From assembly GCA_026419785.1 (NCBI GenBank), contig JAODTK010002087.1, positions 186,001 through 250,000 of the forward strand: a DNA stretch of 64,000 nt. Reading direction: 5' to 3'. Under the pieces are notes generated by a model that worked only from the letters and a program-made list of their open reading frames with translations, was not told where the DNA came from and made no database searches. Of the stretch, positions 1-64,000 are shown in pieces (position 1 is the stretch's first letter; each line of letters starts with the position of its first letter). Origin of the DNA: Sclerodactyla briareus. Taxonomy: Eukaryota; Echinodermata; Holothuroidea; Dendrochirotida; Sclerodactylidae. A program made the position numbers and the translations under genes.

Positions 1-3000
1 GGAAAAAATTGAGGAAGGATAAGAAGCTAATGGGCAAAAGTTGGTGGGAATGAGAAAGTAGGCAGTAATTGATCGTGAGGCCGCAGGAGCTAGCGGACTG
101 CCAGTTATCGTAAGCTGGATAGGGATTGTCCATGAACCCTCTGTGGAGGTATGGGTAACATTGCGTTCACAGGTGTCAGTTCGTGAACTAGTTTCATCAC
201 CCTATCTACTATTCATCACACACCCCACTACGCATCACCCCCTAATACCACCCACCAGCGGAATTAAGAAAGGAAGGCACAGATCGAGAGATGCAGCGAC
301 TCAAAAAGAACATAAGAAAAACAAGAGCACAAAGATGCAGTGTAGGAAAAGTCCTTTGTACTGACACTTGGTGTACCTTACATGCCTAGGCCTACGTCAC
401 TGTAGTCTATATGTTGAGACTGTAACGTTGGCTTATCCTAGCTTCACTAATCACTAGCGCTAGGCCTGAATGAGGAGAATTGAGATTCAGAACGTGCCCA
501 AGTTTTAAGAATAAGATAGGCCTACGTACTTTTCATTCTCGCCGACCCAATCGCTTCACAAATGCGATGTTTGCCGGACATTGTTCCGCTGTTCTACAGT
601 TTTTTCTGCTCTCTCCGGTCTCTGGTGATGTTGGAAACAGTTTATTTCCTGTAGCCAGCAACCCAGGTTGTTCTTTCATTTTCATCACTTTGTTTCCGTA
701 CGTCTGTGTATGGGAAATGATAGTCCTGTGCCCACTTGGGAACCGCCTGAATTTCAACAGGCCTACGTCATGGATTTGAATATTCAAATCGATACGGGTG
801 GACAGCGTTAATCACGTGATGACAACTGCTGTCTCGAACGTATTTCTCCTGCCGCCCCGTGCGGGAGCAATACTTTTTAGGCAGTCTCATTCTGTAGGGG
901 CGATTTCGTTCGCGATGAGGCGGTGTCGCGAGGGGGGGGGGGGGGATTGTGGTGCCGTCCCCCCTCGAAACATTGTGCCCCCTCCACGTTCCATGGCCCC
1001 CGGGAGGGTGCCAGCGTTCCCCCCTCTAAAACCTTGTTCCCTATGCGATTTTTATTTTCGAAAAAATATTTGTGTCAGTATTCGACTACCAGTTTTGAAT
1101 AACGATCTGACCTATGAAAACTGTTATCACGAGAATTAAATTGAATTTATCTTAACACAAACCTTTTAGCCTCCGGCCGGTCCGTTCCCTCCTCCCTCGA
1201 CCACCTCGATTTTGGGACCTGTAGGAGCTAGGCCTAGGCCTTCAGACTGCTTGGATTTCTAACGCATGTTTCTCGCGGTAACTTTTTTCACCGGAAGTTT
1301 CCCTGCTCTCTCGCGGCATGACGATATCGTATCGTGGTTGGGACAGTGGAACTACAGCTAAGCTAATTGTCCCATTCTTCTGGTGAGATCCTGTTTTCCA
1401 GATGTGTCGGGGAATCCTGAAATAACTTTTAAGATGACGCGCAAATAGTTGAACTCCTGGCCAAAAAGTTAAAGTCGGGCAGCGATACGATCGCTTCAGG
1501 CAAATGTTCAAATTTTTGCACACCGATTACACATTTTCCATCACACAATGCCCCGGTTCCCAGCTTGGTACATACATGCATCCCTAAAACGCGGGGATAA
1601 GGTTGTTCCCTCCATTTGTGGGGGTGGAGGCTGCGCAACCCATTTTTTTGTAGGCTCCTGCGCCAATTTACTTGTGGCTCCTGTTTGTCCTTGATTCTGT
1701 GCAAACACGACCTCCAGATGGCGATTATAACGCCATGGCGCTCCTGCTTAGATTAGTTTTCTTGTTCCCCTGAAAAATGTCTGTTCCCGCTCCCCAGTTT
1801 TTTCGAAAGGCTGGCTACGCCACTGTGCGGCGATTAACACGTCCCGCCGGCTCGTAAATTTGAATATTCAAACCTCATACTATGCTGCATCAGATATTGG
1901 GCGGTTCCTAAGTGATCACAGATTCTCATTTTCGACGACAACAAAGTTCAACAATCACTTTCTGTTTTGCAACTTGCCTGTTTTGCCAACCTTGCTGACG
2001 AAGTTGTACGGAGGATGCATCTGCTCATTTTCAAGAAATACTCGTGATTCCATCTTGTGATGATTTTGAATCAGTACTTACATTTTGAGTAACTATACTT
2101 TTTGTTCATAAGTTTCAACCAACCTAGGCCTATCGTTTAATTTCCACAACCGGGTAGCTACCGGAGGCTCGTGACTTGGTGAATGTACTGTTGACCTACC
2201 TATGCCACAAGCACCGGCCCCCTCAACGTTTTGCTTAGTCTCTCTGCCATTGCCCTTTGCAGCTGGTATGCTTGATTACCTGGAGCGGCGGAACATTGGA
2301 CTAAGTATTTTGCCCTAATTCAAGGTCCCGTCAGAGACGGTGCTGTCAGAGACCACACTCAAGAGTGAGGAGTGTCCTATTGTGTGTGACCCGGTGAAAC
2401 ACATTCAGTTTGTTCACTCCCTGCGAAATCCTACCGTATGCCCGGATGCATATTTTTGTTGCTTCATATTAATGATACTGTAGTATCCTAGTGCCGATTC
2501 TTGAACACTGTTCATAGTGTTAAGCCCCGGTCACATTACAGCGATATCCGTTCGTGCAATGATCCGATAATTTTGGTTCCAGCTGAATAATACCAGCCAC
2601 ATAGTCATGACGGCTGAATCTCACTGTCACATTGATAAAGTACGTCATTCGCTATTTTGCCGAACCATTTCTGAGTGAAAATACTCTTCCCTACGTTTTG
2701 ATAATCACATATTTTCTTCTTATCGTTGTCTAAACGATTTTAGCGTACTACTTTACGTTTTCCTCCGAACTGACGTCATTCATGAATTGGTTTGTTTCAA
2801 AACACTCCCCTAGTTTGGAGAAGATATTGTGAGGTTGCTCTATTTATTTATGACATTTTTTACCCTAACAGACCCTCTTCTCCTTGGTTCAGCCTAAATC
2901 TAAGAAGATCGTATAGCATAACCGATAAAAATCCGTTATAGTGTGACCAGGCATCCCTTTCCCCTGTGTTCTGAAGCGCTAATAATGCAAGCTACTTTTC

Positions 3001-5740
3001 ATTTGTAATCCCCACCTTTTGACCCTTGGAATGGTTGCATCACTTTACCATGTGCATCATACAATCTCACTGTCTCAGTGAAATGACGGACCCCCCCTTC
3101 CCAAAAATGTTGACTTAACTGCCTGAAAGTACCCACCAAATATTACCCTGGATTTACCTCTGGCTGGCCACCCTCTCGTCGTCTGGCTTCAATGAGTCTT
3201 TCTGATAGAAGGGCTCTAATTAAAAAATGACGGTACCAACACTTGAAAGTGACCGTCTCCTATGATGCGCAAATTCAGGTTATGGACAACAGCAAGCAGG
3301 CAAACACTGTGGCCGGATCACGGGGCGAGTAGGATTCCGCCGATACGGCCAAACTGATTTTTCATACCCAGGAAACTGTTATGCTCCCTGTAGTTTAGTA
3401 TTCTGTGTTTGTTTTTTGTTTTTTTCGTCCGAACTTTCTGGAGGATAAACACATATGAACCATTCTAAATATCTTGAAAACATACTCTATTCTCGCGGCC
3501 ATCAATGGGCTCAATGACAGTGATATAACATGGTGTGGCACTGGCCAACTGTGTTGTGGCATACTGAAAGGCTTTGTTTCCCACCCTTTTTTTACCAAGT
3601 ACCATGTGCTTCGAGTTTGGGTATAATCTATGATGAAAGCCTCATTTGGCGGACTGCATGGTAACCACTGTGAGGCTAAAATTCTGACCGACAACTAATC
3701 AGGGCCTTGTTGTGATATAGGATTTATCCGATTGAACCAATGACACAACACGTTTTACCACCAACGTTGAATTGATTACATTTGTTGAACGTTGATGTTA
3801 ATTTTGCAGAAAATTCCCTAGTGACTTTGACAGAAAAATAATTCAAAATTCGGAGATGTTTACCACAATTAGAATTGATATAGCCTGGCAATATCCTCAG
3901 GGTTGGTAAGGGGAAGGCCATGCAGTTTATATTTTATGCGTTTCGTATCAATTTTGTTGAGTGTAAATGTTAGAGGATTTATTTCTTATGTAATGTAAAA
4001 CTCATTTAAGGAAATTCACTTGCGCTCCCTCAGTGATTTCAGGGACTTGTGTTATTATTATTGTAAGAATATAGCGATTTTTGGGCAGATTAGCAACGGA
4101 CCTACCAAAATTACCAACGTAAAGTGATGATCCATGACGCACTCATTCCTCCGAGTTGTGACGGACATCTGGCAGAAAGTGACGGTAATCCTGCATCCTA
4201 AATTCCTGGTAATGACGCTACAACAATCACCACCTCCCCCGGGGGCCTTGGGGTGGGGGTTACAATTGAAAGAGTTCTGCATAATGAACTCAAAGTGTCA
4301 AGCCGATTCATTGTACCGAATCACAGAACAACATAATTAATTAATTAATTGCGAAAATACAAAATTCACTTGCATCTGGCAAAAACCACCATCTAGACTG
4401 AAGTATACATGATAAACAAATCACCAAGCAGCAAATCTGGAGCAATTATGTAATTGGCAAGCGACGCTGAAGATGGCGTAAAGACGGAACATTAATAATA
4501 ATAATAAATAAGTTGGTAACAAATAACTATTATAAATACTATTCGATATTCTTACAAAAGAAACGAATCATCACCGCCACATATCACAAACATGTGCCTC
4601 TAAACTACTTTAAGTGAGAAGCGCTGTCGGGGGGGGGGGGGGGGGAACCGTTAGCAAAACGGAACGTCTCCTCCATACTCAATTCTTCTCAGCAGACTCC
4701 ATTACAGCATGTCTGGGGCTTGCCATTCACTAATGATTAAGCAGCGTTTATCCGACTCGAACTCAATTTTTTTCTCTTCCCAGTCCTGTTCACCTCTCCC
4801 TGCATTTGACTTATCTACACCATCTTTTGGCCAGAAAGCAGCATGCCTCACTTGGAAAATATTCCTTGTAAAATCGGCTATACAGATTTTTTTGTCGGAA
4901 CATTGTTATAGTTTCGTTGCTGTGGGTTAAAATTTTTTGGACCATGCCACGTTCAACACAGTCGGTTGTCCATTTAAAAATTCAAAGTGGTACCCCGGAT
5001 TCGGGTACCAGACAACAGCTTGCATCTGCTAAATCAGAAAGGCAAAAGCTGAATTTGTCCATGTATCCTGCGTCGTGCTTGGTCAATGATGATATATCTA
5101 CCACTCCTGTCTGCTTATTCCAAGTTTTGAACATCTTGCACAGCGAAATACCATAAAAAGGAACAGAATGAAGAATATGGTTTTTGGCTTTCGTTTGAAT
5201 CTTAGGTCTGTAAATGAATGACCTCCACTTGAACCTCATATATTTGCACTGGCCCCGACACAATCATATAGCATTGCATGCTTACATAAAAAACAATCTT
5301 CACTATATACAGTGACATCACATTGATGGATCACAATACTGTATTCATGGATAATTCAGCATTTTGCCTGCAGTTTTCTGAAATTCATCCGGCTGCAGGC
5401 TGTTTTCTGGTTACCGGAATCATAAATCCACTTCAATTTTTTGACTGGACACGGAATGTGTTGGCCTGCTTTTTTCCAAAAATTCCGAGCTGTTTTTTTT
5501 ACAAAGCAGATTTCCAGGTGAGGCAGCTGTTTTTCTGCAAAGATGGTTAGATAAGCTCAAATTTGGAGTTTTGAGTCAGATACTGGTTTTTTGAGAGCAT
5601 GGAGAGGCGACCATGCCCTAAAGAAAACAAGGGACAATCATTAGCCCACACCAGCATTTAACGTACCCACAAAATCGAACTATTCATGTGTAGGCGGGTA
5701 AACCGCCCCTGTGTAGTCCCCCGCTTCTGAGCAATCATTG
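1..5740. other. No gene recognised; 5' flank of the window
   Basis: I see no exon with recognisable homology on either strand; the open frames here are short and of random composition. Visible landmarks are a long G tract near 932-946, another near 4628-4645, and two copies of the palindrome TTTGAATATTCAAA near 777 and 1858. Words such as 'aggcctac' recur between 370 and 770. The stretch may be intergenic or hold the promoter side of the carboxyltransferase gene that starts near 6.7 kb, but no promoter element can be assigned. Confidence 0.5.
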
Positions 5741-5744
5741 GGAA

Positions 5745-6325
5745 GAATTATCTAACAACCCATAAAAACCCCCATTTTGGTCAAGAAACCAAGATAACTT
5801 CATCCAACCAAGTTTTTGTTGTAATCCATGGAAGTTAATAGCACATGCATCAGCAATTGACCCCCGAGTGGTGCCGATAGCTTTGAAATGACGTCTAACT
5901 TTGTTGAGGAACAAATGTAGCCCCCATCTATCCAAGTTTCGTTAAAATCGCAAAGTTTGGAAATTCGCATAATTTTCGCAATTTGACCTCCGATGACCTT
6001 GACATGACCTCCCCATTTTTCGGGACCAACGATAGCCCTACCCACAGTTTTTCGTCCAATCTGAATGAATTTGGGGGAAAATCGCCTAAATTTCGCAAAT
6101 TTGCCTCCGATACCTAGAATGACCTCCACATTTTTCGGGACCAACTATAGTCCTACCCCCAAGTTTCGTTCATATCGGACAAAGTTTTTGAAAATCGCAT
6201 AAATTCATACAAATTGACCTCTGATGACCGTTGAAAATGACCTTCCACATTTTTCGGGATCACTATAGTCCCTTACCCACCAAAGTTTCATTCAAATTCA
6301 ACTGCTTGACCAATTCGCGTAAATT
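5745..6325. repeat. ~115-bp tandem repeat, 4-5 diverged units
   Basis: The phrase 'catttttcgggaccaac' or a close variant recurs near 6014, 6129 and 6247, each followed by 'atag.cctaccc' and 'gtttcgt' and then 'aaatcgc.taaatt'. Spacing is about 115 bp. One or two more diverged units precede them from about 5750. Each unit contains 'tgacct' words like those of the larger satellite families further along the window, but the sequence is otherwise different. Confidence 0.7.
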
Positions 6326-6740
6326 ATGCAAATAAGCCGGCCTCAGCATTGCAGTGATGCCCACTTCTTAACTCATCCGAGATTTTACTACCTGGCGGAC
6401 ATGTGTGCTTCAGTTTTGGATAATCGGAAAGTGTTTAAGAGTTATTGCGCTAACGCTAAAGTTTTCCGTCCGGCGGCGGAGCCGGTACGGCGGCAGCGGC
6501 TACCCCCAAAACCATAATATCCCCGAACACTTCCAGTGTCTGCGGGGATATAATTACAATCAAACTGCCAACGCAGAGTCGAAGAAAGGGTCCCAGGCAG
6601 ATAGTTTTGTATGGAGCCTCCAGTTTCCGATAACTTGGGGTCCTATAACAAGTACCTGTATGGTAATGTCCTTGCAAGAATAAAACCAAGACTGTTTTTC
6701 AAACTCTTTCTACCTTTTACATCATGTTTTCCTGCCTCAG

Positions 6741-7108
6741 TGGATGAAGCATCGCTTCGCAAGAAGCTGGAGGGATCTCCCAATGATCCGTCAGGCCTCG
6801 GGACTGCCTACACCACGGGCTCCTTCGACAGCGATGTTCAAAGAGCTAGATGGGACCATGGACCCATTCCACCCTGCTCTGTCCACACGGACGACACAAC
6901 AACCGGGCTGCCAAGGAGGTCGTGAAGCTCTGAACAGGATTCGTCAAGGGGGCAGCGAGGCAGCGCACAGGAGGCACTCCGTCAAGAACAACAAGCTCTT
7001 TGCGAGAGATAGGATGAGAAAGCTATTGGACCCAGGCACAAGAGGAAGACTGTCTGGAAATAGCACCGTTTGCTGGAATGGGGATGGAGTATGGTGATAT
7101 CCCGGCTA
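6741..7108 (+). CDS. MCCC2-like: MCCC2-like exon 1 (N-terminal domain start)
   Basis: The exon follows an acceptor-like 'cctgcctcag' and reads [12 protein letters not shown], then, after frame changes, an HTDDT segment, [19 protein letters not shown] and [18 protein letters not shown], ending in [17 protein letters not shown]. Known MCC beta subunits have the same order: substrate-side helix, RGKLLPRERID-like Arg/Lys block, then the phenylalanine-rich stretch before the first catalytic motif. The upstream part is rich in Arg and Ser and could be a mitochondrial presequence beginning at the Met near 6744, but an earlier exon is equally possible. At least three single-base indels are needed to keep one frame. 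The donor near 7108 is approximate. Confidence 0.75.
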
Positions 7109-10100
7109 GCGGAGCTGTGTCATTAAATATCCTAGATTATTTTTTGATAATAATAAAATAATAAGAAAATTAAACAATGATCAATGGTCTAGCTTGGTGT
7201 TGAACAGCAGACAACACTATAATCAACTGTGGAGCACTATGGGCAGCAGGAAACAATAAAATTGACTGTTACTGACGCTGACGAAACAGCAGGCAGCACT
7301 ATAATTAACTGTAGTGACGCTGACAGAACAGCAGGCAACACTGTAGTGACACTGACAGAAGTCAATACTATGATAAACTGTACAGGTGCTAACGGAACAA
7401 CACCGTTATAAACTGTAGGTGCAAGCATAACATCAGGCAACACTATAATCAACTGTAGTGATGCTGACAGAACAGCAGTCAACCCTATAATAAACTGTTG
7501 AGGTGCTAGCAGAACTTCAGGCAACACTGTAAATCTGTAATACACTGTAGACATCAGTGTTTCTGCTATAAGTCACTATGACGTGATTTTGACGCAGTGA
7601 ACTATCAATTTGACGCAGTGGCATTCTGAGAGCAAGGGTTTAAAAAGAGGATTTTAATTCAAAATTACATTAAAAAAAATATAGCCCTAGACGTAAACTT
7701 GACTCACTCAAATTTTGAAAGTTCGCGAAAAATGGCAGTTTTGACTAGCTTGCTAATTTTTTTAGAGGAAACACTGGTAGACATGCTAACAGACAAGTAG
7801 GCAACACTATTTAACTGTCGAGGTGCAAGCATATCATTCAGCTGACAACCCAGGCAATCTCCTGCAAATAGCCTGATCCTAATGATTACCTAACTGCTGA
7901 AAGAATCATCACATATTTCTCAATGTTCACCCCTGACTTTTCCTTTTACCTCAATATTTTTTTTTTTCCATAGTGATTGGACGTGTTCACAACAAGTGGT
8001 GTTCTGTTGGTTGTAATGATGCCACAGTTAAAGGAGGGACCAGCTATCCAATCACAGTGCAGAAACAGCTGAGGGTGCAAGACATCGCTCTACAGAACCG
8101 CCTGCCAGTGATCTATGGCGTCGACAGTGGTGGCGCTTTCCTTCCACTTCAGGTGTGTGTATTGGCTCCGTTGGACATTAACCTCACATTTCACAAAGTT
8201 TGAGGTAAGGTAACAGTATATGCAGACAAAAGATGTGATTATGGTATCAAAGTTCCATTCAGCCTTCAATTCATGTCCTTCCTGTCTGTCCAGACCCGGT
8301 ATTCTAAATGTGCACCCCCAGTTTCCTTCTGGATGTAAATGACTTTTTCATAATTTGTTCCAGTGCATCTCTATTGTTACATGCATAGCCTAATTTTATT
8401 TTTGGGCTGGTTGAACAGGTAACGATTGCTCGCCTTGACTTGGTGATGAAGGCTGTGCTGGAAGATGTTGCATTTTAGAATGACTGTCCATGCTGCATTA
8501 TCAGGATTCAAATTGTAAAATGAAGCAAATGCTGATAAGGTGAGCTTAGATGACACCTTTTAGGAGTTCTTCACTTCCTGTGGGAGATTACGCTAGCCAC
8601 CACACTAGTTAATGTATTACATTCATATATATACGAAGCAACATTGACTGAGCGATCAAACTTTTTTCTTTTTTTGAAAATTAAACCAAATCCTTGTTGT
8701 CTATTTAACTTTGAACCTAATATTAAACTAATTAGTGTATTAAATTATTTTCTTTAAATTTTTCAATTGAAAGACATTCGGTATTTTCAATGTCAACGTT
8801 GTTACTCTCACCAGAATATAGATCTCGTTGGTGGTGCGCTATAGTACAAAATCTCAAATATTGCAGAGACGGTGACTTATTGCAACCTCATAACTGGCTG
8901 TATTTGTTCTCAAGTTTTGGAATAGGAGAGTTCATGCAAGAATAAAAAAAAGAAAAAGAAAAAAAGAATTGTAAAGTGGTATCAGTGACACTATACATAG
9001 CAAACATTCCAGGTTGGAAATCCAGCAGACACTGGAGTTTTACCTAGGTGCCGCTGTACTACAATGCGCGTCATGGGCGAGGTATTGGTCGTCACACCAT
9101 AGTTCCGATAGAAACCCTTGCCGTATTGGAGGTGGATGAGCACCGGCGATAACACGCCTTCCCTCACAATATAGTGCTCAGATGATACTGAGACAGGGGT
9201 GTAAACCAATCACAACCTGCTCCCGGACCCGCCATTTTACGTCCTCATCCGAAAAGAACTATCAGTGGTCTCCAGGACCCGACCACTTTCTCGGAACCTG
9301 GAGGAGCAGAAGTTCATGTTCAATGTGAATGCTCAAAGCCGACAGACGAGACTTATTGCAAATATCCCGTAACAAAGCCCAGAACCCCAGAAAATCCACT
9401 GCATCACAGCGGAACAAGGAAGTGAAGAAGACCTCGCCCGTCGCAACTACAGCATTCGAAATAGCTGGTGTAACATCGCGAAATGCTCCGTAAATGAGCA
9501 AGATTGCTACACACTTTTGGATGTGCATAGCTTTCAGTGTGTACACCCAAACAATAGACAGCATACATGTTTTCTATAATCCTCTCCAAATTGCTACACA
9601 AGTGCTTGGCACTATTTCAAACGCTGCGCAACTACAAGTACAGCCACTAGGGGAAAATGTCCGGTGACAGCTGGATTTCAAACCGGAATATTCGTTTTGT
9701 AAAGTGTCACTGATGCCACTCTACCATTCTTCGGAACAAATTGTGTGGGGCCGGGGGGATGTTGCTGAAAATTTAGGGTTGTCCTAATTTTGAATATTAT
9801 CCCTTGTCTGTGTTAATTTCAGGCAGACATTTTTCCGGACAGGCGACACGGAGGGCGAGTATTCTACAATGAAGCAGTTCTTTCATCATTGGGCATTCCG
9901 CAGGTAGGGGTCAGTTTGTTTGTGTATTCTCATGTCAACATGGATTAACAGAGGATAAAGTGAAAATGATGATTGAATGACTTTGTAACATTCACATTTG
10001 TAGGATACATAGATTCATCTTGCTATGAAATTCAAGAGTGGGGTGTGGTTTTGCTATCTGGAATATTGCACAATATTAATACACTGAAATGCATTGAGCT

Positions 10101-13100
10101 CATATTATAACAAATGTTATCTTTTGTCAGAATTGCTACAATGTACTGCTAGTGGGGTATATGTACCGTTGGGGCTTGTCTCAGATTATAAGGATGGTTT
10201 TGCTTTCTGGGGCATATTGCCCAACATGGCTTGCCTCAGAGCTTGAAAAAAATGTTTCCATTTCTTCATGAAGCTACATGTACATTTATGTACCTTAATG
10301 CTATGGGGCTCATGTCAATTGGCTCATCTCATATCAATCAATGCATCTAAGGCGTCATCATGCTGATAGTGTGTGGTTCAGTACTCCTAGTGGGGCATGC
10401 GTAACATTGCGTTTGTCCCTGTCAAAACGAATGGTTTCCTATTCTTTATACAGTTACAATGTGTGGTTCTTGTACTGCTTACGTGGGAATATGTTCAGTT
10501 GGGGCTTGTCCACTCTAACCCATGTTCGGCTGTTATGTGAATCTTCATTGGCTGAGTAGCTAATGTGCACTGCAGGGTTTATGTACCATAGTGGTGACTC
10601 TTATCTTCAGATTGCTATAGTGTGTGGCTCATATACAAAGCTGTTGGCCATAGTAACCATATTCTTCATATTGCTACGGTGTGGTGGCTCATATACAGCT
10701 GGGGGACTTATGTACCAATATTCTTCAGATTGCTATGGCGTGTGGCTCATATACAGCTGGGTGTACTTATGTATCATATTCTTCAGATGCTATGGTGTGT
10801 GGCGCATATACAGCTGAGGACTTATGTCCGATATTCTTCAATTGCTAGGTGTGTGGCTAATATTACAGCGGTGGACTTATTATCATATTCTCAATGCTAT
10901 GGTGTGTGGCTCATATACAGCTGGTGGGACTTATGAGCATATTCTTCAGATTGCTATGTTGTGTGGCTCATATACAGGTGGTGGGACATATGTCCATATT
11001 CTTCAATGCTATGGTATGTGGCTCATATACAGCTGGTGGGACTATGTACTACTCTCAGATTGCTACGGTGTGGGCTCATATACTACGCTGAAGGGACTCA
11101 ATTTACCATAGTCTTCAGATTGCTTCGGTGTGTGGCTCATATACAGTTGGTGGGAACATTGTCCATTTTCTTCAGATTGCTATGGTGGTTTGCTCCTTAC
11201 ATCTGCGGGACATAGTAGTACCATTTATTCTTCATATTGCTATGTGTGTGGCGCATGTACAGTTGTGGCGAGACTATGTACCTATTCTTCAGATGCTATT
11301 ATGTGTGCTCCTAACAGCAAAGGGACTTATGTCCATATCTTCATTGCTATGGTGTGTGTCTCATATACAGCTGTTGCCATATGTACCATATTCTTCATAT
11401 TGCTATGTGTGTATCTCATATGCAGCTGGTGGGACTTATGTTCATATTCTTCGATTGCTATGGTGTTGTGGCTCCTCGACGCTGTGGGACATGTACCATA
11501 TTCTTCAGATTGCTACGGTGTGTGGCTCATATACAGCGAAGGCTTATGTACATATTCCTTCAGATTGCTATGGTGTGTGTGCTAAAATACCGCTGTGGCT
11601 TATGGGGATCATATGCTTTCAGAATGCTATGGTGTGTGGCTCATATACAGGTGGTGGGACTTATGTACCATTTCTTCAGATTGCTATGGCGTGTGGCTCA
11701 TATACAGCTGGTGGGACCTTATGTACCATATTCTTCAGATTGCTATGGTATTTGCTCATATCCGCTGGTGGGACATATGTACTATATTCTTCAGATTGCA
11801 GGTGTGTGGCTCATATACTACAGCTGGGGGACTTATGTCCATATTCTTCAGATTGGCTATGGGATTTGGCCATATACATCTGGTTGGACATATGTACCAT
11901 ATTCTCAGATTGCTACGGTGTGTTGCCTTCATATACTACAGGCGAAGGACATGTACCATATTCTTCAGATTCTATGGTGTGTTGCTTCATATACGCTTGT
12001 GGACTTATGTACCATATTCTTCAATTGCCATGGTGTGGTGGCTCATATACAGCTGGTTGGACATATTTACGTACCATTTTATTCTTACAGATTGCTATGG
12101 TGGTGGCTCATTCAGCTTGGCGATACATATTACCATTTCTTCAGATTGCTATGATGTGTGGCTCATATAAAGCATAGGGACTTATGTACCATATTCTTCA
12201 GATTGCTATGTGTGTGGCTCATATACAGCTGTGGGGCATATGTACCATATTCTTCAGATTGCTATTGTGTGTTGCTCTAAAAGCTGTTGGGACTATTTAT
12301 CATATTCTTCAGATTGCTATGGCGTGTGGCTCATATACACTTTGGACTTATGTACCATATCTTCAGATTGCTATTGGGGTGTGGCTCATGACGCTGGGGG
12401 CTCTGTACCATATTCTTCCGATTGCTATGGTGTGTGGCTCATATCAAGCAGAAGGACTTCTGTACCGATATTCTTCAATTGCTATGGTGTGTGGCTCATA
12501 TACCGCTGGTGGGACCTATGTACCATATTCTTCAGATTTGCTCTATGGTGTGTGGCTCATATACAGTTGGTGGGACCTATGTACCATATTCTTCAGATTG
12601 CTTAGGTGTGTGGCTCATATCCAGCCTGGTGGGACTTTTAACTCATATTCTTCAGATTGCTATGTTGTGTGGCTCATATACAGCGGTGGGACATATGTAC
12701 CATATTCTTCAAGATTGCTATGGTGTGTTGCTCATATACAGCTGGTGGAACTTATGTACGTACCATTTCTTCTTCAGATTGCTATGGTGTGTGGCTCATT
12801 TACAGCTCGGCGGGACATAGTCCCAATTCTTCAGCTTGCTATGGTGTGTGGCTCATTTACTCTGTTGGTACAGGGAATATGTAACCATATTCTTCATATT
12901 GCTATGGTGTGTGGCTCATATACAGGTGGTGGGACATATGTATCATATTTCCTTCGATTGCTATGTGTGTGGCTCATATGCAGCTAGTGGGACTTATGCG
13001 CCACTCTTCTTCAGTTTGCTATGGTGTGTGGCTAATATACAGCGGTGGGACATATGTACCATATTCTGCCGATTGCTTCGGTTGTGGCTATATACAGTGG

Positions 13101-16100
13101 GGGGACTTAGGTACCATAGTCTTCAGATTACTAAGGTTGTGTGGCTCTATACAGCTGGTGGGACATTGGTACATATTCGTCAGATTGCTATGTTGTGTGG
13201 CTCATATACATCTGTTGGACATATGTTCCATATTCTTCAGATTGCTACGGTGTGTGGCTCATAACAGCTGGTTGGACATATGTACCATATTCTTCAATTG
13301 GCACGTGTGTGTGGCTCATTAACTTATGACCATATTCTGCAGATATCTATGGTGTGTGGCGCGTGTAGCTGATGGTGGGACTTATTACCGGTAACGAGTG
13401 TCTTCTATTCTACAGATTGCTATAGTGTGTGGCTCTGTACAGCTGGCGGGGCATACGTACCGACTATGGCAGAGGAACTTGATCCTTGACAATCTGGCAC
13501 CATTTTTCTTGTGGGCCACCCCTGGTGTTCGCTGCAACGGGCGAGGAAGTCACGTGCTTGAGAACTTGGGTGTTGCAACGCTACACTGTCAAGTATGTAA
13601 CTCTCCTTTGCAGGTCACGCTCATGTCAATATCAGCCTGTAGTTCAAGGCTGCAGTCTGAATTTACTGCTGTAATACCCCTGGCCCGCGCAGGCATGATA
13701 CAGTAATTTATACAATGCCCGTAGTTTCAACATGATTCAATTGGCTGCAGCAAAACTGTACAAAGTGGGCGTGTCATTCATCTTTTCATCCATGGAGGTA
13801 TTGGTTATTCCAGCCTTGTATCAACTTGAAAATAAATCCAATTGGGGATAAAAAAGTGGTAACAGTTCCCATGTGGAATACCGGTCTTGTTTCTTATCAA
13901 GTGCAAAATAGCAGCATTCACTGTGTATAGTTTATAGAACCCATGCTCTCCCCCTCCTCCCTCCTGTGACATCAAACATCCCTCTAGCTTCTCAGAAGTG
14001 AATTGAAATCCCTTCAAAGGACAACTGGAGGCTTGGATACAAAAGAGATTACGAATGGAAACGTCTCCATGGTCGAACCATCTCAATACGATGTTCCTAT
14101 GGTGGAGTTATTAGCCTCAATGTTTGGTCCATAATGCAGAGAAATTATGGTCATAGGCTACATCACACTTGGACCACCCAGGAAGTTATGTTAAGTATTT
14201 CATTGTTTCACTTTTGTTGCTGAGTATTGTGCACATTTAGCAGAAGTTCTGTGTCTTTCTCTCACCAAAGTAACCATCCAACTCCTACCACCCACTACGC
14301 AATCCTCGCCATAAACTAAATGCTTTTCAAAGTGAAAATAATGTGTGAATTCCAATGGAAAACAAGATTGTTTGCAGGGTTGTGCAAGTAGGACATCATT
14401 TTTTGCATGAGGGGATGCTCTCTATTTGCACAATACACATGGCATAAACTTTTTTTCACGAACTGTAACTCTGTACAAAATTGTATGAACTTTGGGCTTG
14501 GACTGATGCAATATGTTTTTCTCCATGTTATATATTAGCCTCTTTATAATTCATCTGCAGTTGTCCTTTAATTACAGGAGAAGCAACATGCTGGAACCTC
14601 CTTGTATGGGGTGTTGGGTTTTGAGATTTCCTCCTTTCACCTTTCCTGGTTCAACGAAAGTCTTGTTACAGCAGGAAGTTTAAGCCATCATTTAGGACTG
14701 TGGGTAATAGAGGAGTATAAATGCTGTAAATGCAGGGTATGCAGACTCAAAATCACATTCTTTCAGTGACATTAGAGGCCAATGGTCCTACAAATTTGAT
14801 TGACCTTAGGAACTTTCTGTTCATTACATTATGGCAGCCAACCCCCGACGAATTCAGCTGATCGGTGCGCCGTGAGGCATCCAAAAAAAAACAGAATCAC
14901 TATTGCACATTTAGGCTGTGACAACACAGGGGGAACCGTGGGATCCCCAGTAATACAAACTCATGGAAAAAGTGAACTCCTGAAAACCCTACAACAAACA
15001 AACTATAGGGGATCTGGAGAAAAAAGTCACCAACTCGTTCACAAGATATTACAGAATAATCTCAATATTTATATTGTAATACCTATTTTCATCTCTTTGT
15101 TATGGTGAAAAAATGCAGCATTTACCATGTAGAGTCGATGGGTGGCTTTGTGTCATTCCCCTGTGATTTCACGATTCCCAAAACAATTGGAATAACTTGA
15201 CATGGCAAGATGGTAGAATCCCCAAATTTGGAGTGTGGGGTTTTGACATGTCCACCTTCCCACCTGGTGCTAGTTTGAAGGAAAATCTGTTACATGACCA
15301 TTGGCCTTAATATTGGTTTTTCCTTCACAGGGTTAGCGGCTGCACCGACCCATTTTGCTTGTTCCGAGGACGAGGCCTGGCAGCTTGGCAGAGATATTGT
15401 TGCAACTTTGAATGTAAACCCCCCTGAGGACCCCACTACCTGGGAGGAACCATTGTATGACAATCATGAACTAAGTATGCTGGCACCAACCCCTATGATC
15501 CCAGCTCATACTCTGTCAAAAAGGTCAGTTATTCTGCTGCTGCATACCTTGTATGCCAGAATCTGCAGGGACCCCTGCTATTTATATGTTACCTTAAAAT
15601 CATAGTCTGTGTGATTTCTAATCTCTGGTTGGGTGCTGATTGATCGTAACCTCAGAATCAGGTTGGTTGCCTTGATATCATAGTCTGTACTTCTTTTTTA
15701 ATCCTGGTTCTCGCTTTAGGTAAAACCACAATACAAGACAGATCTATGCTCTAGGATTTGGGACCCTGTAGTAGTTCTACAAATATGAGAATACTAAAAA
15801 CAGTTATAGACTATGTATGGTGATGTTGCAATCACATGTGAGACGACAAGGCTTGTCATCCTCATGAGGGAGCGATCATGGATCAAGTGATTGTGACCAA
15901 TTCAAGCAGTTATTATCATATGTCATTTTGCCATTCCCCAGATTCTTGCCAGGATAGTGGACGCAGTAGAATGCATGAATTCAAGGCGTTATTTTGGACC
16001 AAGCCTCGTCACTGGATTCTCCTTTATAAAGGGGTGAGAATTTCTTTTGAATGCCCTATATGTATTCATTGAAATCATTTTCCTGTCCGTCAAAATCCCC

Positions 16101-19100
16101 ACTGTGGACTCCAGTGTACTCAATGACTTAGTGTAGGTAATTTCTTTAGTGTTATTCTTGAGTAATTCAGTGTTTTGAAAATCTTTTTAGTGGACCTCTC
16201 ACAACATGTAGGGAAAATGGGCAACCCTTTGCCCAAGTTTGATCATTTGTATATGTGATGACATGCCTTGTAAACACTAACAACTTGGCCCCCACCTAAT
16301 GGATCAACTTCATACTTGAATTATGTGTTTTCCGCGATAATGATAACATGCTTCTTATTGTTTTAGGGTGAGAGGTCATCGAGGTCCCCCAGAGGTCACA
16401 GAAAAGGTCCTGACCTTCCGTGAACACTAAACTTTGTCTGTAAGCTTTCTTAATGGCTCTGCTCTTCCAGTTCTGAGAAAGTGGTCGGATCCTTGAGTTC
16501 ACTGATCTTCCTCCCGAGATGCACATGAATGGCAGCCTGGGAGCGGTCCCGATTGGTTTACAACACCCCTGCTTCGAGATCATCTGAGCACTAATCGAGA
16601 AGAGAAGCCGAGTTATTGCCAGTGCTCATCCGTGGTCATCCAGCCAGGTTTAAGTGAGGCGATTTTATTGGCTTCCTGAACCCGTTAGAATAAGCCATTT
16701 CGGAGATAGCTCCTGTGCATGCGTCTTTGTCCCCCGGCGCTGGCGTTTGTGACAAATTCTGGCCAGTCTGCTACAGTATTTCAATGGAGTGACTGCAATC
16801 TTTGAGAAACTCCACATCATTACTCCCACGTTGTTGGACATATATTTTCAAATCTGGCTCTACATAAAGGAAACAAGTTGTATATTAGTTTCAGCATTTA
16901 CTTTATGATAATTAAATCAGAAACAAGAGAAATTGTGCGATATCTGAAAATAGATCCAATGCCATGTGTCATTAGCTCACATTGAGATTTCCTAATATTT
17001 TTGTAACGCTGGCCGTGGAATGGAATATTCCTCCTTAACTGTATGTACCGTGCAATTTCAATCAAGCGAGCAGTGTTGAATGGCTGGCATCTTCGAATAT
17101 GCAGTCTGGTGGGGTGGTGGATATTTTACTGTTTATTCGAAGGTTCTCATCCAAGTTTGTTAGTGACCTACTAGTTTTCAGGAAATAATTTGACAAACTT
17201 CCTGTATTTATTTGCCAAATTCCCATCGGTATTAAAGGCTGTCATGGATAGCTGAACAAAATTTGGTATCCTGGTTTTTGATTAGCAGGCTGCGTAAGTT
17301 GTTATTTAGTGTACTTGAGCACTGAATAGGAGATATTCCAATATATGGCCCGGAATATACTGAATATTGGGATGATTGATCTGATAATATTGGGGAAAGA
17401 TCCCTGAATGTTTACCTATAATTGTTTTATAAATTTCAGGCACCTAACAACTCAATCAAATACCGAAAGGTTGAATTTTAATATCAAAATGGTGAGCTAA
17501 CCTGCAGATTATCATGCGGCGGCAGACGTGAGTAACAGCAAGCACCACGATCATGTTCGCAAAAATCTGAGGGTTGAAAATTGAAAATAAAGGAAAAGAA
17601 TTATTTCAATTTAGTTACTATTTGGCTTGAAGTTCACTAATCAGCTTTAAGCATTTCAGTAGAATGATTCTCTGGTAGTTGTGAGAATTGGCCCTAATTC
17701 CAGAAAAGTAGGACTGTTTGATTGTGCAATATTTCTAACGTTCATATTAGGCAGAGAAATAATAACCTCTGTGGTATTCAAGTAAATATATAGCATTCCA
17801 GTGTGTTGGCTAGTGTGATCCTCTATATGACCTGTTGACTCTGGCTTATAGGGGTCAACTAAAGTTCACGTTCTGGATATGCAGATTACTTTGGACATTC
17901 ATCCAAGACAACCTTTAACAAAGTTATTGCAACTTTTGTAATCTGACTAATTCGGCGAGCTCAGGAGTCGCACAGTGAAACCTATGGACGGGGACGGTAC
18001 GTAGAGAAAGTTCAAGAAATGGACGAAATTGTACAATGCTCTTGCCGTAACTCCGAACTGGCTCATTCAAATAGAATTACAATCAAACCTATAGGTAGTT
18101 GGTCGTTACTCATTCCGATAATCTCTCCAATCTCTCCGTCGCCTGGTCGGTATCCTCGCCAACGACGGCGCCATCACTGCGGCTGCTGCCCTCAAGGGAG
18201 CTCACTTCATCTCACTCTGCCAACAGAGGGACATCCCACTTGCTGTTCCTCCAGAATGTCACCTCTGATGAGCAGTTCAGTGATCCGGAGGCGGCGGCGG
18301 AAGTCCTCAAGGCGAGAGCAAAGATGATGACAGCTATGGCGTCGTCTACGTACCAAAGATAACCGTCATAATCGGCAGTAGCTTCGGCTCCAGCAACTAC
18401 CTCATGGTAGGTAACTGTCCTTGAAGTCATCTTGAAACGGTGCCCAAAAATGCCTATTCTCGTTCTGGGTGAATGCATAGGGAATAAGAAGTCACAGCTC
18501 ATTCATTACTTGTCCATTTTTCAGAGCCTTTTCAATCTTCATGCATTAAAAATTTGTTGTTACATTTTTCGAATGAATGAAAAAAAAAAACAGAGATTTA
18601 TTTTCATATCATCATTGCAACTGAGAACAGCGTGGCCTATTCATAACTGTATGACAATTTTCACTAATTTTGGCTGCATGTTTTCGTATTCTGCATCAAT
18701 GTTGCAAGGATTTGGCCTTGTGACATAAACACTGATCGAGCCGGCTACGACAAGATGGCCTTAAATGCGAACAGAGAAAATTTTGATTAGACCCAGTGAA
18801 ACTCAGGGAGTGCACAGCAAAGGCTAGGGAAGAAGCAGCAACTCACAAGATACCCACCACAGTGGTTATCAGCTTCAGTGAATAAACTATGATAGGATCA
18901 ATTTAGCCTTTCTTTTTGTGGACGGAGGTCCAGTCACAGCAGACTGCCATACCACCTGATACTTATCTGTATGATGTGGTACTCATACACAATTATATTG
19001 TGTACTAGCAATAGGGCTTAGGTCTGTTTCTTTTCCTCCGTTTGACTAGTCAATTTATGTGGGCTAAAATGGAATAACGAAATAAAATAGCAATATACTT

Positions 19101-20224
19101 GATGGTAAACACACTTCTTTCATGAGTTTAAAATTTCTGTTTGGTTTTTTTTCTACAGTGTGACGATCCATGACCCCCCAACTTTATATTTTCAATGGCC
19201 CCTGGCACAGATTGGACTGAGGCTTCCTAGCAGGCAGCAGAACGATGAAGAAGTAAGAGCCTTCAGCCTCTGGTGGTTGCATAGTTAGTAGAGCATGAGT
19301 TCTGATCCTGGTCAGAACATGTGCCAGAGACTTTAACTTCCAGTCCTGAAAAAAAGGTGTCACTATTGCATGTTTTAACGGGCTCCCACCTCGAGGGGTT
19401 ATTCACATGCCCGCTATAATCAGGAAGATGTCTGCACAGATCTCCTCAGTGTAGCGTGACTTAACTTCACTTCACTGCATGCGAGTGTTGTGCACAGAGC
19501 TCCCGGTCCTGACGGCGCAGTGGAGTGTGACTGACCTAACTGCTGTGAGTTGTGCCCAGAGCTCCCGGTCATGAGCTCAGTGGAGCGTGACGTGACCTAA
19601 CTGCTGTAGTGTGTGCACAGAGCTCCCGTCATGAAGCTCAGTGGTAGCGTGACTTTACCTAACTGCTGCGAGTGTTTGCATAGATCTCCCCGGTCCTGAT
19701 GCTCATTGGAGCGTGACGTGACCTACTGCTGCGAGTGTGGCACAGAGCTCCCAGTCCTGACGACTCATTGGAGTCGTTACGAGACCTAACTGCTGCGCGT
19801 AGGTGCACAGAGCTGCTACCGGTCCTGACGCTCAGTGGAGCGTGAACCGTGACCTAACTGCTGCGAGTTTTGTGCCCAGAGCTCCCGTCCTGGTGCTCAT
19901 GGAGCGTGACCGTGACCTAACTAACTGCTTTGCGAGTGTGTGCACAGAGCCCCAGTACCTGACGCTCAGTGGCGCGTGACGTGACCTACCTGCTGCGAGT
20001 GTGTGTCACAGAGCTCCCGGTCCTGACTCGTGAGCTGACGTGACCCATAATTATTATAATATCATATCATAATACATAATATCAATATCATCTGAATCTT
20101 GGAGGACTATACCTGATGTTCTTGTACACAGCTTGTTGAAGACTGTCCATCAGATGAAGCCATGCTCGGTGATTTTCAGAGGAGGTCCACCGCTCTCTAT
20201 GCTTCTGGCCATTATGGGATGATG
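6741..20224 (+). CDS. MCCC2-like: Methylcrotonoyl-CoA carboxylase beta-like carboxyltransferase gene (multi-exon span)
   Basis: Nine exons in order give a carboxyltransferase of the MCCC2/PCCB family, which transfers CO2 from carboxybiotin to an acyl-CoA, in mitochondria for MCCC2. Seen: N-domain [76 protein letters not shown] and ATGEE; C-domain [30 protein letters not shown] and PKITVIIG. Family spacing and exon order are kept and most introns are GT-AG. Single-base indels interrupt most exons, as in the unrelated gene further along, so I favour assembly error over pseudogene decay. The C-domain is divergent: where MCCC2 has TGFMVG and [11 protein letters not shown] this gene has TSDEQFS and [11 protein letters not shown], so it looks like a paralogue with an altered active site rather than the standard enzyme. 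The start codon and transit peptide are not fixed, and the last exon is uncertain. Confidence 0.85.
7200..7560 (+). repeat. ~42-45-bp intronic minisatellite (intron 1)
   Basis: About eight imperfect units share 'gacagaacagcaggcaacac' and 'tataat.aactgtagtg' segments. It lies about 100 bp after exon 1. The unit does not resemble either neighbouring exon border, so unlike the array in intron 3 it shows no sign of being exon-derived. Confidence 0.8.
7974..8152 (+). CDS. MCCC2-like: MCCC2-like exon 2 (first oxyanion-hole motif)
   Basis: Acceptor after a T-rich tract ending 'ttccatag'; donor 'cttcag|gtgtgt'. The exon reads [20 protein letters not shown], then [20 protein letters not shown] and [19 protein letters not shown] in one uninterrupted frame. 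This matches the MCCC2 segment IGRV...[42 protein letters not shown] nearly residue for residue, and it contains the N-domain GG and DSGGA acyl-CoA/carboxybiotin contacts. It is the best single piece of evidence for the gene's identity. Confidence 0.95.
8965..9725 (-). repeat. tRNA-derived SINE-like copy with extended body
   Basis: Read on the minus strand, the end near 9725 begins with GAATGGTAGAGTGGCATCAG (pol III A-box-like) followed about 40 bases on by GGTTTGAAATCC (B-box-like). The body, with 'cctggaggagcagaa', 'gccgacagacgagacttatt' and 'ggatgagcacc', is shared with the copy at 24.96-25.43 kb. It lies in intron 2 of the carboxyltransferase gene. Both copies carry the A and B boxes at the same end and at the same distance from the shared body, as expected for one SINE family. 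Confidence 0.75.
9823..9903 (+). CDS. MCCC2-like: MCCC2-like exon 3
   Basis: An 81-nt exon with acceptor 'ttaatttcag' and donor 'ccgcag|gtaggg'. It encodes exactly 27 residues, [16 protein letters not shown] followed by [11 protein letters not shown], in phase 0. MCCC2 has [27 protein letters not shown] here. No indel is needed. It ends just before the segment that has been amplified in the following intron. Confidence 0.95.
10125..10595 (+). repeat. Decayed copies of the exon-4 edge at the head of the array
   Basis: Partial, diverged relatives of the first part of exon 4 occur near 10133 (AATTGCTACAATG joined to a 'tactgctagtggggtatatg' segment), 10365 (gtgtgtggttcagtactcc) and 10458 (gtgtggttcttgtactgc). 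The last keeps the TGT cysteine codon of the CGSCTAGG motif, which the main array has replaced with TAT. They therefore look older than the homogenised units downstream. Confidence 0.6.
10596..13372 (+). repeat. ~58-bp minisatellite built from the exon-4 acceptor and exon start
   Basis: Roughly 47 tandem units fill the 3' part of intron 3. The unit is ATATTCTTCAG followed by ATTGCTATGGTGTGTGGC, TCATATACAGCTGGTGGG and ACTTATGTACC. Translated from just after the CAG it reads [16 protein letters not shown]. Genuine exon 4, which starts right after the array at 13416, reads IAIVCGS, (C)[10 protein letters not shown] after its own CAG. Each unit is thus a 3' splice site plus about 47 nt of exon. 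A unit of 58 (3 x 19 + 1) has no stop in any forward frame, which explains long overlapping open frames across the array. Many units carry 1-3 base indels; part of this may be read error. Confidence 0.95.
13416..13592 (+). CDS. MCCC2-like: MCCC2-like exon 4 ([11 protein letters not shown] motif)
   Basis: Acceptor 'tcttctattctacag', donor 'tgtcaa|gtatgt'. It encodes IAIVCGS, then [13 protein letters not shown], a diverged GTIFL..PPLV segment, ATGEEVTC and GATLHCQ, matching MCCC2 [21 protein letters not shown]...[31 protein letters not shown]. The glycine-rich loop is the second half of the N-domain oxyanion hole. One T appears lost from the Ser-Cys codons and further single-base shifts follow, so no frame is open throughout. 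The exon's first ~47 nt plus acceptor are the parent sequence, or a sister, of the array just upstream. Confidence 0.88.
13850..14570 (+). repeat. Dispersed repeat, copy A
   Basis: The segment with 'aagattgtttgcagggttg', 'caagtaggacatcattt' and 'tttgggcttggactgatgc' at 14360-14560 matches 43.68-43.87 kb in the same order. The segment 'ggtggagttatta...ataatgcagagaaatt' at 14100-14150 matches 27.64-27.69 kb. It therefore looks like a mobile or dispersed repeat of at least 500 bp with no coding capacity seen. Family not recognised. Confidence 0.55.
15331..15523 (+). CDS. MCCC2-like: MCCC2-like exon 5 (interdomain linker)
   Basis: Acceptor 'tccttcacag', donor 'aaaaag|gtcagt'. After one extra C in the 'gaccc' near 15350 is allowed for, it reads [20 protein letters not shown] then [20 protein letters not shown] and [13 protein letters not shown] beta has [26 protein letters not shown]...EEPL...ELY at this point, the linker between the N and C carboxyltransferase domains. 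The short FDVRE segment expected before the next exon was not found; it may be a tiny missed exon or lost to indels. Confidence 0.85.
15942..16033 (+). CDS. MCCC2-like: MCCC2-like exon 6 (C-domain start)
   Basis: Acceptor 'cattccccag', donor 'aaaggg|gtgaga'. Reads [27 protein letters not shown] and IKG, with the expected Gly of VDGSR affected by one missing base. MCCC2 has [31 protein letters not shown]. This is the first segment of the C-domain, which binds the biotin-carrier side of the active site in this family. Confidence 0.88.
16034..18139 (+). other. Intron 6, no feature recognised
   Basis: About 2.1 kb between two clear exons. I see no exon, RNA gene or obvious tandem repeat. The open frame on the minus strand near 16.3-16.6 kb has no recognisable motif. 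Confidence 0.6.
18140..18406 (+). CDS. MCCC2-like: MCCC2-like exon 7 (divergent second oxyanion region)
   Basis: Reads [69 protein letters not shown] and [18 protein letters not shown], then donor 'ctcatg|gtaggt'. MCCC2 has [86 protein letters not shown]. The frame is plain, but TGFMVG and the GGSYGAG glycines are replaced, so the C-domain oxyanion hole is probably changed. An extra T near 18243 and a missing G near 18352 break the frame. The acceptor near 18140 is not clear ('ctctccgtcg'). Confidence 0.85.
19159..19252 (+). CDS. MCCC2-like: MCCC2-like exon 8
   Basis: Acceptor 'tttttttctacag', donor 'gaagaa|gtaaga'. With two extra bases allowed for it reads [18 protein letters not shown] and [15 protein letters not shown]2 has [23 protein letters not shown] here, with the same SP-F-F-WP-A-I pattern but no VMGGEQAA, again a divergence in a region that is strongly conserved in the standard enzyme. 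Confidence 0.78.
19260..19435 (+). repeat. Possible SINE-like fragment
   Basis: 'ggttgcatagttagtagagcatgag' resembles a tRNA 5' half with an A box (TAGTTAGTAGAGCATGAG), followed by a poor B-box-like 'gttctgatcctgg'. No second copy was found in the window, so the family is unsupported. It sits directly after exon 8. Confidence 0.35.
19440..20045 (+). repeat. ~61-bp intronic minisatellite (intron 8)
   Basis: About ten units share 'gcacagagctcccggtcctg', 'ctcagtggagcgtgacgtg' and 'acctaactgctgcgagtgtg'. It lies between exons 8 and 9. The 'tgcacag' in each unit looks a little like an acceptor, but the following bases do not match exon 9, so I do not call it exon-derived. Confidence 0.9.
20132..20224 (+). 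CDS. MCCC2-like: MCCC2-like exon 9
   Basis: A 93-nt exon, acceptor 'cttgtacacag', donor 'gatgatg|gtatca', 31 codons without interruption: [19 protein letters not shown] then [12 protein letters not shown]. It aligns with the MCCC2 C-terminal stretch [26 protein letters not shown]. It joins exon 8 in phase (NDEE-LVED). Confidence 0.8.
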
Positions 20225-20436
20225 GTATCATTCTAAATCTACACATGACACTAGGAGGGTAGTTGTTTATCTTCTTTACTCTGGCATTGCGACTGCCCAG
20301 CTCAAATTACTCAATGTTATAACACCCTCCCTCTCCCCCCCAATGATAACCCCATTGGTCATGACCATAAGCCTCATTTGCCTATGAATTAGGTGGCTAA
20401 ATTAAACCATTTTCATTTTCATGTCCATGTTCCATT

Positions 20437-20500
20437 TCGTGTACGCTCCGCACCAGCCCATGGTGGCGTTCCGCTTGGAAAGTATTCTGTACCCACTGGA
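20437..20500 (+). CDS. MCCC2-like: Tentative last exon of the MCCC2-like gene
   Basis: After 'ccatttcg', which could be a 'tttcag' acceptor with one base lost, the frame reads VYAPHQPMVAFRLESIL. Position and pattern are compatible with the MCCC2 segment IIDPADTRLVLGLSFSAAL. The match is short, the acceptor is imperfect, and a C-rich tract follows, so the end is not defined. It could equally be intergenic sequence. Confidence 0.3.
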
Positions 20501-20989
20501 AATGTCTGGCCCCCGCCCCCCACCCCCCCCCCCCCGTCCCCACTTCCAGGAGTCAGCGGAAGAGTCTGGTGACGCCACTGTGAGTATTGCGTCCTACCGA
20601 CCATTTTACACTAAACTATCTCATTTGCTCAGAAACTGTGTGTTCTTTCTTATGACTCTAAAAGTATCCTAATCTATCTACCTCCGTGGTGACGGGACAC
20701 CGTTATGTTGCCTATCGCACATTGTGGATATATAATGTTGTAATGTTGACTAAGGCAAGTAAGTATCAGACCCAGCTGCTTCAGTGTTTCCTAGAGCAGT
20801 TGGCCGCCGATATATCAATAATCTTCTGGTTCAATACCTCACTTCGCTGCCCTCTTTCCAGCTATGGGCCACTGTATTGTTTCTCCTGCTCCATCGCCCA
20901 TACTGAGCATTACACATACAATGGCAGTACGGTACCTTGTCATCATGACCAGGCCTGTGTACCATACCCCGACTCTCCCAACTGCTGAT

Positions 20990-22485
20990 CTAAAGGTGCT
21001 TTTACTGGGCATGTGAATGTGCGAATACGCGACAAAGACTATTTTTTCGCTCCTGTGTTATTTATATGGGTCTACCATGGGCACGACGATATTGGAGAGA
21101 ATGTGCGAATTTTTATTTCGCGGGTTCGCGACCAAAAAAACCGACCGAATTGTCCGTCTCGGTTGTTCCTGGTGGCACAATTCAAATTCGCTGTTGTCGC
21201 GCGTGACAGCTCGTGATTTTAGACCAATATGGAACGACGAATGGGACCACCATTATGACTGAGGAATTTGCAGTTTTATTTTGCCTTGCAAAATAAGCAT
21301 ATCGTTCACATACGTCTTTTTTTTTCTTGTGCATATACTGACATCTGCCTAAAATTGATGTGCTTACCGAGCGCCATTGTTTCTTGTCTTTGCGTGGCTA
21401 AATAGTGCCCTAAATAGCCGCTCATCTAGTTCCGTGTTCCCCTGCCAATTTTTTTCGGAATTCGGATTCGCGTGCTTAGTACATACCCTCGCGACACACA
21501 ATTTGCCTTTCTGGAAATCGTTTCGCCTCTTAGGTTCAGACAATTATCGGTATCGGAATCGGAATCGGACCGATATGGCATAATCGGAATCAGTGTAATC
21601 GGTAAAATACTATCTATTAGGGATCAGGAAATAACGATTACCCCATAACACATGGGCAGCAGAAATTTCAATTTCCGTTCAAAATTGGAACAATGTTGTA
21701 AGGTAAGTAAACACACATTCAACAATACAAATGGCATGTGCCACCACGTAACCATTGTCTCGATTTGGCATGGTACCGAAGCAAGGCACGGCCTGGACTT
21801 TGATCGTGAATGTGCTAAAATCATTGCGAAAAACTAATTAATTATAATCGTTGTACCCAGTGAGAAAGTGGTGAAATAAACCATTCTTATGAATTGAGTA
21901 ACGTAGGTCTACGCGCGATTCACAGGCCACAGCAACATTTTAGGAATCGGCGGACTGATACCGATCGAGGTGTTTACGGGTCTTAACCACAGGGCCAATG
22001 GGAAAACCCCATGATGTTAAGGTGTGTGGTGAGGAGACTGATGTTACCGCCACAAATTGTGAACACATACACATGTGGTTGGTGTACGTGTTGCACAGAA
22101 AGTATTTTCAGGCTTCTCATGCAGCTGGCCGCGCGTATCGACTTTATGAATTCACAAGATTATCGGAGCTTCCGAATCCATTTTGACAGCTGGCGTATAT
22201 TATTTGTTTCCTTACTGGGAACCAAACATATTCATGCAATAAAAGATGGAATCAGATAAGTATTGGCTTGAAAACTAAACCTGAATTATGACTACCCCTG
22301 TAGGCCTATTGATGGGATTTAACTAAGGGAAGTTGCCTTACGTAATGCTATGACATGTGAACGTTGTTGTAATGTGATGACTTGAATAACGGTATCGGTA
22401 TCGGACCGGTTCATGAAAAAATTAATCGGTAATGGTAACAATCCAGATTTGGCATGATCGTTGAAACACTAAGTAAAAGCAGCTT
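20990..22485 (+). mobile_element. Non-autonomous DNA transposon copy 1, interrupted by another insertion
   Basis: Starts 'aaggtgcttttactgggcat' and ends 'agtaaaagcagctt', an imperfect terminal inverted repeat. The left ~180 bp matches 22.50-22.66 kb (copy 2) and 21.35-21.54 kb matches 23.45-23.62 kb. Between about 21540 and 22465 the sequence is unrelated to copy 2 and is bracketed by 'cggtatcggaatcgg'-type words, so I infer a nested insertion. Both copies are flanked by TAA, which would fit a PIF/Harbinger-like 3-bp target duplication; no transposase is seen. Confidence 0.6.
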
Positions 22486-22495
22486 TAACAACGTA

Positions 22496-23652
22496 AAGGT
22501 GCTTATATTAGGCACACAAATGTGCAAATACGCGACAAAGACTATTTTTTCGCTCCTGTGTTATTTATATGGGTCTATTCATTGGGCATGCGAATCCGCG
22601 AATGTGTGATTTTTTTGTCGCGGGTTGCGACAAAACCGATGCGGGTGACAATTCAAATATGCGTGTCTGCCGCGCGAAATGCCGCGAGTATGACATATGG
22701 AATGCCGATGAGGACCACCCCGTTATTTGATATATACTTAAAATTCAGACTTTGCTGCAAAAAGGCACGGCTTTGGAAGATCTACTCGGGAAGGAAATGA
22801 CCAGCCAGGGACTGTATATGTCTAGCCTTCTCTCCTGACCACCCATGGCAGAAATAACAAAAAACTACTGAACAACGTCATCCCAGAAAATGTCATGCCA
22901 TGTCTAGTATAAGCCCATGTCATATGATGCTCTCTAAAGCCAAAGAGGAATTTCACTCTAATGAAGTAGTCACTCAGCAAAACCTCAAATGTTGAGTGGA
23001 CTTTCACTCTAATAGAGTGGAAGTATCACTCTAAATGGGCAAAGATTCCGCCCAATGGAGTGAATGCGCTTTGAAATGAGTGATGATCACCGTACTGTGC
23101 TCTCTATGGAAACATTGGAGTGGTCAGTCAGGACACTTTGAATTCCACTCTAGAAGATTGAAGTAATGCCTCCCTACTGGGTGAAGATTTTCTACAATGG
23201 AGTGAAATGGAGTGATGATCACAGCTGCCCACTTCCATGGGAGTGTACATTCACACTCTTTTGTTTTAAGAGTGTGTCGCCCATTTCTTTGGAAATTATC
23301 AAAGGGACATACAGGCCCATAGGCCTATAGCCTAGGCCCATAGCCTACAGTCGTTGTCGTCAATTGGGTGAACTGTGTCTCCTCTGTTTCTTCTTCAATA
23401 ATGAGGTATATCCTGTGACAATAATGGACCATCTTACCTAAATTGATGTGCTTTACGAGTACCATGCTTCTTGTCCATTTTTGCGCTAAATAGCCGCTCA
23501 TCTAGTTCTGTGTTCCCCTGTGAATTTTATTTCGTGGTTTGCGATTCACCTGCCTAGTAAATAACCGCGCAACACACGATTTGCCTTCCTGGGAAATTGC
23601 CTGTCGTTTCGCCTATGCGCGCATTCGTGGCCTAGTAAAAGCAGCTTAACGC
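22496..23652 (+). mobile_element. Non-autonomous DNA transposon copy 2
   Basis: Begins 'aaggtgcttatattaggcac' 10 bp after copy 1 ends and finishes with 'ggcctagtaaaagcagctt' before TAA. Left end 'cgcgacaaagactattttt' and 'cgctcctgtgttatttatat' are shared with copy 1. The interior at 22.96-23.29 kb holds short hairpin-rich 'cactctaatagagtgg' words not present in copy 1, probably a small nested foldback element. No coding capacity. Confidence 0.6.
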
Positions 23653-24950
23653 TCTAGTCACACCACTACACCTTCAGTTCAAATATATTGGTATGAGGCA
23701 GCTCTTTGTTTTCTTGGTGTTCTACTACAGGTCCTGGCACAATGCCTCAGTATTGTTCTCTCAGAAGAAGTACTGGTATAAGGAAGATGAAGCCAGATCT
23801 AACCTCGTCTATTCAGGATGTGAGTTGATAGAGGTAGTGGTCTCCCTACAGAACATTAACAATTCCATTTCCGGAGTTGTGGAATTCTGCTTTCTTCTGA
23901 AGAAACTTTTTTTGGAGGACCAAATGAAATGAGCTGTGGGAGTCTTTTGGAAATCTGTTGAGGTCTTCTTGCCATGGGTAAATTGTTCTTACTATGGAGA
24001 GCCCTGATACTAAAAGCTACTACCACTCTGGGTCAAGTCACAGGTCCACGACAATAAACCAGGAAGGTGGCTCAAGTTTATTTACTACATCATTGTTAAA
24101 CATATCCATGCGATTGGAATTGTGTAGTCCATCATGATATATTCTAGAGCAGGCCAGGCCTTCTCAACGGTGGTGTGCGCGCCACTTGTGGCGCTTTGAG
24201 GCATTCCAAATGGCGCACGACGGACTGGCATGAAAAAAATAGGGAAAAAACATGTTGGCAAGTGAAAATACTCTTTTTCAAATGCTCTGTGCGCATGGCA
24301 ACAACTTCGTACACAGGAAATTTCTTGAAATGAAAATTCTGAATCATGGTCAATTTAAGGGACATTGCTTACTGCCTTGAGGCATGGAATTGCCGTTTCA
24401 TGCACTCTCGGGGCTCTGCAGACGAAAAATTCTTGTGGACGGGTCCGCCCCAACTCAATGTGGTGCTCCGCTTAGACAGTAACATGGTAGTTGGCACTTA
24501 CGAAAACAGTTGGAGGAGGCCGTTCAGAACATCACACATCAGTGGTTCAGAACATCAAACCACTCAATTACTTAACATTAGGTCTTTGACGCTTCAGGTG
24601 AACACCCTAAATAGTCCTGTCAACTTTTATGCTGATACTGCATTCCTTCAGAATCTGCAGTGTTACTTAAAGGGTCTCATATACCTCTACTGTATGTCCA
24701 TGTGCGAACAGATACCCATTCGCACAAACCCATGCACAAACAGCATCCAAGTTAGAGTGAGCTTGGAGTAATTGAAAGAAAAAAGAGTAGTCTAAACTTC
24801 TGTAAGGAGTTTACTTCCACTTTACTTCCTTGCCTTACCAAGTTAAATAATAAAAAATAAAAAAAGAGACTTAGCATTATCATGTGATGTATGTGTGTAC
24901 TGTCACAGGGTTGAGTAATATTGATTTGATTTGAATGGGTCAGGAGCCCC
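23653..24950. other. No gene recognised; possible hAT-like remnant
   Basis: 'ttctcaacggtggtgtgcgc' followed by a 'gcgccacttgtggcgc' hairpin at 24160-24200 recalls the end of non-autonomous hAT elements. No second end was located. A 141-codon open frame at 24346-24771 has no recognisable motif. Confidence 0.3.
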
Positions 24951-24954
24951 TTGA

Positions 24955-25430
24955 GGCTTATTCACGGAACCCTGGCTGTATTGATCGTTGGATGAGCACC
25001 AACGATAACTCGCCCTCTCTTGTCTATTGCTTCAATTGTTAACAAGGCCAGGTTTAACACATCCCAACCTGCTCCCGGGAGCGCCTTTTTTCGGTCCCCA
25101 TCCGAAAGGACTATCAGTGAACTCCAGGACCCCGACCACTTTCTTGGAACCTGGAGGAGCGGAAAAAGGTTCTGAGTTACGGACTGCTCATAGCCGACAG
25201 ATGAGACTTATTGCAAATATCAGTAAACAAACCCCCAGACATCACTGACCAACAGCGGCACATGAAAGTGAAGACAAAGACATCGCCCATCGCAACTGCA
25301 TGTACGCAAATCAGGGAAAAAAAGTCCGGGGTGCCTCTGGGAAATCAAACCCAGAGTTTTGAGTTTGTAACTTGTCACTGATACCACTCTACCATTTCTT
25401 CCGCCTGAGTGAACATATTCTTATTGGATT
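24955..25430 (-). repeat. tRNA-derived SINE-like copy
   Basis: On the minus strand the end near 25430 reads AATGGTAGAGTGGTATCAG (A box) and about 40 bases later GGGTTTGATTTCCC (B box). The body shares 'aacctgctcccgg', 'gaactccaggaccc', 'cttggaacctggaggagcgg' and 'gacttattgcaaatatc' with 8.97-9.73 kb. Clear second member of the family. Confidence 0.8.
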
Positions 25431-28400
25431 TCAGGACCATAGGATGTAATTAATTAGGCCAAGGTATTGGCCAGTTTTTATGTAATTTCATAGTTCATGT
25501 TTGTCAACAGGATTACAGTAGACCATAGGAAGATGGGGGGATGGTATGGAGTCCGACTGTGGGTAAATTAATTTGTGAATATTGAAGTTTGTTGGATTTC
25601 CATAAGATTTGGTGGATGTTCCCACCTTTGGTCCTGAGGTATTTAATAATTTAAGGAGGGGTTACTGGAGGTTAGTGACAGTTTCACAAAACTTGGTGAA
25701 CATTCACATGAAATCCAAGGTAGAATTTGTTCTCTAGATTTTCAAATCAGTTGTTAGCACATGACATAACATACTGATTGGAGCATATGCCTGGAAGGCA
25801 GCTAGCCACATGACAGCTAGAACATGGGTGCCAGGATATATCAACCACATAAATAACAAATTACATGACATATCAGGTAACTCAGGGAGCCTGGGGAGGG
25901 GGGGGAGGGTGGGCCAGCATTTGTAACTGACGGGTGGATGTGGCTTGGTGCCTTCCTGGCATGTGCTCCAATGAGTGAGTGAGTGATTGAGGAAGTACTA
26001 ATGCATATTTCTTGGATGCTGTGACCCCTGTATAAGACAAGCTCCTTCGAATAGGTCAATCCCGTGACACACTGGCGGTTCAAGAAGAAATTCGAGGGAA
26101 GGAACAGTCACAAGCTATCATTATTAACCCATATACAGCCATCTATGTGATAATAAGTACTGACCTTCATTCAGCGTGCACAGCCAGTATGTAAGATTAG
26201 CAAAACATTTTTTAAAAATTGGCTAGATATGTGCCAACAGTGTGTTGTATCCCTGGCCATTTCATTCGGACCTCAAAACATGAATTGAAATTGTGGCGCC
26301 ATTTACTTTTTTCCCCATGAGTCGGTTGGTTATCAATTTACAAGTAAACAAAATGGCAGACTCCACAAGTGGTTCTAGATTCTGAATCGAGTGGCGTAGT
26401 TTCTAGCGAGGAGAAGACCCTAACGATGTCAAAATTGGTTCAAATGGTGCACCGCTGAACACATTAATTAGGAAAGACAATCTTATGCTGATTCGAAAAC
26501 TGTGCAAATGGCTCGGAGAGGTGTTAAGAATGGATGGAGATCGGCCATAGTGGTTTATAAATAATTGTTTACCACCTTTTCGGTTCACCTTAATTTATAA
26601 ATTTCCATTGCATATGGCAAAGAATCAAAAGTACCAAATAGGAATCAATGAATGGGTGCCATTTTTGTATATCTGGCAGTCCAGTTTGAAATTCTTGACA
26701 TTGAAAAAAGGCTGAAATAATGATTGCATGTGAAGTTGGGAGTGCGTTCCTCCAGGTAAAAGTACTTTGAAAGTTAACCTTAGACACAGTAAAAAAAAGT
26801 TTTTCATAACACTATATTTCACCTTGCTGCACAGTGTAGTATAATGGAAATGGAATATGGCTGTGGAAAAATAACCACAATTCTGTCTTGCCTGAATGAA
26901 GTTCTGAAGATTATTATTGGATAGATAACGCTAGATTTTTCAATGTGAAGAAATTTTTTAAAAATTTAGTTTGTCGATTTCCACCAAACTTGGTGGACAG
27001 GGTTCACCTCCAGTCTGAACATTGAAACATTCAGGTCACTCAAGCCTCATTCAATGTAATCTAATTGCATGGTTTGTTGCAAATTTGTATAGGTGAACGG
27101 CACTAACATCATGTTTCATATTATTGTTTCGAATATGTACATAGTGATAATCTTATGTGTATAATATGGAGATTTTCAGGTTGTTTCACACATTCATGTG
27201 TTTAAAAAACTCTATGCACATTGTAATAAATAACATAAATTGCTTTTTTATGGCTAGTCAATGTATTTTTTCAACATTAGACAGGCAGTTAAAATGGAAG
27301 GATCTTTTTCACATTGATGTTGATTATCCTTGTTGTGAGATTCATATTAACTGTCATTTTGTCACAAGCACAACTACTCAGAGTGGTTGTAATAGCGTAA
27401 GGTTAATGCCATTTGAAGTTGCCCAACGTATAGGTATTCTTTCATTGTCTTGTGCAGGGCTTGTCATTGTAGAATTTGTGGTAACCCATGCCTGTCATAA
27501 GGGGCTTACCAAAGGGGATGATTTGACATGAACATTTATATACTGAGTATTTGGTAAAGGTCAACTGCAGCTTGGAAAAAACAGGTTATATCGTGGAGAA
27601 TGGAAAACTGTTCTGTAGGTCCAAACTCCATTCCCATACCATTTCCCTATGTGGAGTTATTGTCCATTATGCAGAGAAATTGGGGAGAATCCCAATTGTG
27701 CAATAATGCATGACGTCACACCGGACAACCCGGGAACTGCTTGGTACGTGTTTAGACCCCTATAGGGTACCACAATGACGGTGTGTAGTGCAGTGGGCAA
27801 CAATACATGGGCAATCTCACCCTAACTAAACACCTCAAGATTGGGGCTCTCTTTAATGACGGAGGGAATATGATTCAAGAAATAGTCCTGGGATGAATAC
27901 TAAATTGGAAAGCTCGGTAATTGTGCGGAATTTGTATGTAACAACAACATTTTTCGGGTCCAAATGGGGTTATTTACTAGTTGAACTGTCACCAAGCCAT
28001 CGATATTAGGCCTGTTCACAGTCTACAGTTAATGAGATTATTATGCTATTGTGCTATATGTGCAAATATCATATTGGTAACCCCAGTTGGCGCTCTTCAC
28101 TGCATATACAGTATGCAAAACTACACATCATATCAGCACATATCCATCACCAATAACATCGAAAAGATGGGATGAATTGTTCGCGTTCTCAAAGAGAGGT
28201 GACAGTTTGAAATAGGCCGTAGTGATAGAACTATGGCAGAGAGAATCTCATCTATACCCCCCCAGCTGTTTAGTGGTGAGCACGGCACTGTGAGAGGGGC
28301 TTATTTGTGGAACCCATCCATATACTACCCATCAGATAGGTAGTAAAGAATTCCCATACGCTGTGAACCTCCTGCGGCAGTGACGAGGCACAAAACCTGC

Positions 28401-28885
28401 TGCTCTCTTTTGAATTTCCCTTGAATGTTTATCTTTTCCAGAAACTGTTCATGGGTCCTTAATATGAGCAGTATACTCGTGGATGGAGCGAAACAAAGAA
28501 ACAATTGATTCCTAATGGAAAAAAACAGGAATTTTTCGAACAGGATCTTGTCAAAATGAGTAGAAAATGACAAGTTGTCACAAAGCTTCACATCCAGATG
28601 AGACTGTGTGTTGACACTCAAAAAATTTGCCGTAAATGATGTAGCTCCACCAAGTTTTGGAGACATTTATTTCAAATTCTCCTGTGTAGAATAAAGTGGT
28701 CCTTGAATGAGTTAATTGGCCTATACACCAAAGCATTGACAAATATTGTTACTGAGATTCAATATGGTGTGTGATGTTAATGTAGCAAAGAAACAGAATA
28801 GGGCCAAGGCATGTATCCTGAGGACTCCAGAAAGGACAGGAGCAATTCTTGATGATACATAATCCTCAACTACACTTTTGGTGGT
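25431..28885. other. Intergenic, no gene recognised
   Basis: AT-rich sequence without recognisable exons. A fragment at 27.60-27.78 kb ('gtggagttattgtccattatgcagagaaatt') matches part of the dispersed repeat at 13.85-14.57 kb. The 124-codon frame at 27157-27531 is AT-rich and has no motif. Confidence 0.5.
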
Positions 28886-29880
28886 ATGAGAGAAACAAGC
28901 GCACCAATGGTGCTATAGCTCAAACCGCACAATGTAACAAGACGAAATGTACATATTACATTGCTTTAAATGTTCAAGATCATGAGGCCAAGAAGGCAGT
29001 CTCAAGCAACGGCCTATTGTGCCTTTGACAACCTTTGACAATGATCTTCATATGGCCGAACCGGTCTTAGCAGTCAAGAACATTGTTACTCACTTTAGTC
29101 AACATGCATCGGAGAATGCCAATTGAGAGAAAAAGAGCAATTGTCAACACAATGGCCTATTGCGCCCCGTTAATGACCTTGACCTTCACAAATCACAAAA
29201 GTCAATGAACATTGGTCCAAGTTGGTCAACATTCATCCAACTAGAGCACCAATGGTGCTATAGCACAAATGTACCAATACAAATGTGTTAAATGTTCGAT
29301 CATGGACGACCAAGACAAAAGAAGGCAGTTTCAAACAAGGCCTATTGTGCCTTTGACAACCTTTGACAATGATCTTCATATGCCACGGAAATCAATAGCA
29401 GTCAATAAACATTGTTACTCAGTTTGGTCAATGTCCATCGCAAGAATGACCAATTGAGAGAGAAAAAGGCCATTTCACAGTGGTCTATTGTGTCTCTTCA
29501 ATGATCCATGACCTTGACCTTCACATGGTCAAAGATGTCCCAAAGGTCGATGAACATTGGCTCTAAGTTTGATCAACATCCATCTAAGAATGACTGTTTC
29601 GCTTCTTTTCATCAGATTTTACTGTCTTAATTCTAATGACACTATATGATGTTGCATCCAAAATCTGCAAAACAGCTGAAAAGGGAAATTATGACACAGT
29701 TTCAAGAAAATCTAATGTACTTTGTAAGGAGGGAGATACATTTGGAAATTATAAATTATGACTATATGCCCCTATGACCTTTGACCATGACCTTCACAAA
29801 GTCAAACATGTCCCATGGGTCAAATAAACATGGGTCCAAGTTAGTCCACATCTGTCACAGAACGACTGTTTAGGGGCCAA
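28886..29880 (+). repeat. Repeat with 'caccaatggtgctatag' starts and 'tgacct' words
   Basis: 'gcaccaatggtgctatag' occurs at 28897 and 29244, each followed by 'acaaatgt..t.ttaaatgttc.a.atcatg' and by 'cctattgtgcctttgacaac'. A related block continues to about 29880 with 'gaccttgaccttcacat' words. Unit about 350 bp, two clear copies and decayed ones. Confidence 0.6.
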
Positions 29881-31690
29881 AAAGGCATTGTTGACATAGC
29901 TGGATAGAGATAGGCTGTAGGGCCAAAGTGGAGCCTCCGACCAAAAATTCTTCAAAAGCCTGTAGGTATGGCTATTCCATCATTATGATTCGAAATCAGC
30001 ACTGTGCACAAAATATGTAGGAGGCGAAGCATTTTAACGTGATTGCACATATGATGGGCCCAAGTCCAAAAATCTGAGAACCTTGAAGGTAAGGCTATGA
30101 TTTAGACAATCATTATACAAACATCAACAACTGAACATTAGCACTGCATCAAAATTTGTAAGAAGCATTTTGGGTGATTTAATATGAGGGCCTAGGGCCC
30201 CACATTGGGCCTGAGCCAGACGTTCGACACCACACCCCTGATGGACCATAACCAAGGAATATTAAGTATGTAACTTTGAAGAAAATCAATTGAAACCTTG
30301 TGGGACGAGATGCATTTCAAGTACCAATGTGTGAAATTCCATGGAATTCCATAAAAATGGGCATCGGGCCGAAGTGGGACCTTGGATAAAAAAATTCATG
30401 AACACCCCGGAGGTACGACTGTTAGACTATGACGGATTGTCAGCATGTGCACCCAAAACTTGTAAGAGGAGGGAGAATTTGCAAAAATTCCACATGGGGG
30501 GCCCTCGGGGCCCAAAGAGCATTGGTCCTAAATCCCGGGCACCCGAAGGTACGGCTATTAGACTATCATTATTGCCGAACATTAGCATGGTGTAACTAGA
30601 TTTGTAGGGAATACAAGATTTAACAGTATTCATATAATGGGTCCTAGGGCCCAAATTGAGACCTGGGCCCAAAAAATTCAGGAAACAGACCAATGGCCAT
30701 CTACCCCCAAGGACCATTACAGACATCAAAGAAAATCATTGAAGCTTGTGGGACGAGATTTAAGCACATTGTGTGTACGCAAATATAACACAAATGGGCT
30801 CGGGCACAAGGTCAGACCTTGGAAACCAAACATCCTGAACCACCAAGAAGTATGTTTATAAGACTTTGTCATGCTAATTAAGAACACACATCAGCACTAT
30901 GCGGATTAATTTGTAGAAGATACAAGATTTTGCTTTAATTCCACATATGGGCCCTTGGCCCAAAATTCCTGAACAAGACCCAATGGCCCTCTACCCAAGG
31001 ACCATTACAGACCATCAAAGAAAATCAATTGAAGCTGATGGGAGATGCATTTCAAGACCATTGTGTGAAATATACAAAATGGCCTCGGGCCCAATCAGAC
31101 TTGGAACAAACACATCTGACCACCCCAGAAGTATGTCTATCAGACTTTGTCATTATCATTATGACCAACACATCAGCACTATGCCCGACTCTAAAATTTG
31201 TAGAAGATACAAGATTTGCGGTATTCCACATTAAGGGGCCTTTGGACCAAAAATTCCTGAACACCCCAATGGCCAGTTCTACCCAAGGACATTACCAGTA
31301 ATTTTGAGAAAAATAATTGAAGCTGTAGAGGAGAAGATGCATTTCAAATACCATTGTGTGATATTCCATGAATGGGCCCTCAGGCCCAAGGGGACCATGG
31401 ACCAAAAATTCCTGAACACCCCGAAGGTACGGCTGATAGATTATCATTATGATCAAAATCGCATGTGAACCAAAATTTGTAAGAGAAGTAGACATTTGCA
31501 GTTTCCCACTTAGTGGCCCATTGTCCCCGTTAATGCCATTTGACTTGACCTTCAGGTGGTCATTAGATGGACCCTCCCCTCAATAAACAGTGACCAATTC
31601 TGGTTGAGATTCATCAAACACAAACATTTGGGCCCAAAGAAGCGAAGGTTACGGACTGGATTAGATAGGAGGATAGATAGAGTGATGGCA
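29880..31690 (+). repeat. ~300-bp tandem array (GGGCCC-rich unit)
   Basis: Five or six diverged units share 'aaaaattc.tgaacacccc', 'gtacggctattagactat', 'cattatga', 'aaatttgtaagag.a' and 'ccacat..gggccc'. The edges look alike: 'gctggatagagataggctg' near 29905 and 'ggactggattagatagga' near 31657. No coding potential is seen. Confidence 0.7.
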
Positions 31691-31859
31691 TCCAACATAG
31701 CTCAACCAGCATAGCGTGTTTGAGCTAAGAAGAACGGTAAATCCACAGGAAAGGCCTCACTTAAAAGCCATGATGACCTATCACTTGACGAGCAGCATCC
31801 GGTGGTGGGAGACAACATCAAAGTGCCATGTGAGAACAGATAGGAAAAATTAGGGAAAC

Positions 31860-32335
31860 TGGTTTGAAGGTGCTCATCCCTCTCTTGTACTTACTTGGGT
31901 ACTTGTAAGCACGATAACTCAACCCCTTCTGGATGGATTAAGCTCTACTTGGTACATATGTTATTCCCCAGGAGGAGGACATGAACCCCATTGTTGAGGT
32001 CACTAGTCTGAGAACACATTCAAGTCCAGAATGGTTGGTCCGATATTCAAGTTTGAAATTTGGTATATAGCTTTCGTATGGGAGAGACAGGAGCCCTATT
32101 GTTCATGGTGTTAGATGGGGAGAACTTATATCTTGATAGTTGGAGCTCATAACAGGCCATTATGTGTGTTCCCCATTGTTTTGGTTGTGTGAAGTCCAGG
32201 TCACCAGGTCTGGAAAACCTTGTAAAATGGTAAGTCGAAAATGGTTGTTCAATGAATTTTGATCCAAATTAGGTGTATAGCTTTCTATGGAAGTACAGGA
32301 ACCCTAATTATTTTGGTGTGAATCGGGGTTGTCGT
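31860..32335 (-). repeat. ~315-bp satellite-like family, inverted partial copy
   Basis: 'cagaatggttggtccgatat', 'gaaatttggtatatagcttt' and 'atggaagtacaggaacccta' are the reverse complement of the units at 56.4-58.8 kb. About one and a half units. Confidence 0.75.
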
Positions 32336-32889
32336 GTAGATAAAAAAAAAACAAAAAGAGAGAAAAAAAAAAGGGTGAAAATCACTTTGGCCTGATTCAG
32401 TAGATTGAACGTGCTGTGCCTGAATGCAGTAGATCGAATGCGCTAACTCGCGATGCCTAGGGTAAACAGCTGCCAGGCAGAGTGATTACAGAGTAGGCTG
32501 AGGCAACTTACAAATTAGAAAGTCGAACATTGCCAGGCAAACTTTCATATTCCTCAGAAAATGCTTCCAAGAATATGCACAAACATCATGGAAAACAATT
32601 AAAATATGATATTGGGTCAATTTGAAAACAAAAAACTCCTAAACGCCACAGATTCAAGAGATGTAGAACAAAATGAAGAACTCAGATAGAAGCGAAAGCC
32701 ACTGCCTCCTCCAGCACCATCCTTGATTCCGATCAACCTGGGTCCTGGGGGGGGGAAAAGTCAATGAGGATTATGGCGTGGAGTCACTGTAGATCACCTG
32801 GTGGATACTCTACCGAAAGGGACCTTGGACAAGATGCAACTTGAAGAACAAGCAGCTCACAAGCATTTGCACTTGTCCTTTTTTTACCG

Positions 32890-33190
32890 TGCGGCCATTC
32901 AACAAACCAATTTGACCCTTAAAAGAAGTTAGGATGGATCTTCACTCAACCAGTCAGCGGTTGGGCGACATTGATAGACCTTCAGGACGTCCACATACAA
33001 ATCTTGATCCACCTTTAGACTGAAGATTACTGGACGTTCAACTAACGGGCCGGACTTTCAATTCCATTCCCTATCGTTCAGCCTACCTATCCACAGCGCG
33101 AAGGTTTTCACCTGAGTCACGTAGCCCATCCTTGACCTAGTGCGGGGAAAGCTCTCACTCGTGTGAGTTTACCATCACCCAGCTAATCAC
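32890..33190 (+). mobile_element. Broken DIRS-type (tyrosine-recombinase) retrotransposon fossil, RT part
   Basis: Short stretches in more than one frame recall the reverse transcriptase of DIRS/Ngaro elements: an IDLQD-type catalytic-core entry, a GRTF segment and a STAP-like motif followed by a VR-KLS segment, in the order usual for that family. The copy is fragmentary with several breaks and no ends were identified; it looks old. Flanks at 32.4-32.9 and 33.2-33.7 kb may belong to it but show nothing recognisable. Confidence 0.45.
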
Positions 33191-33699
33191 CTTGTTCATC
33201 TTGAGAGGCCTGTCCAGTGTGGGCAGACCCTCTTGCCAAGCTACGCGACCTCTTGCAGATACAGTCCACCCTCTGGGATGGTTGATGCACCCCCCCCATT
33301 GTCTCTACGTGTTTGCCTTCCACCAATCAGTCAGATCAGCTGAGGTACTAGCCCGACTGATGCTGCGTTCCCCATTTACCATGTTTAACACGTTGGTACA
33401 GACATCACAAGCATTCATGTTCACAAGTCGTGATCACTACTGGTGAAGTGGGAACTTCGAAAAAGCAACTCGACTTTCAAGAGAATCCAAGATGGCGGGC
33501 ATTTGACCGAGTTGAAAAGTTGAGCAAATAAGAAATATCCCATATACAAATGAATAAGTCCAGGCTGAACTGATCTCAAAGATAAGAGCATCAAAGATGA
33601 TCATGCCATTAGTCGAACCAATTCCTATAACCAGAAAGCCAAGAGGCTTAGTGAATCCTTGACTTTTCTGAACAACATAAGCGAGACTCACGGACAAAT

Positions 33700-34500
33700 G
33701 GAAGATGGTACCAGCTTATGGTGACCACAGAGACCTCTGACCTGATCCCAAAACAAAGGGTTCATGTACTCCTCATGGGGGGTAAACAAACATACCAAGT
33801 ATGAGCTTCATCCATAAATTGGGGTTGGAGTGATCGTTGTCCACAAAGCCAAAATATCGACCTTTTCACAAATTTCTATTTTAGACCAAAAGTCACCCCC
33901 CGACCTATCCACAAAAACCCCCAATAGGGGTCCTGTACTCCCATAAGAAAGACACAAACCAAATGAAATCGCATCGACCAACCATCTGGACATATCGTGG
34001 TCACAAGGTTTTCAGACTTTAACCTCTGGTGACTCAGATGACCTGACCCATGACCCCAAAACATAGGGTCCATGTACTCATCATGGGGAACACACATACC
34101 AAGTATGAGCTCCATTCCTCCAGGTGGGGTTGAGTTATCGTGTTCACAAGCCAAAAATTGGCCAAAAATATTAACTTTTCACAAATTTTATTTTGACCAA
34201 AAAATCACCCCCGACTTATCAAAAACAATAGGGTTTCCTGACTCCCTATAAAAAAGCTACCCACCAAATTTGAACCTGATCAGACCAACCATTCTGGACT
34301 CTTGTTTACAAAGGTTTCAGACTTTGAACTCTGGTGACCTCAGATGGACCTCTGACCTGACCCCAAACACAATAGGGTTCATGTTACTCATCATGGGGAA
34401 ACGATACCAAAGTATGAGCTTCATCCATCACGGTGGGTCGATATTGTGTTCACAAAGCAGGCGTCACAGACATACACACAACACACTGGCTGACTGCAAG
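33700..34500 (+). repeat. ~315-bp satellite-like family, 2.5 units plus CA-rich tail
   Basis: Units repeat 'gacctctgacctgaccc', 'aatagggttcatgt', 'actcatcatggggaa', 'taccaagtatgagcttcatc' and 'gttcacaaagcc' at about 310-bp spacing (33738, ~34045, 34352). The run stops in 'ggcgtcacagacatacacac', the same type of tail that ends the longer array at 58.8 kb. Confidence 0.85.
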
Positions 34501-35129
34501 CTTCCTCCGACCGTAAGAAATAAAAAAAAAAATGGAAATGTGGACCAAAGGATGTTGCCGAACATCGGCGACCCGACGTCGGCGACCGAACGGCGCGCGA
34601 CCGAACATCGGCGATCGAGACGTGATTAGTTGCTTTTCAAGCAACCAATATAGTGCAGTAACGTTCACTATTAAACTTTCAATTTGCCGCCAATGCTCAA
34701 ATTCCAATATTTTCCATCCAAATTTTGTTGAAATTGAAAAATACTAGGAAGAATGGAAACACTAGTAATAGATTTCTGTTTTTGATGATTGAACTAGGGA
34801 GTGGTTTTTTAATTCACTCATGTGTTTACTGGAACGCAATTCACGCGTGGGAAAGTCATGATTGCGCTATTCACAAAGTAAATGGAATGCAGCATGAGCT
34901 ACACGGATGCCACTATCATATTCATTGCCCCCATTTGGGCCTACACATCATTGGTTCCTCCCCTCATCAAGCATTTGCCGAACTTCTCACATAATAGCCC
35001 ATTGTCCCCCACTAGTCAATGATAACGCTGATCCAATTATATTATACCTTTTTTTTCATGGTATATTGCCAGCAGAGGATCAAACCTATTCAAAGCCCAG
35101 CAGGGTGCAGACCTGGATACACGATAATA

Positions 35130-35430
35130 ATGAATTGCCTCTTTGGCTTTACCTTAATGTGGGGGCGGAGGTAATCTCACGCAGACGGCACCTTGAAAAT
35201 TGCCTACCCACTCATTCGCCATGCTCCAATCCCTTGTGCTGAGCGCCAGCGAGAAGCTGGGTTCCATTTTCAAAGTCTTTGGTATGACCCGATCGGGAAT
35301 CAAACCCCGGGGTGGAAGGGCCGACCGTGATGCTCTATCAAGTGTGCCAACCACTTGATCTAATGGCTGAAATGTCTCGTGGGTCAATGAGCTTCGAGTC
35401 CATAGGCTGGTTTGAGCTGAAAATTGATAC
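35130..35430 (-). repeat. tRNA-derived SINE-like copy
   Basis: Minus strand from about 35375 reads TGGTTGGCACACTTGATAGA, GCATCACGGTCGG and CCCCGGGGTTTGATTCCCG: an A-box-like and a strong B-box-like segment at tRNA spacing. The body, which on the plus strand reads 'acttcgag' and 'cattgagcatgtgg' on one side and 'gtaatctcacgcagacggca' on the other, is not shared with the 9-kb and 25-kb copies, so this may be another subfamily. Confidence 0.55.
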
Positions 35431-38400
35431 ATTTCATGAATTGCACATTGAGCATGTGGAGAATCAATACTACAAAAAAAAGGGACCAGGTCGAAGTTGA
35501 ATGTTAGGCATCTATTCTACCGGTTCCTTTGACTCTGACTTACCAAAATGGAATAGTCTTAAGGAATGTTCCAAATCACCTCCACACAAATCATACTCTC
35601 CCAATTGAGAATATACTCTGAGTACTGAAAACAATAGTTAAATTATCTTAGCACAAAAAATTAGCTTATGGATTCCAGGTTCTATGATAAAAAAAAAGAC
35701 ATCAAAAGACATATTCATACGACCTGCAGATGGCAGATAATCAACACCGACTTCCCCTTTATAACTGATATTAATAAAACAAATTGTGTGAGTTGTTAAG
35801 TTGCAGTCAAACACTCCTTTCTATGGACTAGTTGTACTGATGGAGTAAACCAAATGCCATTAATTATCACACGGGAAACAGAAACAGGACACCATTAGTG
35901 GAGACTTCGACTGCTATCCTCTATCTACCTGTGATAATTCTAATTCTGGTGGCAGTGGGTGACGGATTAGCTCGATCGCTAGAGGGAACAAGGTTTATGT
36001 CTCATTATCTCATGCCCACCCTCCCAGAGTGACTGTAACAATAGTGAGCACCACATGTAGCTGCAGTATTGCAAGGTTCCCAGGGGGGAGGGTTAGGGGG
36101 GAGGGACGGGGTGAAATGAATTGAATTGACAAGGTCGTAAAGTGTGAGGGATGGGAACGGCAAGTTTATAACACCTTATGATGCCCACAACATTGAAATA
36201 GAAGTAACATTAGATGGTCATGCAGGTCATTGAAATAATTGTTGCATGCTTCCACACCAACAATATGCAGATGAAGTTCTTTTTTTTCTCCGTTGTTATT
36301 AAAAAGTTACACAAAGAAACATGACTGCAACAGTACAACTAGCGTTACTCTGACAACTGAGCAGTGTAACAATGTTTGGCTACACAAACTTTAAAAAACG
36401 TCAAAGTAGTCAACAAATTCTGTCACGATTGGTGTTCGATACAGAACATTATCTGTATAATGAACAGGTTAGGTTTGGTCATATCAATAAAGATCCTTAC
36501 ATACAAAAAAAAGTGATTATCAGTATTTAATAAATGACTAATGCAATCAGACATTAAATATATAAAAATAGAAACAACAACCGATAGTGAGTAAACAAAA
36601 GCCATGGGCTATGCAAATCCTGTAAGCCAACTCAATAATACTAATCAGATCAGCACAAAAAACTCTCACCATGAACAATTATCCACCTTAGTATGAGATG
36701 ATATATCACCACAAATCCATTGGAATGAAAGTAACAAAAAAAAATTGTCAGCCTAACTACAGCAATCCTCACCTGAGGTCAAGAATGTGAAGAAAGTGGG
36801 ACATATTGATGAGACACTGGCATTTGTGGATTTTGCTTGTAAACCCTGCCTAGTTGAGAAAATTAGTTAGCTCTGGCCAAAAAAACAAAAACAATACAGA
36901 CCAATCTACATGGGCAATCTCACCCATCCGAGTGTGCATACAATCAATGTCACTCTTCTACCAACCATAGTTACAAGATTTTTCATGAAATATACTTGTC
37001 CACAATATCAAAATATCAATGAGGGCCAACAACACTGAGTGTGGTTGCAGAAATGGTTGCGGAGATGTTCACATTTGAAAAAAAAATTGTTTCTGGCCCT
37101 GCCACTTATGAATATTTATGATATTGGTAGCAAGTCGACAGAGACCATCAACCTAATATATGATGCCATCCAAATAATAGGTATGAAGAACAACATAGTC
37201 GTTTCTATTGTTTGGAGAGATTGGAGATGGATTGCCTCAGTCGGTAGAGCCTCAGAATGGTGACAAAAATTGAAAAAGTTTGAATCCCAAACGATCAGCT
37301 TTTCAGTGGTGTCCTTGGCAAGACACTTGCTCCTCTCCACCAAGTGTTAAATGGCAGGACCGGTTGGAGGAAAATGGGGCACAACCGGCGCGTGTCAGCT
37401 GATGCACGTACTCTCCGAATTTGCAGGTAGTTACCATTTTCTATGACAGGGTAATTATCTGTTGAGGCACTTCGAGCACTATGGTGAAAGGCGCTTATAG
37501 ATACCAAGAAGATATTGTTGACTTAGCATGCCTTAAAATTTCTTGACTGCGAGGCTCACGGAAAGCTAAAAGCGGTCAGACTCGCAGTTGCTCAAGACTA
37601 CAAGATGTGAGGCGAATCAGTGGATGACCCTGAGATTGTAGCTACTGCAAGCAGCCACGACTGATCACAAACCTTGCAAATTGTGACCGCAATGTTTTTG
37701 GACATGTTTCCTACTCCTGGGAAATCTGTGAGGCCAACAAAGCTTGTGATGGCGAATATATCGACTGACAATCTGCATATGGAAACCGCAGACTAGTGTG
37801 ACTGAATGTTATTAATCCTTCTGTTACCAGTGCATGGTCCAACTTTCTTGATTACTTTCATAGGTTCCTCCAGTGTGCATCACATCATCAGTGTTCGTAA
37901 GTTTGAGCATTCATTACTCCATGATAACCTGTTAAAACTTTTTAGGCACTAAATACATAGGTAGGTTGATATACGGCCATTATTGATATATCCGGCAACT
38001 TTCACAGCTTTGACATGGAGATGGAACCGAATGTTTCGAGAAAAAAAAACTCATATGGTATTACTCTCTTTTTGATTCCCTGACACCAAACAAAAGTAAA
38101 GTTGCTTCTATATTATTAACAGAGAATTATATGCTTATAGTGATATACTCTGAATATAATTAAAGTTGATCAACAAAATAATCACTTTGACTTCTCAGAT
38201 TGGAAATATAATATGTGAGTATGTTTGAACATCTGTACACTCAATAATATCTTATAGGAAAATAAACCCTTACAAATACACTGTGAGTTGTAGTCAGGGA
38301 CATAGCTAGAGAAACCCACACGGAGGCGCGGGGCGGTGGGGAGGGGGGTGGGGTGAGAGGGGGGGGAAGGGGGGGGAAGGGGATTGTGACCCCCAACTTT

Positions 38401-40186
38401 GGAGGAGGCGATCCTCCGCAAAGTGGACGAACCCGATCGGGCGGCCGATGCTTTATAGTGAATATAGTGCATGAAAGGCTGTGCTGATAGAAGGCTGACC
38501 GAATTGTTACTTGGCTCAACGCTCTCGGGGGACGAATGGCCACCTTGGAGCAAAGCCACCTCACAGACTCGTCCATGACGTGCAATAGCCATTTCTTAGT
38601 TGGGGTTGCCTGTAACACTGTACACACCATTTTTTATTTCTCATGGCTAGCGGCTCAATTAGGGACTATCATTCCACCACCGTCAGTACTTTTCATATTT
38701 ACCAGTGTACCCTATTAGATGAGGCCACATGTAATGATACTGTTATCACATTGTGCTAACAAACCCCACAAGTATCAATGCTTAACAATGGCATTAAATA
38801 TGTTTACTGCAACAGCAGGCAAGAGCCAGAGAATACCTTGCAGGAAATCAATTGAAAGATATATCACCAATAGCTCTCTAAACACATATAAACTGTCCAG
38901 ATTTGATGGGGTCACACACACTCAAACAAAAAACACACAAAAGGCAACTTGCAAAAAACCACTTGATGTCTAAATAAAAACTCTAAATCAACAACATAAG
39001 AAATTAAGATCATTAAGGGGAGGAATGTCAAGCAAACAAGTCATTACAACAGTAATGCATGATAAGCAGAAAAATTACTGAATATTCATTAGATGATTGA
39101 AAAGGTCAAGCAAATGTCCATTGGTGCAAGGCAGTTAAGGACACCAGTACTGGCATAAGGAACAGACTAATTACTGAATATTCATTAGGATAATTAATTA
39201 AAAAGGTCAAGCCAAAGTCCATTGTGCAAGGCAGTAGGGTAATACCAACCAGTACTGGCATGATAAGCAGACAATTCAATATGTAGGAACATGACAAGAA
39301 CACCTTTTAAGACAACCAAAAATGAAGAGCCTATAAACAAATCTTTACAATATCAAAATTTCAATAAAAGATGAGGAGAGAAGCATTGCTAAGTACAAGA
39401 AATGAAAGTAAGGTTTAGGAGGTCTGAAAGGATTGCTTTAGGAATTCCCTTATGGTAATCTCCACAGATACCATCATGAATTCTCACAGATCCAGTATGG
39501 TATCTTCACAGCCAAAAGTGTCAATATGCCCAATAAAAAGAAGCCTCATAAATAGTACATTTTGACGTTTCCACATGAAATATGATGTAAGAGAGGTCAT
39601 CCAAGACATTACATTCAGCAAGCATGTTATGTACATTTTTTTCTTCAGCCCATATTATCCAGTAGTGCTCAAACTTTTTTATTCAACTCCAGTTTTAGCA
39701 TAAGGCCAGGCTAGGAAAGTTCATACTTCTGGTCCTACCACTCCTGCCTATCTATGCTCTGAATTTATTGTTATATGTAACATGTAAAATCTCATATTAT
39801 ATGAGAAATATCCTAAAAATATATATATATATTATTATATATCAGCTAAGATAGTAAGAATTTGAACACACTCAAGTGGATACTGTTTTCTTATTTGGGA
39901 CTAATTCAATATGTTTAGAGGTAATGTAAGAAAGAGCCTCTGAGGATATAGTCACATCTTTGGTGACTATGGCTACCACAATTACATCATGACAGCTAGC
40001 AGTAATAGGCATGCAGTTCCATTGGGGCCCAGCGCTTTTGCTTGTTGTATACCTAACAGATATTCACAGGTTACACCTTCCCGTACTGGCGACGGGGACG
40101 GGGGGGGACTGGCTGTGAGCGGCAGGGCAGTTATCAAAGCATCTCTGTGGAGCTGTATGGAACTCACTGTATTTTGTACGCGGTTA
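35431..40186. other. Intergenic between the two convergent genes
   Basis: No exon recognised. AT-rich sequence and low-complexity tracts, with a G-rich block at 38.3-38.4 kb. The antisense AATAAA at 39774-39779, about 410 bp beyond the ABC transporter stop, is a candidate polyadenylation signal for that gene. At 39.07-39.29 kb the phrase 'ttgaaaaggtcaagc...gtccattg.tgcaaggcagt' occurs twice in tandem. Confidence 0.5.
37205..37345 (+). repeat. SINE-like tRNA-related head
   Basis: 'gattgcctcagtcggtagag' then 'cctcagaatggtgac' and, after about 25 bases, 'gtttgaatcccaaacg' give A- and B-box-like segments in tRNA order. The acceptor stem does not pair, so it is a SINE head and not a tRNA gene. 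Confidence 0.5.
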
Positions 40187-40408
40187 CTACGCTTCCGAGA
40201 AGCCGAACTCCTGTAGGTTCATACTAGAGGCGTCATCGTCGTCGTCCTCTTGTTCCTCCTGCTGCTCCTCTATGGGTGAGGGTATTGTGTGTAGTGGATT
40301 GCTGTGCCCGGCATATGGCTGTAGTAGCCTCTGTTTGGCAGTTCCTCTGTGGGCACCGTGCTCACCATACCAAAGTCGGGGATGTGTACGAGCCGCCCCT
40401 TACCGCAG
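40187..40408 (-). CDS. ABCA: ABCA exon 14, C-terminal tail with acidic run
   Basis: Reads [33 protein letters not shown], then after one frame change [31 protein letters not shown] and a stop. The tail is not conserved in ABCA proteins; the assignment rests on position, orientation and composition. The acidic [10 protein letters not shown] run would face the cytoplasm. The acceptor near 40408 ('catcccctgcgg') appears to lack one base of CAG. Confidence 0.6.
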
Positions 40409-43400
40409 GGGATGATGACAAGCAAAAAATTATATACTTTGAATGGAGTGAATACTCTCCCAATCTTAAAGGAGATAATTGTAACAATTCTGAGAATGAT
40501 ATGAAACATAAGATACAATGCACAAAACTGCATGTACCAGAGTGATGATTACTGTTTGCACTATGGAGCTTTCTTCTAAATAGTCACATATTTGCATGTA
40601 TTGCTGCCAGGGTTCATGATAAGCGGGGGCCAAGGGGCTATTAGCCCCCTAAACTACATGAATAACCCCAGGTCCTATTGTATAAATGTATAAGCCAGGG
40701 GCTATTGAGTATTGAGGGGGGGGGGGAATAGCCCCTGGCCTTTAATTAGTCACATTTGGGTACGCCTAACTAATAAATGCAGCAAGCACTATTCATAGTT
40801 GTTGGCAGACTGGGGACACTTTAGCATATGTAGTAATGCGTGTGAGCTTTACAGCCTCTGGGGTTGATTTTCTCATTGAAGCATGTTCATCTCAATGCAG
40901 AAGCTGAGATACGGATCAGAGCCCCTGGTCCTACCAAAATAACCCCTGGTCCAACCAGAAGTCAACGAACCAGGGGCTCTCTCTTTTGAAAATTTATACC
41001 TGGACTCTGATCCCTCATTTCGATCCTGATAGGGCCTACTTATCCACACTGTTTATTATACATGTCTGCATGCAATGTCCATGGCCCAAGGAACATGATA
41101 AGAAGAATCTCAGAGAAGCTCAAGCCTTCTTTATGCTATTATGTAAGGGCAGCATTCCTTCGCCTCAAATAGGAATTCACAAACCATGCCCATTTCATTT
41201 TTTTCCGTTTTTTGGCAAATATTTGTGTGGGTGCAACTAGTAGACAATGACCAGAAGGATAGGATGTTGATTCTGTTTCTTACCAGGTGTGAGTGAAGTA
41301 GGGCTGTTGAAATGTACATTAGGTTCAGCTCTGGTACTCAATAATTCTTCCTCTCCTGTCTTCTGTTGCTTGGCAAAGCCGATGAACAACTAAAATGAGG
41401 AAAATCAACAAACAGGCACAGGTTATACACACAATATATGACTCCATTCTATTTAGGTTTATGACATTGCTGAAGCAGTGCTTCTCATAGAAGCTCTTGA
41501 CCACTGTGAGCAAGAATCAACAGCATTCAGGAAAATGTTTACTGCCAATGGAACAGGGGGTTACGGCAGAATTTGAGCAATCATGTCCATGACTTCCATA
41601 ACTATTTCATGACCAAATATAGGATTTCCATGACCTTCTCGATGACATCCTCGCACCGATTTTCAACTGAACATCTAGAAAAGAGCCAAAGTAACAACAT
41701 TAAACAGTCTGTGAGGAAGTAACAACTTCATGAAAATTTCCATGACTCCAAAATTTCCATAACTCAACAACTTTCCACTGAATTTCAAAACTTATCCAGC
41801 CCTGGATTTCTATGATGAAATTCATGACTTTTGCAGGTTTTCCATGAAGGCGGAACACTGATGGGCCTCACACAGATGAGTGAAGGTTTGCGCATGCAGT
41901 CACGTGTGGAGAGTGAAAGGGTGCTGTGAGTCACTCAGGATGAATGGAGGTTTAAGATTTGAGAACGGAAAGCTCTAAGATGCAACCAATATACAGGACT
42001 ATAATACAATCCCAATACAAGCAGGTTCTTCGATCCACTTCTCAAGCCTAGTATGCCACAAATTCCTGATGTAAAATAGATGTATTACAGCACTCCCAAG
42101 AGAATAAAATTCCATGATATTTCTATGATGAAATTTCAGGATGGAAACGCTTACTTATTTTCATTCCAGACAGCTTGGAAAGCCACCTTAGGCAATCAAT
42201 TCTCCCAGTCTATCTTTGGCCAATCAAATTCCATGACTCTTTTCAGGATTTAAAGCATTTCAAATTCCATGACTTTGATCAAGCAAAGAGGTCAGGATAT
42301 GCTAGCTTGATCAAAGCAAAGAGGTCATGATATGCTAGTTTGATCAAAGCAAAGAGGTCATGATATGCTAGCCCGATCAGAGCAAAGAGGTCATGATATG
42401 CTAGCTTGATCCAAGCAAAGAGGTCAGGATATGCTAGCTGATCCAAGCAAAGAGGTCGTGATATGGTATTTGATTCAAAGCAAAGAGGTTATGATATGCT
42501 AGCTTGATCAAAGCAAGAGGTCAGGATATGCTAGCTTGATCAAAGCAAAGAGGTCAGGATATGCTAGCTTGATCAAAGCAAAGAGGTCAGGATATGCTAG
42601 CTTGATCAAAGCAAAGAGGTCATGATATGCTAGCCCGATCAGAGCAAAGAGGTCAGGATATGCTAGCTTGATCCAAGCAAAGAGGTCAGGATATGCTAGC
42701 TTGATCCAAGCAAAGAGGTCGTGATATGGTATTTGATCAAAGCAAAGAGTCATGATATGCTAGCTTGATCAAAGCAAGAGGTCAGGATATGCTAGCTTGA
42801 TCCAAGCAAAGAGGTCAGGATATGCTAGCTTGATCAAAGCAAGAGTCATGATATGCTAGCTTGATCAAAGCAAAGAGGTCATGATATGCTAGCCCGATCA
42901 GAGCAAAGAGGTCAGGATATGCTAGCTTGATCCAAGCAAAGAGGTCAGGATATGCTAGCTTGATCAAAGCAAAGAGGTTATGATATGCTAGCTTGATCAA
43001 AGCAAAGAGGTCATGATATGCTAGCTTGATCAAAGCAAAGAGGGCAGGATACGCTAGCTTGATCAAAGCAAAGAGGTTATGATATGCTAGCTTGATCCAA
43101 GCAAAGAGGTCAGGATATGCTAGCTTGATCAAAGCAAAGAGGTCAGGATACGCTAGCTTGATCAAAGGCAAAGAGGTCAGGATATGCTAGCTGATCAAAG
43201 CAAAGAGGTCAGGATATGCTAGCTTGATCAAAGGAAAGAGGTCAGGCTATGCTAGCCTAATCTGCTGGCATGCAGAGCAGTTTGTGATCATCTTACCTGA
43301 TCTAAGGTGGTCTGGCTCAGTGAGTAGTCTGTTACGCCCAGCTGCCTCCTGTTAGCCTCCATGATCCCAAAGAGTCGGAGAGAGCAGTACCCTCTGTCGG

Positions 43401-46400
43401 CAGTTGATACTCCAGCATATTGAGGTGGATCTCACGTAGGTACGAGGTAGGGAAGTTGGCCCTCATGAAGTCCTGAATCGTTCCGTGTCAGTAGAAGGCA
43501 TGCCCAACGCTCGGATGTCAAATGTACCCATCGCGAACATGGGATATAATAATATCATAGAATGTCGAGTACTGATACCAAAAAAGCACCAAACAGCGTC
43601 TGAACTAAACCTTAAACCGATGCTATAGCTCTATTATGATCTACTTTATTCTACTTCATAATGCGGAATTTCATAGAAAAACGAAGATTGTTTGTAGGGT
43701 TGAGCAAGTATAACATCATTTAGTATTGCAGGATGGGATGCTTTTTGATCTTGGCAATATATCGCGCAACTTCAAAGGACTGTAAACGGGTTTAACGTGG
43801 AAAGTTGATACAAACTTGGATTTGGACTGACGCGTTCAGTTTTCCCCTAGTCTCTTCATAGTTCATAACCAAGGCAAGCAGTTGAGCCAGACCTTGAACC
43901 GATGCTATATGGCATATGCTCTATTAATATATCTAACATTTCTTTCTAATCGTCAACCTCCCTCAATTTGTGCACCTGTCCTATACCTAGCTACACTAAA
44001 TTTGTAGCCTAAGCTGGTAGCCCAACTCCGAAATCGGCAAATTGTCTTCAGTCTTCCTGACTGGTTCCATCGTTCTTCATTAGTCAAATCGCAATTTTTC
44101 AGTAGAAAATTGAGTATCTTCCTGTACCTGCTATATTACTTCCTGGGAAAAAAGTCTGAATTTAGTGGCAGGTCCTAGTCAGTTCCAAATGCGCAAATTG
44201 AGGGTGGGGTTTAAATCAAATTACTGTTTTTGTTACTGATTTTTGTTCTTCACATAGTTTCCTGAATCTCACCAGATATGGCCTGTTTAGGTATCATTTG
44301 AAGAGCGTGAGGAGGTGATTCCAATGGTTGTACTATTATTTGGATCCGAGTCATGCAAAGGAAATTAATGCAGTCAGAGTGCTAGTTGCGCAAATTGATG
44401 ATGGACCATGCTACTTCATAAAGTCCTCAGGCACAACATACAAGAGGACTGTATACAAATTGTAGGGTGTATCCAAGCCAGGATTGTAGGCCAGAATTGC
44501 AGCGGTCCCATTCTCGCCGACAGGATGCTATGCATACCAGCAATGTCTCCAATTAGAATCTCCTCCCTGGTGGCTACAGGCCCAGTTCCACCAGGTCCAG
44601 AAAATATTTTAATAAACGACTATGGATTCAATGAAGGACCAACTTCTAATATTTTACATTGTCTTGCCATCAATTTAGCTATCAATTTATATGTCTGATT
44701 TGATATATTTTTTGATATGACCTCACTAAAATGGATATTTTCTCCTTCAAATCATCCCTATCAATCCGACACTCAAAAAAAAGTGTAAAAAACTTGGAGG
44801 GTTTACTAGATCAATGACATACAATAAACTACCAAGTCATCATCATGCAACACACTAGTGGAATTAATGGATGGTGCTGTTACACACCGTCACAAAAATG
44901 TCTCATGGAGAATATAGGGACTAATGTTACACTGATATATTGTGATGAGTACTGTATTGATTAAGAATGCACTAGGGACAATTCTCCATTGTGACGTAAT
45001 GCGAAGGTCGCCGTGGTTTCCTGCCCATTGCAACCAGTGCTCGTTACCTCTGAATCATCAGAAAAAACTTACTTGTTCTTCAGGGGCTGGATGTTACCAA
45101 GACATTTGAACTGTCCGTTAACCATTATAGCCAGCCTCGTACACAGAGTGCACACTCCGCATACTGAATAAGAAAATTTTAGAGAGAAAGACTTGTATAA
45201 TAGAGATATATATATATCCATGTATATCAGGGAGGAACTTTACAAATTTGTGTGATATCGATTGTAACCACATTAAATGGACGAAGTGTCAATGATCGGT
45301 ACTGATGATTACGAACACCAAGTTTTTTGGAAATCCAACCAACTTCTGAACTACTCAAACTTCACAAACAATTGCAAATAAGACTGTTTGATTATCATAT
45401 ATTATACCCTAAGCTAATCAGTTGGTGCATGCACACTTTATAGCTGTCATACAATAACTGCATCCTAATGCAACTAATGATACTGGAATACTGTAAAAAA
45501 AGCTTAAGCTAATTTGCAAATTAATTTGCACATTTACGCAAATCAGGTGGTCGTTTGGGAAAGTTCAGCATGAAGGCCACTACGGTTCCGGAGATATCTC
45601 AATGTGGAAGGATGGACAAACACAACAAAGTGATCCCATTTCTCTCTGGAGAGACAGAAAAGCTGTGCAGGCTGCGAGGTTAAACCAGATGGTTAGCTAT
45701 CTTACTCGCTGCCGAGTTGCAGTTTTGAAGAAATCGAGCCGTGTGAGGCCATAATTTTAGGAACTAATTTTGGTCATCCTCCCCTGACAATCAGACAACA
45801 AACTATAATGGAACACCGTTATTTGAATGTTGTTCTTCATAATTTGTGCCACCTTCAACATATGCATGTGATCTGCATTATTTTAGTTGGGTTCAACAAA
45901 GGTTGGTCTTAATGGTCAGTGTTACCAAAACACTTGTGAATGTTGAAAAGTTAACTATGTTGTTATGGAGGTGATGATTAAATGGTGGCTGTTGTGGCTC
46001 TCTTTATTATGAGTTCCAACTTCCAGAACAAGCTTTCAGGCCAATTTTCAGTAAATATGCCAAATTTATCCAATGAGTATGGTATTTTGGGACGAAAAGT
46101 TGATGCATCGACACTTTTCAACAGTAGATACCTCCACACAGAATGCCAGCAGGACGGCTTTCACGGTTCAGGAAATATCGAACCACACATACGGACAGAC
46201 AGATGGACAGACAGACAGACACAAACATAACAAAGTGATCACTATGAATCTCCTTGAACAAAGTTCAGGCGAGACAATTAAATCAATATAAACTTTTTCT
46301 CCTCATATATTAACCACTAGCCTAAAGCCATGGGGAAGACACCTCAAGAGAAATTGTTCAAAAATGAATATTGTTATGATGTTAACCACTTAGTACATCA

Positions 46401-49400
46401 TGCTTAATATGATTGCCCTGCCTAGCGCCTTTGTGGGTGCGGCCTTGATTGTGCAGCGGCCTTGACTACAATAATGCCAAGGCCACACATGTTCCAGCTA
46501 TTCATTCACCTCGTGGAAACTGTAGGTCATACACAAGCAACCCCCAGTTCCTTTATTCAGCATGGCCTGTGCTATGGAAAATACAACTAACCTGTGTGTG
46601 GTCAACACTACAGGCCTTTCTTCATTCAGCATGATATAAGCTAGGGAATATAATAACCTGTGTGTGGTTGGTCAACACCACAGACCTTCATTCTGCTGTA
46701 GAATATACTAACCTGTGTGTGGTCAACACTACAGACCTTCCTTCCTTCACAATGCTAGTGATACAATTCCACAGGAACCGTCTAGACTTCGGATCCATGC
46801 CAGTGGTAGGTTCATCCTGTCAAACAAAAACAGTTTGATAACTTCACTTCTGGAACAGGAACCCTGGTTAAAGTTCTTGTGAACTTGAGAAGAAACAGCG
46901 ATATAGCTAGCCAAATGTCACTGAGAGGCACAACTAATGCAGCCAAGTAACTAATCATCTCATCTGGCACACGCTATCAAACATCCACTTCAAACGGAAG
47001 TTCAGAGCCTTTGAACTACCACATTTGTGCCACTCATCGAAAGTATTAACCCTTATATCCCGATATTTCCCCAATTCCAAAGGATGCCATTATTTCACTT
47101 GTTGGTAAGAACTCCGTCACATGAACTGAACAACCTCAAGAACTATTGCCCGGTTTTTAACATATCCTACTTGTCAATAGTTATCGATAAAAAACACAAT
47201 CAGCTGGATAAATACTGATCATGACCTTTTTAGTAAACCATACAATTCTACAAGTCATGCCACTACACGAGAGACGACTACCATGACAAAGGTAAAAGAT
47301 GACTTTTGATCATTTGAGCAGGCGTATTCTTAGACCCGAATTGCACCCTTCTGGCATGGATTGGTTCATGTAGGAGCAGATAGGCCAGGGAAGTTCACTA
47401 TAAACAGTACACCATAAGCACTCAGTAAACTTGGACACTGACTCCTGCAAGGAGCTATTGTTGGTCTTTCGATCTTCGATCTGTACACTCATTCAACTGT
47501 TCACATTATCCGCAACTACAAACTCTGATAGACGGCTGACATAAGAACGATACTTCCATCACAACTGCCTTAGCCCGGCTCTCCTTGTTATTGCTCCAAT
47601 AGAATCCTGGATGACCCAGAACATGTTCAATCTTATTGAAAATTGATGCAAATTACTCCACCTAATTAGCAAAATTCAAATCATTCAACTACTGTCCTGT
47701 ACCTATGTGCCAAACCACTTCCACCACACCACTTATGCTTGCTATTGCACTCAAGACAATAGGCCTATTACCTACATAGCGACATTCATGCCCAATATGT
47801 AATCAGATCAGTTCACTCAACGCTTCAGTCTTGTAGAGATTCAGGCATACCCTACAGAAAAATATTTATTGGTACTCACCAAGAAAGACTACTGGTGGAT
47901 TACCAACGAGAGCAATGGCAGTTGAAAGCTTCCTCTTGTTTCCCCGCTGTAGGTACCAGCGAGCTATCAGCAGATTTGGATAGCCCCAGCTTCTGTATGC
48001 CCCAATCAGCGACCTGCAAAACAAAACAATATAATATATTGAGCTTCTTCAGCCTTTGAAATGTTCAAGAAAATTTTACCATGTCAGGGTGGCATGAAGA
48101 CTTACCTGTTAAGGTACTCCCTCGTCAGAGATGCACAGAACTGAAGATTTCTACTATATCAGGGTACTATGCAGACTTACCCTGTGAGGGGTACTCTTTC
48201 AGAGAGGCACCAGAAACTGAAGTTTCTTATATCAGGGTACTAAAGCGACTTACCCTGTGAGGTACTCCCTTCAAGAGATACACAGAAACTGAAGAGATTT
48301 TCTACTATATCAGGGTTACTATGCAGGACTTACCCTGGTGAGGTTACTCCCTAGAGATGCACAGAACTGAAGATTTCTACTATATCAGGGTATAAGCCGA
48401 CTGACCTGTGAGGTGTACTCCCTTAGAGATGCACAGAACGGAAGATTTCTACTATATCAGGGTAGCATGACGACTCTTTAGGGTAACTCTGATGGTACTC
48501 CGTCAGAGATGCCAGAACTGAAGATTTCACTATATCAGGGGGGTAACCATGAAGACGAACCCTGTAAGGAAACTCTGATGGCACTCCCTTCAGAGAATAC
48601 ACAGGAAGTGGACGATTCTTACTATATCAGGGTACTATTCCACCGTACCCGGTTAAGGTACTACCTTCAGAGATGCACAGGACTGAAGATGTCTATCATA
48701 TCAGGGGACCATGAAGACTCTGTTGAGGTACTCTGATGGTACTCCTCTCAGGGGAGGCATAAAATTTAGATGCTCGGCCAGTGAGTAGGTCATCCAGTGC
48801 ATTCAAATTGAGGCAAGTAACCCGATACTATGGTTGACTTTCCGAATTGGTTTGTGATGCTGTTCTGTAGGGTGACTGATGGCAATCGCCAAGTTACGTA
48901 GATATCCCCTGTCACAAATCTTGAAGTGGGTGTCTTCCCAGCTCATTGACGCACCAGAAACCAAAACACTAAGGAGATAATCGATGATAACGCTTTTGTG
49001 TGTCCAGTTGTAAACTCTCGAACAAGGAAAAAAGTGACGAAACGTGGAATAGTGGAACAAATGGTTTCGCGACAATAGGTTTCCTGGTCTCATGATCAGT
49101 GGTTGTTCCAGTTGAGGTATTTAGGGTGCTCCAACCATCCTGACCAAAAAAAAAGTGGATAGATAAGGATTTGCTGATAGCAGATAATAACAGCAGCTCA
49201 ATCATCGTCATAGAGGAGGGGGTAGCTTGGTTGCCAGTCTCCAAGTACTGTTATATGAATGGCACAAGCCAGGACTAAAGCAGCCCCCTTTTATTAGACT
49301 GATTGGACCATGTCAACTGTAATGAGTGAAACCACGAATGAATGTGGCAAACCAGTTTTTAGCGGCAGTGAAGTCATCTTACCTTGAAACTTATCTTAGG

Positions 49401-52400
49401 ACCAGTTCAACACATTGGAATGACCTCTAATGGACTGCAAACCCATCTTAAATAAAGACATGGAATGATCATTTTTTTTTTATAATCAGCATAAATTCTG
49501 CAAAATAGACCAAGGGAGTACAGTAACCGCTAATCCAAGTTTTGTATCGTCGGGACTACCTAATCGTTTGGTTTTAGATATCTGAAACTTGCAAATTTTG
49601 CCAACACCTACTAAATTAGATATTTCTGCGGGAAATCTAGTCAGTTTGAGTAACTGCTAATCTGTACCATAGAAAAAACCACATCACAATAACTATTGGG
49701 TTGCCTCTTGTGAGCCTTGATAATGAGCAGGGACAACATTGAAAAGGGCTAATTATCCCACGGATAATGTCTTCATTGCCACACTCACAGTTTCCTGCTA
49801 ACAGGCAAATAGACACCACATATATCCACCCACACCAACAGAGCAATAACAAGTAAGTCTTTCTGACATGTTCAACTGAGGCAACTATGGTGCACAGAGG
49901 ACAGTGAATTCAGCTCTCCACCAAGCAATTGGATAAAATCACCCAGCACGAGAGCACAACATGGGGATTATGAGCTACATGCAGAACCAATAGATTACTA
50001 GCTCAGCGTCATAAGCAATCAGGACGTCAGAAGTCAACAAGAATCTGCATAAATTAATGCAAATTGGACTATGTAAATGCAAATTAGTAACATTCAATGA
50101 CCTTTGGTGACCTCGCCTACTGTAAAATCTATTGGTACTATAGAGAAACCATCTCCACGAGTTTCGTCAACAACTTTTAAAAACACAGCAATTTATGCAA
50201 TTAGACTATTAGACTAAATTAAATGACCTTTGGTGACCTCGTCCCCCTACTGTAAAATCTATGGACTATAGATAAACCCATCTCCACTGAGTTTCGCCAA
50301 ACAAACTTTAAAACCCCAGAAATTATGCAAATTATACTACTAATTAGCATATTATCATGCCAGGAACTCTTATTAGTCATTGTACACTTCATAGCTGTTA
50401 TTACTCTAAACTGCATCACCAATGCATTCTAACCGGTCAATTTTCAATGAATATCAAATTTACACCGCGAATTAGTAATGGTTGTTTGGGATGAAAGGTG
50501 GATGCACATCGACAACACTTCACCGCCCACCTCCACAACAAGGTTTCAGCTGACATTAGATATTGAACTGCACAATAACGGACGGACAGACAGACCCACA
50601 CACAACAAGTGATCACTAGGTCTCTCCTTGAACAAAAATGAACATGGCAGTACACTGATTGACGTACCTCACCCCTGGTATACCAACACATAGACCGGTT
50701 GACAGCCACTAGCTGCTTCTTTCTTGCCTGACTTGTACACCTGATGAATAGAGAAGATCAACACACAATCAATGGGTATCCGACATATCCACGGTTCATT
50801 AGTATCATAGTGTTTCCATGGGGTGCTGTGTGTGTAACATTAATTTACTTGACTGATACCCTCGTGTTAAAATGCTTCCCCACCCGAAGGTGGTTCAGCT
50901 GACTTAAGGAAATGCTTAGTCGGAAATTGTAGAGGTTCAAGTTTTGGGTAACTGTGGAAGGAAAAAACCCCGGCGATAACTCACCTACTCTTTTCGAAGA
51001 GTGCCCTGAGTAACAGGCAGGTGAGAATGCCTTCTCCCGGGATCGCCATTCAAACCTCCCCCATACACAGACCAGATGTAGCTTCAACTCGTTCAGCCAC
51101 GTTCCTACTCGAGAGAGGAGCGGGTGAAAGTTGGCGTCTGTGACGACACGGGGTTGAACTCAAGGATTGCAGGCCCCCCCCCCCCCCCAGACACTCTACC
51201 ATTCCATGCCACTTCACCGCTTGTAATATTAATATTAAGAGTTGCCATTTCATAAAGCGCAGGTGATCCATGCTGCCGACAATTGTTCAATGCGCTCCCC
51301 GAATAAAGTTCCAGCTGAGATACTTCTGGAATAACACAAATATGGAAAATGAATACCATGCGTGAGTAAAACGAGAAAGCCATTGTCCTTGTGATCCCTA
51401 TCCCGAGGAGCGATAGTCGCGGCCATATGCAAGTAGATGGAGATCAACCCTATTGTATGCCAATGAATATTTTTTCATGATTTTGCTTCTCAGCCATGTC
51501 CCACCCAATGACAACCTCATTAACTCATAATATCCACCTTTATGTAGCCAGTATCTCTTGTCTTTCGCCTATCTCCCTCCCCCGTTTTCCATTTTTTTTT
51601 TTTTTCAAACTCTCTTTAGCCTCTTCCCTCATGAATAATATTGAGGAGCAACAGAAAGAATACAACTAAAGATGTTCTCACGGTTTCAACAAAGTCATCA
51701 AGGGTAGTTTGACAAGACATTGAACCTACAGTTTGGTATATATACATTTTTTCATTTTCTTCTACGCCCATTGTTCGCGACTGGTCCTGATAACATAAAA
51801 CAAGTTCATGAGAAGTTGATGTGGTATTCACATTTTATCATTTTTGCTTGCAAGCCCTCCACCTATAGGGTTTAGATAGGACTATCTTGTGATTTTTTTC
51901 TCATCAGCTCCCCACCACAGTCATTTGTTACGGGGTATTCAAAAGTACATGTTCGCATTCACGTGGTATCATAAGATTAATTCCTCAACTTATGGAAAGA
52001 ATTCAAAGTATTAAGAGTCACATTCTCCTTTCACATGAACCATTGTACCTTAAAGATACCACAAACATCTTTGAAGTGCTATCTTGCCATGTTGGAAACA
52101 TAACATACTCTCCCTGTTAATTAGGCCTCACAGTAGCCGAAGGAAATTTTTCCAAAGGGTCCTCGGATGATGGGAGTATGTGGATCTGTTTTAGGTGGAA
52201 TGACACTGACCTTGGTAAGGTTCTCTATCTATCTTGATTATATCCCTCTCGGCCCCGTCCCGACAGCACCCGCTGCTTCTTCTCTGTCTCAACTCCTTCA
52301 TCAATGCATCATCAAAGACTGGAGATTAGGAACATGACTGGAAGAAAAAACATCCCGATCTGATAGATGAGATAGAACAGAAAGACAGATACAAGGAATA

Positions 52401-55400
52401 ACAGACTGATCACAATGGTGCGAACTAAAAACCGAGAAGCGTTCGCAATTTGCCTAACAGGGTTATCATCAGATATTACCTCCCAGTATAAACCCAAGTG
52501 TCCCTGGACAAAAATCAGAGGATATATGTAGTTGTGTCAGATGTGGGTGTATGTGTGTACATATGTGGACACCTGGCTTGCTATAAACATGGGAACTTGA
52601 ACCCCACTGGGATGATAAAACTTGTACTTTGTATACCGTGTTCCCCATAGAGTATTATGATCCCTATTATTTTCAGATCAGGTCAGAGGACCCCTGAGGT
52701 CACCAGGGTTTTAAAGTATGAGATCGTATGAAAGACAAGTCAAAAACTTGAAGTTTGATGTGTAGCTTCTTAAGTGGGAGGAGTACAAGAACCTATTGTT
52801 TTGTTTTGTAGTATTTGTAGATTATTGGGGGGTCAATTTCTGTGTGAGAATGAGAAAATTAATTTTGTGGAAAAAATCTGAAGATGGGGCCAATCCAGCT
52901 CGTAAGGCATGTTCACTAGACCCCACCTGAATGGATGAAGCTCTACTTGGTATGTGTGTTCCCTACGATAATACATGGGAACCTATAGTTGAGGATCCAG
53001 CAGACAGAAGTCACAGAGGGCACCAGGTTCCAAATCTGAAATCCTTGTAAACATGTAAGTCAGAAAGCTTTCCATGGGGGGAACAAGAAACCTCTTGTTT
53101 CTAGTGTAGATCGGAAGGGAATAGAAATTGTATGAAAATTCAATATTTTGGCCAAACTTCCGTGTCAACAACCCATGATGAGTACATGCGTTCTTGTGTT
53201 TTGGGGGGTGATGTCACGGGTGGACAGAGGTTTGTTTGAGTATGAAATTCTTGTAGAATGTGGGACCAGTGCAGGATGCATGGCCCAATCAGTTGGAATT
53301 TAATGTGTAGTTCCTCATTAAGAGGACAGGAACGCTCTTTGACTAGGTGACATAGGTAGGGAGTAAATTCTGATCAAATATTTGTGCAAGATTGATATCT
53401 AGTAAATTCCTTACAAGTGCATTACCTGTATAAGACAGGCACCATTTATTTGGGTCAGGTCTGATCAAGTGAGGGAATAGTCTGTGGCTTTCTCACAAAG
53501 AGACAAAGAATTCTTACTGTTTTGTCAGAATGGTGTCATTTTTTGGGAAAAAATGGTAATTCTAGTGAGAAATGTCAGATGTTGCCCTATGAGAAGGTAG
53601 GTACAATTTCCCATTTGGTCCTTGTTTCTGGACAGGTTATCACAAATGAGCAAGAATCACTGACCTTCTGGCTTCTGGTTGTTGAGGATTCAGTATTTTC
53701 AACCAATCTGATCTCAGAGGTAGGAGGGATCAAACTGCTAGTTACAGATAATAACCAAGCATTTTAAAAGATGTACAGATGAATACATTTTCGCCATGCC
53801 CTATTACCCCTAATTTGGAACTAATCAGTGCCCAATTTCAAATTGACTGGAACTGATTGTTAACCATGAAGATCTGACAAAATATCAAGTTTGGATAAAT
53901 TATGCAATTGGCATATTGAATGCCCCAAAGTGGCCACCAAAACCTTGTTAGAAAACTTTCATATTCAGCAATTTCCTACCATTCAAAAATTTGTAATGTC
54001 CATCAATTATGTACATTAGAGAATTGAATAGTAAACAAAATATCAGTGATTTAATAGCGCTTCATCCCGATCATCAGTGAATTGTCACAATGTGTAATAG
54101 ACAGACGCATGACTGCCGTGTTCATTCCAACGCAACAGTTCAGGACCTCCAACTTCATGGTGTCCCCTGAGGGGGACATCCCAATAGGGCAGCCACATGA
54201 TGGCACTCCACTATTCCACACAGTCCACATTCAAAGCGGTACCCAACTTTTATACGTAGGTGGCGTGAGATATTTTCAGAGGACATGCCTTGTCCAAAGC
54301 AATGTGGGAAAGTCCTTGGGCTTCCAATGGGCTCCGACTAACATTGAAAATCCAATCTGTTCATCTACCTAGTATCCTGACTATGTGCTGAACCACATCA
54401 CCATAAGAAATGGTTTGGACCCCTCTATCTTGCTGGTGAGCTCATAAATAAAATACACATAAAAAGGCTACTTTTCTCTACCTAATGATGGACCTTTCAG
54501 GACTAAAATCTGATTGGATAGTGTTCACCCCACCCCGATATTGCATAGAGAGTCTTACATCCAAGAAAAACTTCTGCTAACGATAGAATGTGACATTACA
54601 CACACATAAAATGCCGACCGCGAAGTGATCTCTAATCTTTGTTCAAATCTTTGTTCGCCAAAAGTGTCTCGCCCCTTGTTGCCGAGATCGGTGGGTTTCT
54701 ATATTCACTACACTACACACTATACACAACCCAACTAGTTCAGCAGGACCATCGCAGGTCAAACGAAGTCAACATAATTTTCACATATAACACATAAGAA
54801 ATTCCTTAACTAAAATACTGGACCAATAAGTTTGACTCTTATACAAAAAGCTCCCTTACTAATTGTTTTTTTTTTTTTTTTTTTTCATGCCCCTCCAACC
54901 TTATCTCCATAAATACCAAATTGAATATAAAATTTTATCGTTCAGTCAATCACTTTTGACCCAAATCCAACTTGGAATGTGCTAAATCCCCTAGTAGCAG
55001 AGGATTCATTGCCTTTTAAAATCATCTTCCTTCATTATTCATTTGCCTTTTATTTTAATAAGACAAGCCAGAATGCCCACCCCACCCCCCCTCCTGCCAG
55101 GAAGCAACACCTGCCACACAACTCCCACACACACAACAAACTATCCCCACGCAGCAGTTCAGGAGTCCCAAAAATAGATCTTAGGAAACTCACGTGGCCT
55201 TGGCTGGTCAGAGCCCTCATGAGCATTGGCTGTCGATGTTACTTCGGTCGGTTGAGACCTCATGTATATCAATAGTGGCGAAATGGCGACGAGACTCATG
55301 TATATTCATTAGTTGCGATTCGGTCCAAATGAATTGCGTATATAGGAATTTGGATCTGACCTAGTTATTTGTTACTAGAGTAAGGCCAGTTCCCCCTAAT

Positions 55401-58400
55401 TGTGCTTTATTCTATTGTCTATAATAAAGGTTTGGAGAGGCAAGCTATGGTATTGCTCATCCACGGGTTAGTGGAGTTAGAGTCGTAAGTAGAGGGTCCT
55501 CTCATTAGATTGCCGTGCTACGAGCTGATGTACCTTGTGTATATTCAATACCATTCAACATATTACCAGGGCCAGAAATAAAGTGCCTGTGCCGTTATAT
55601 ATATATATCGTGTGTCTGGAAAAACCATCCTATTGGAGCTCAACGAGGGTCCCTATTGAAGGGATAATATTGGCATAACATTTATGGGAACAGTCCCGGG
55701 ACGTTGTGGCATTTTTAGGAGGGAAACGAAAGAAACAGAACGGAAAACAGAACGGAAAACAGAACGTTGAACAGTCGCAGAAAATATGCTGAAACAATTT
55801 TGAAAGAAGTTTTGAACAATTTATTATCGAAGGTGATGGAAAATAACGATTATCGCACAAATATGTCGGAAAGCAGTTGAACCTTATATGAGAACGAGGC
55901 TGGAAGATGGAAAGTCGGTTTGATGTGATCTGGATTAAGGCAAGATGAACGAAACGGCGAAGTGACAGAATGTGACAGGATTGAGAGGAGAATTAAGAAT
56001 AAATTAAAAGAGTCGATTTAGGAACACACTCTAACGTTAAATCACAAAAAAACTTGGCCAGTAATAGTAATGGTAAATTTCATTCAGATAAGTAGATTTA
56101 TCCGTTAAGGCAATATTTATGTAATGCCGCGTCTATAATTAATTTATTCTTGCTCTAAATAGTAAACTATATCAAGGTGCAGTAAATCAGTAAGCTCTGT
56201 CCCTTCATCAATAGTATAAGCGTAAGTCGGACCAAGACGATTTACCATCACCGTGACAGAAAACCCAACATTGTTGCAGGCAAGAAGGAGGAAAGAACCA
56301 GAAAGCCAAAAGGCTAGGTGATTTCTTGACTCTTTTTCAAAACATAAGCCAGAACACACGGACAAAGTGGGATTGCACCAGCTCATTATGGAACCTAGAA
56401 CGTCTGACAAATTCCCATTTTCCCCAACCCCAACCAACATAGGGCTCCTAACTCGTGATAAGGAAGCTACCCAATAAATTTCAGCTTTTCAGGACTATGA
56501 CCTCTGGTGATTCTCAAATGAACTCTGACATGACCAAAAACCAAAAAACAATAGTGGTTTAAATGTTACTCATCATGGGGAACTCACATACCAAGCATGA
56601 GTTCATCCATCTGGGTGGAGACGAGTTATCGTGTGTACAAGTCAAAAATTGTCAAAATATCACTTTTCACAAATTTCATATTATTGAAAAAAAATCACCT
56701 TCGACCGACCAAAAACAATAGGGTTTCTGTACTCCCCATAAGTAAAGGCTACACACGACATTTCATCCTGATCTGACCAACAATTCTGGGACGATTGTGG
56801 ATTACAAGGTTTCCAGACTTGACCTCGGTTGACCTCGATGACTCTGACTGACCCAAAACAGTGGGGTTCATGTACTCTCATTAGGAATACATTACCAATA
56901 TGCGCTTCATCCATCCGGTTGGTTGGAGTTATCGTGTTTACAAGCCAAAAATTACCAAAATATTGAATTCACAATTTTTCTATTTCGACCAAAATTCACC
57001 CCGAACGGAACAAAATATAGGGTTCTTTTATACCCATAAGAAAGCTATACACCGATTTCAATCTAATCGGACCAAACCATTCTGGACTTGGCGGGTTGGT
57101 TTACAGGTTTCACACTTGGACCTCTGATGACCTCTATATGACTTCTGACCTGACCCAAAATAATAGGGTTCATGAAATCATCATGGGAAACACACCAAAA
57201 CGAGAATGAGCTTCATCCATCAGTGGGGGTTGAGTAATCGTGTGTACAAGCCAAAATTGGCCAAAACTATAAAACTTTTCTCTATTCTCCTATTTTTGAC
57301 CAAAATTCACCCGACTGACACAAAAACAGTTAGGGTTCCGTGTACTATCCATAAGAAAGCTATACACTAAATTTCAACTTGTTTGACCACCAACCCTTTC
57401 GGGGACTTTGCATTGTTTAACAAAGTTTTCCGACGTCTTGACCTCTGTTGACCTTAGATGACCTCTGACCTGACCCAAAAACAATGGGTTCATGTACTTA
57501 TCATTGGGGAACACAACAAACCAAGTAGCAGCTTCATCATCCAGGTGGGTTTGAGTTGGATCGTGTTTGTTTACAATGCCAATAAATTGGCCAAAACATC
57601 GAATTTCACAAATTTTCATTTTCAACCATAATTCCTCCCGACCTGAACCAAAAACATAGGGTTCTGCTACTCCCCATAAGAAGATATACACTAAATTTCA
57701 ACTTGTTTAGACCAACCTTTCTGCACTTGCATGTTACAAAGTTTTCCGACTTTGACCTATGTTGACCTAGAGGACCTCTGACCTGGCCCAAACAATAGGG
57801 TTCATGTTACATCTCATGTGGAACACACATATCAAGTATGAGATCATCTATCTAGGTGGGGTTAGAGTTATGTGTGTACAAGCCAAAATTGGCCAGGAAA
57901 ATCAACTTTCCCAATTTTTCTCTTTGGACCAAATTCACCCGACCCTGGACCAAGAAAACCAAATAGGGGTTCCTGTATTCCCCATAAGAAAGCTATACAC
58001 CAAATTTCAACTTGATCAACCAACCATGCTGGACTTAGCGTGTTTACAGTTTGCAGAACTTTGACCTCTGCTGACCTCAATGACCGCAAATGACCTCTGA
58101 CCTGACCCCTAAACAATAGGGTCATGTAATCATCATGGGGCACACACCATGCCAAGTATGGCTTCATCAATTCCAGGTGGGTCGAGTATCATGTGGACAA
58201 GCCAAATTGCCAAAATATGACTTTTCACACATTTCTATTTTTGACCAAAATTCACCCCCGACCAGAACCGAAAACCATAAGGGTTCTGTACTCCCCATAA
58301 GAAAACTATGCACCAACTTCACTGATCAGGACCAAACCAGTATGGGACTTAGCATGTTACAAGGGTTTTCAGACTTTGACTATGTTGACCTCAGATGACC

Positions 58401-61400
58401 TCTGACCTTACCCCAAACGATAGGGTTCATATACTCATCATGGGGAACACAAATACAAGTATGAGCTTCATCCATCCAGGTGGGGTAGAGTTATCGTGTT
58501 TACAGCCAACAAATTGGCCAAAAAAAATTGACTTTCCACAAATTTTCTATTTTTGACCGAAATCCACCCCTGACCTGAACCAAAACCAATAGGGTTCCTG
58601 TACTCCAATAAGAAAGCTAGACACCAAAATTCAACTTGATCTGACACCACCATTCTGGACTTAAAGTCGTTTACAAGGTTTTCGGACTTTGACCTCTAGG
58701 GACCTCGAATGACCTCTGACCTGACCAAAAAAAACAATGGGATCAGGTACTATCATGGGGAACATAATATCAAGTCATTGAGTCTGATCTAATCAGACCT
58801 GATCAAGTTATCGTGTTACAACTGGGCGTCACACACACAAACATACATACCACACACACACACAGCACACGCGCATTCTAAGCACACACACAACCACCAC
58901 CACCCACGACGTGATGCCTAGATTCCGCTGACTTCGTCAAGGAATAAAAATGTTACAGTTATTTGAATGTCTAATAACATAATCAAAATTGGGTGGGTAA
59001 GAGAGGGGTTTGACTTGTGGGCAGCTGATACAGCACAATTGTACAGGAGATATGGTTTACTCATGCTTATTCGAACAGCGCGATCATAGTGATGGGAAAT
59101 TCATCAAATTCATGAACAGCAAACACATAGATTCAGAAAATGTTAATGGGGACCATATAATGAGTTTGGCCCAAAAATTCTTACCAAGTTTGAAAATTGA
59201 ATATATGATGCAAATTAGGCACATACAATGACCTATATTGACCCCAGCTTACTTTCGAAATGATCTGGATCAAAGGTGGATCACATCTACCAAGGTTTTT
59301 TTTTTTTTTGTGGAAATCCAACAAAACTCAAGATGTGCAATAAAATAGGCAAACTAGACACATTAAATGCCCAGGACACACGACTTCACAGTAAAATGGG
59401 AACCATGTAGACCACATCACAAGTTTTTGTGGAAAATCTGAACAAACTTGGAAAAAAATTTGCAATAAAGTACGCAAAGTAGACCACGTCTTAGAATATT
59501 TAGGCTGAAAATCTAATCAGTGTATCACCTGTATCCAGGTCTACATGCCAAACTAACACTGTAGCCATACGGTTTTTGCGTAATCGTTGCTAACGAGGCT
59601 TTAACCGAATCAATAAAATAAGCTATTATCCAACTTCTAAATCTAATCAGATTTCGTCATAGTTCATTCATTAACGGCCTCACGGTTTGTGAGAAATCTG
59701 CTTACGAGAAAGTGTGACATTACACACACACACACAGGAAACACACGCCACAGTGACCCACTAGTCTCTTCATGAATTTCATTCAGGCGAGACCGCGAAA
59801 ACCACAATGCTGCATTGAGAGCGTGGTTTTTGTAACAGCATCAATATTTCAAGGACCAGAGAGATCCCTGTATAGAGCATTTATATCTCAAGTCACCAGA
59901 AGATTTAACAAACATACCGGACCTGCAGTAGGATCCAAAGACCTTAAACTCAATGAGCAGAGTAAGTAAGTGTGAGAAGACCAAGCCTTTACGGCCAGAG
60001 CTGCCGGTGGGGTTACGACCCTGCTGATTCCCAATCCACGCGGGGTTTGGGCATCCGTGTCGCATGTAGGTACAGACTAACCAAACCATTCTATTTACAT
60101 TTACTGACATGGTTGCATCGGCCAAAACATTCAATATTAGGAGAGTTTTTTTTCATCTTGAGATACTGTTTAAGGAAGGCCTTCCAAGAATATCACTAGT
60201 CAACATCTCCATATCAATTGGCACCAACCTGTATTTCCCACACTTGCTGTGTGCGAAATGTTAAACGTACAAACAACATTAACAAGCATGTTTTTTCCCA
60301 CCCAAGTTTCACACAAACATTCCCAACATTCCACGGAAGGAATTATCTTTTGAAAAAATCTCACCATCTATATCAGAAAAAAATTCCCCAGGGCCATTCA
60401 CATAGGCAACATGCGAAAAAAAATTAATTTCATAGGGGAACTTTTGTAACAGTCAATAGAGCAAGCCAGAAAGAAAAACAAGCTTATTTCAAATCATTTG
60501 TGGGTGTATCGCCAATAGGGTCTGATGGTCGTTCTTGGTACTCTACGTCACATAAACGTGCAGAAATTCTGATGGAAATCTGATTTTTCCAACTCAAATC
60601 AATTATTGGGTTTTTGGCCCAATATGCGTTCCAGGAACCTAGCATCAACTATTCATCAGTAGGCTGAATTATGGTGATTGAAAAAAACGCTTCAGTGAGG
60701 TGAAACATCGGATTTCAATCGGAAATTCTGCGATTTCAAGAAGTAGAATGCCAAGAACAAAATTTCAGGATTTGGTGGCGATACACTCCAAATTTCTGGC
60801 TAGCCCTCCATCCAGTAGTAAGTGATTAATAACCAGGGGGTTGTTGAATGGGACTCTTGTTTCTAGCATAGGTTCTCGTTATCAAAAAATATTACACGTG
60901 GAATATGACAATGACATTCAGACACAATGACGTCATCAAGTCCACATTTTAAGGAAAATGGAAGTCCAATTTCAGACAAGAAAAAACATATGTTGAAGCT
61001 CAAACCCCCCACTTGAAAACATTCACATCAATGTGTTTATATAAATTACCAGAGACATGAAAATACAAAATAAATCAATAATAAAAATACCTGCAATATG
61101 GAACTTCTCAAAGCGGCTTTGTAGGAAGTGATGTTTGCCAGGTTCACGAGCCCTTCCCCAAGGCAGAACGGAGGAAAGAGTCGGAATCCTCTGGGTGGCA
61201 TTGTTCAGTGGATCCAGGACTGTGAGAGAGATACATCCAGATTACTTGAAAACAGTGGTAAAAACCTGCATATAGAACCTTCTCTGACACCATGGACAAG
61301 GTGGTCATTGTAAGGTCATAGGTGATACACAGGTGAACTGTGGAGTGAGTCACTGAAAAGCTCATAGGAGATGCACAGGGGACTGGGATGATCATGAAAG

Positions 61401-63783
61401 TTCATAGGTGATACACAGGTGATGGGGGGGGAGGCAATAAAAGTCATAATGATGCACAGGTGACTGTGAGGTGAGTCACTGACGGGTATGGTGATGCACA
61501 GCGTGACTGAGGTGAGTCCCCTGAAAGGTCCATAGGTTGATGCCACAGGTGACTGTGGGGTGAGTCACTGAGGGTAATAGGTGATGCACAGGTGACTGTG
61601 AGGTGAGTCACTGAAGGGTCATAGGTGATGCACAGGTGACTGTGAGGTGAGTCACTGAAGGGTCATAGGTGATGCACAGGTGACTGTGAGGTGAGTCACT
61701 GAAAGGTCATAGGTGATGCACAGGTGACTGTGGGGTGAGTCATTGTAAGGTCATAAGTGATGCACAGGTGACGGGTGTCATCATAAGGTCATATGTGATA
61801 CACAGGTAATTATCCCTGTCTGGGGGGGGGATGTCTATAAACGCGGTTGGGATGAGTACGTGGTGAGGAGATCTCAGGGGTGATGTCCCTAGATTGGAAC
61901 TTGTTCTTAATTGTCAGGAGAAACTAAATTATTAAAGCTCACCTCATCTTCTCTTGCTTGGTAGTTAATGATGAAGGAAGTCATCACAGTCACCATACCA
62001 CAGTCGGATGTAAGACCACCTACTGAGGATACCCAAGTACTTGGTACCTGGAACATCATGGATATGGGGTAGGTTCCAGTGGTATCGACGCCCATCTGAA
62101 AGAGAGAGGAGACCCAGTGACAGACCTTTACACGAACAAAGATTTGACATGCTAAAAAGCTACAATTGGTAGACTACCAAAAACTGTGTTAGTGTCTTCT
62201 GGGGGCAATTTTCAGCTTGGGTTGCTATTGGTCATTTGCAATCCACACTAATGCCTCCCACACAGATCAACATGAAAGTTGGTAAGCATGAAGGTCATCC
62301 AAGGTCACAATGTGCAGCTCACACACAGTTTTTTTTCATTGGGTGTTTACATGAAAAATGGTTGGCAAAGTTATCAAAGGGCATCCAAGGCAATCTTGGC
62401 ATTGATGGTGTCACAAGAAAATTGAGAATGACAAGAACGTTGAAAGTCATTTGGAGATCCTCAGAGGTCATAGTCGGCTACTTCCCATGATTTACATGCT
62501 ACATGGATACTATTTATAGTTCATAACGAACTTATACTGTATGAGGAAAAGTTCAAGGTCATTCAGAGTTTACAAAGTTCAAATAACTAAACGTTGATTA
62601 ATATGCTGGGTTTTTTTTTTTCAAATGTAAAACTGATCCTCACATAGGCAACTAATATGCGGGCAAAATGTTGAAAATCATTCTAAAGTCACCAGGTTAA
62701 CTGGAGGTCACATAAAAATTCTGGTTGAACCATGCTGCAGCCCATTTTGGGGGTCAAATAACTGAACATAATAAAACTCGAGCCTCAGAATCATGTTTGA
62801 ACTAATTTGGTATTACAGTGGATTCGCCCATAGCTACAAAGACATTTACAGTTGCGCTTGTTCTGTTGAATTGTATGTATTTATCTTCTGACGTTATCTG
62901 ATCTACCACCCATCACAGAACCTACCCATAGAGTATAAACAACATGAGCAGAGACGGGAAGACATCGGGCCCGATGAAGGCTTGCAGTTAAAGATGAAGC
63001 AAGAGATGATCGCAGCAGCCATGGGATCATAAAGTAATCGGGCAACAAAATGAATACTCCATTAAATAACAGTTGCATATTATAGATCATTAAATTCGCT
63101 AATCACATTTCCATCATATCAAACTTTATATCACCAAATATATGGAGAGGCTACCACAGTCATCTCTGCTGTAGTCTCCACTGTAGCTCTTAGATACTCT
63201 TTTCAGCACTATAACTCGCAATGTCTAAGGAAAGCTGTTACAAACCCAATTTAGCATTCCACTGATCTCTTCTGGATGCATCCAGATTGAAACACTTAGG
63301 AATAGGTTTTTAGGTCTCTTTGTCACACTGAACAATGCAGTTCACGGGCTATTATTGTTCTAGCACCTGTTGAGTGCCACTGTAATCAGGGTGCGCTGGG
63401 ATGCCCAAATGGCAGGGATGAGTGCTATTGGGTTCGCATTTGGATGCCACTGAAATGTAGTGCAACCCTAATAAATAGGTTTGTTGGGTCCTAATTGATC
63501 CACAAAACCCTTTCAGTGATAGGGAGATTCAGATGGGTGTTAAGTGTGGAAAAAATATGTACAAACTTCATGCGAATTGCAAGTTTGCTGAAAAACTTAC
63601 CAGATCCCATGACAGCGTTGAGAGCCAGTAGACCAGCCGGTGAACTCCGCTGACAATATGCAAGTGCTTAGCATTGTTGACCCTTTCTGTTATCACGTTA
63701 GGATGACAACCCAGCAGGGACGAAAGCAAAGCCCCGAACATGACAAAGGGGCGATGAATGAACTCATGATGAAGATTTGCGTG
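40187..63783 (-). CDS. ABCA: ABCA-subfamily lipid transporter, C-terminal half (multi-exon span)
   Basis: Fourteen exons on the minus strand, from a membrane segment near 63.8 kb to a stop at 40189-40187, encode the second half of an ABCA1/4/7-type full transporter: end of the second membrane domain, NBD2 and tail. Seen in order: [80 protein letters not shown], Walker A (VNGAGKTTTFK once indels are allowed for), Q-loop PQF, signature [16 protein letters not shown], Walker B with [17 protein letters not shown], the MEEC..LC..LAIMVNG segment and [11 protein letters not shown]. These proteins use ATP to move phospholipid or sterol across membranes. The first half lies outside the window. Single-base indels affect most exons; splice sites are good. 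Confidence 0.9.
40615..40990. repeat. Foldback repeat with 'ccaggggct' arms
   Basis: 'ggccaaggggctattagccc' at 40629-40648 pairs with 'gggaatagcccctggcc' at 40724-40740 as an inverted repeat. Related words 'agcccctggtcctacc' (40920), 'aacccctggtccaacc' (40942) and 'aaccaggggctctc' (40968) follow. It looks like a small hairpin-type element in the last ABCA intron; no target duplication was established. Confidence 0.5.
41284..41389 (-). CDS. ABCA: ABCA exon 13 (post-NBD2 motif)
   Basis: Acceptor CCTCATTTTAG, donor CACCTG|GTAAGAA. Reads [20 protein letters not shown] then [15 protein letters not shown] without interruption. It joins exon 12 in phase ([14 protein letters not shown]), corresponding to ABCA1 TTLDQVFVNFAKDQ. 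The VFVNFA motif is a conserved C-terminal feature of ABCA1. Confidence 0.92.
42280..43262 (-). repeat. 33-bp minisatellite in the ABCA intron 12
   Basis: About 29 units of 'gatcaaagcaaagaggtc' plus 'aggatatgctagctt'. Because 33 is 3 x 11, the minus strand keeps one frame, repeating [11 protein letters not shown] for up to 118 codons. It starts only about 35 bp past the exon 12 donor. Variants (gatccaag, gatcagag, catgatatg) recur in the same order in two places, as at 42.3-42.5 and 42.6-42.75 kb, suggesting higher-order duplication. It has no visible relation to an exon. Confidence 0.95.
43297..43538 (-). CDS. ABCA: ABCA exon 12 (C-terminal regulatory region)
   Basis: Reads a diverged [14 protein letters not shown] stretch, [44 protein letters not shown] and [12 protein letters not shown], with donor AGATCAG|GTAAGA. 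ABCA1 has [29 protein letters not shown]...[28 protein letters not shown] here. Two or three single-base shifts interrupt it. The acceptor near 43538 is approximate. Confidence 0.92.
43650..43875 (+). repeat. Dispersed repeat, copy B
   Basis: 'aagattgtttgtagggttg', 'gcaagtataacatcattt', 'ggatgggatgct' and 'cttggatttggactgacgc' follow in the same order as in copy A near 14.36-14.56 kb. Confidence 0.6.
43876..45072 (-). other. ABCA intron 11, no exon recognised
   Basis: About 1.2 kb without recognisable coding sequence or tandem repeat. The 96-codon plus-strand frame at 44408-44698 shows no motif. Confidence 0.55.
45073..45163 (-). CDS. ABCA: ABCA exon 11
   Basis: Acceptor TTCTTATTCAG, donor AGAACAA|GTAAGT. 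Once small indels are allowed for it reads [25 protein letters not shown] and QPLKNK; ABCA1 has [32 protein letters not shown]. This follows the H-loop of NBD2. Confidence 0.9.
45990..46290 (+). repeat. Dispersed repeat ending in GACAGACAGACA
   Basis: 'ccaattttcagtaaatatgc', 'gatgcatcgacacttttc', 'acctccacacaga', a 'gacagacagacagaca' run and 'aacaaagtgatcact' occur in the order also seen at 50.43-50.64 kb; weaker traces are at 45.54-45.66 and 59.70-59.77 kb. The simple-sequence run at a fixed internal place suggests one mobile family; no coding capacity. Confidence 0.6.
46560..46712 (-). repeat. Tandem copies of the ABCA exon 10 end with its 5' splice site
   Basis: Downstream of exon 10, the sense strand repeats GGTCTGTGGTGTTGACC.ACC-ACACACAG|GTTATT and GGCCTGTAGTGTTGACCACA-CACAG|GTTAGT, near 46655 and 46592. 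These equal the exon's last ~30 nt ([10 protein letters not shown]) plus its donor. Spacing is about 60 bp; a trace of a further unit lies near 46560. The intron thus opens with three near-identical donors. Confidence 0.85.
46713..46816 (-). CDS. ABCA: ABCA exon 10 (NBD2 Walker B)
   Basis: Acceptor TTTGTTTGACAG, donor CACACAG|GTTAGT. Reads [20 protein letters not shown] then [15 protein letters not shown] with no indel. It holds the D-loop and the Walker B glutamate of NBD2 and the H-loop histidine near its end. ABCA1 has [35 protein letters not shown]. Confidence 0.96.
46817..47879 (-). other. ABCA intron 9, nothing recognised
   Basis: About 1.1 kb with no exon, tandem repeat or known element visible. 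Confidence 0.55.
47880..48013 (-). CDS. ABCA: ABCA exon 9 (ABC signature motif)
   Basis: Acceptor TTTGTTTTGCAG, donor TTTCTTG|GTGAGT. Reads [16 protein letters not shown] and, after a short disturbed stretch, [20 protein letters not shown] and VVFL. The SGGNKRKLS signature contacts ATP bound in the partner domain. ABCA1 has VGEWAIRKLGLVKYGE...[24 protein letters not shown]. Confidence 0.95.
48080..48719 (-). repeat. ~72-bp minisatellite built from the ABCA exon 8 end and donor
   Basis: Nine units lie directly downstream of exon 8. On the sense strand each holds a TTCTGTGCATCTCTGA-GGGAGTACC stretch, CACAG|G(G)TAAGTC and then ACCCTGATATAGTAGAAATC. Genuine exon 8 ends AATTTTATGCCTCCCCTGA, GAGGAGTACCATCAGAGTAC, CTCAACAG. 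The units are therefore the last ~40-50 nt of the exon ([15 protein letters not shown]), its 5' splice site and ~30 nt of intron. Most units lack the 11 nt between two AGTACC words; the units near 48.49 and 48.57 kb keep the SEY codons. Confidence 0.9.
48720..48968 (-). CDS. ABCA: ABCA exon 8 (NBD2 Walker A and Q-loop)
   Basis: Acceptor TATCTCCTTAG. In pieces separated by single-base shifts it reads CFGFL, VN.AGKT..FK (Walker A), [20 protein letters not shown] (Q-loop), ALDDLLTG and [20 protein letters not shown]1 has [22 protein letters not shown]...[36 protein letters not shown]. The exon runs straight into the donor-type array; at its own end (48720) the bases after AACAG are AGTC, not GTAAGTC, so a GTA may be missing. 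Confidence 0.88.
48969..50667 (-). repeat. ABCA intron 7 with dispersed repeat (50.04-50.64 kb)
   Basis: The part 50430-50640 shares 'caattttcaatgaatatc', 'gatgcacatcgacaacactt' and 'ggacagacagaccc' with the repeat at 46.0-46.3 kb. 50090-50340 holds two tandem ~120-bp copies of 'tgacctttggtgacctcg', 'ctactgtaaaatctat' and 'ccatctcca..gagtttcg'. The rest (48969-50030) shows nothing recognisable. Confidence 0.55.
50668..50740 (-). CDS. ABCA: ABCA exon 7
   Basis: Acceptor TATTCATCAG, donor GGGTGAG|GTACGT. Reads [14 protein letters not shown] and, after a shift, VGIPRGE-like codons. ABCA1 has [21 protein letters not shown]. It joins exon 6 (LTK-VYKSGKK) and exon 8 (RGE-CFGFL). Confidence 0.88.
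50990..51250 (-). repeat. SINE-like tRNA-related copy
   Basis: The minus strand from about 51225 reads GGCATGGAATGGTAGAGTGT then a G tract of about 14, CCTGCAATCCTTGAGTTCAACCCC: A-box-like and B-box-like parts. The A-box region matches the 9-kb and 25-kb copies, and 'gataactc' words on the plus strand near 50975 also occur in the 25-kb copy. The G tract may reflect expansion or read error. Confidence 0.5.
52211..52318 (-). CDS. ABCA: ABCA exon 6 (linker before NBD2)
   Basis: Acceptor CTAATCTCCAG, donor TTACCAAG|GTCAGT. Reads [13 protein letters not shown], then [10 protein letters not shown] and NLTK once small shifts are allowed for. ABCA1 has [27 protein letters not shown]. This links the last membrane helix with NBD2. 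Confidence 0.85.
52510..53120 (-). repeat. ~315-bp satellite-like family, inverted copy with GT tail
   Basis: Begins with a 'gtgggtgtatgtgtgtac' run, the complement of the CA tail of the plus-oriented arrays, and continues with 'ccccatagagtattatgatc', 'caggtcagaggacccctgag' and 'gaatggatgaagctctactt'. About two diverged units in ABCA intron 5. Confidence 0.7.
53121..55175 (-). other. Part of ABCA intron 5, nothing recognised
   Basis: No exon or known element visible. Fragments such as 'gacattacacacacata' near 54590 recall the CA-rich tails of the repeat families. A T tract of about 20 lies near 54866-54885. Confidence 0.5.
55225..55640 (+). mobile_element. LTR-like fossil with possible primer-binding site
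   Basis: The segment holds a TATA-like 'gcgtatatagg', two 'aataaag' signals and ends before 'attggagctcaacgaggg', which resembles the primer-binding site that follows the 5' LTR in Gypsy-like elements. The sequence to about 56.1 kb could be leader. No coding part and no second LTR were found, so it is at best a broken remnant; age cannot be judged. Confidence 0.35.
56440..58830 (+). repeat. ~315-bp satellite-like tandem array, about eight units, CA tail
   Basis: 'gacctctgacctgaccc' recurs near 57136, 57461, 57773, 58094, 58397 and 58710, with weaker forms near 56526 and 56842. Other shared words are 'aacaatagggttcatgt', 'gtatgagcttcatccatcc', 'gagttatcgtgtttacaagc', 'gttcctgtactccccataag' and 'aaagctatacaccaaatttc'. 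The array ends at 'ctgggcgtcacacacaca' followed by a CA-rich run to about 58910. It lies in ABCA intron 5. No open frame is conserved between units. Confidence 0.92.
58911..59917 (-). other. Rest of ABCA intron 5
   Basis: 'gacattacacacacacacac' near 59720 resembles repeat tails elsewhere. 'aaatttgcaataaa' and 'gggaccatgtagaccaca' words repeat loosely at 59.30-59.50 kb. No exon seen. Confidence 0.45.
59918..60078 (-). CDS. ABCA: ABCA exon 5 (last membrane helix)
   Basis: Donor CAGGTCCG|GTATGT. In pieces: VDWESAGRN, LAV, GLVF and [21 protein letters not shown]1 has [31 protein letters not shown]. The hydrophobic run is the final transmembrane helix before NBD2. The acceptor near 60078 is not certain. 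Confidence 0.85.
61091..61219 (-). CDS. ABCA: ABCA exon 4
   Basis: Acceptor TATCTCTCTCACAG, donor ATTGCAG|GTATTT. Reads [12 protein letters not shown] then [17 protein letters not shown] and [15 protein letters not shown] after one shift. ABCA1 has [35 protein letters not shown]. The FP.FCLG.GL core is a hallmark of ABCA second membrane domains. Confidence 0.92.
61310..61805 (-). repeat. 44-bp minisatellite in ABCA intron 3
   Basis: About eleven units of 'ggtcataggtgatgcacagg' plus 'tgactgtgaggtgagtcact'. It begins about 90 bp upstream of the exon 4 acceptor. On the sense strand every unit carries CTCACCTCACAG|TC, close to the exon 4 acceptor CTCTCACAG|TC, but similarity stops there. Confidence 0.92.
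61943..62095 (-). CDS. ABCA: ABCA exon 3
   Basis: Acceptor CTCTCTTTCAG, donor GATGAG|GTGAGC. It continues YG from exon 2 as WASIPL and then [19 protein letters not shown], and [21 protein letters not shown]1 has [47 protein letters not shown]. Two small indels are needed. Confidence 0.88.
62096..62925 (-). other. ABCA intron 2, nothing recognised
   Basis: About 0.8 kb with loose 'aaggtca' words and no exon or clear repeat unit. Confidence 0.5.
62926..63039 (-). CDS. ABCA: ABCA exon 2 (membrane helix)
   Basis: Reads [16 protein letters not shown] and, after a shift, [20 protein letters not shown], donor CTATGG|GTAGGT. ABCA1 has [38 protein letters not shown]. The acceptor ('tgttgcccg') seems to lack one base. 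Confidence 0.85.
63601..63783 (-). CDS. ABCA: ABCA exon 1 of this window (membrane domain 2)
   Basis: Acceptor CATTCACCAG, donor GATCTG|GTAAGT. Reads [37 protein letters not shown] and [12 protein letters not shown] in pieces. ABCA1 has [43 protein letters not shown]. The gene continues 5' beyond the window edge; 63784-64000 is intron. Confidence 0.88.
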
Positions 63784-64000
63784 CTGGTGAATGAAAAACA
63801 GAAACCATATGTAGTGATTAGAAGGTGTTGTGTATGTGTGTGTGTGTTATTGGATGTGACTCATTCTGACAGCGTGCAGTGGGATCTGTGATTATCGTGA
63901 CATCTCTGCAGTCGAGCCCATTTGTTCTGGAAGCCATTCCACTTTTGTTTTTCTTCTGAATACAAATGTGACAAACAGTTTTGAGAACAAATTAATATTG

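Follow-up and report, generated by a model that had tools for sequence, protein, structure and literature searches.

The tandem array described here lies in an intron of a plus-strand gene within the window, by which we mean the whole 64-kb stretch of DNA that was analyzed. The best PDB match of one exon of this gene was a carboxyl transferase domain protein (9yx0; E 5.6e-21) and the second was methylcrotonoyl-CoA carboxylase beta (8j4z; E 1.7e-20). On these matches and a Pfam match, the gene bearing the array is a carboxyltransferase similar to methylcrotonoyl-CoA carboxylase beta (MCCC2-like). The features at this locus are listed below, where "mirage" is the term used for comparable lancelet arrays.

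7974..8152, plus strand: exon of the MCCC2-like gene (Pfam Carboxyl_trans, E 2.1e-9; PDB matches)
9823..9903, plus strand: preceding exon (27 aa), read by eye, with donor GTAGGG at 9904
10084..10595, plus strand: 5' flank of the array, probably made up of older units that have decayed (tile scores, suggestive only)
10601..13404, plus strand: 3'-splice-site mirage, 49 units of ~58 bp, each with the acceptor plus 47 nt from the start of the next exon
13405..13415, plus strand: genuine acceptor CTATTCTACAG, in register with the array
13416..13592, plus strand: source exon, read by eye, with donor GTATGT at 13593 and five frame switches as assembled
15331..16033, plus strand: two further exons (15331-15523 and 15942-16033) and the intron between them, read by eye

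No Carboxyl_trans match of their own was found for exons 9823-9903, 13416-13592, 15331-15523, and 15942-16033. The first of these (27 aa, searched alone) and the last two had no Pfam match at all and no edge duplication. Searches of the 64-kb window with Rfam at the gathering score and for tRNA genes returned nothing.

TRF reported one array (10604-13319; period 57, 47.5 copies), and wrap-around alignment of 10596-13480 to the tandem consensus gave 49 units (10601-13404). Each unit consisted of ATATTCTTCAG and 47 nt matching the first 47 nt of the exon at 13416, and the alignment placed the exon edge in the next register of the array (13405-13462), directly after unit 49. The acceptor-then-exon layout that had been proposed was confirmed, with the exon starting at 13416, one base later than implied. 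The intron holding the array extends from 9904 to 13415. The AG was intact in 34 of the 49 units, which places a reservation on reading the units as acceptor copies. Upstream, eight overlapping 110-bp tiles (starts 10084-10504, the last overlapping the array by 13 bp) gave z scores of 1.1 to 2.7 in seven cases and 0.5 in the eighth, whereas 60 control tiles averaged -0.07 and peaked at 1.71. This pattern suggests that older, decayed units adjoin the array. No trend in identity was found along the 49 units, and adjacent units were not more similar than distant ones (lag 1, z 0.4; 2 of 24 lags, 13 and 15, passed z 2). Without such a neighbor excess there is no positive trace of recent unequal exchange, which assembly errors may hide. 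A variant at column 50 did not serve as a link between units, since no other column with at least four departures was associated with it at p<0.05.

The array consensus was identical to the exon at 49 of 57 aligned columns, with a local alignment score of 72 (z 23.8; none of 1000 dinucleotide shuffles scored above 27), whereas the three other exons of the MCCC2-like gene compared with the unit gave z scores of -0.8, 0.4, and -0.3. Single units were 75-91% identical to the exon (mean, 82%). The claim that the array is a tandem amplification of the leading edge of the exon together with its acceptor, placed just upstream of the exon and in register with it, is upheld by these comparisons. The eight remaining columns are substitutions between consensus and exon; in seven of these, only 0 to 4 of the 49 units carried the exon base. 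The exon reads CTAGGAYVP, as do solved relatives in PDB, and the array consensus departs from these conserved residues. This retention in the exon and loss in the array indicates that the array was derived from the exon and not the reverse; by residue conservation, the exon is the source and the array is the derived side.

We consider it highly probable that the array is a mirage that arose by local duplication of a splice junction, expanded as a minisatellite, and is removed with the intron. We infer that slippage or unequal exchange produced tandem duplicates of a junction (11 nt of acceptor plus the adjoining 47 nt of exon) directly upstream of the exon. These duplicates would then have grown into a minisatellite and become partly homogenized, with a few decayed copies probably surviving at the far edge and the genuine exon forming the last register. 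In the transcript, the array would be intron sequence: the spliceosome would pair donor 9904 with the acceptor whose last base is 13415, the decoy acceptors would mostly be ignored, and the array would leave with the intron. Donor ends of several exons in a neighboring ABCA-type gene have been struck by the same process. The decoys would be passed over because the array (10601..13404) contains no GTRAGT donor, because all 29 TTCAG decoys are more than 300 nt away from the donor of the exon itself, and because the true acceptor has the better pyrimidine tract next to the AG (0.83 at -15 to -4, compared with a decoy mean of 0.74; 5 of 32 decoys reach 0.83). The stepwise (recursive) splicing originally entertained found no footing, given the lack of inner GTRAGT donors and the frequency of AGGT, which occurred 8 times in the 2.8 kb of array compared with 4.45 per kb in 14000-47000 and was not enriched.

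It has also to be considered that the array acceptors are used appreciably, yielding isoforms with array-coded peptide or NMD transcripts, with array length tuning expression. We regard this as improbable, although the retention of AG in most units would suit it and, over the longer interval of -20 to -4, the pyrimidine content of 29 of 32 decoys equaled or exceeded that of the true acceptor, which speaks against silence. The ideal tandem consensus is also stop-free, as were only 5% of shuffles, and the CTGCAG of the last unit lies ~250 nt before the exon donor, which puts one decoy within reach of exon definition. However, besides the distance of all TTCAG decoys from that donor, none of the 29 TTCAG acceptors had an open phase-0 frame to it in the sequence as assembled, which carries indel noise, and the RT-PCR data for lancelet globins and the data for Adh3, in the available text of PMC3087553, suggest regular splicing.

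Removal of the array with the intron as a mirage is the reading we follow, and further arrays of this kind were observed at a neighboring gene. A minus-strand ABCA-type transporter gene lies in the window (PDB ABCA1 match, E 2e-7), and the better tblastn matches of an ABCA1 probe were ordered along the contig. Its relevant features are as follows:

48720..48800, minus strand: ABCA exon end from which the second mirage derives, identified by eye across two frames
48054..48719, minus strand: 5'-splice-site mirage, eight further ~72-bp units with exon end and donor, containing GTAAGT four times
46713..46816, minus strand: ABCA exon with donor GTTAGT (probe match, E 1.7e-13)
46586..46712, minus strand: third mirage, in which exon end and donor are repeated twice more (exon-edge z 18.0)

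The exon end at 48720..48800 sits between probe matches at 48942-48802 (E 0.004) and 47943-47875 (E 1.5e-6). A 60-mer from this exon scored 33 against the array at 48054..48719, compared with a shuffle maximum of 26 (n=1000), and none of 1000 random 60-mers reached this score. Duplication into the adjoining intron was found at 3 of the 18 recognized exon edges in the window. The analysis was extended to 154 kb by adding 90 kb of flanking contig (positions above 64000 continue the window coordinates; contig position = value + 186000). This region held 25 coding pieces with 50 edges, several of them tblastn match ends and not proven boundaries, and 5 of the 50 scored above all 300 shuffles: the ABCA donors at 111035, 108151, 48720, and 46713, and the acceptor at 13416. 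With a donor query that took 22 nt from each side of the exon-intron junction, six of nine donors (116652, 111033, 106487, 108151, 46713, and 48720) scored above all 400 shuffles, a proportion that is not a frequency because the nine were picked partly for their adjoining arrays. Donors 47880 and 61091 were negative in this junction-query shuffle test. Donor 113247 was weak (score 25, below the shuffle maximum of 31; z 3.4); five near-copies lay within 1.7 kb of it, and the remainder of the 154 kb contained none. The ABCA1 probe matched the exons at 46713, 106487, 108151, and 111033, whereas recognition of the other two (48720 and 116652) was by eye only. For five of the six donors, a 16-mer around the donor had near-copies no more than 1.7 kb away. 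The 16-mer of donor 46713 had more near-copies elsewhere (6) than near (2), and that of donor 48720 had none near, the exon-adjacent copy there lacking GTAAGT. Each further array copies its own exon edge; by sequence comparison, there are four more mirages beyond the window and one weak case further along the contig.

The quality of the assembly bears on how these copies are to be read. One exon of the ABCA gene shows at least two frame switches, whereas exons 7974-8152, 9823-9903, and 46713-46816 are single-frame, and the presence of frame switches in exons of both genes implies that the assembly has indel errors, or the genes have decayed, in places. Such indel noise in conserved exons, the scatter of units about the consensus mostly through rare variants, and the low TRF match (77% for this array, 76% for that at 115204, and 77-82% for that at 48099) are what would be expected if the copies were largely read or assembly errors around a single exon edge. 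We nevertheless consider an artefact of this sort very unlikely, since at seven of the eight consensus-exon substitution columns nearly all units lack the exon base, the exon-edge arrays at 105909, 107369, 107940, and 110769 are 91-97% uniform, and probable decayed copies flank the array; the copy number may still be wrong. Throughout the genome (319,486,128 bases in 3171 contigs), a search that leaves out very common words and scores the best candidates only reported 27 matches, all at the 58-bp array and its own exon edge. The original prediction had named recurrence of the array at unrelated loci as evidence against it, and no such locus was among these matches. There is therefore almost no credibility to the idea that the array is an Introner-like mobile element or a dispersed satellite in which exon-like sequence is present by chance, even though Introners have been reported in 5% of the species searched (PMC9860276, in the portion available), since every further array copies its own exon edge and, within the limits of the genome search, the copies at many unrelated genes that characterize Introners were not found.

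How far such junction arrays extend was judged from several observations. Two arrays near ABCA exons were rejected as exon-edge copies: the one at 61299-61772 (unit holding AGGTGAGT) does not reproduce the ABCA exon near it (61091-61240; p 0.45), and the one at 42275-43256 (33 bp x 30), ~40 nt past an ABCA donor, gave z 0.1. In the 154 kb, donor hexamers occurred in the consensus of 5 of 15 arrays compared with 1.5 expected, but these five include two arrays at a single exon edge as well as the array at 61299 that was rejected above. In 80 kb elsewhere (three stretches of the same contig and five of other contigs, with genes not identified), one tandem array passed the filter (period 25-200, at least 2.5 copies, score of at least 150, which leaves the array at 48099 outside), and it carried no GTRAGT donor. 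This sample gives no support for a high genome-wide density of mirages and may speak against it. Given six ABCA donors, perhaps a seventh, and one acceptor of the neighboring gene, each with its own minisatellite, a recurrent process that amplifies splice junctions specifically is possible but doubtful. If real, it would imply a junction-linked trigger, such as transcription- or R-loop-linked breaks at exon edges. If, in addition, the host is not a lancelet, this would be the first case of mirages outside cephalochordates within the literature searched, in which neither a genome-wide mirage survey nor a non-lancelet case was recognized, as judged mostly by listing. Judged only by its mirages, the host would probably be a lancelet. 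Family searches of the genome with GFP, COX1, and class III ADH returned no match, and GFP also had none in the control genomes. Almost every animal would be expected to have class III ADH, and its empty search suggests that such family searches are insensitive to genes split by introns.

The original prediction knew of no described family of such elements, a view that the lancelet literature corrects. Lancelet mirages are minisatellite-like tandem duplications across an exon-intron boundary, located beside the authentic boundary, and are known in the globins BflGb6 and BflGb9 and in Adh3, with both 5' and 3' boundaries hit; the BflGb6 units, which comprise the 3' end of the intron and the 5' part of exon 2, are arrays of exactly this type (PMC3087553, PMC3902484, in the text available). 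Imperfect tandem repeats over 5' and 3' splice sites are further known from lancelet PGBD5 (60 and 108 bp) and from the mirages of lancelet troponin C (PMC3902484, in its available part). In agreement with these cases, the unit here spans the exon-intron boundary including the splice site, the array adjoins the authentic boundary of its own gene in register, the ~58-bp unit is of minisatellite size, and both a donor and an acceptor are affected in one genome (acceptor 13416; donors 48720 and 46713). BflGb6, as printed in the text seen, has 6 and 3 units in two haplotypes, of 150-160 bp and 81-100% identity, whereas the present array has 49 shorter and more diverged units; the printed Adh3 units of 10-72 bp include the ~58 bp found here. 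Intron gain by tandem genomic duplication (PMC4974935, as far as its text was available) similarly involves within-gene tandem duplication as a proposed intron source, but a new intron is formed there, whereas the copies here sit in an existing intron. The published model in which mirages seed new introns (PMC3087553, in the available text) could be tested on the arrays of this contig. Why junctions favor tandem duplication becomes testable with about seven exon edges of two neighboring genes bearing their own arrays, as does the question of how the spliceosome ignores dozens of near-perfect site copies. In the literature found here, mirages are known from only a few lancelet genes and usually at low copy number. 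In contrast to the lancelet globin and Adh3 mirages described in that text, several exons of one gene are affected here, as is more than one exon in PGBD5, where the available account, depending on the assembly, counts the 60-bp repeat 2 or 7 times and the 108-bp repeat 3 or 6 times, compared with up to 49 copies here. Collectively, the array is of a kind already described in lancelets, and the new part is its density, with several arrays in the neighboring gene.

At the minus-strand ABCA-type transporter exon ending at 48720, the source of a donor array of ~72-bp units (48054-48719), the donor copy adjoining the exon reads AACAG|AGTC, and GTAAGT is present in several later units. The AACAG|AGTC reflects either an assembly error or a lost donor. 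Further arrays lie beside exons of this gene, in the window and along its contig (C1947):

42275-43256, tandem array of 30 33-bp units (90% alike), beginning ~40 nt past an ABCA donor
61299-61772, tandem array of 11 44-bp units (unit including AGGTGAGT), directly preceding an ABCA exon when read along the minus strand
C1947:290001-310000 (stretches L016 and L017, beyond the window), additional ABCA donor arrays with units of 34, 99, 79 and 40 bp

The 33-bp array was ruled out as a copy of the adjoining exon edge, and a test against the nearby ABCA exon ruled out an exon-derived origin for the 44-bp array. The ABCA region also holds seven tandem copies of a 313-bp unit (56545-58764), and a sampled stretch of a different contig carries 60 copies of a 42-bp unit (L026:4394-6868).

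Within C1947:290001-310000, a 50-bp array (L016/L017) represents a weak case of an ABCA donor array; the 79-bp-unit donor array is 97% uniform.
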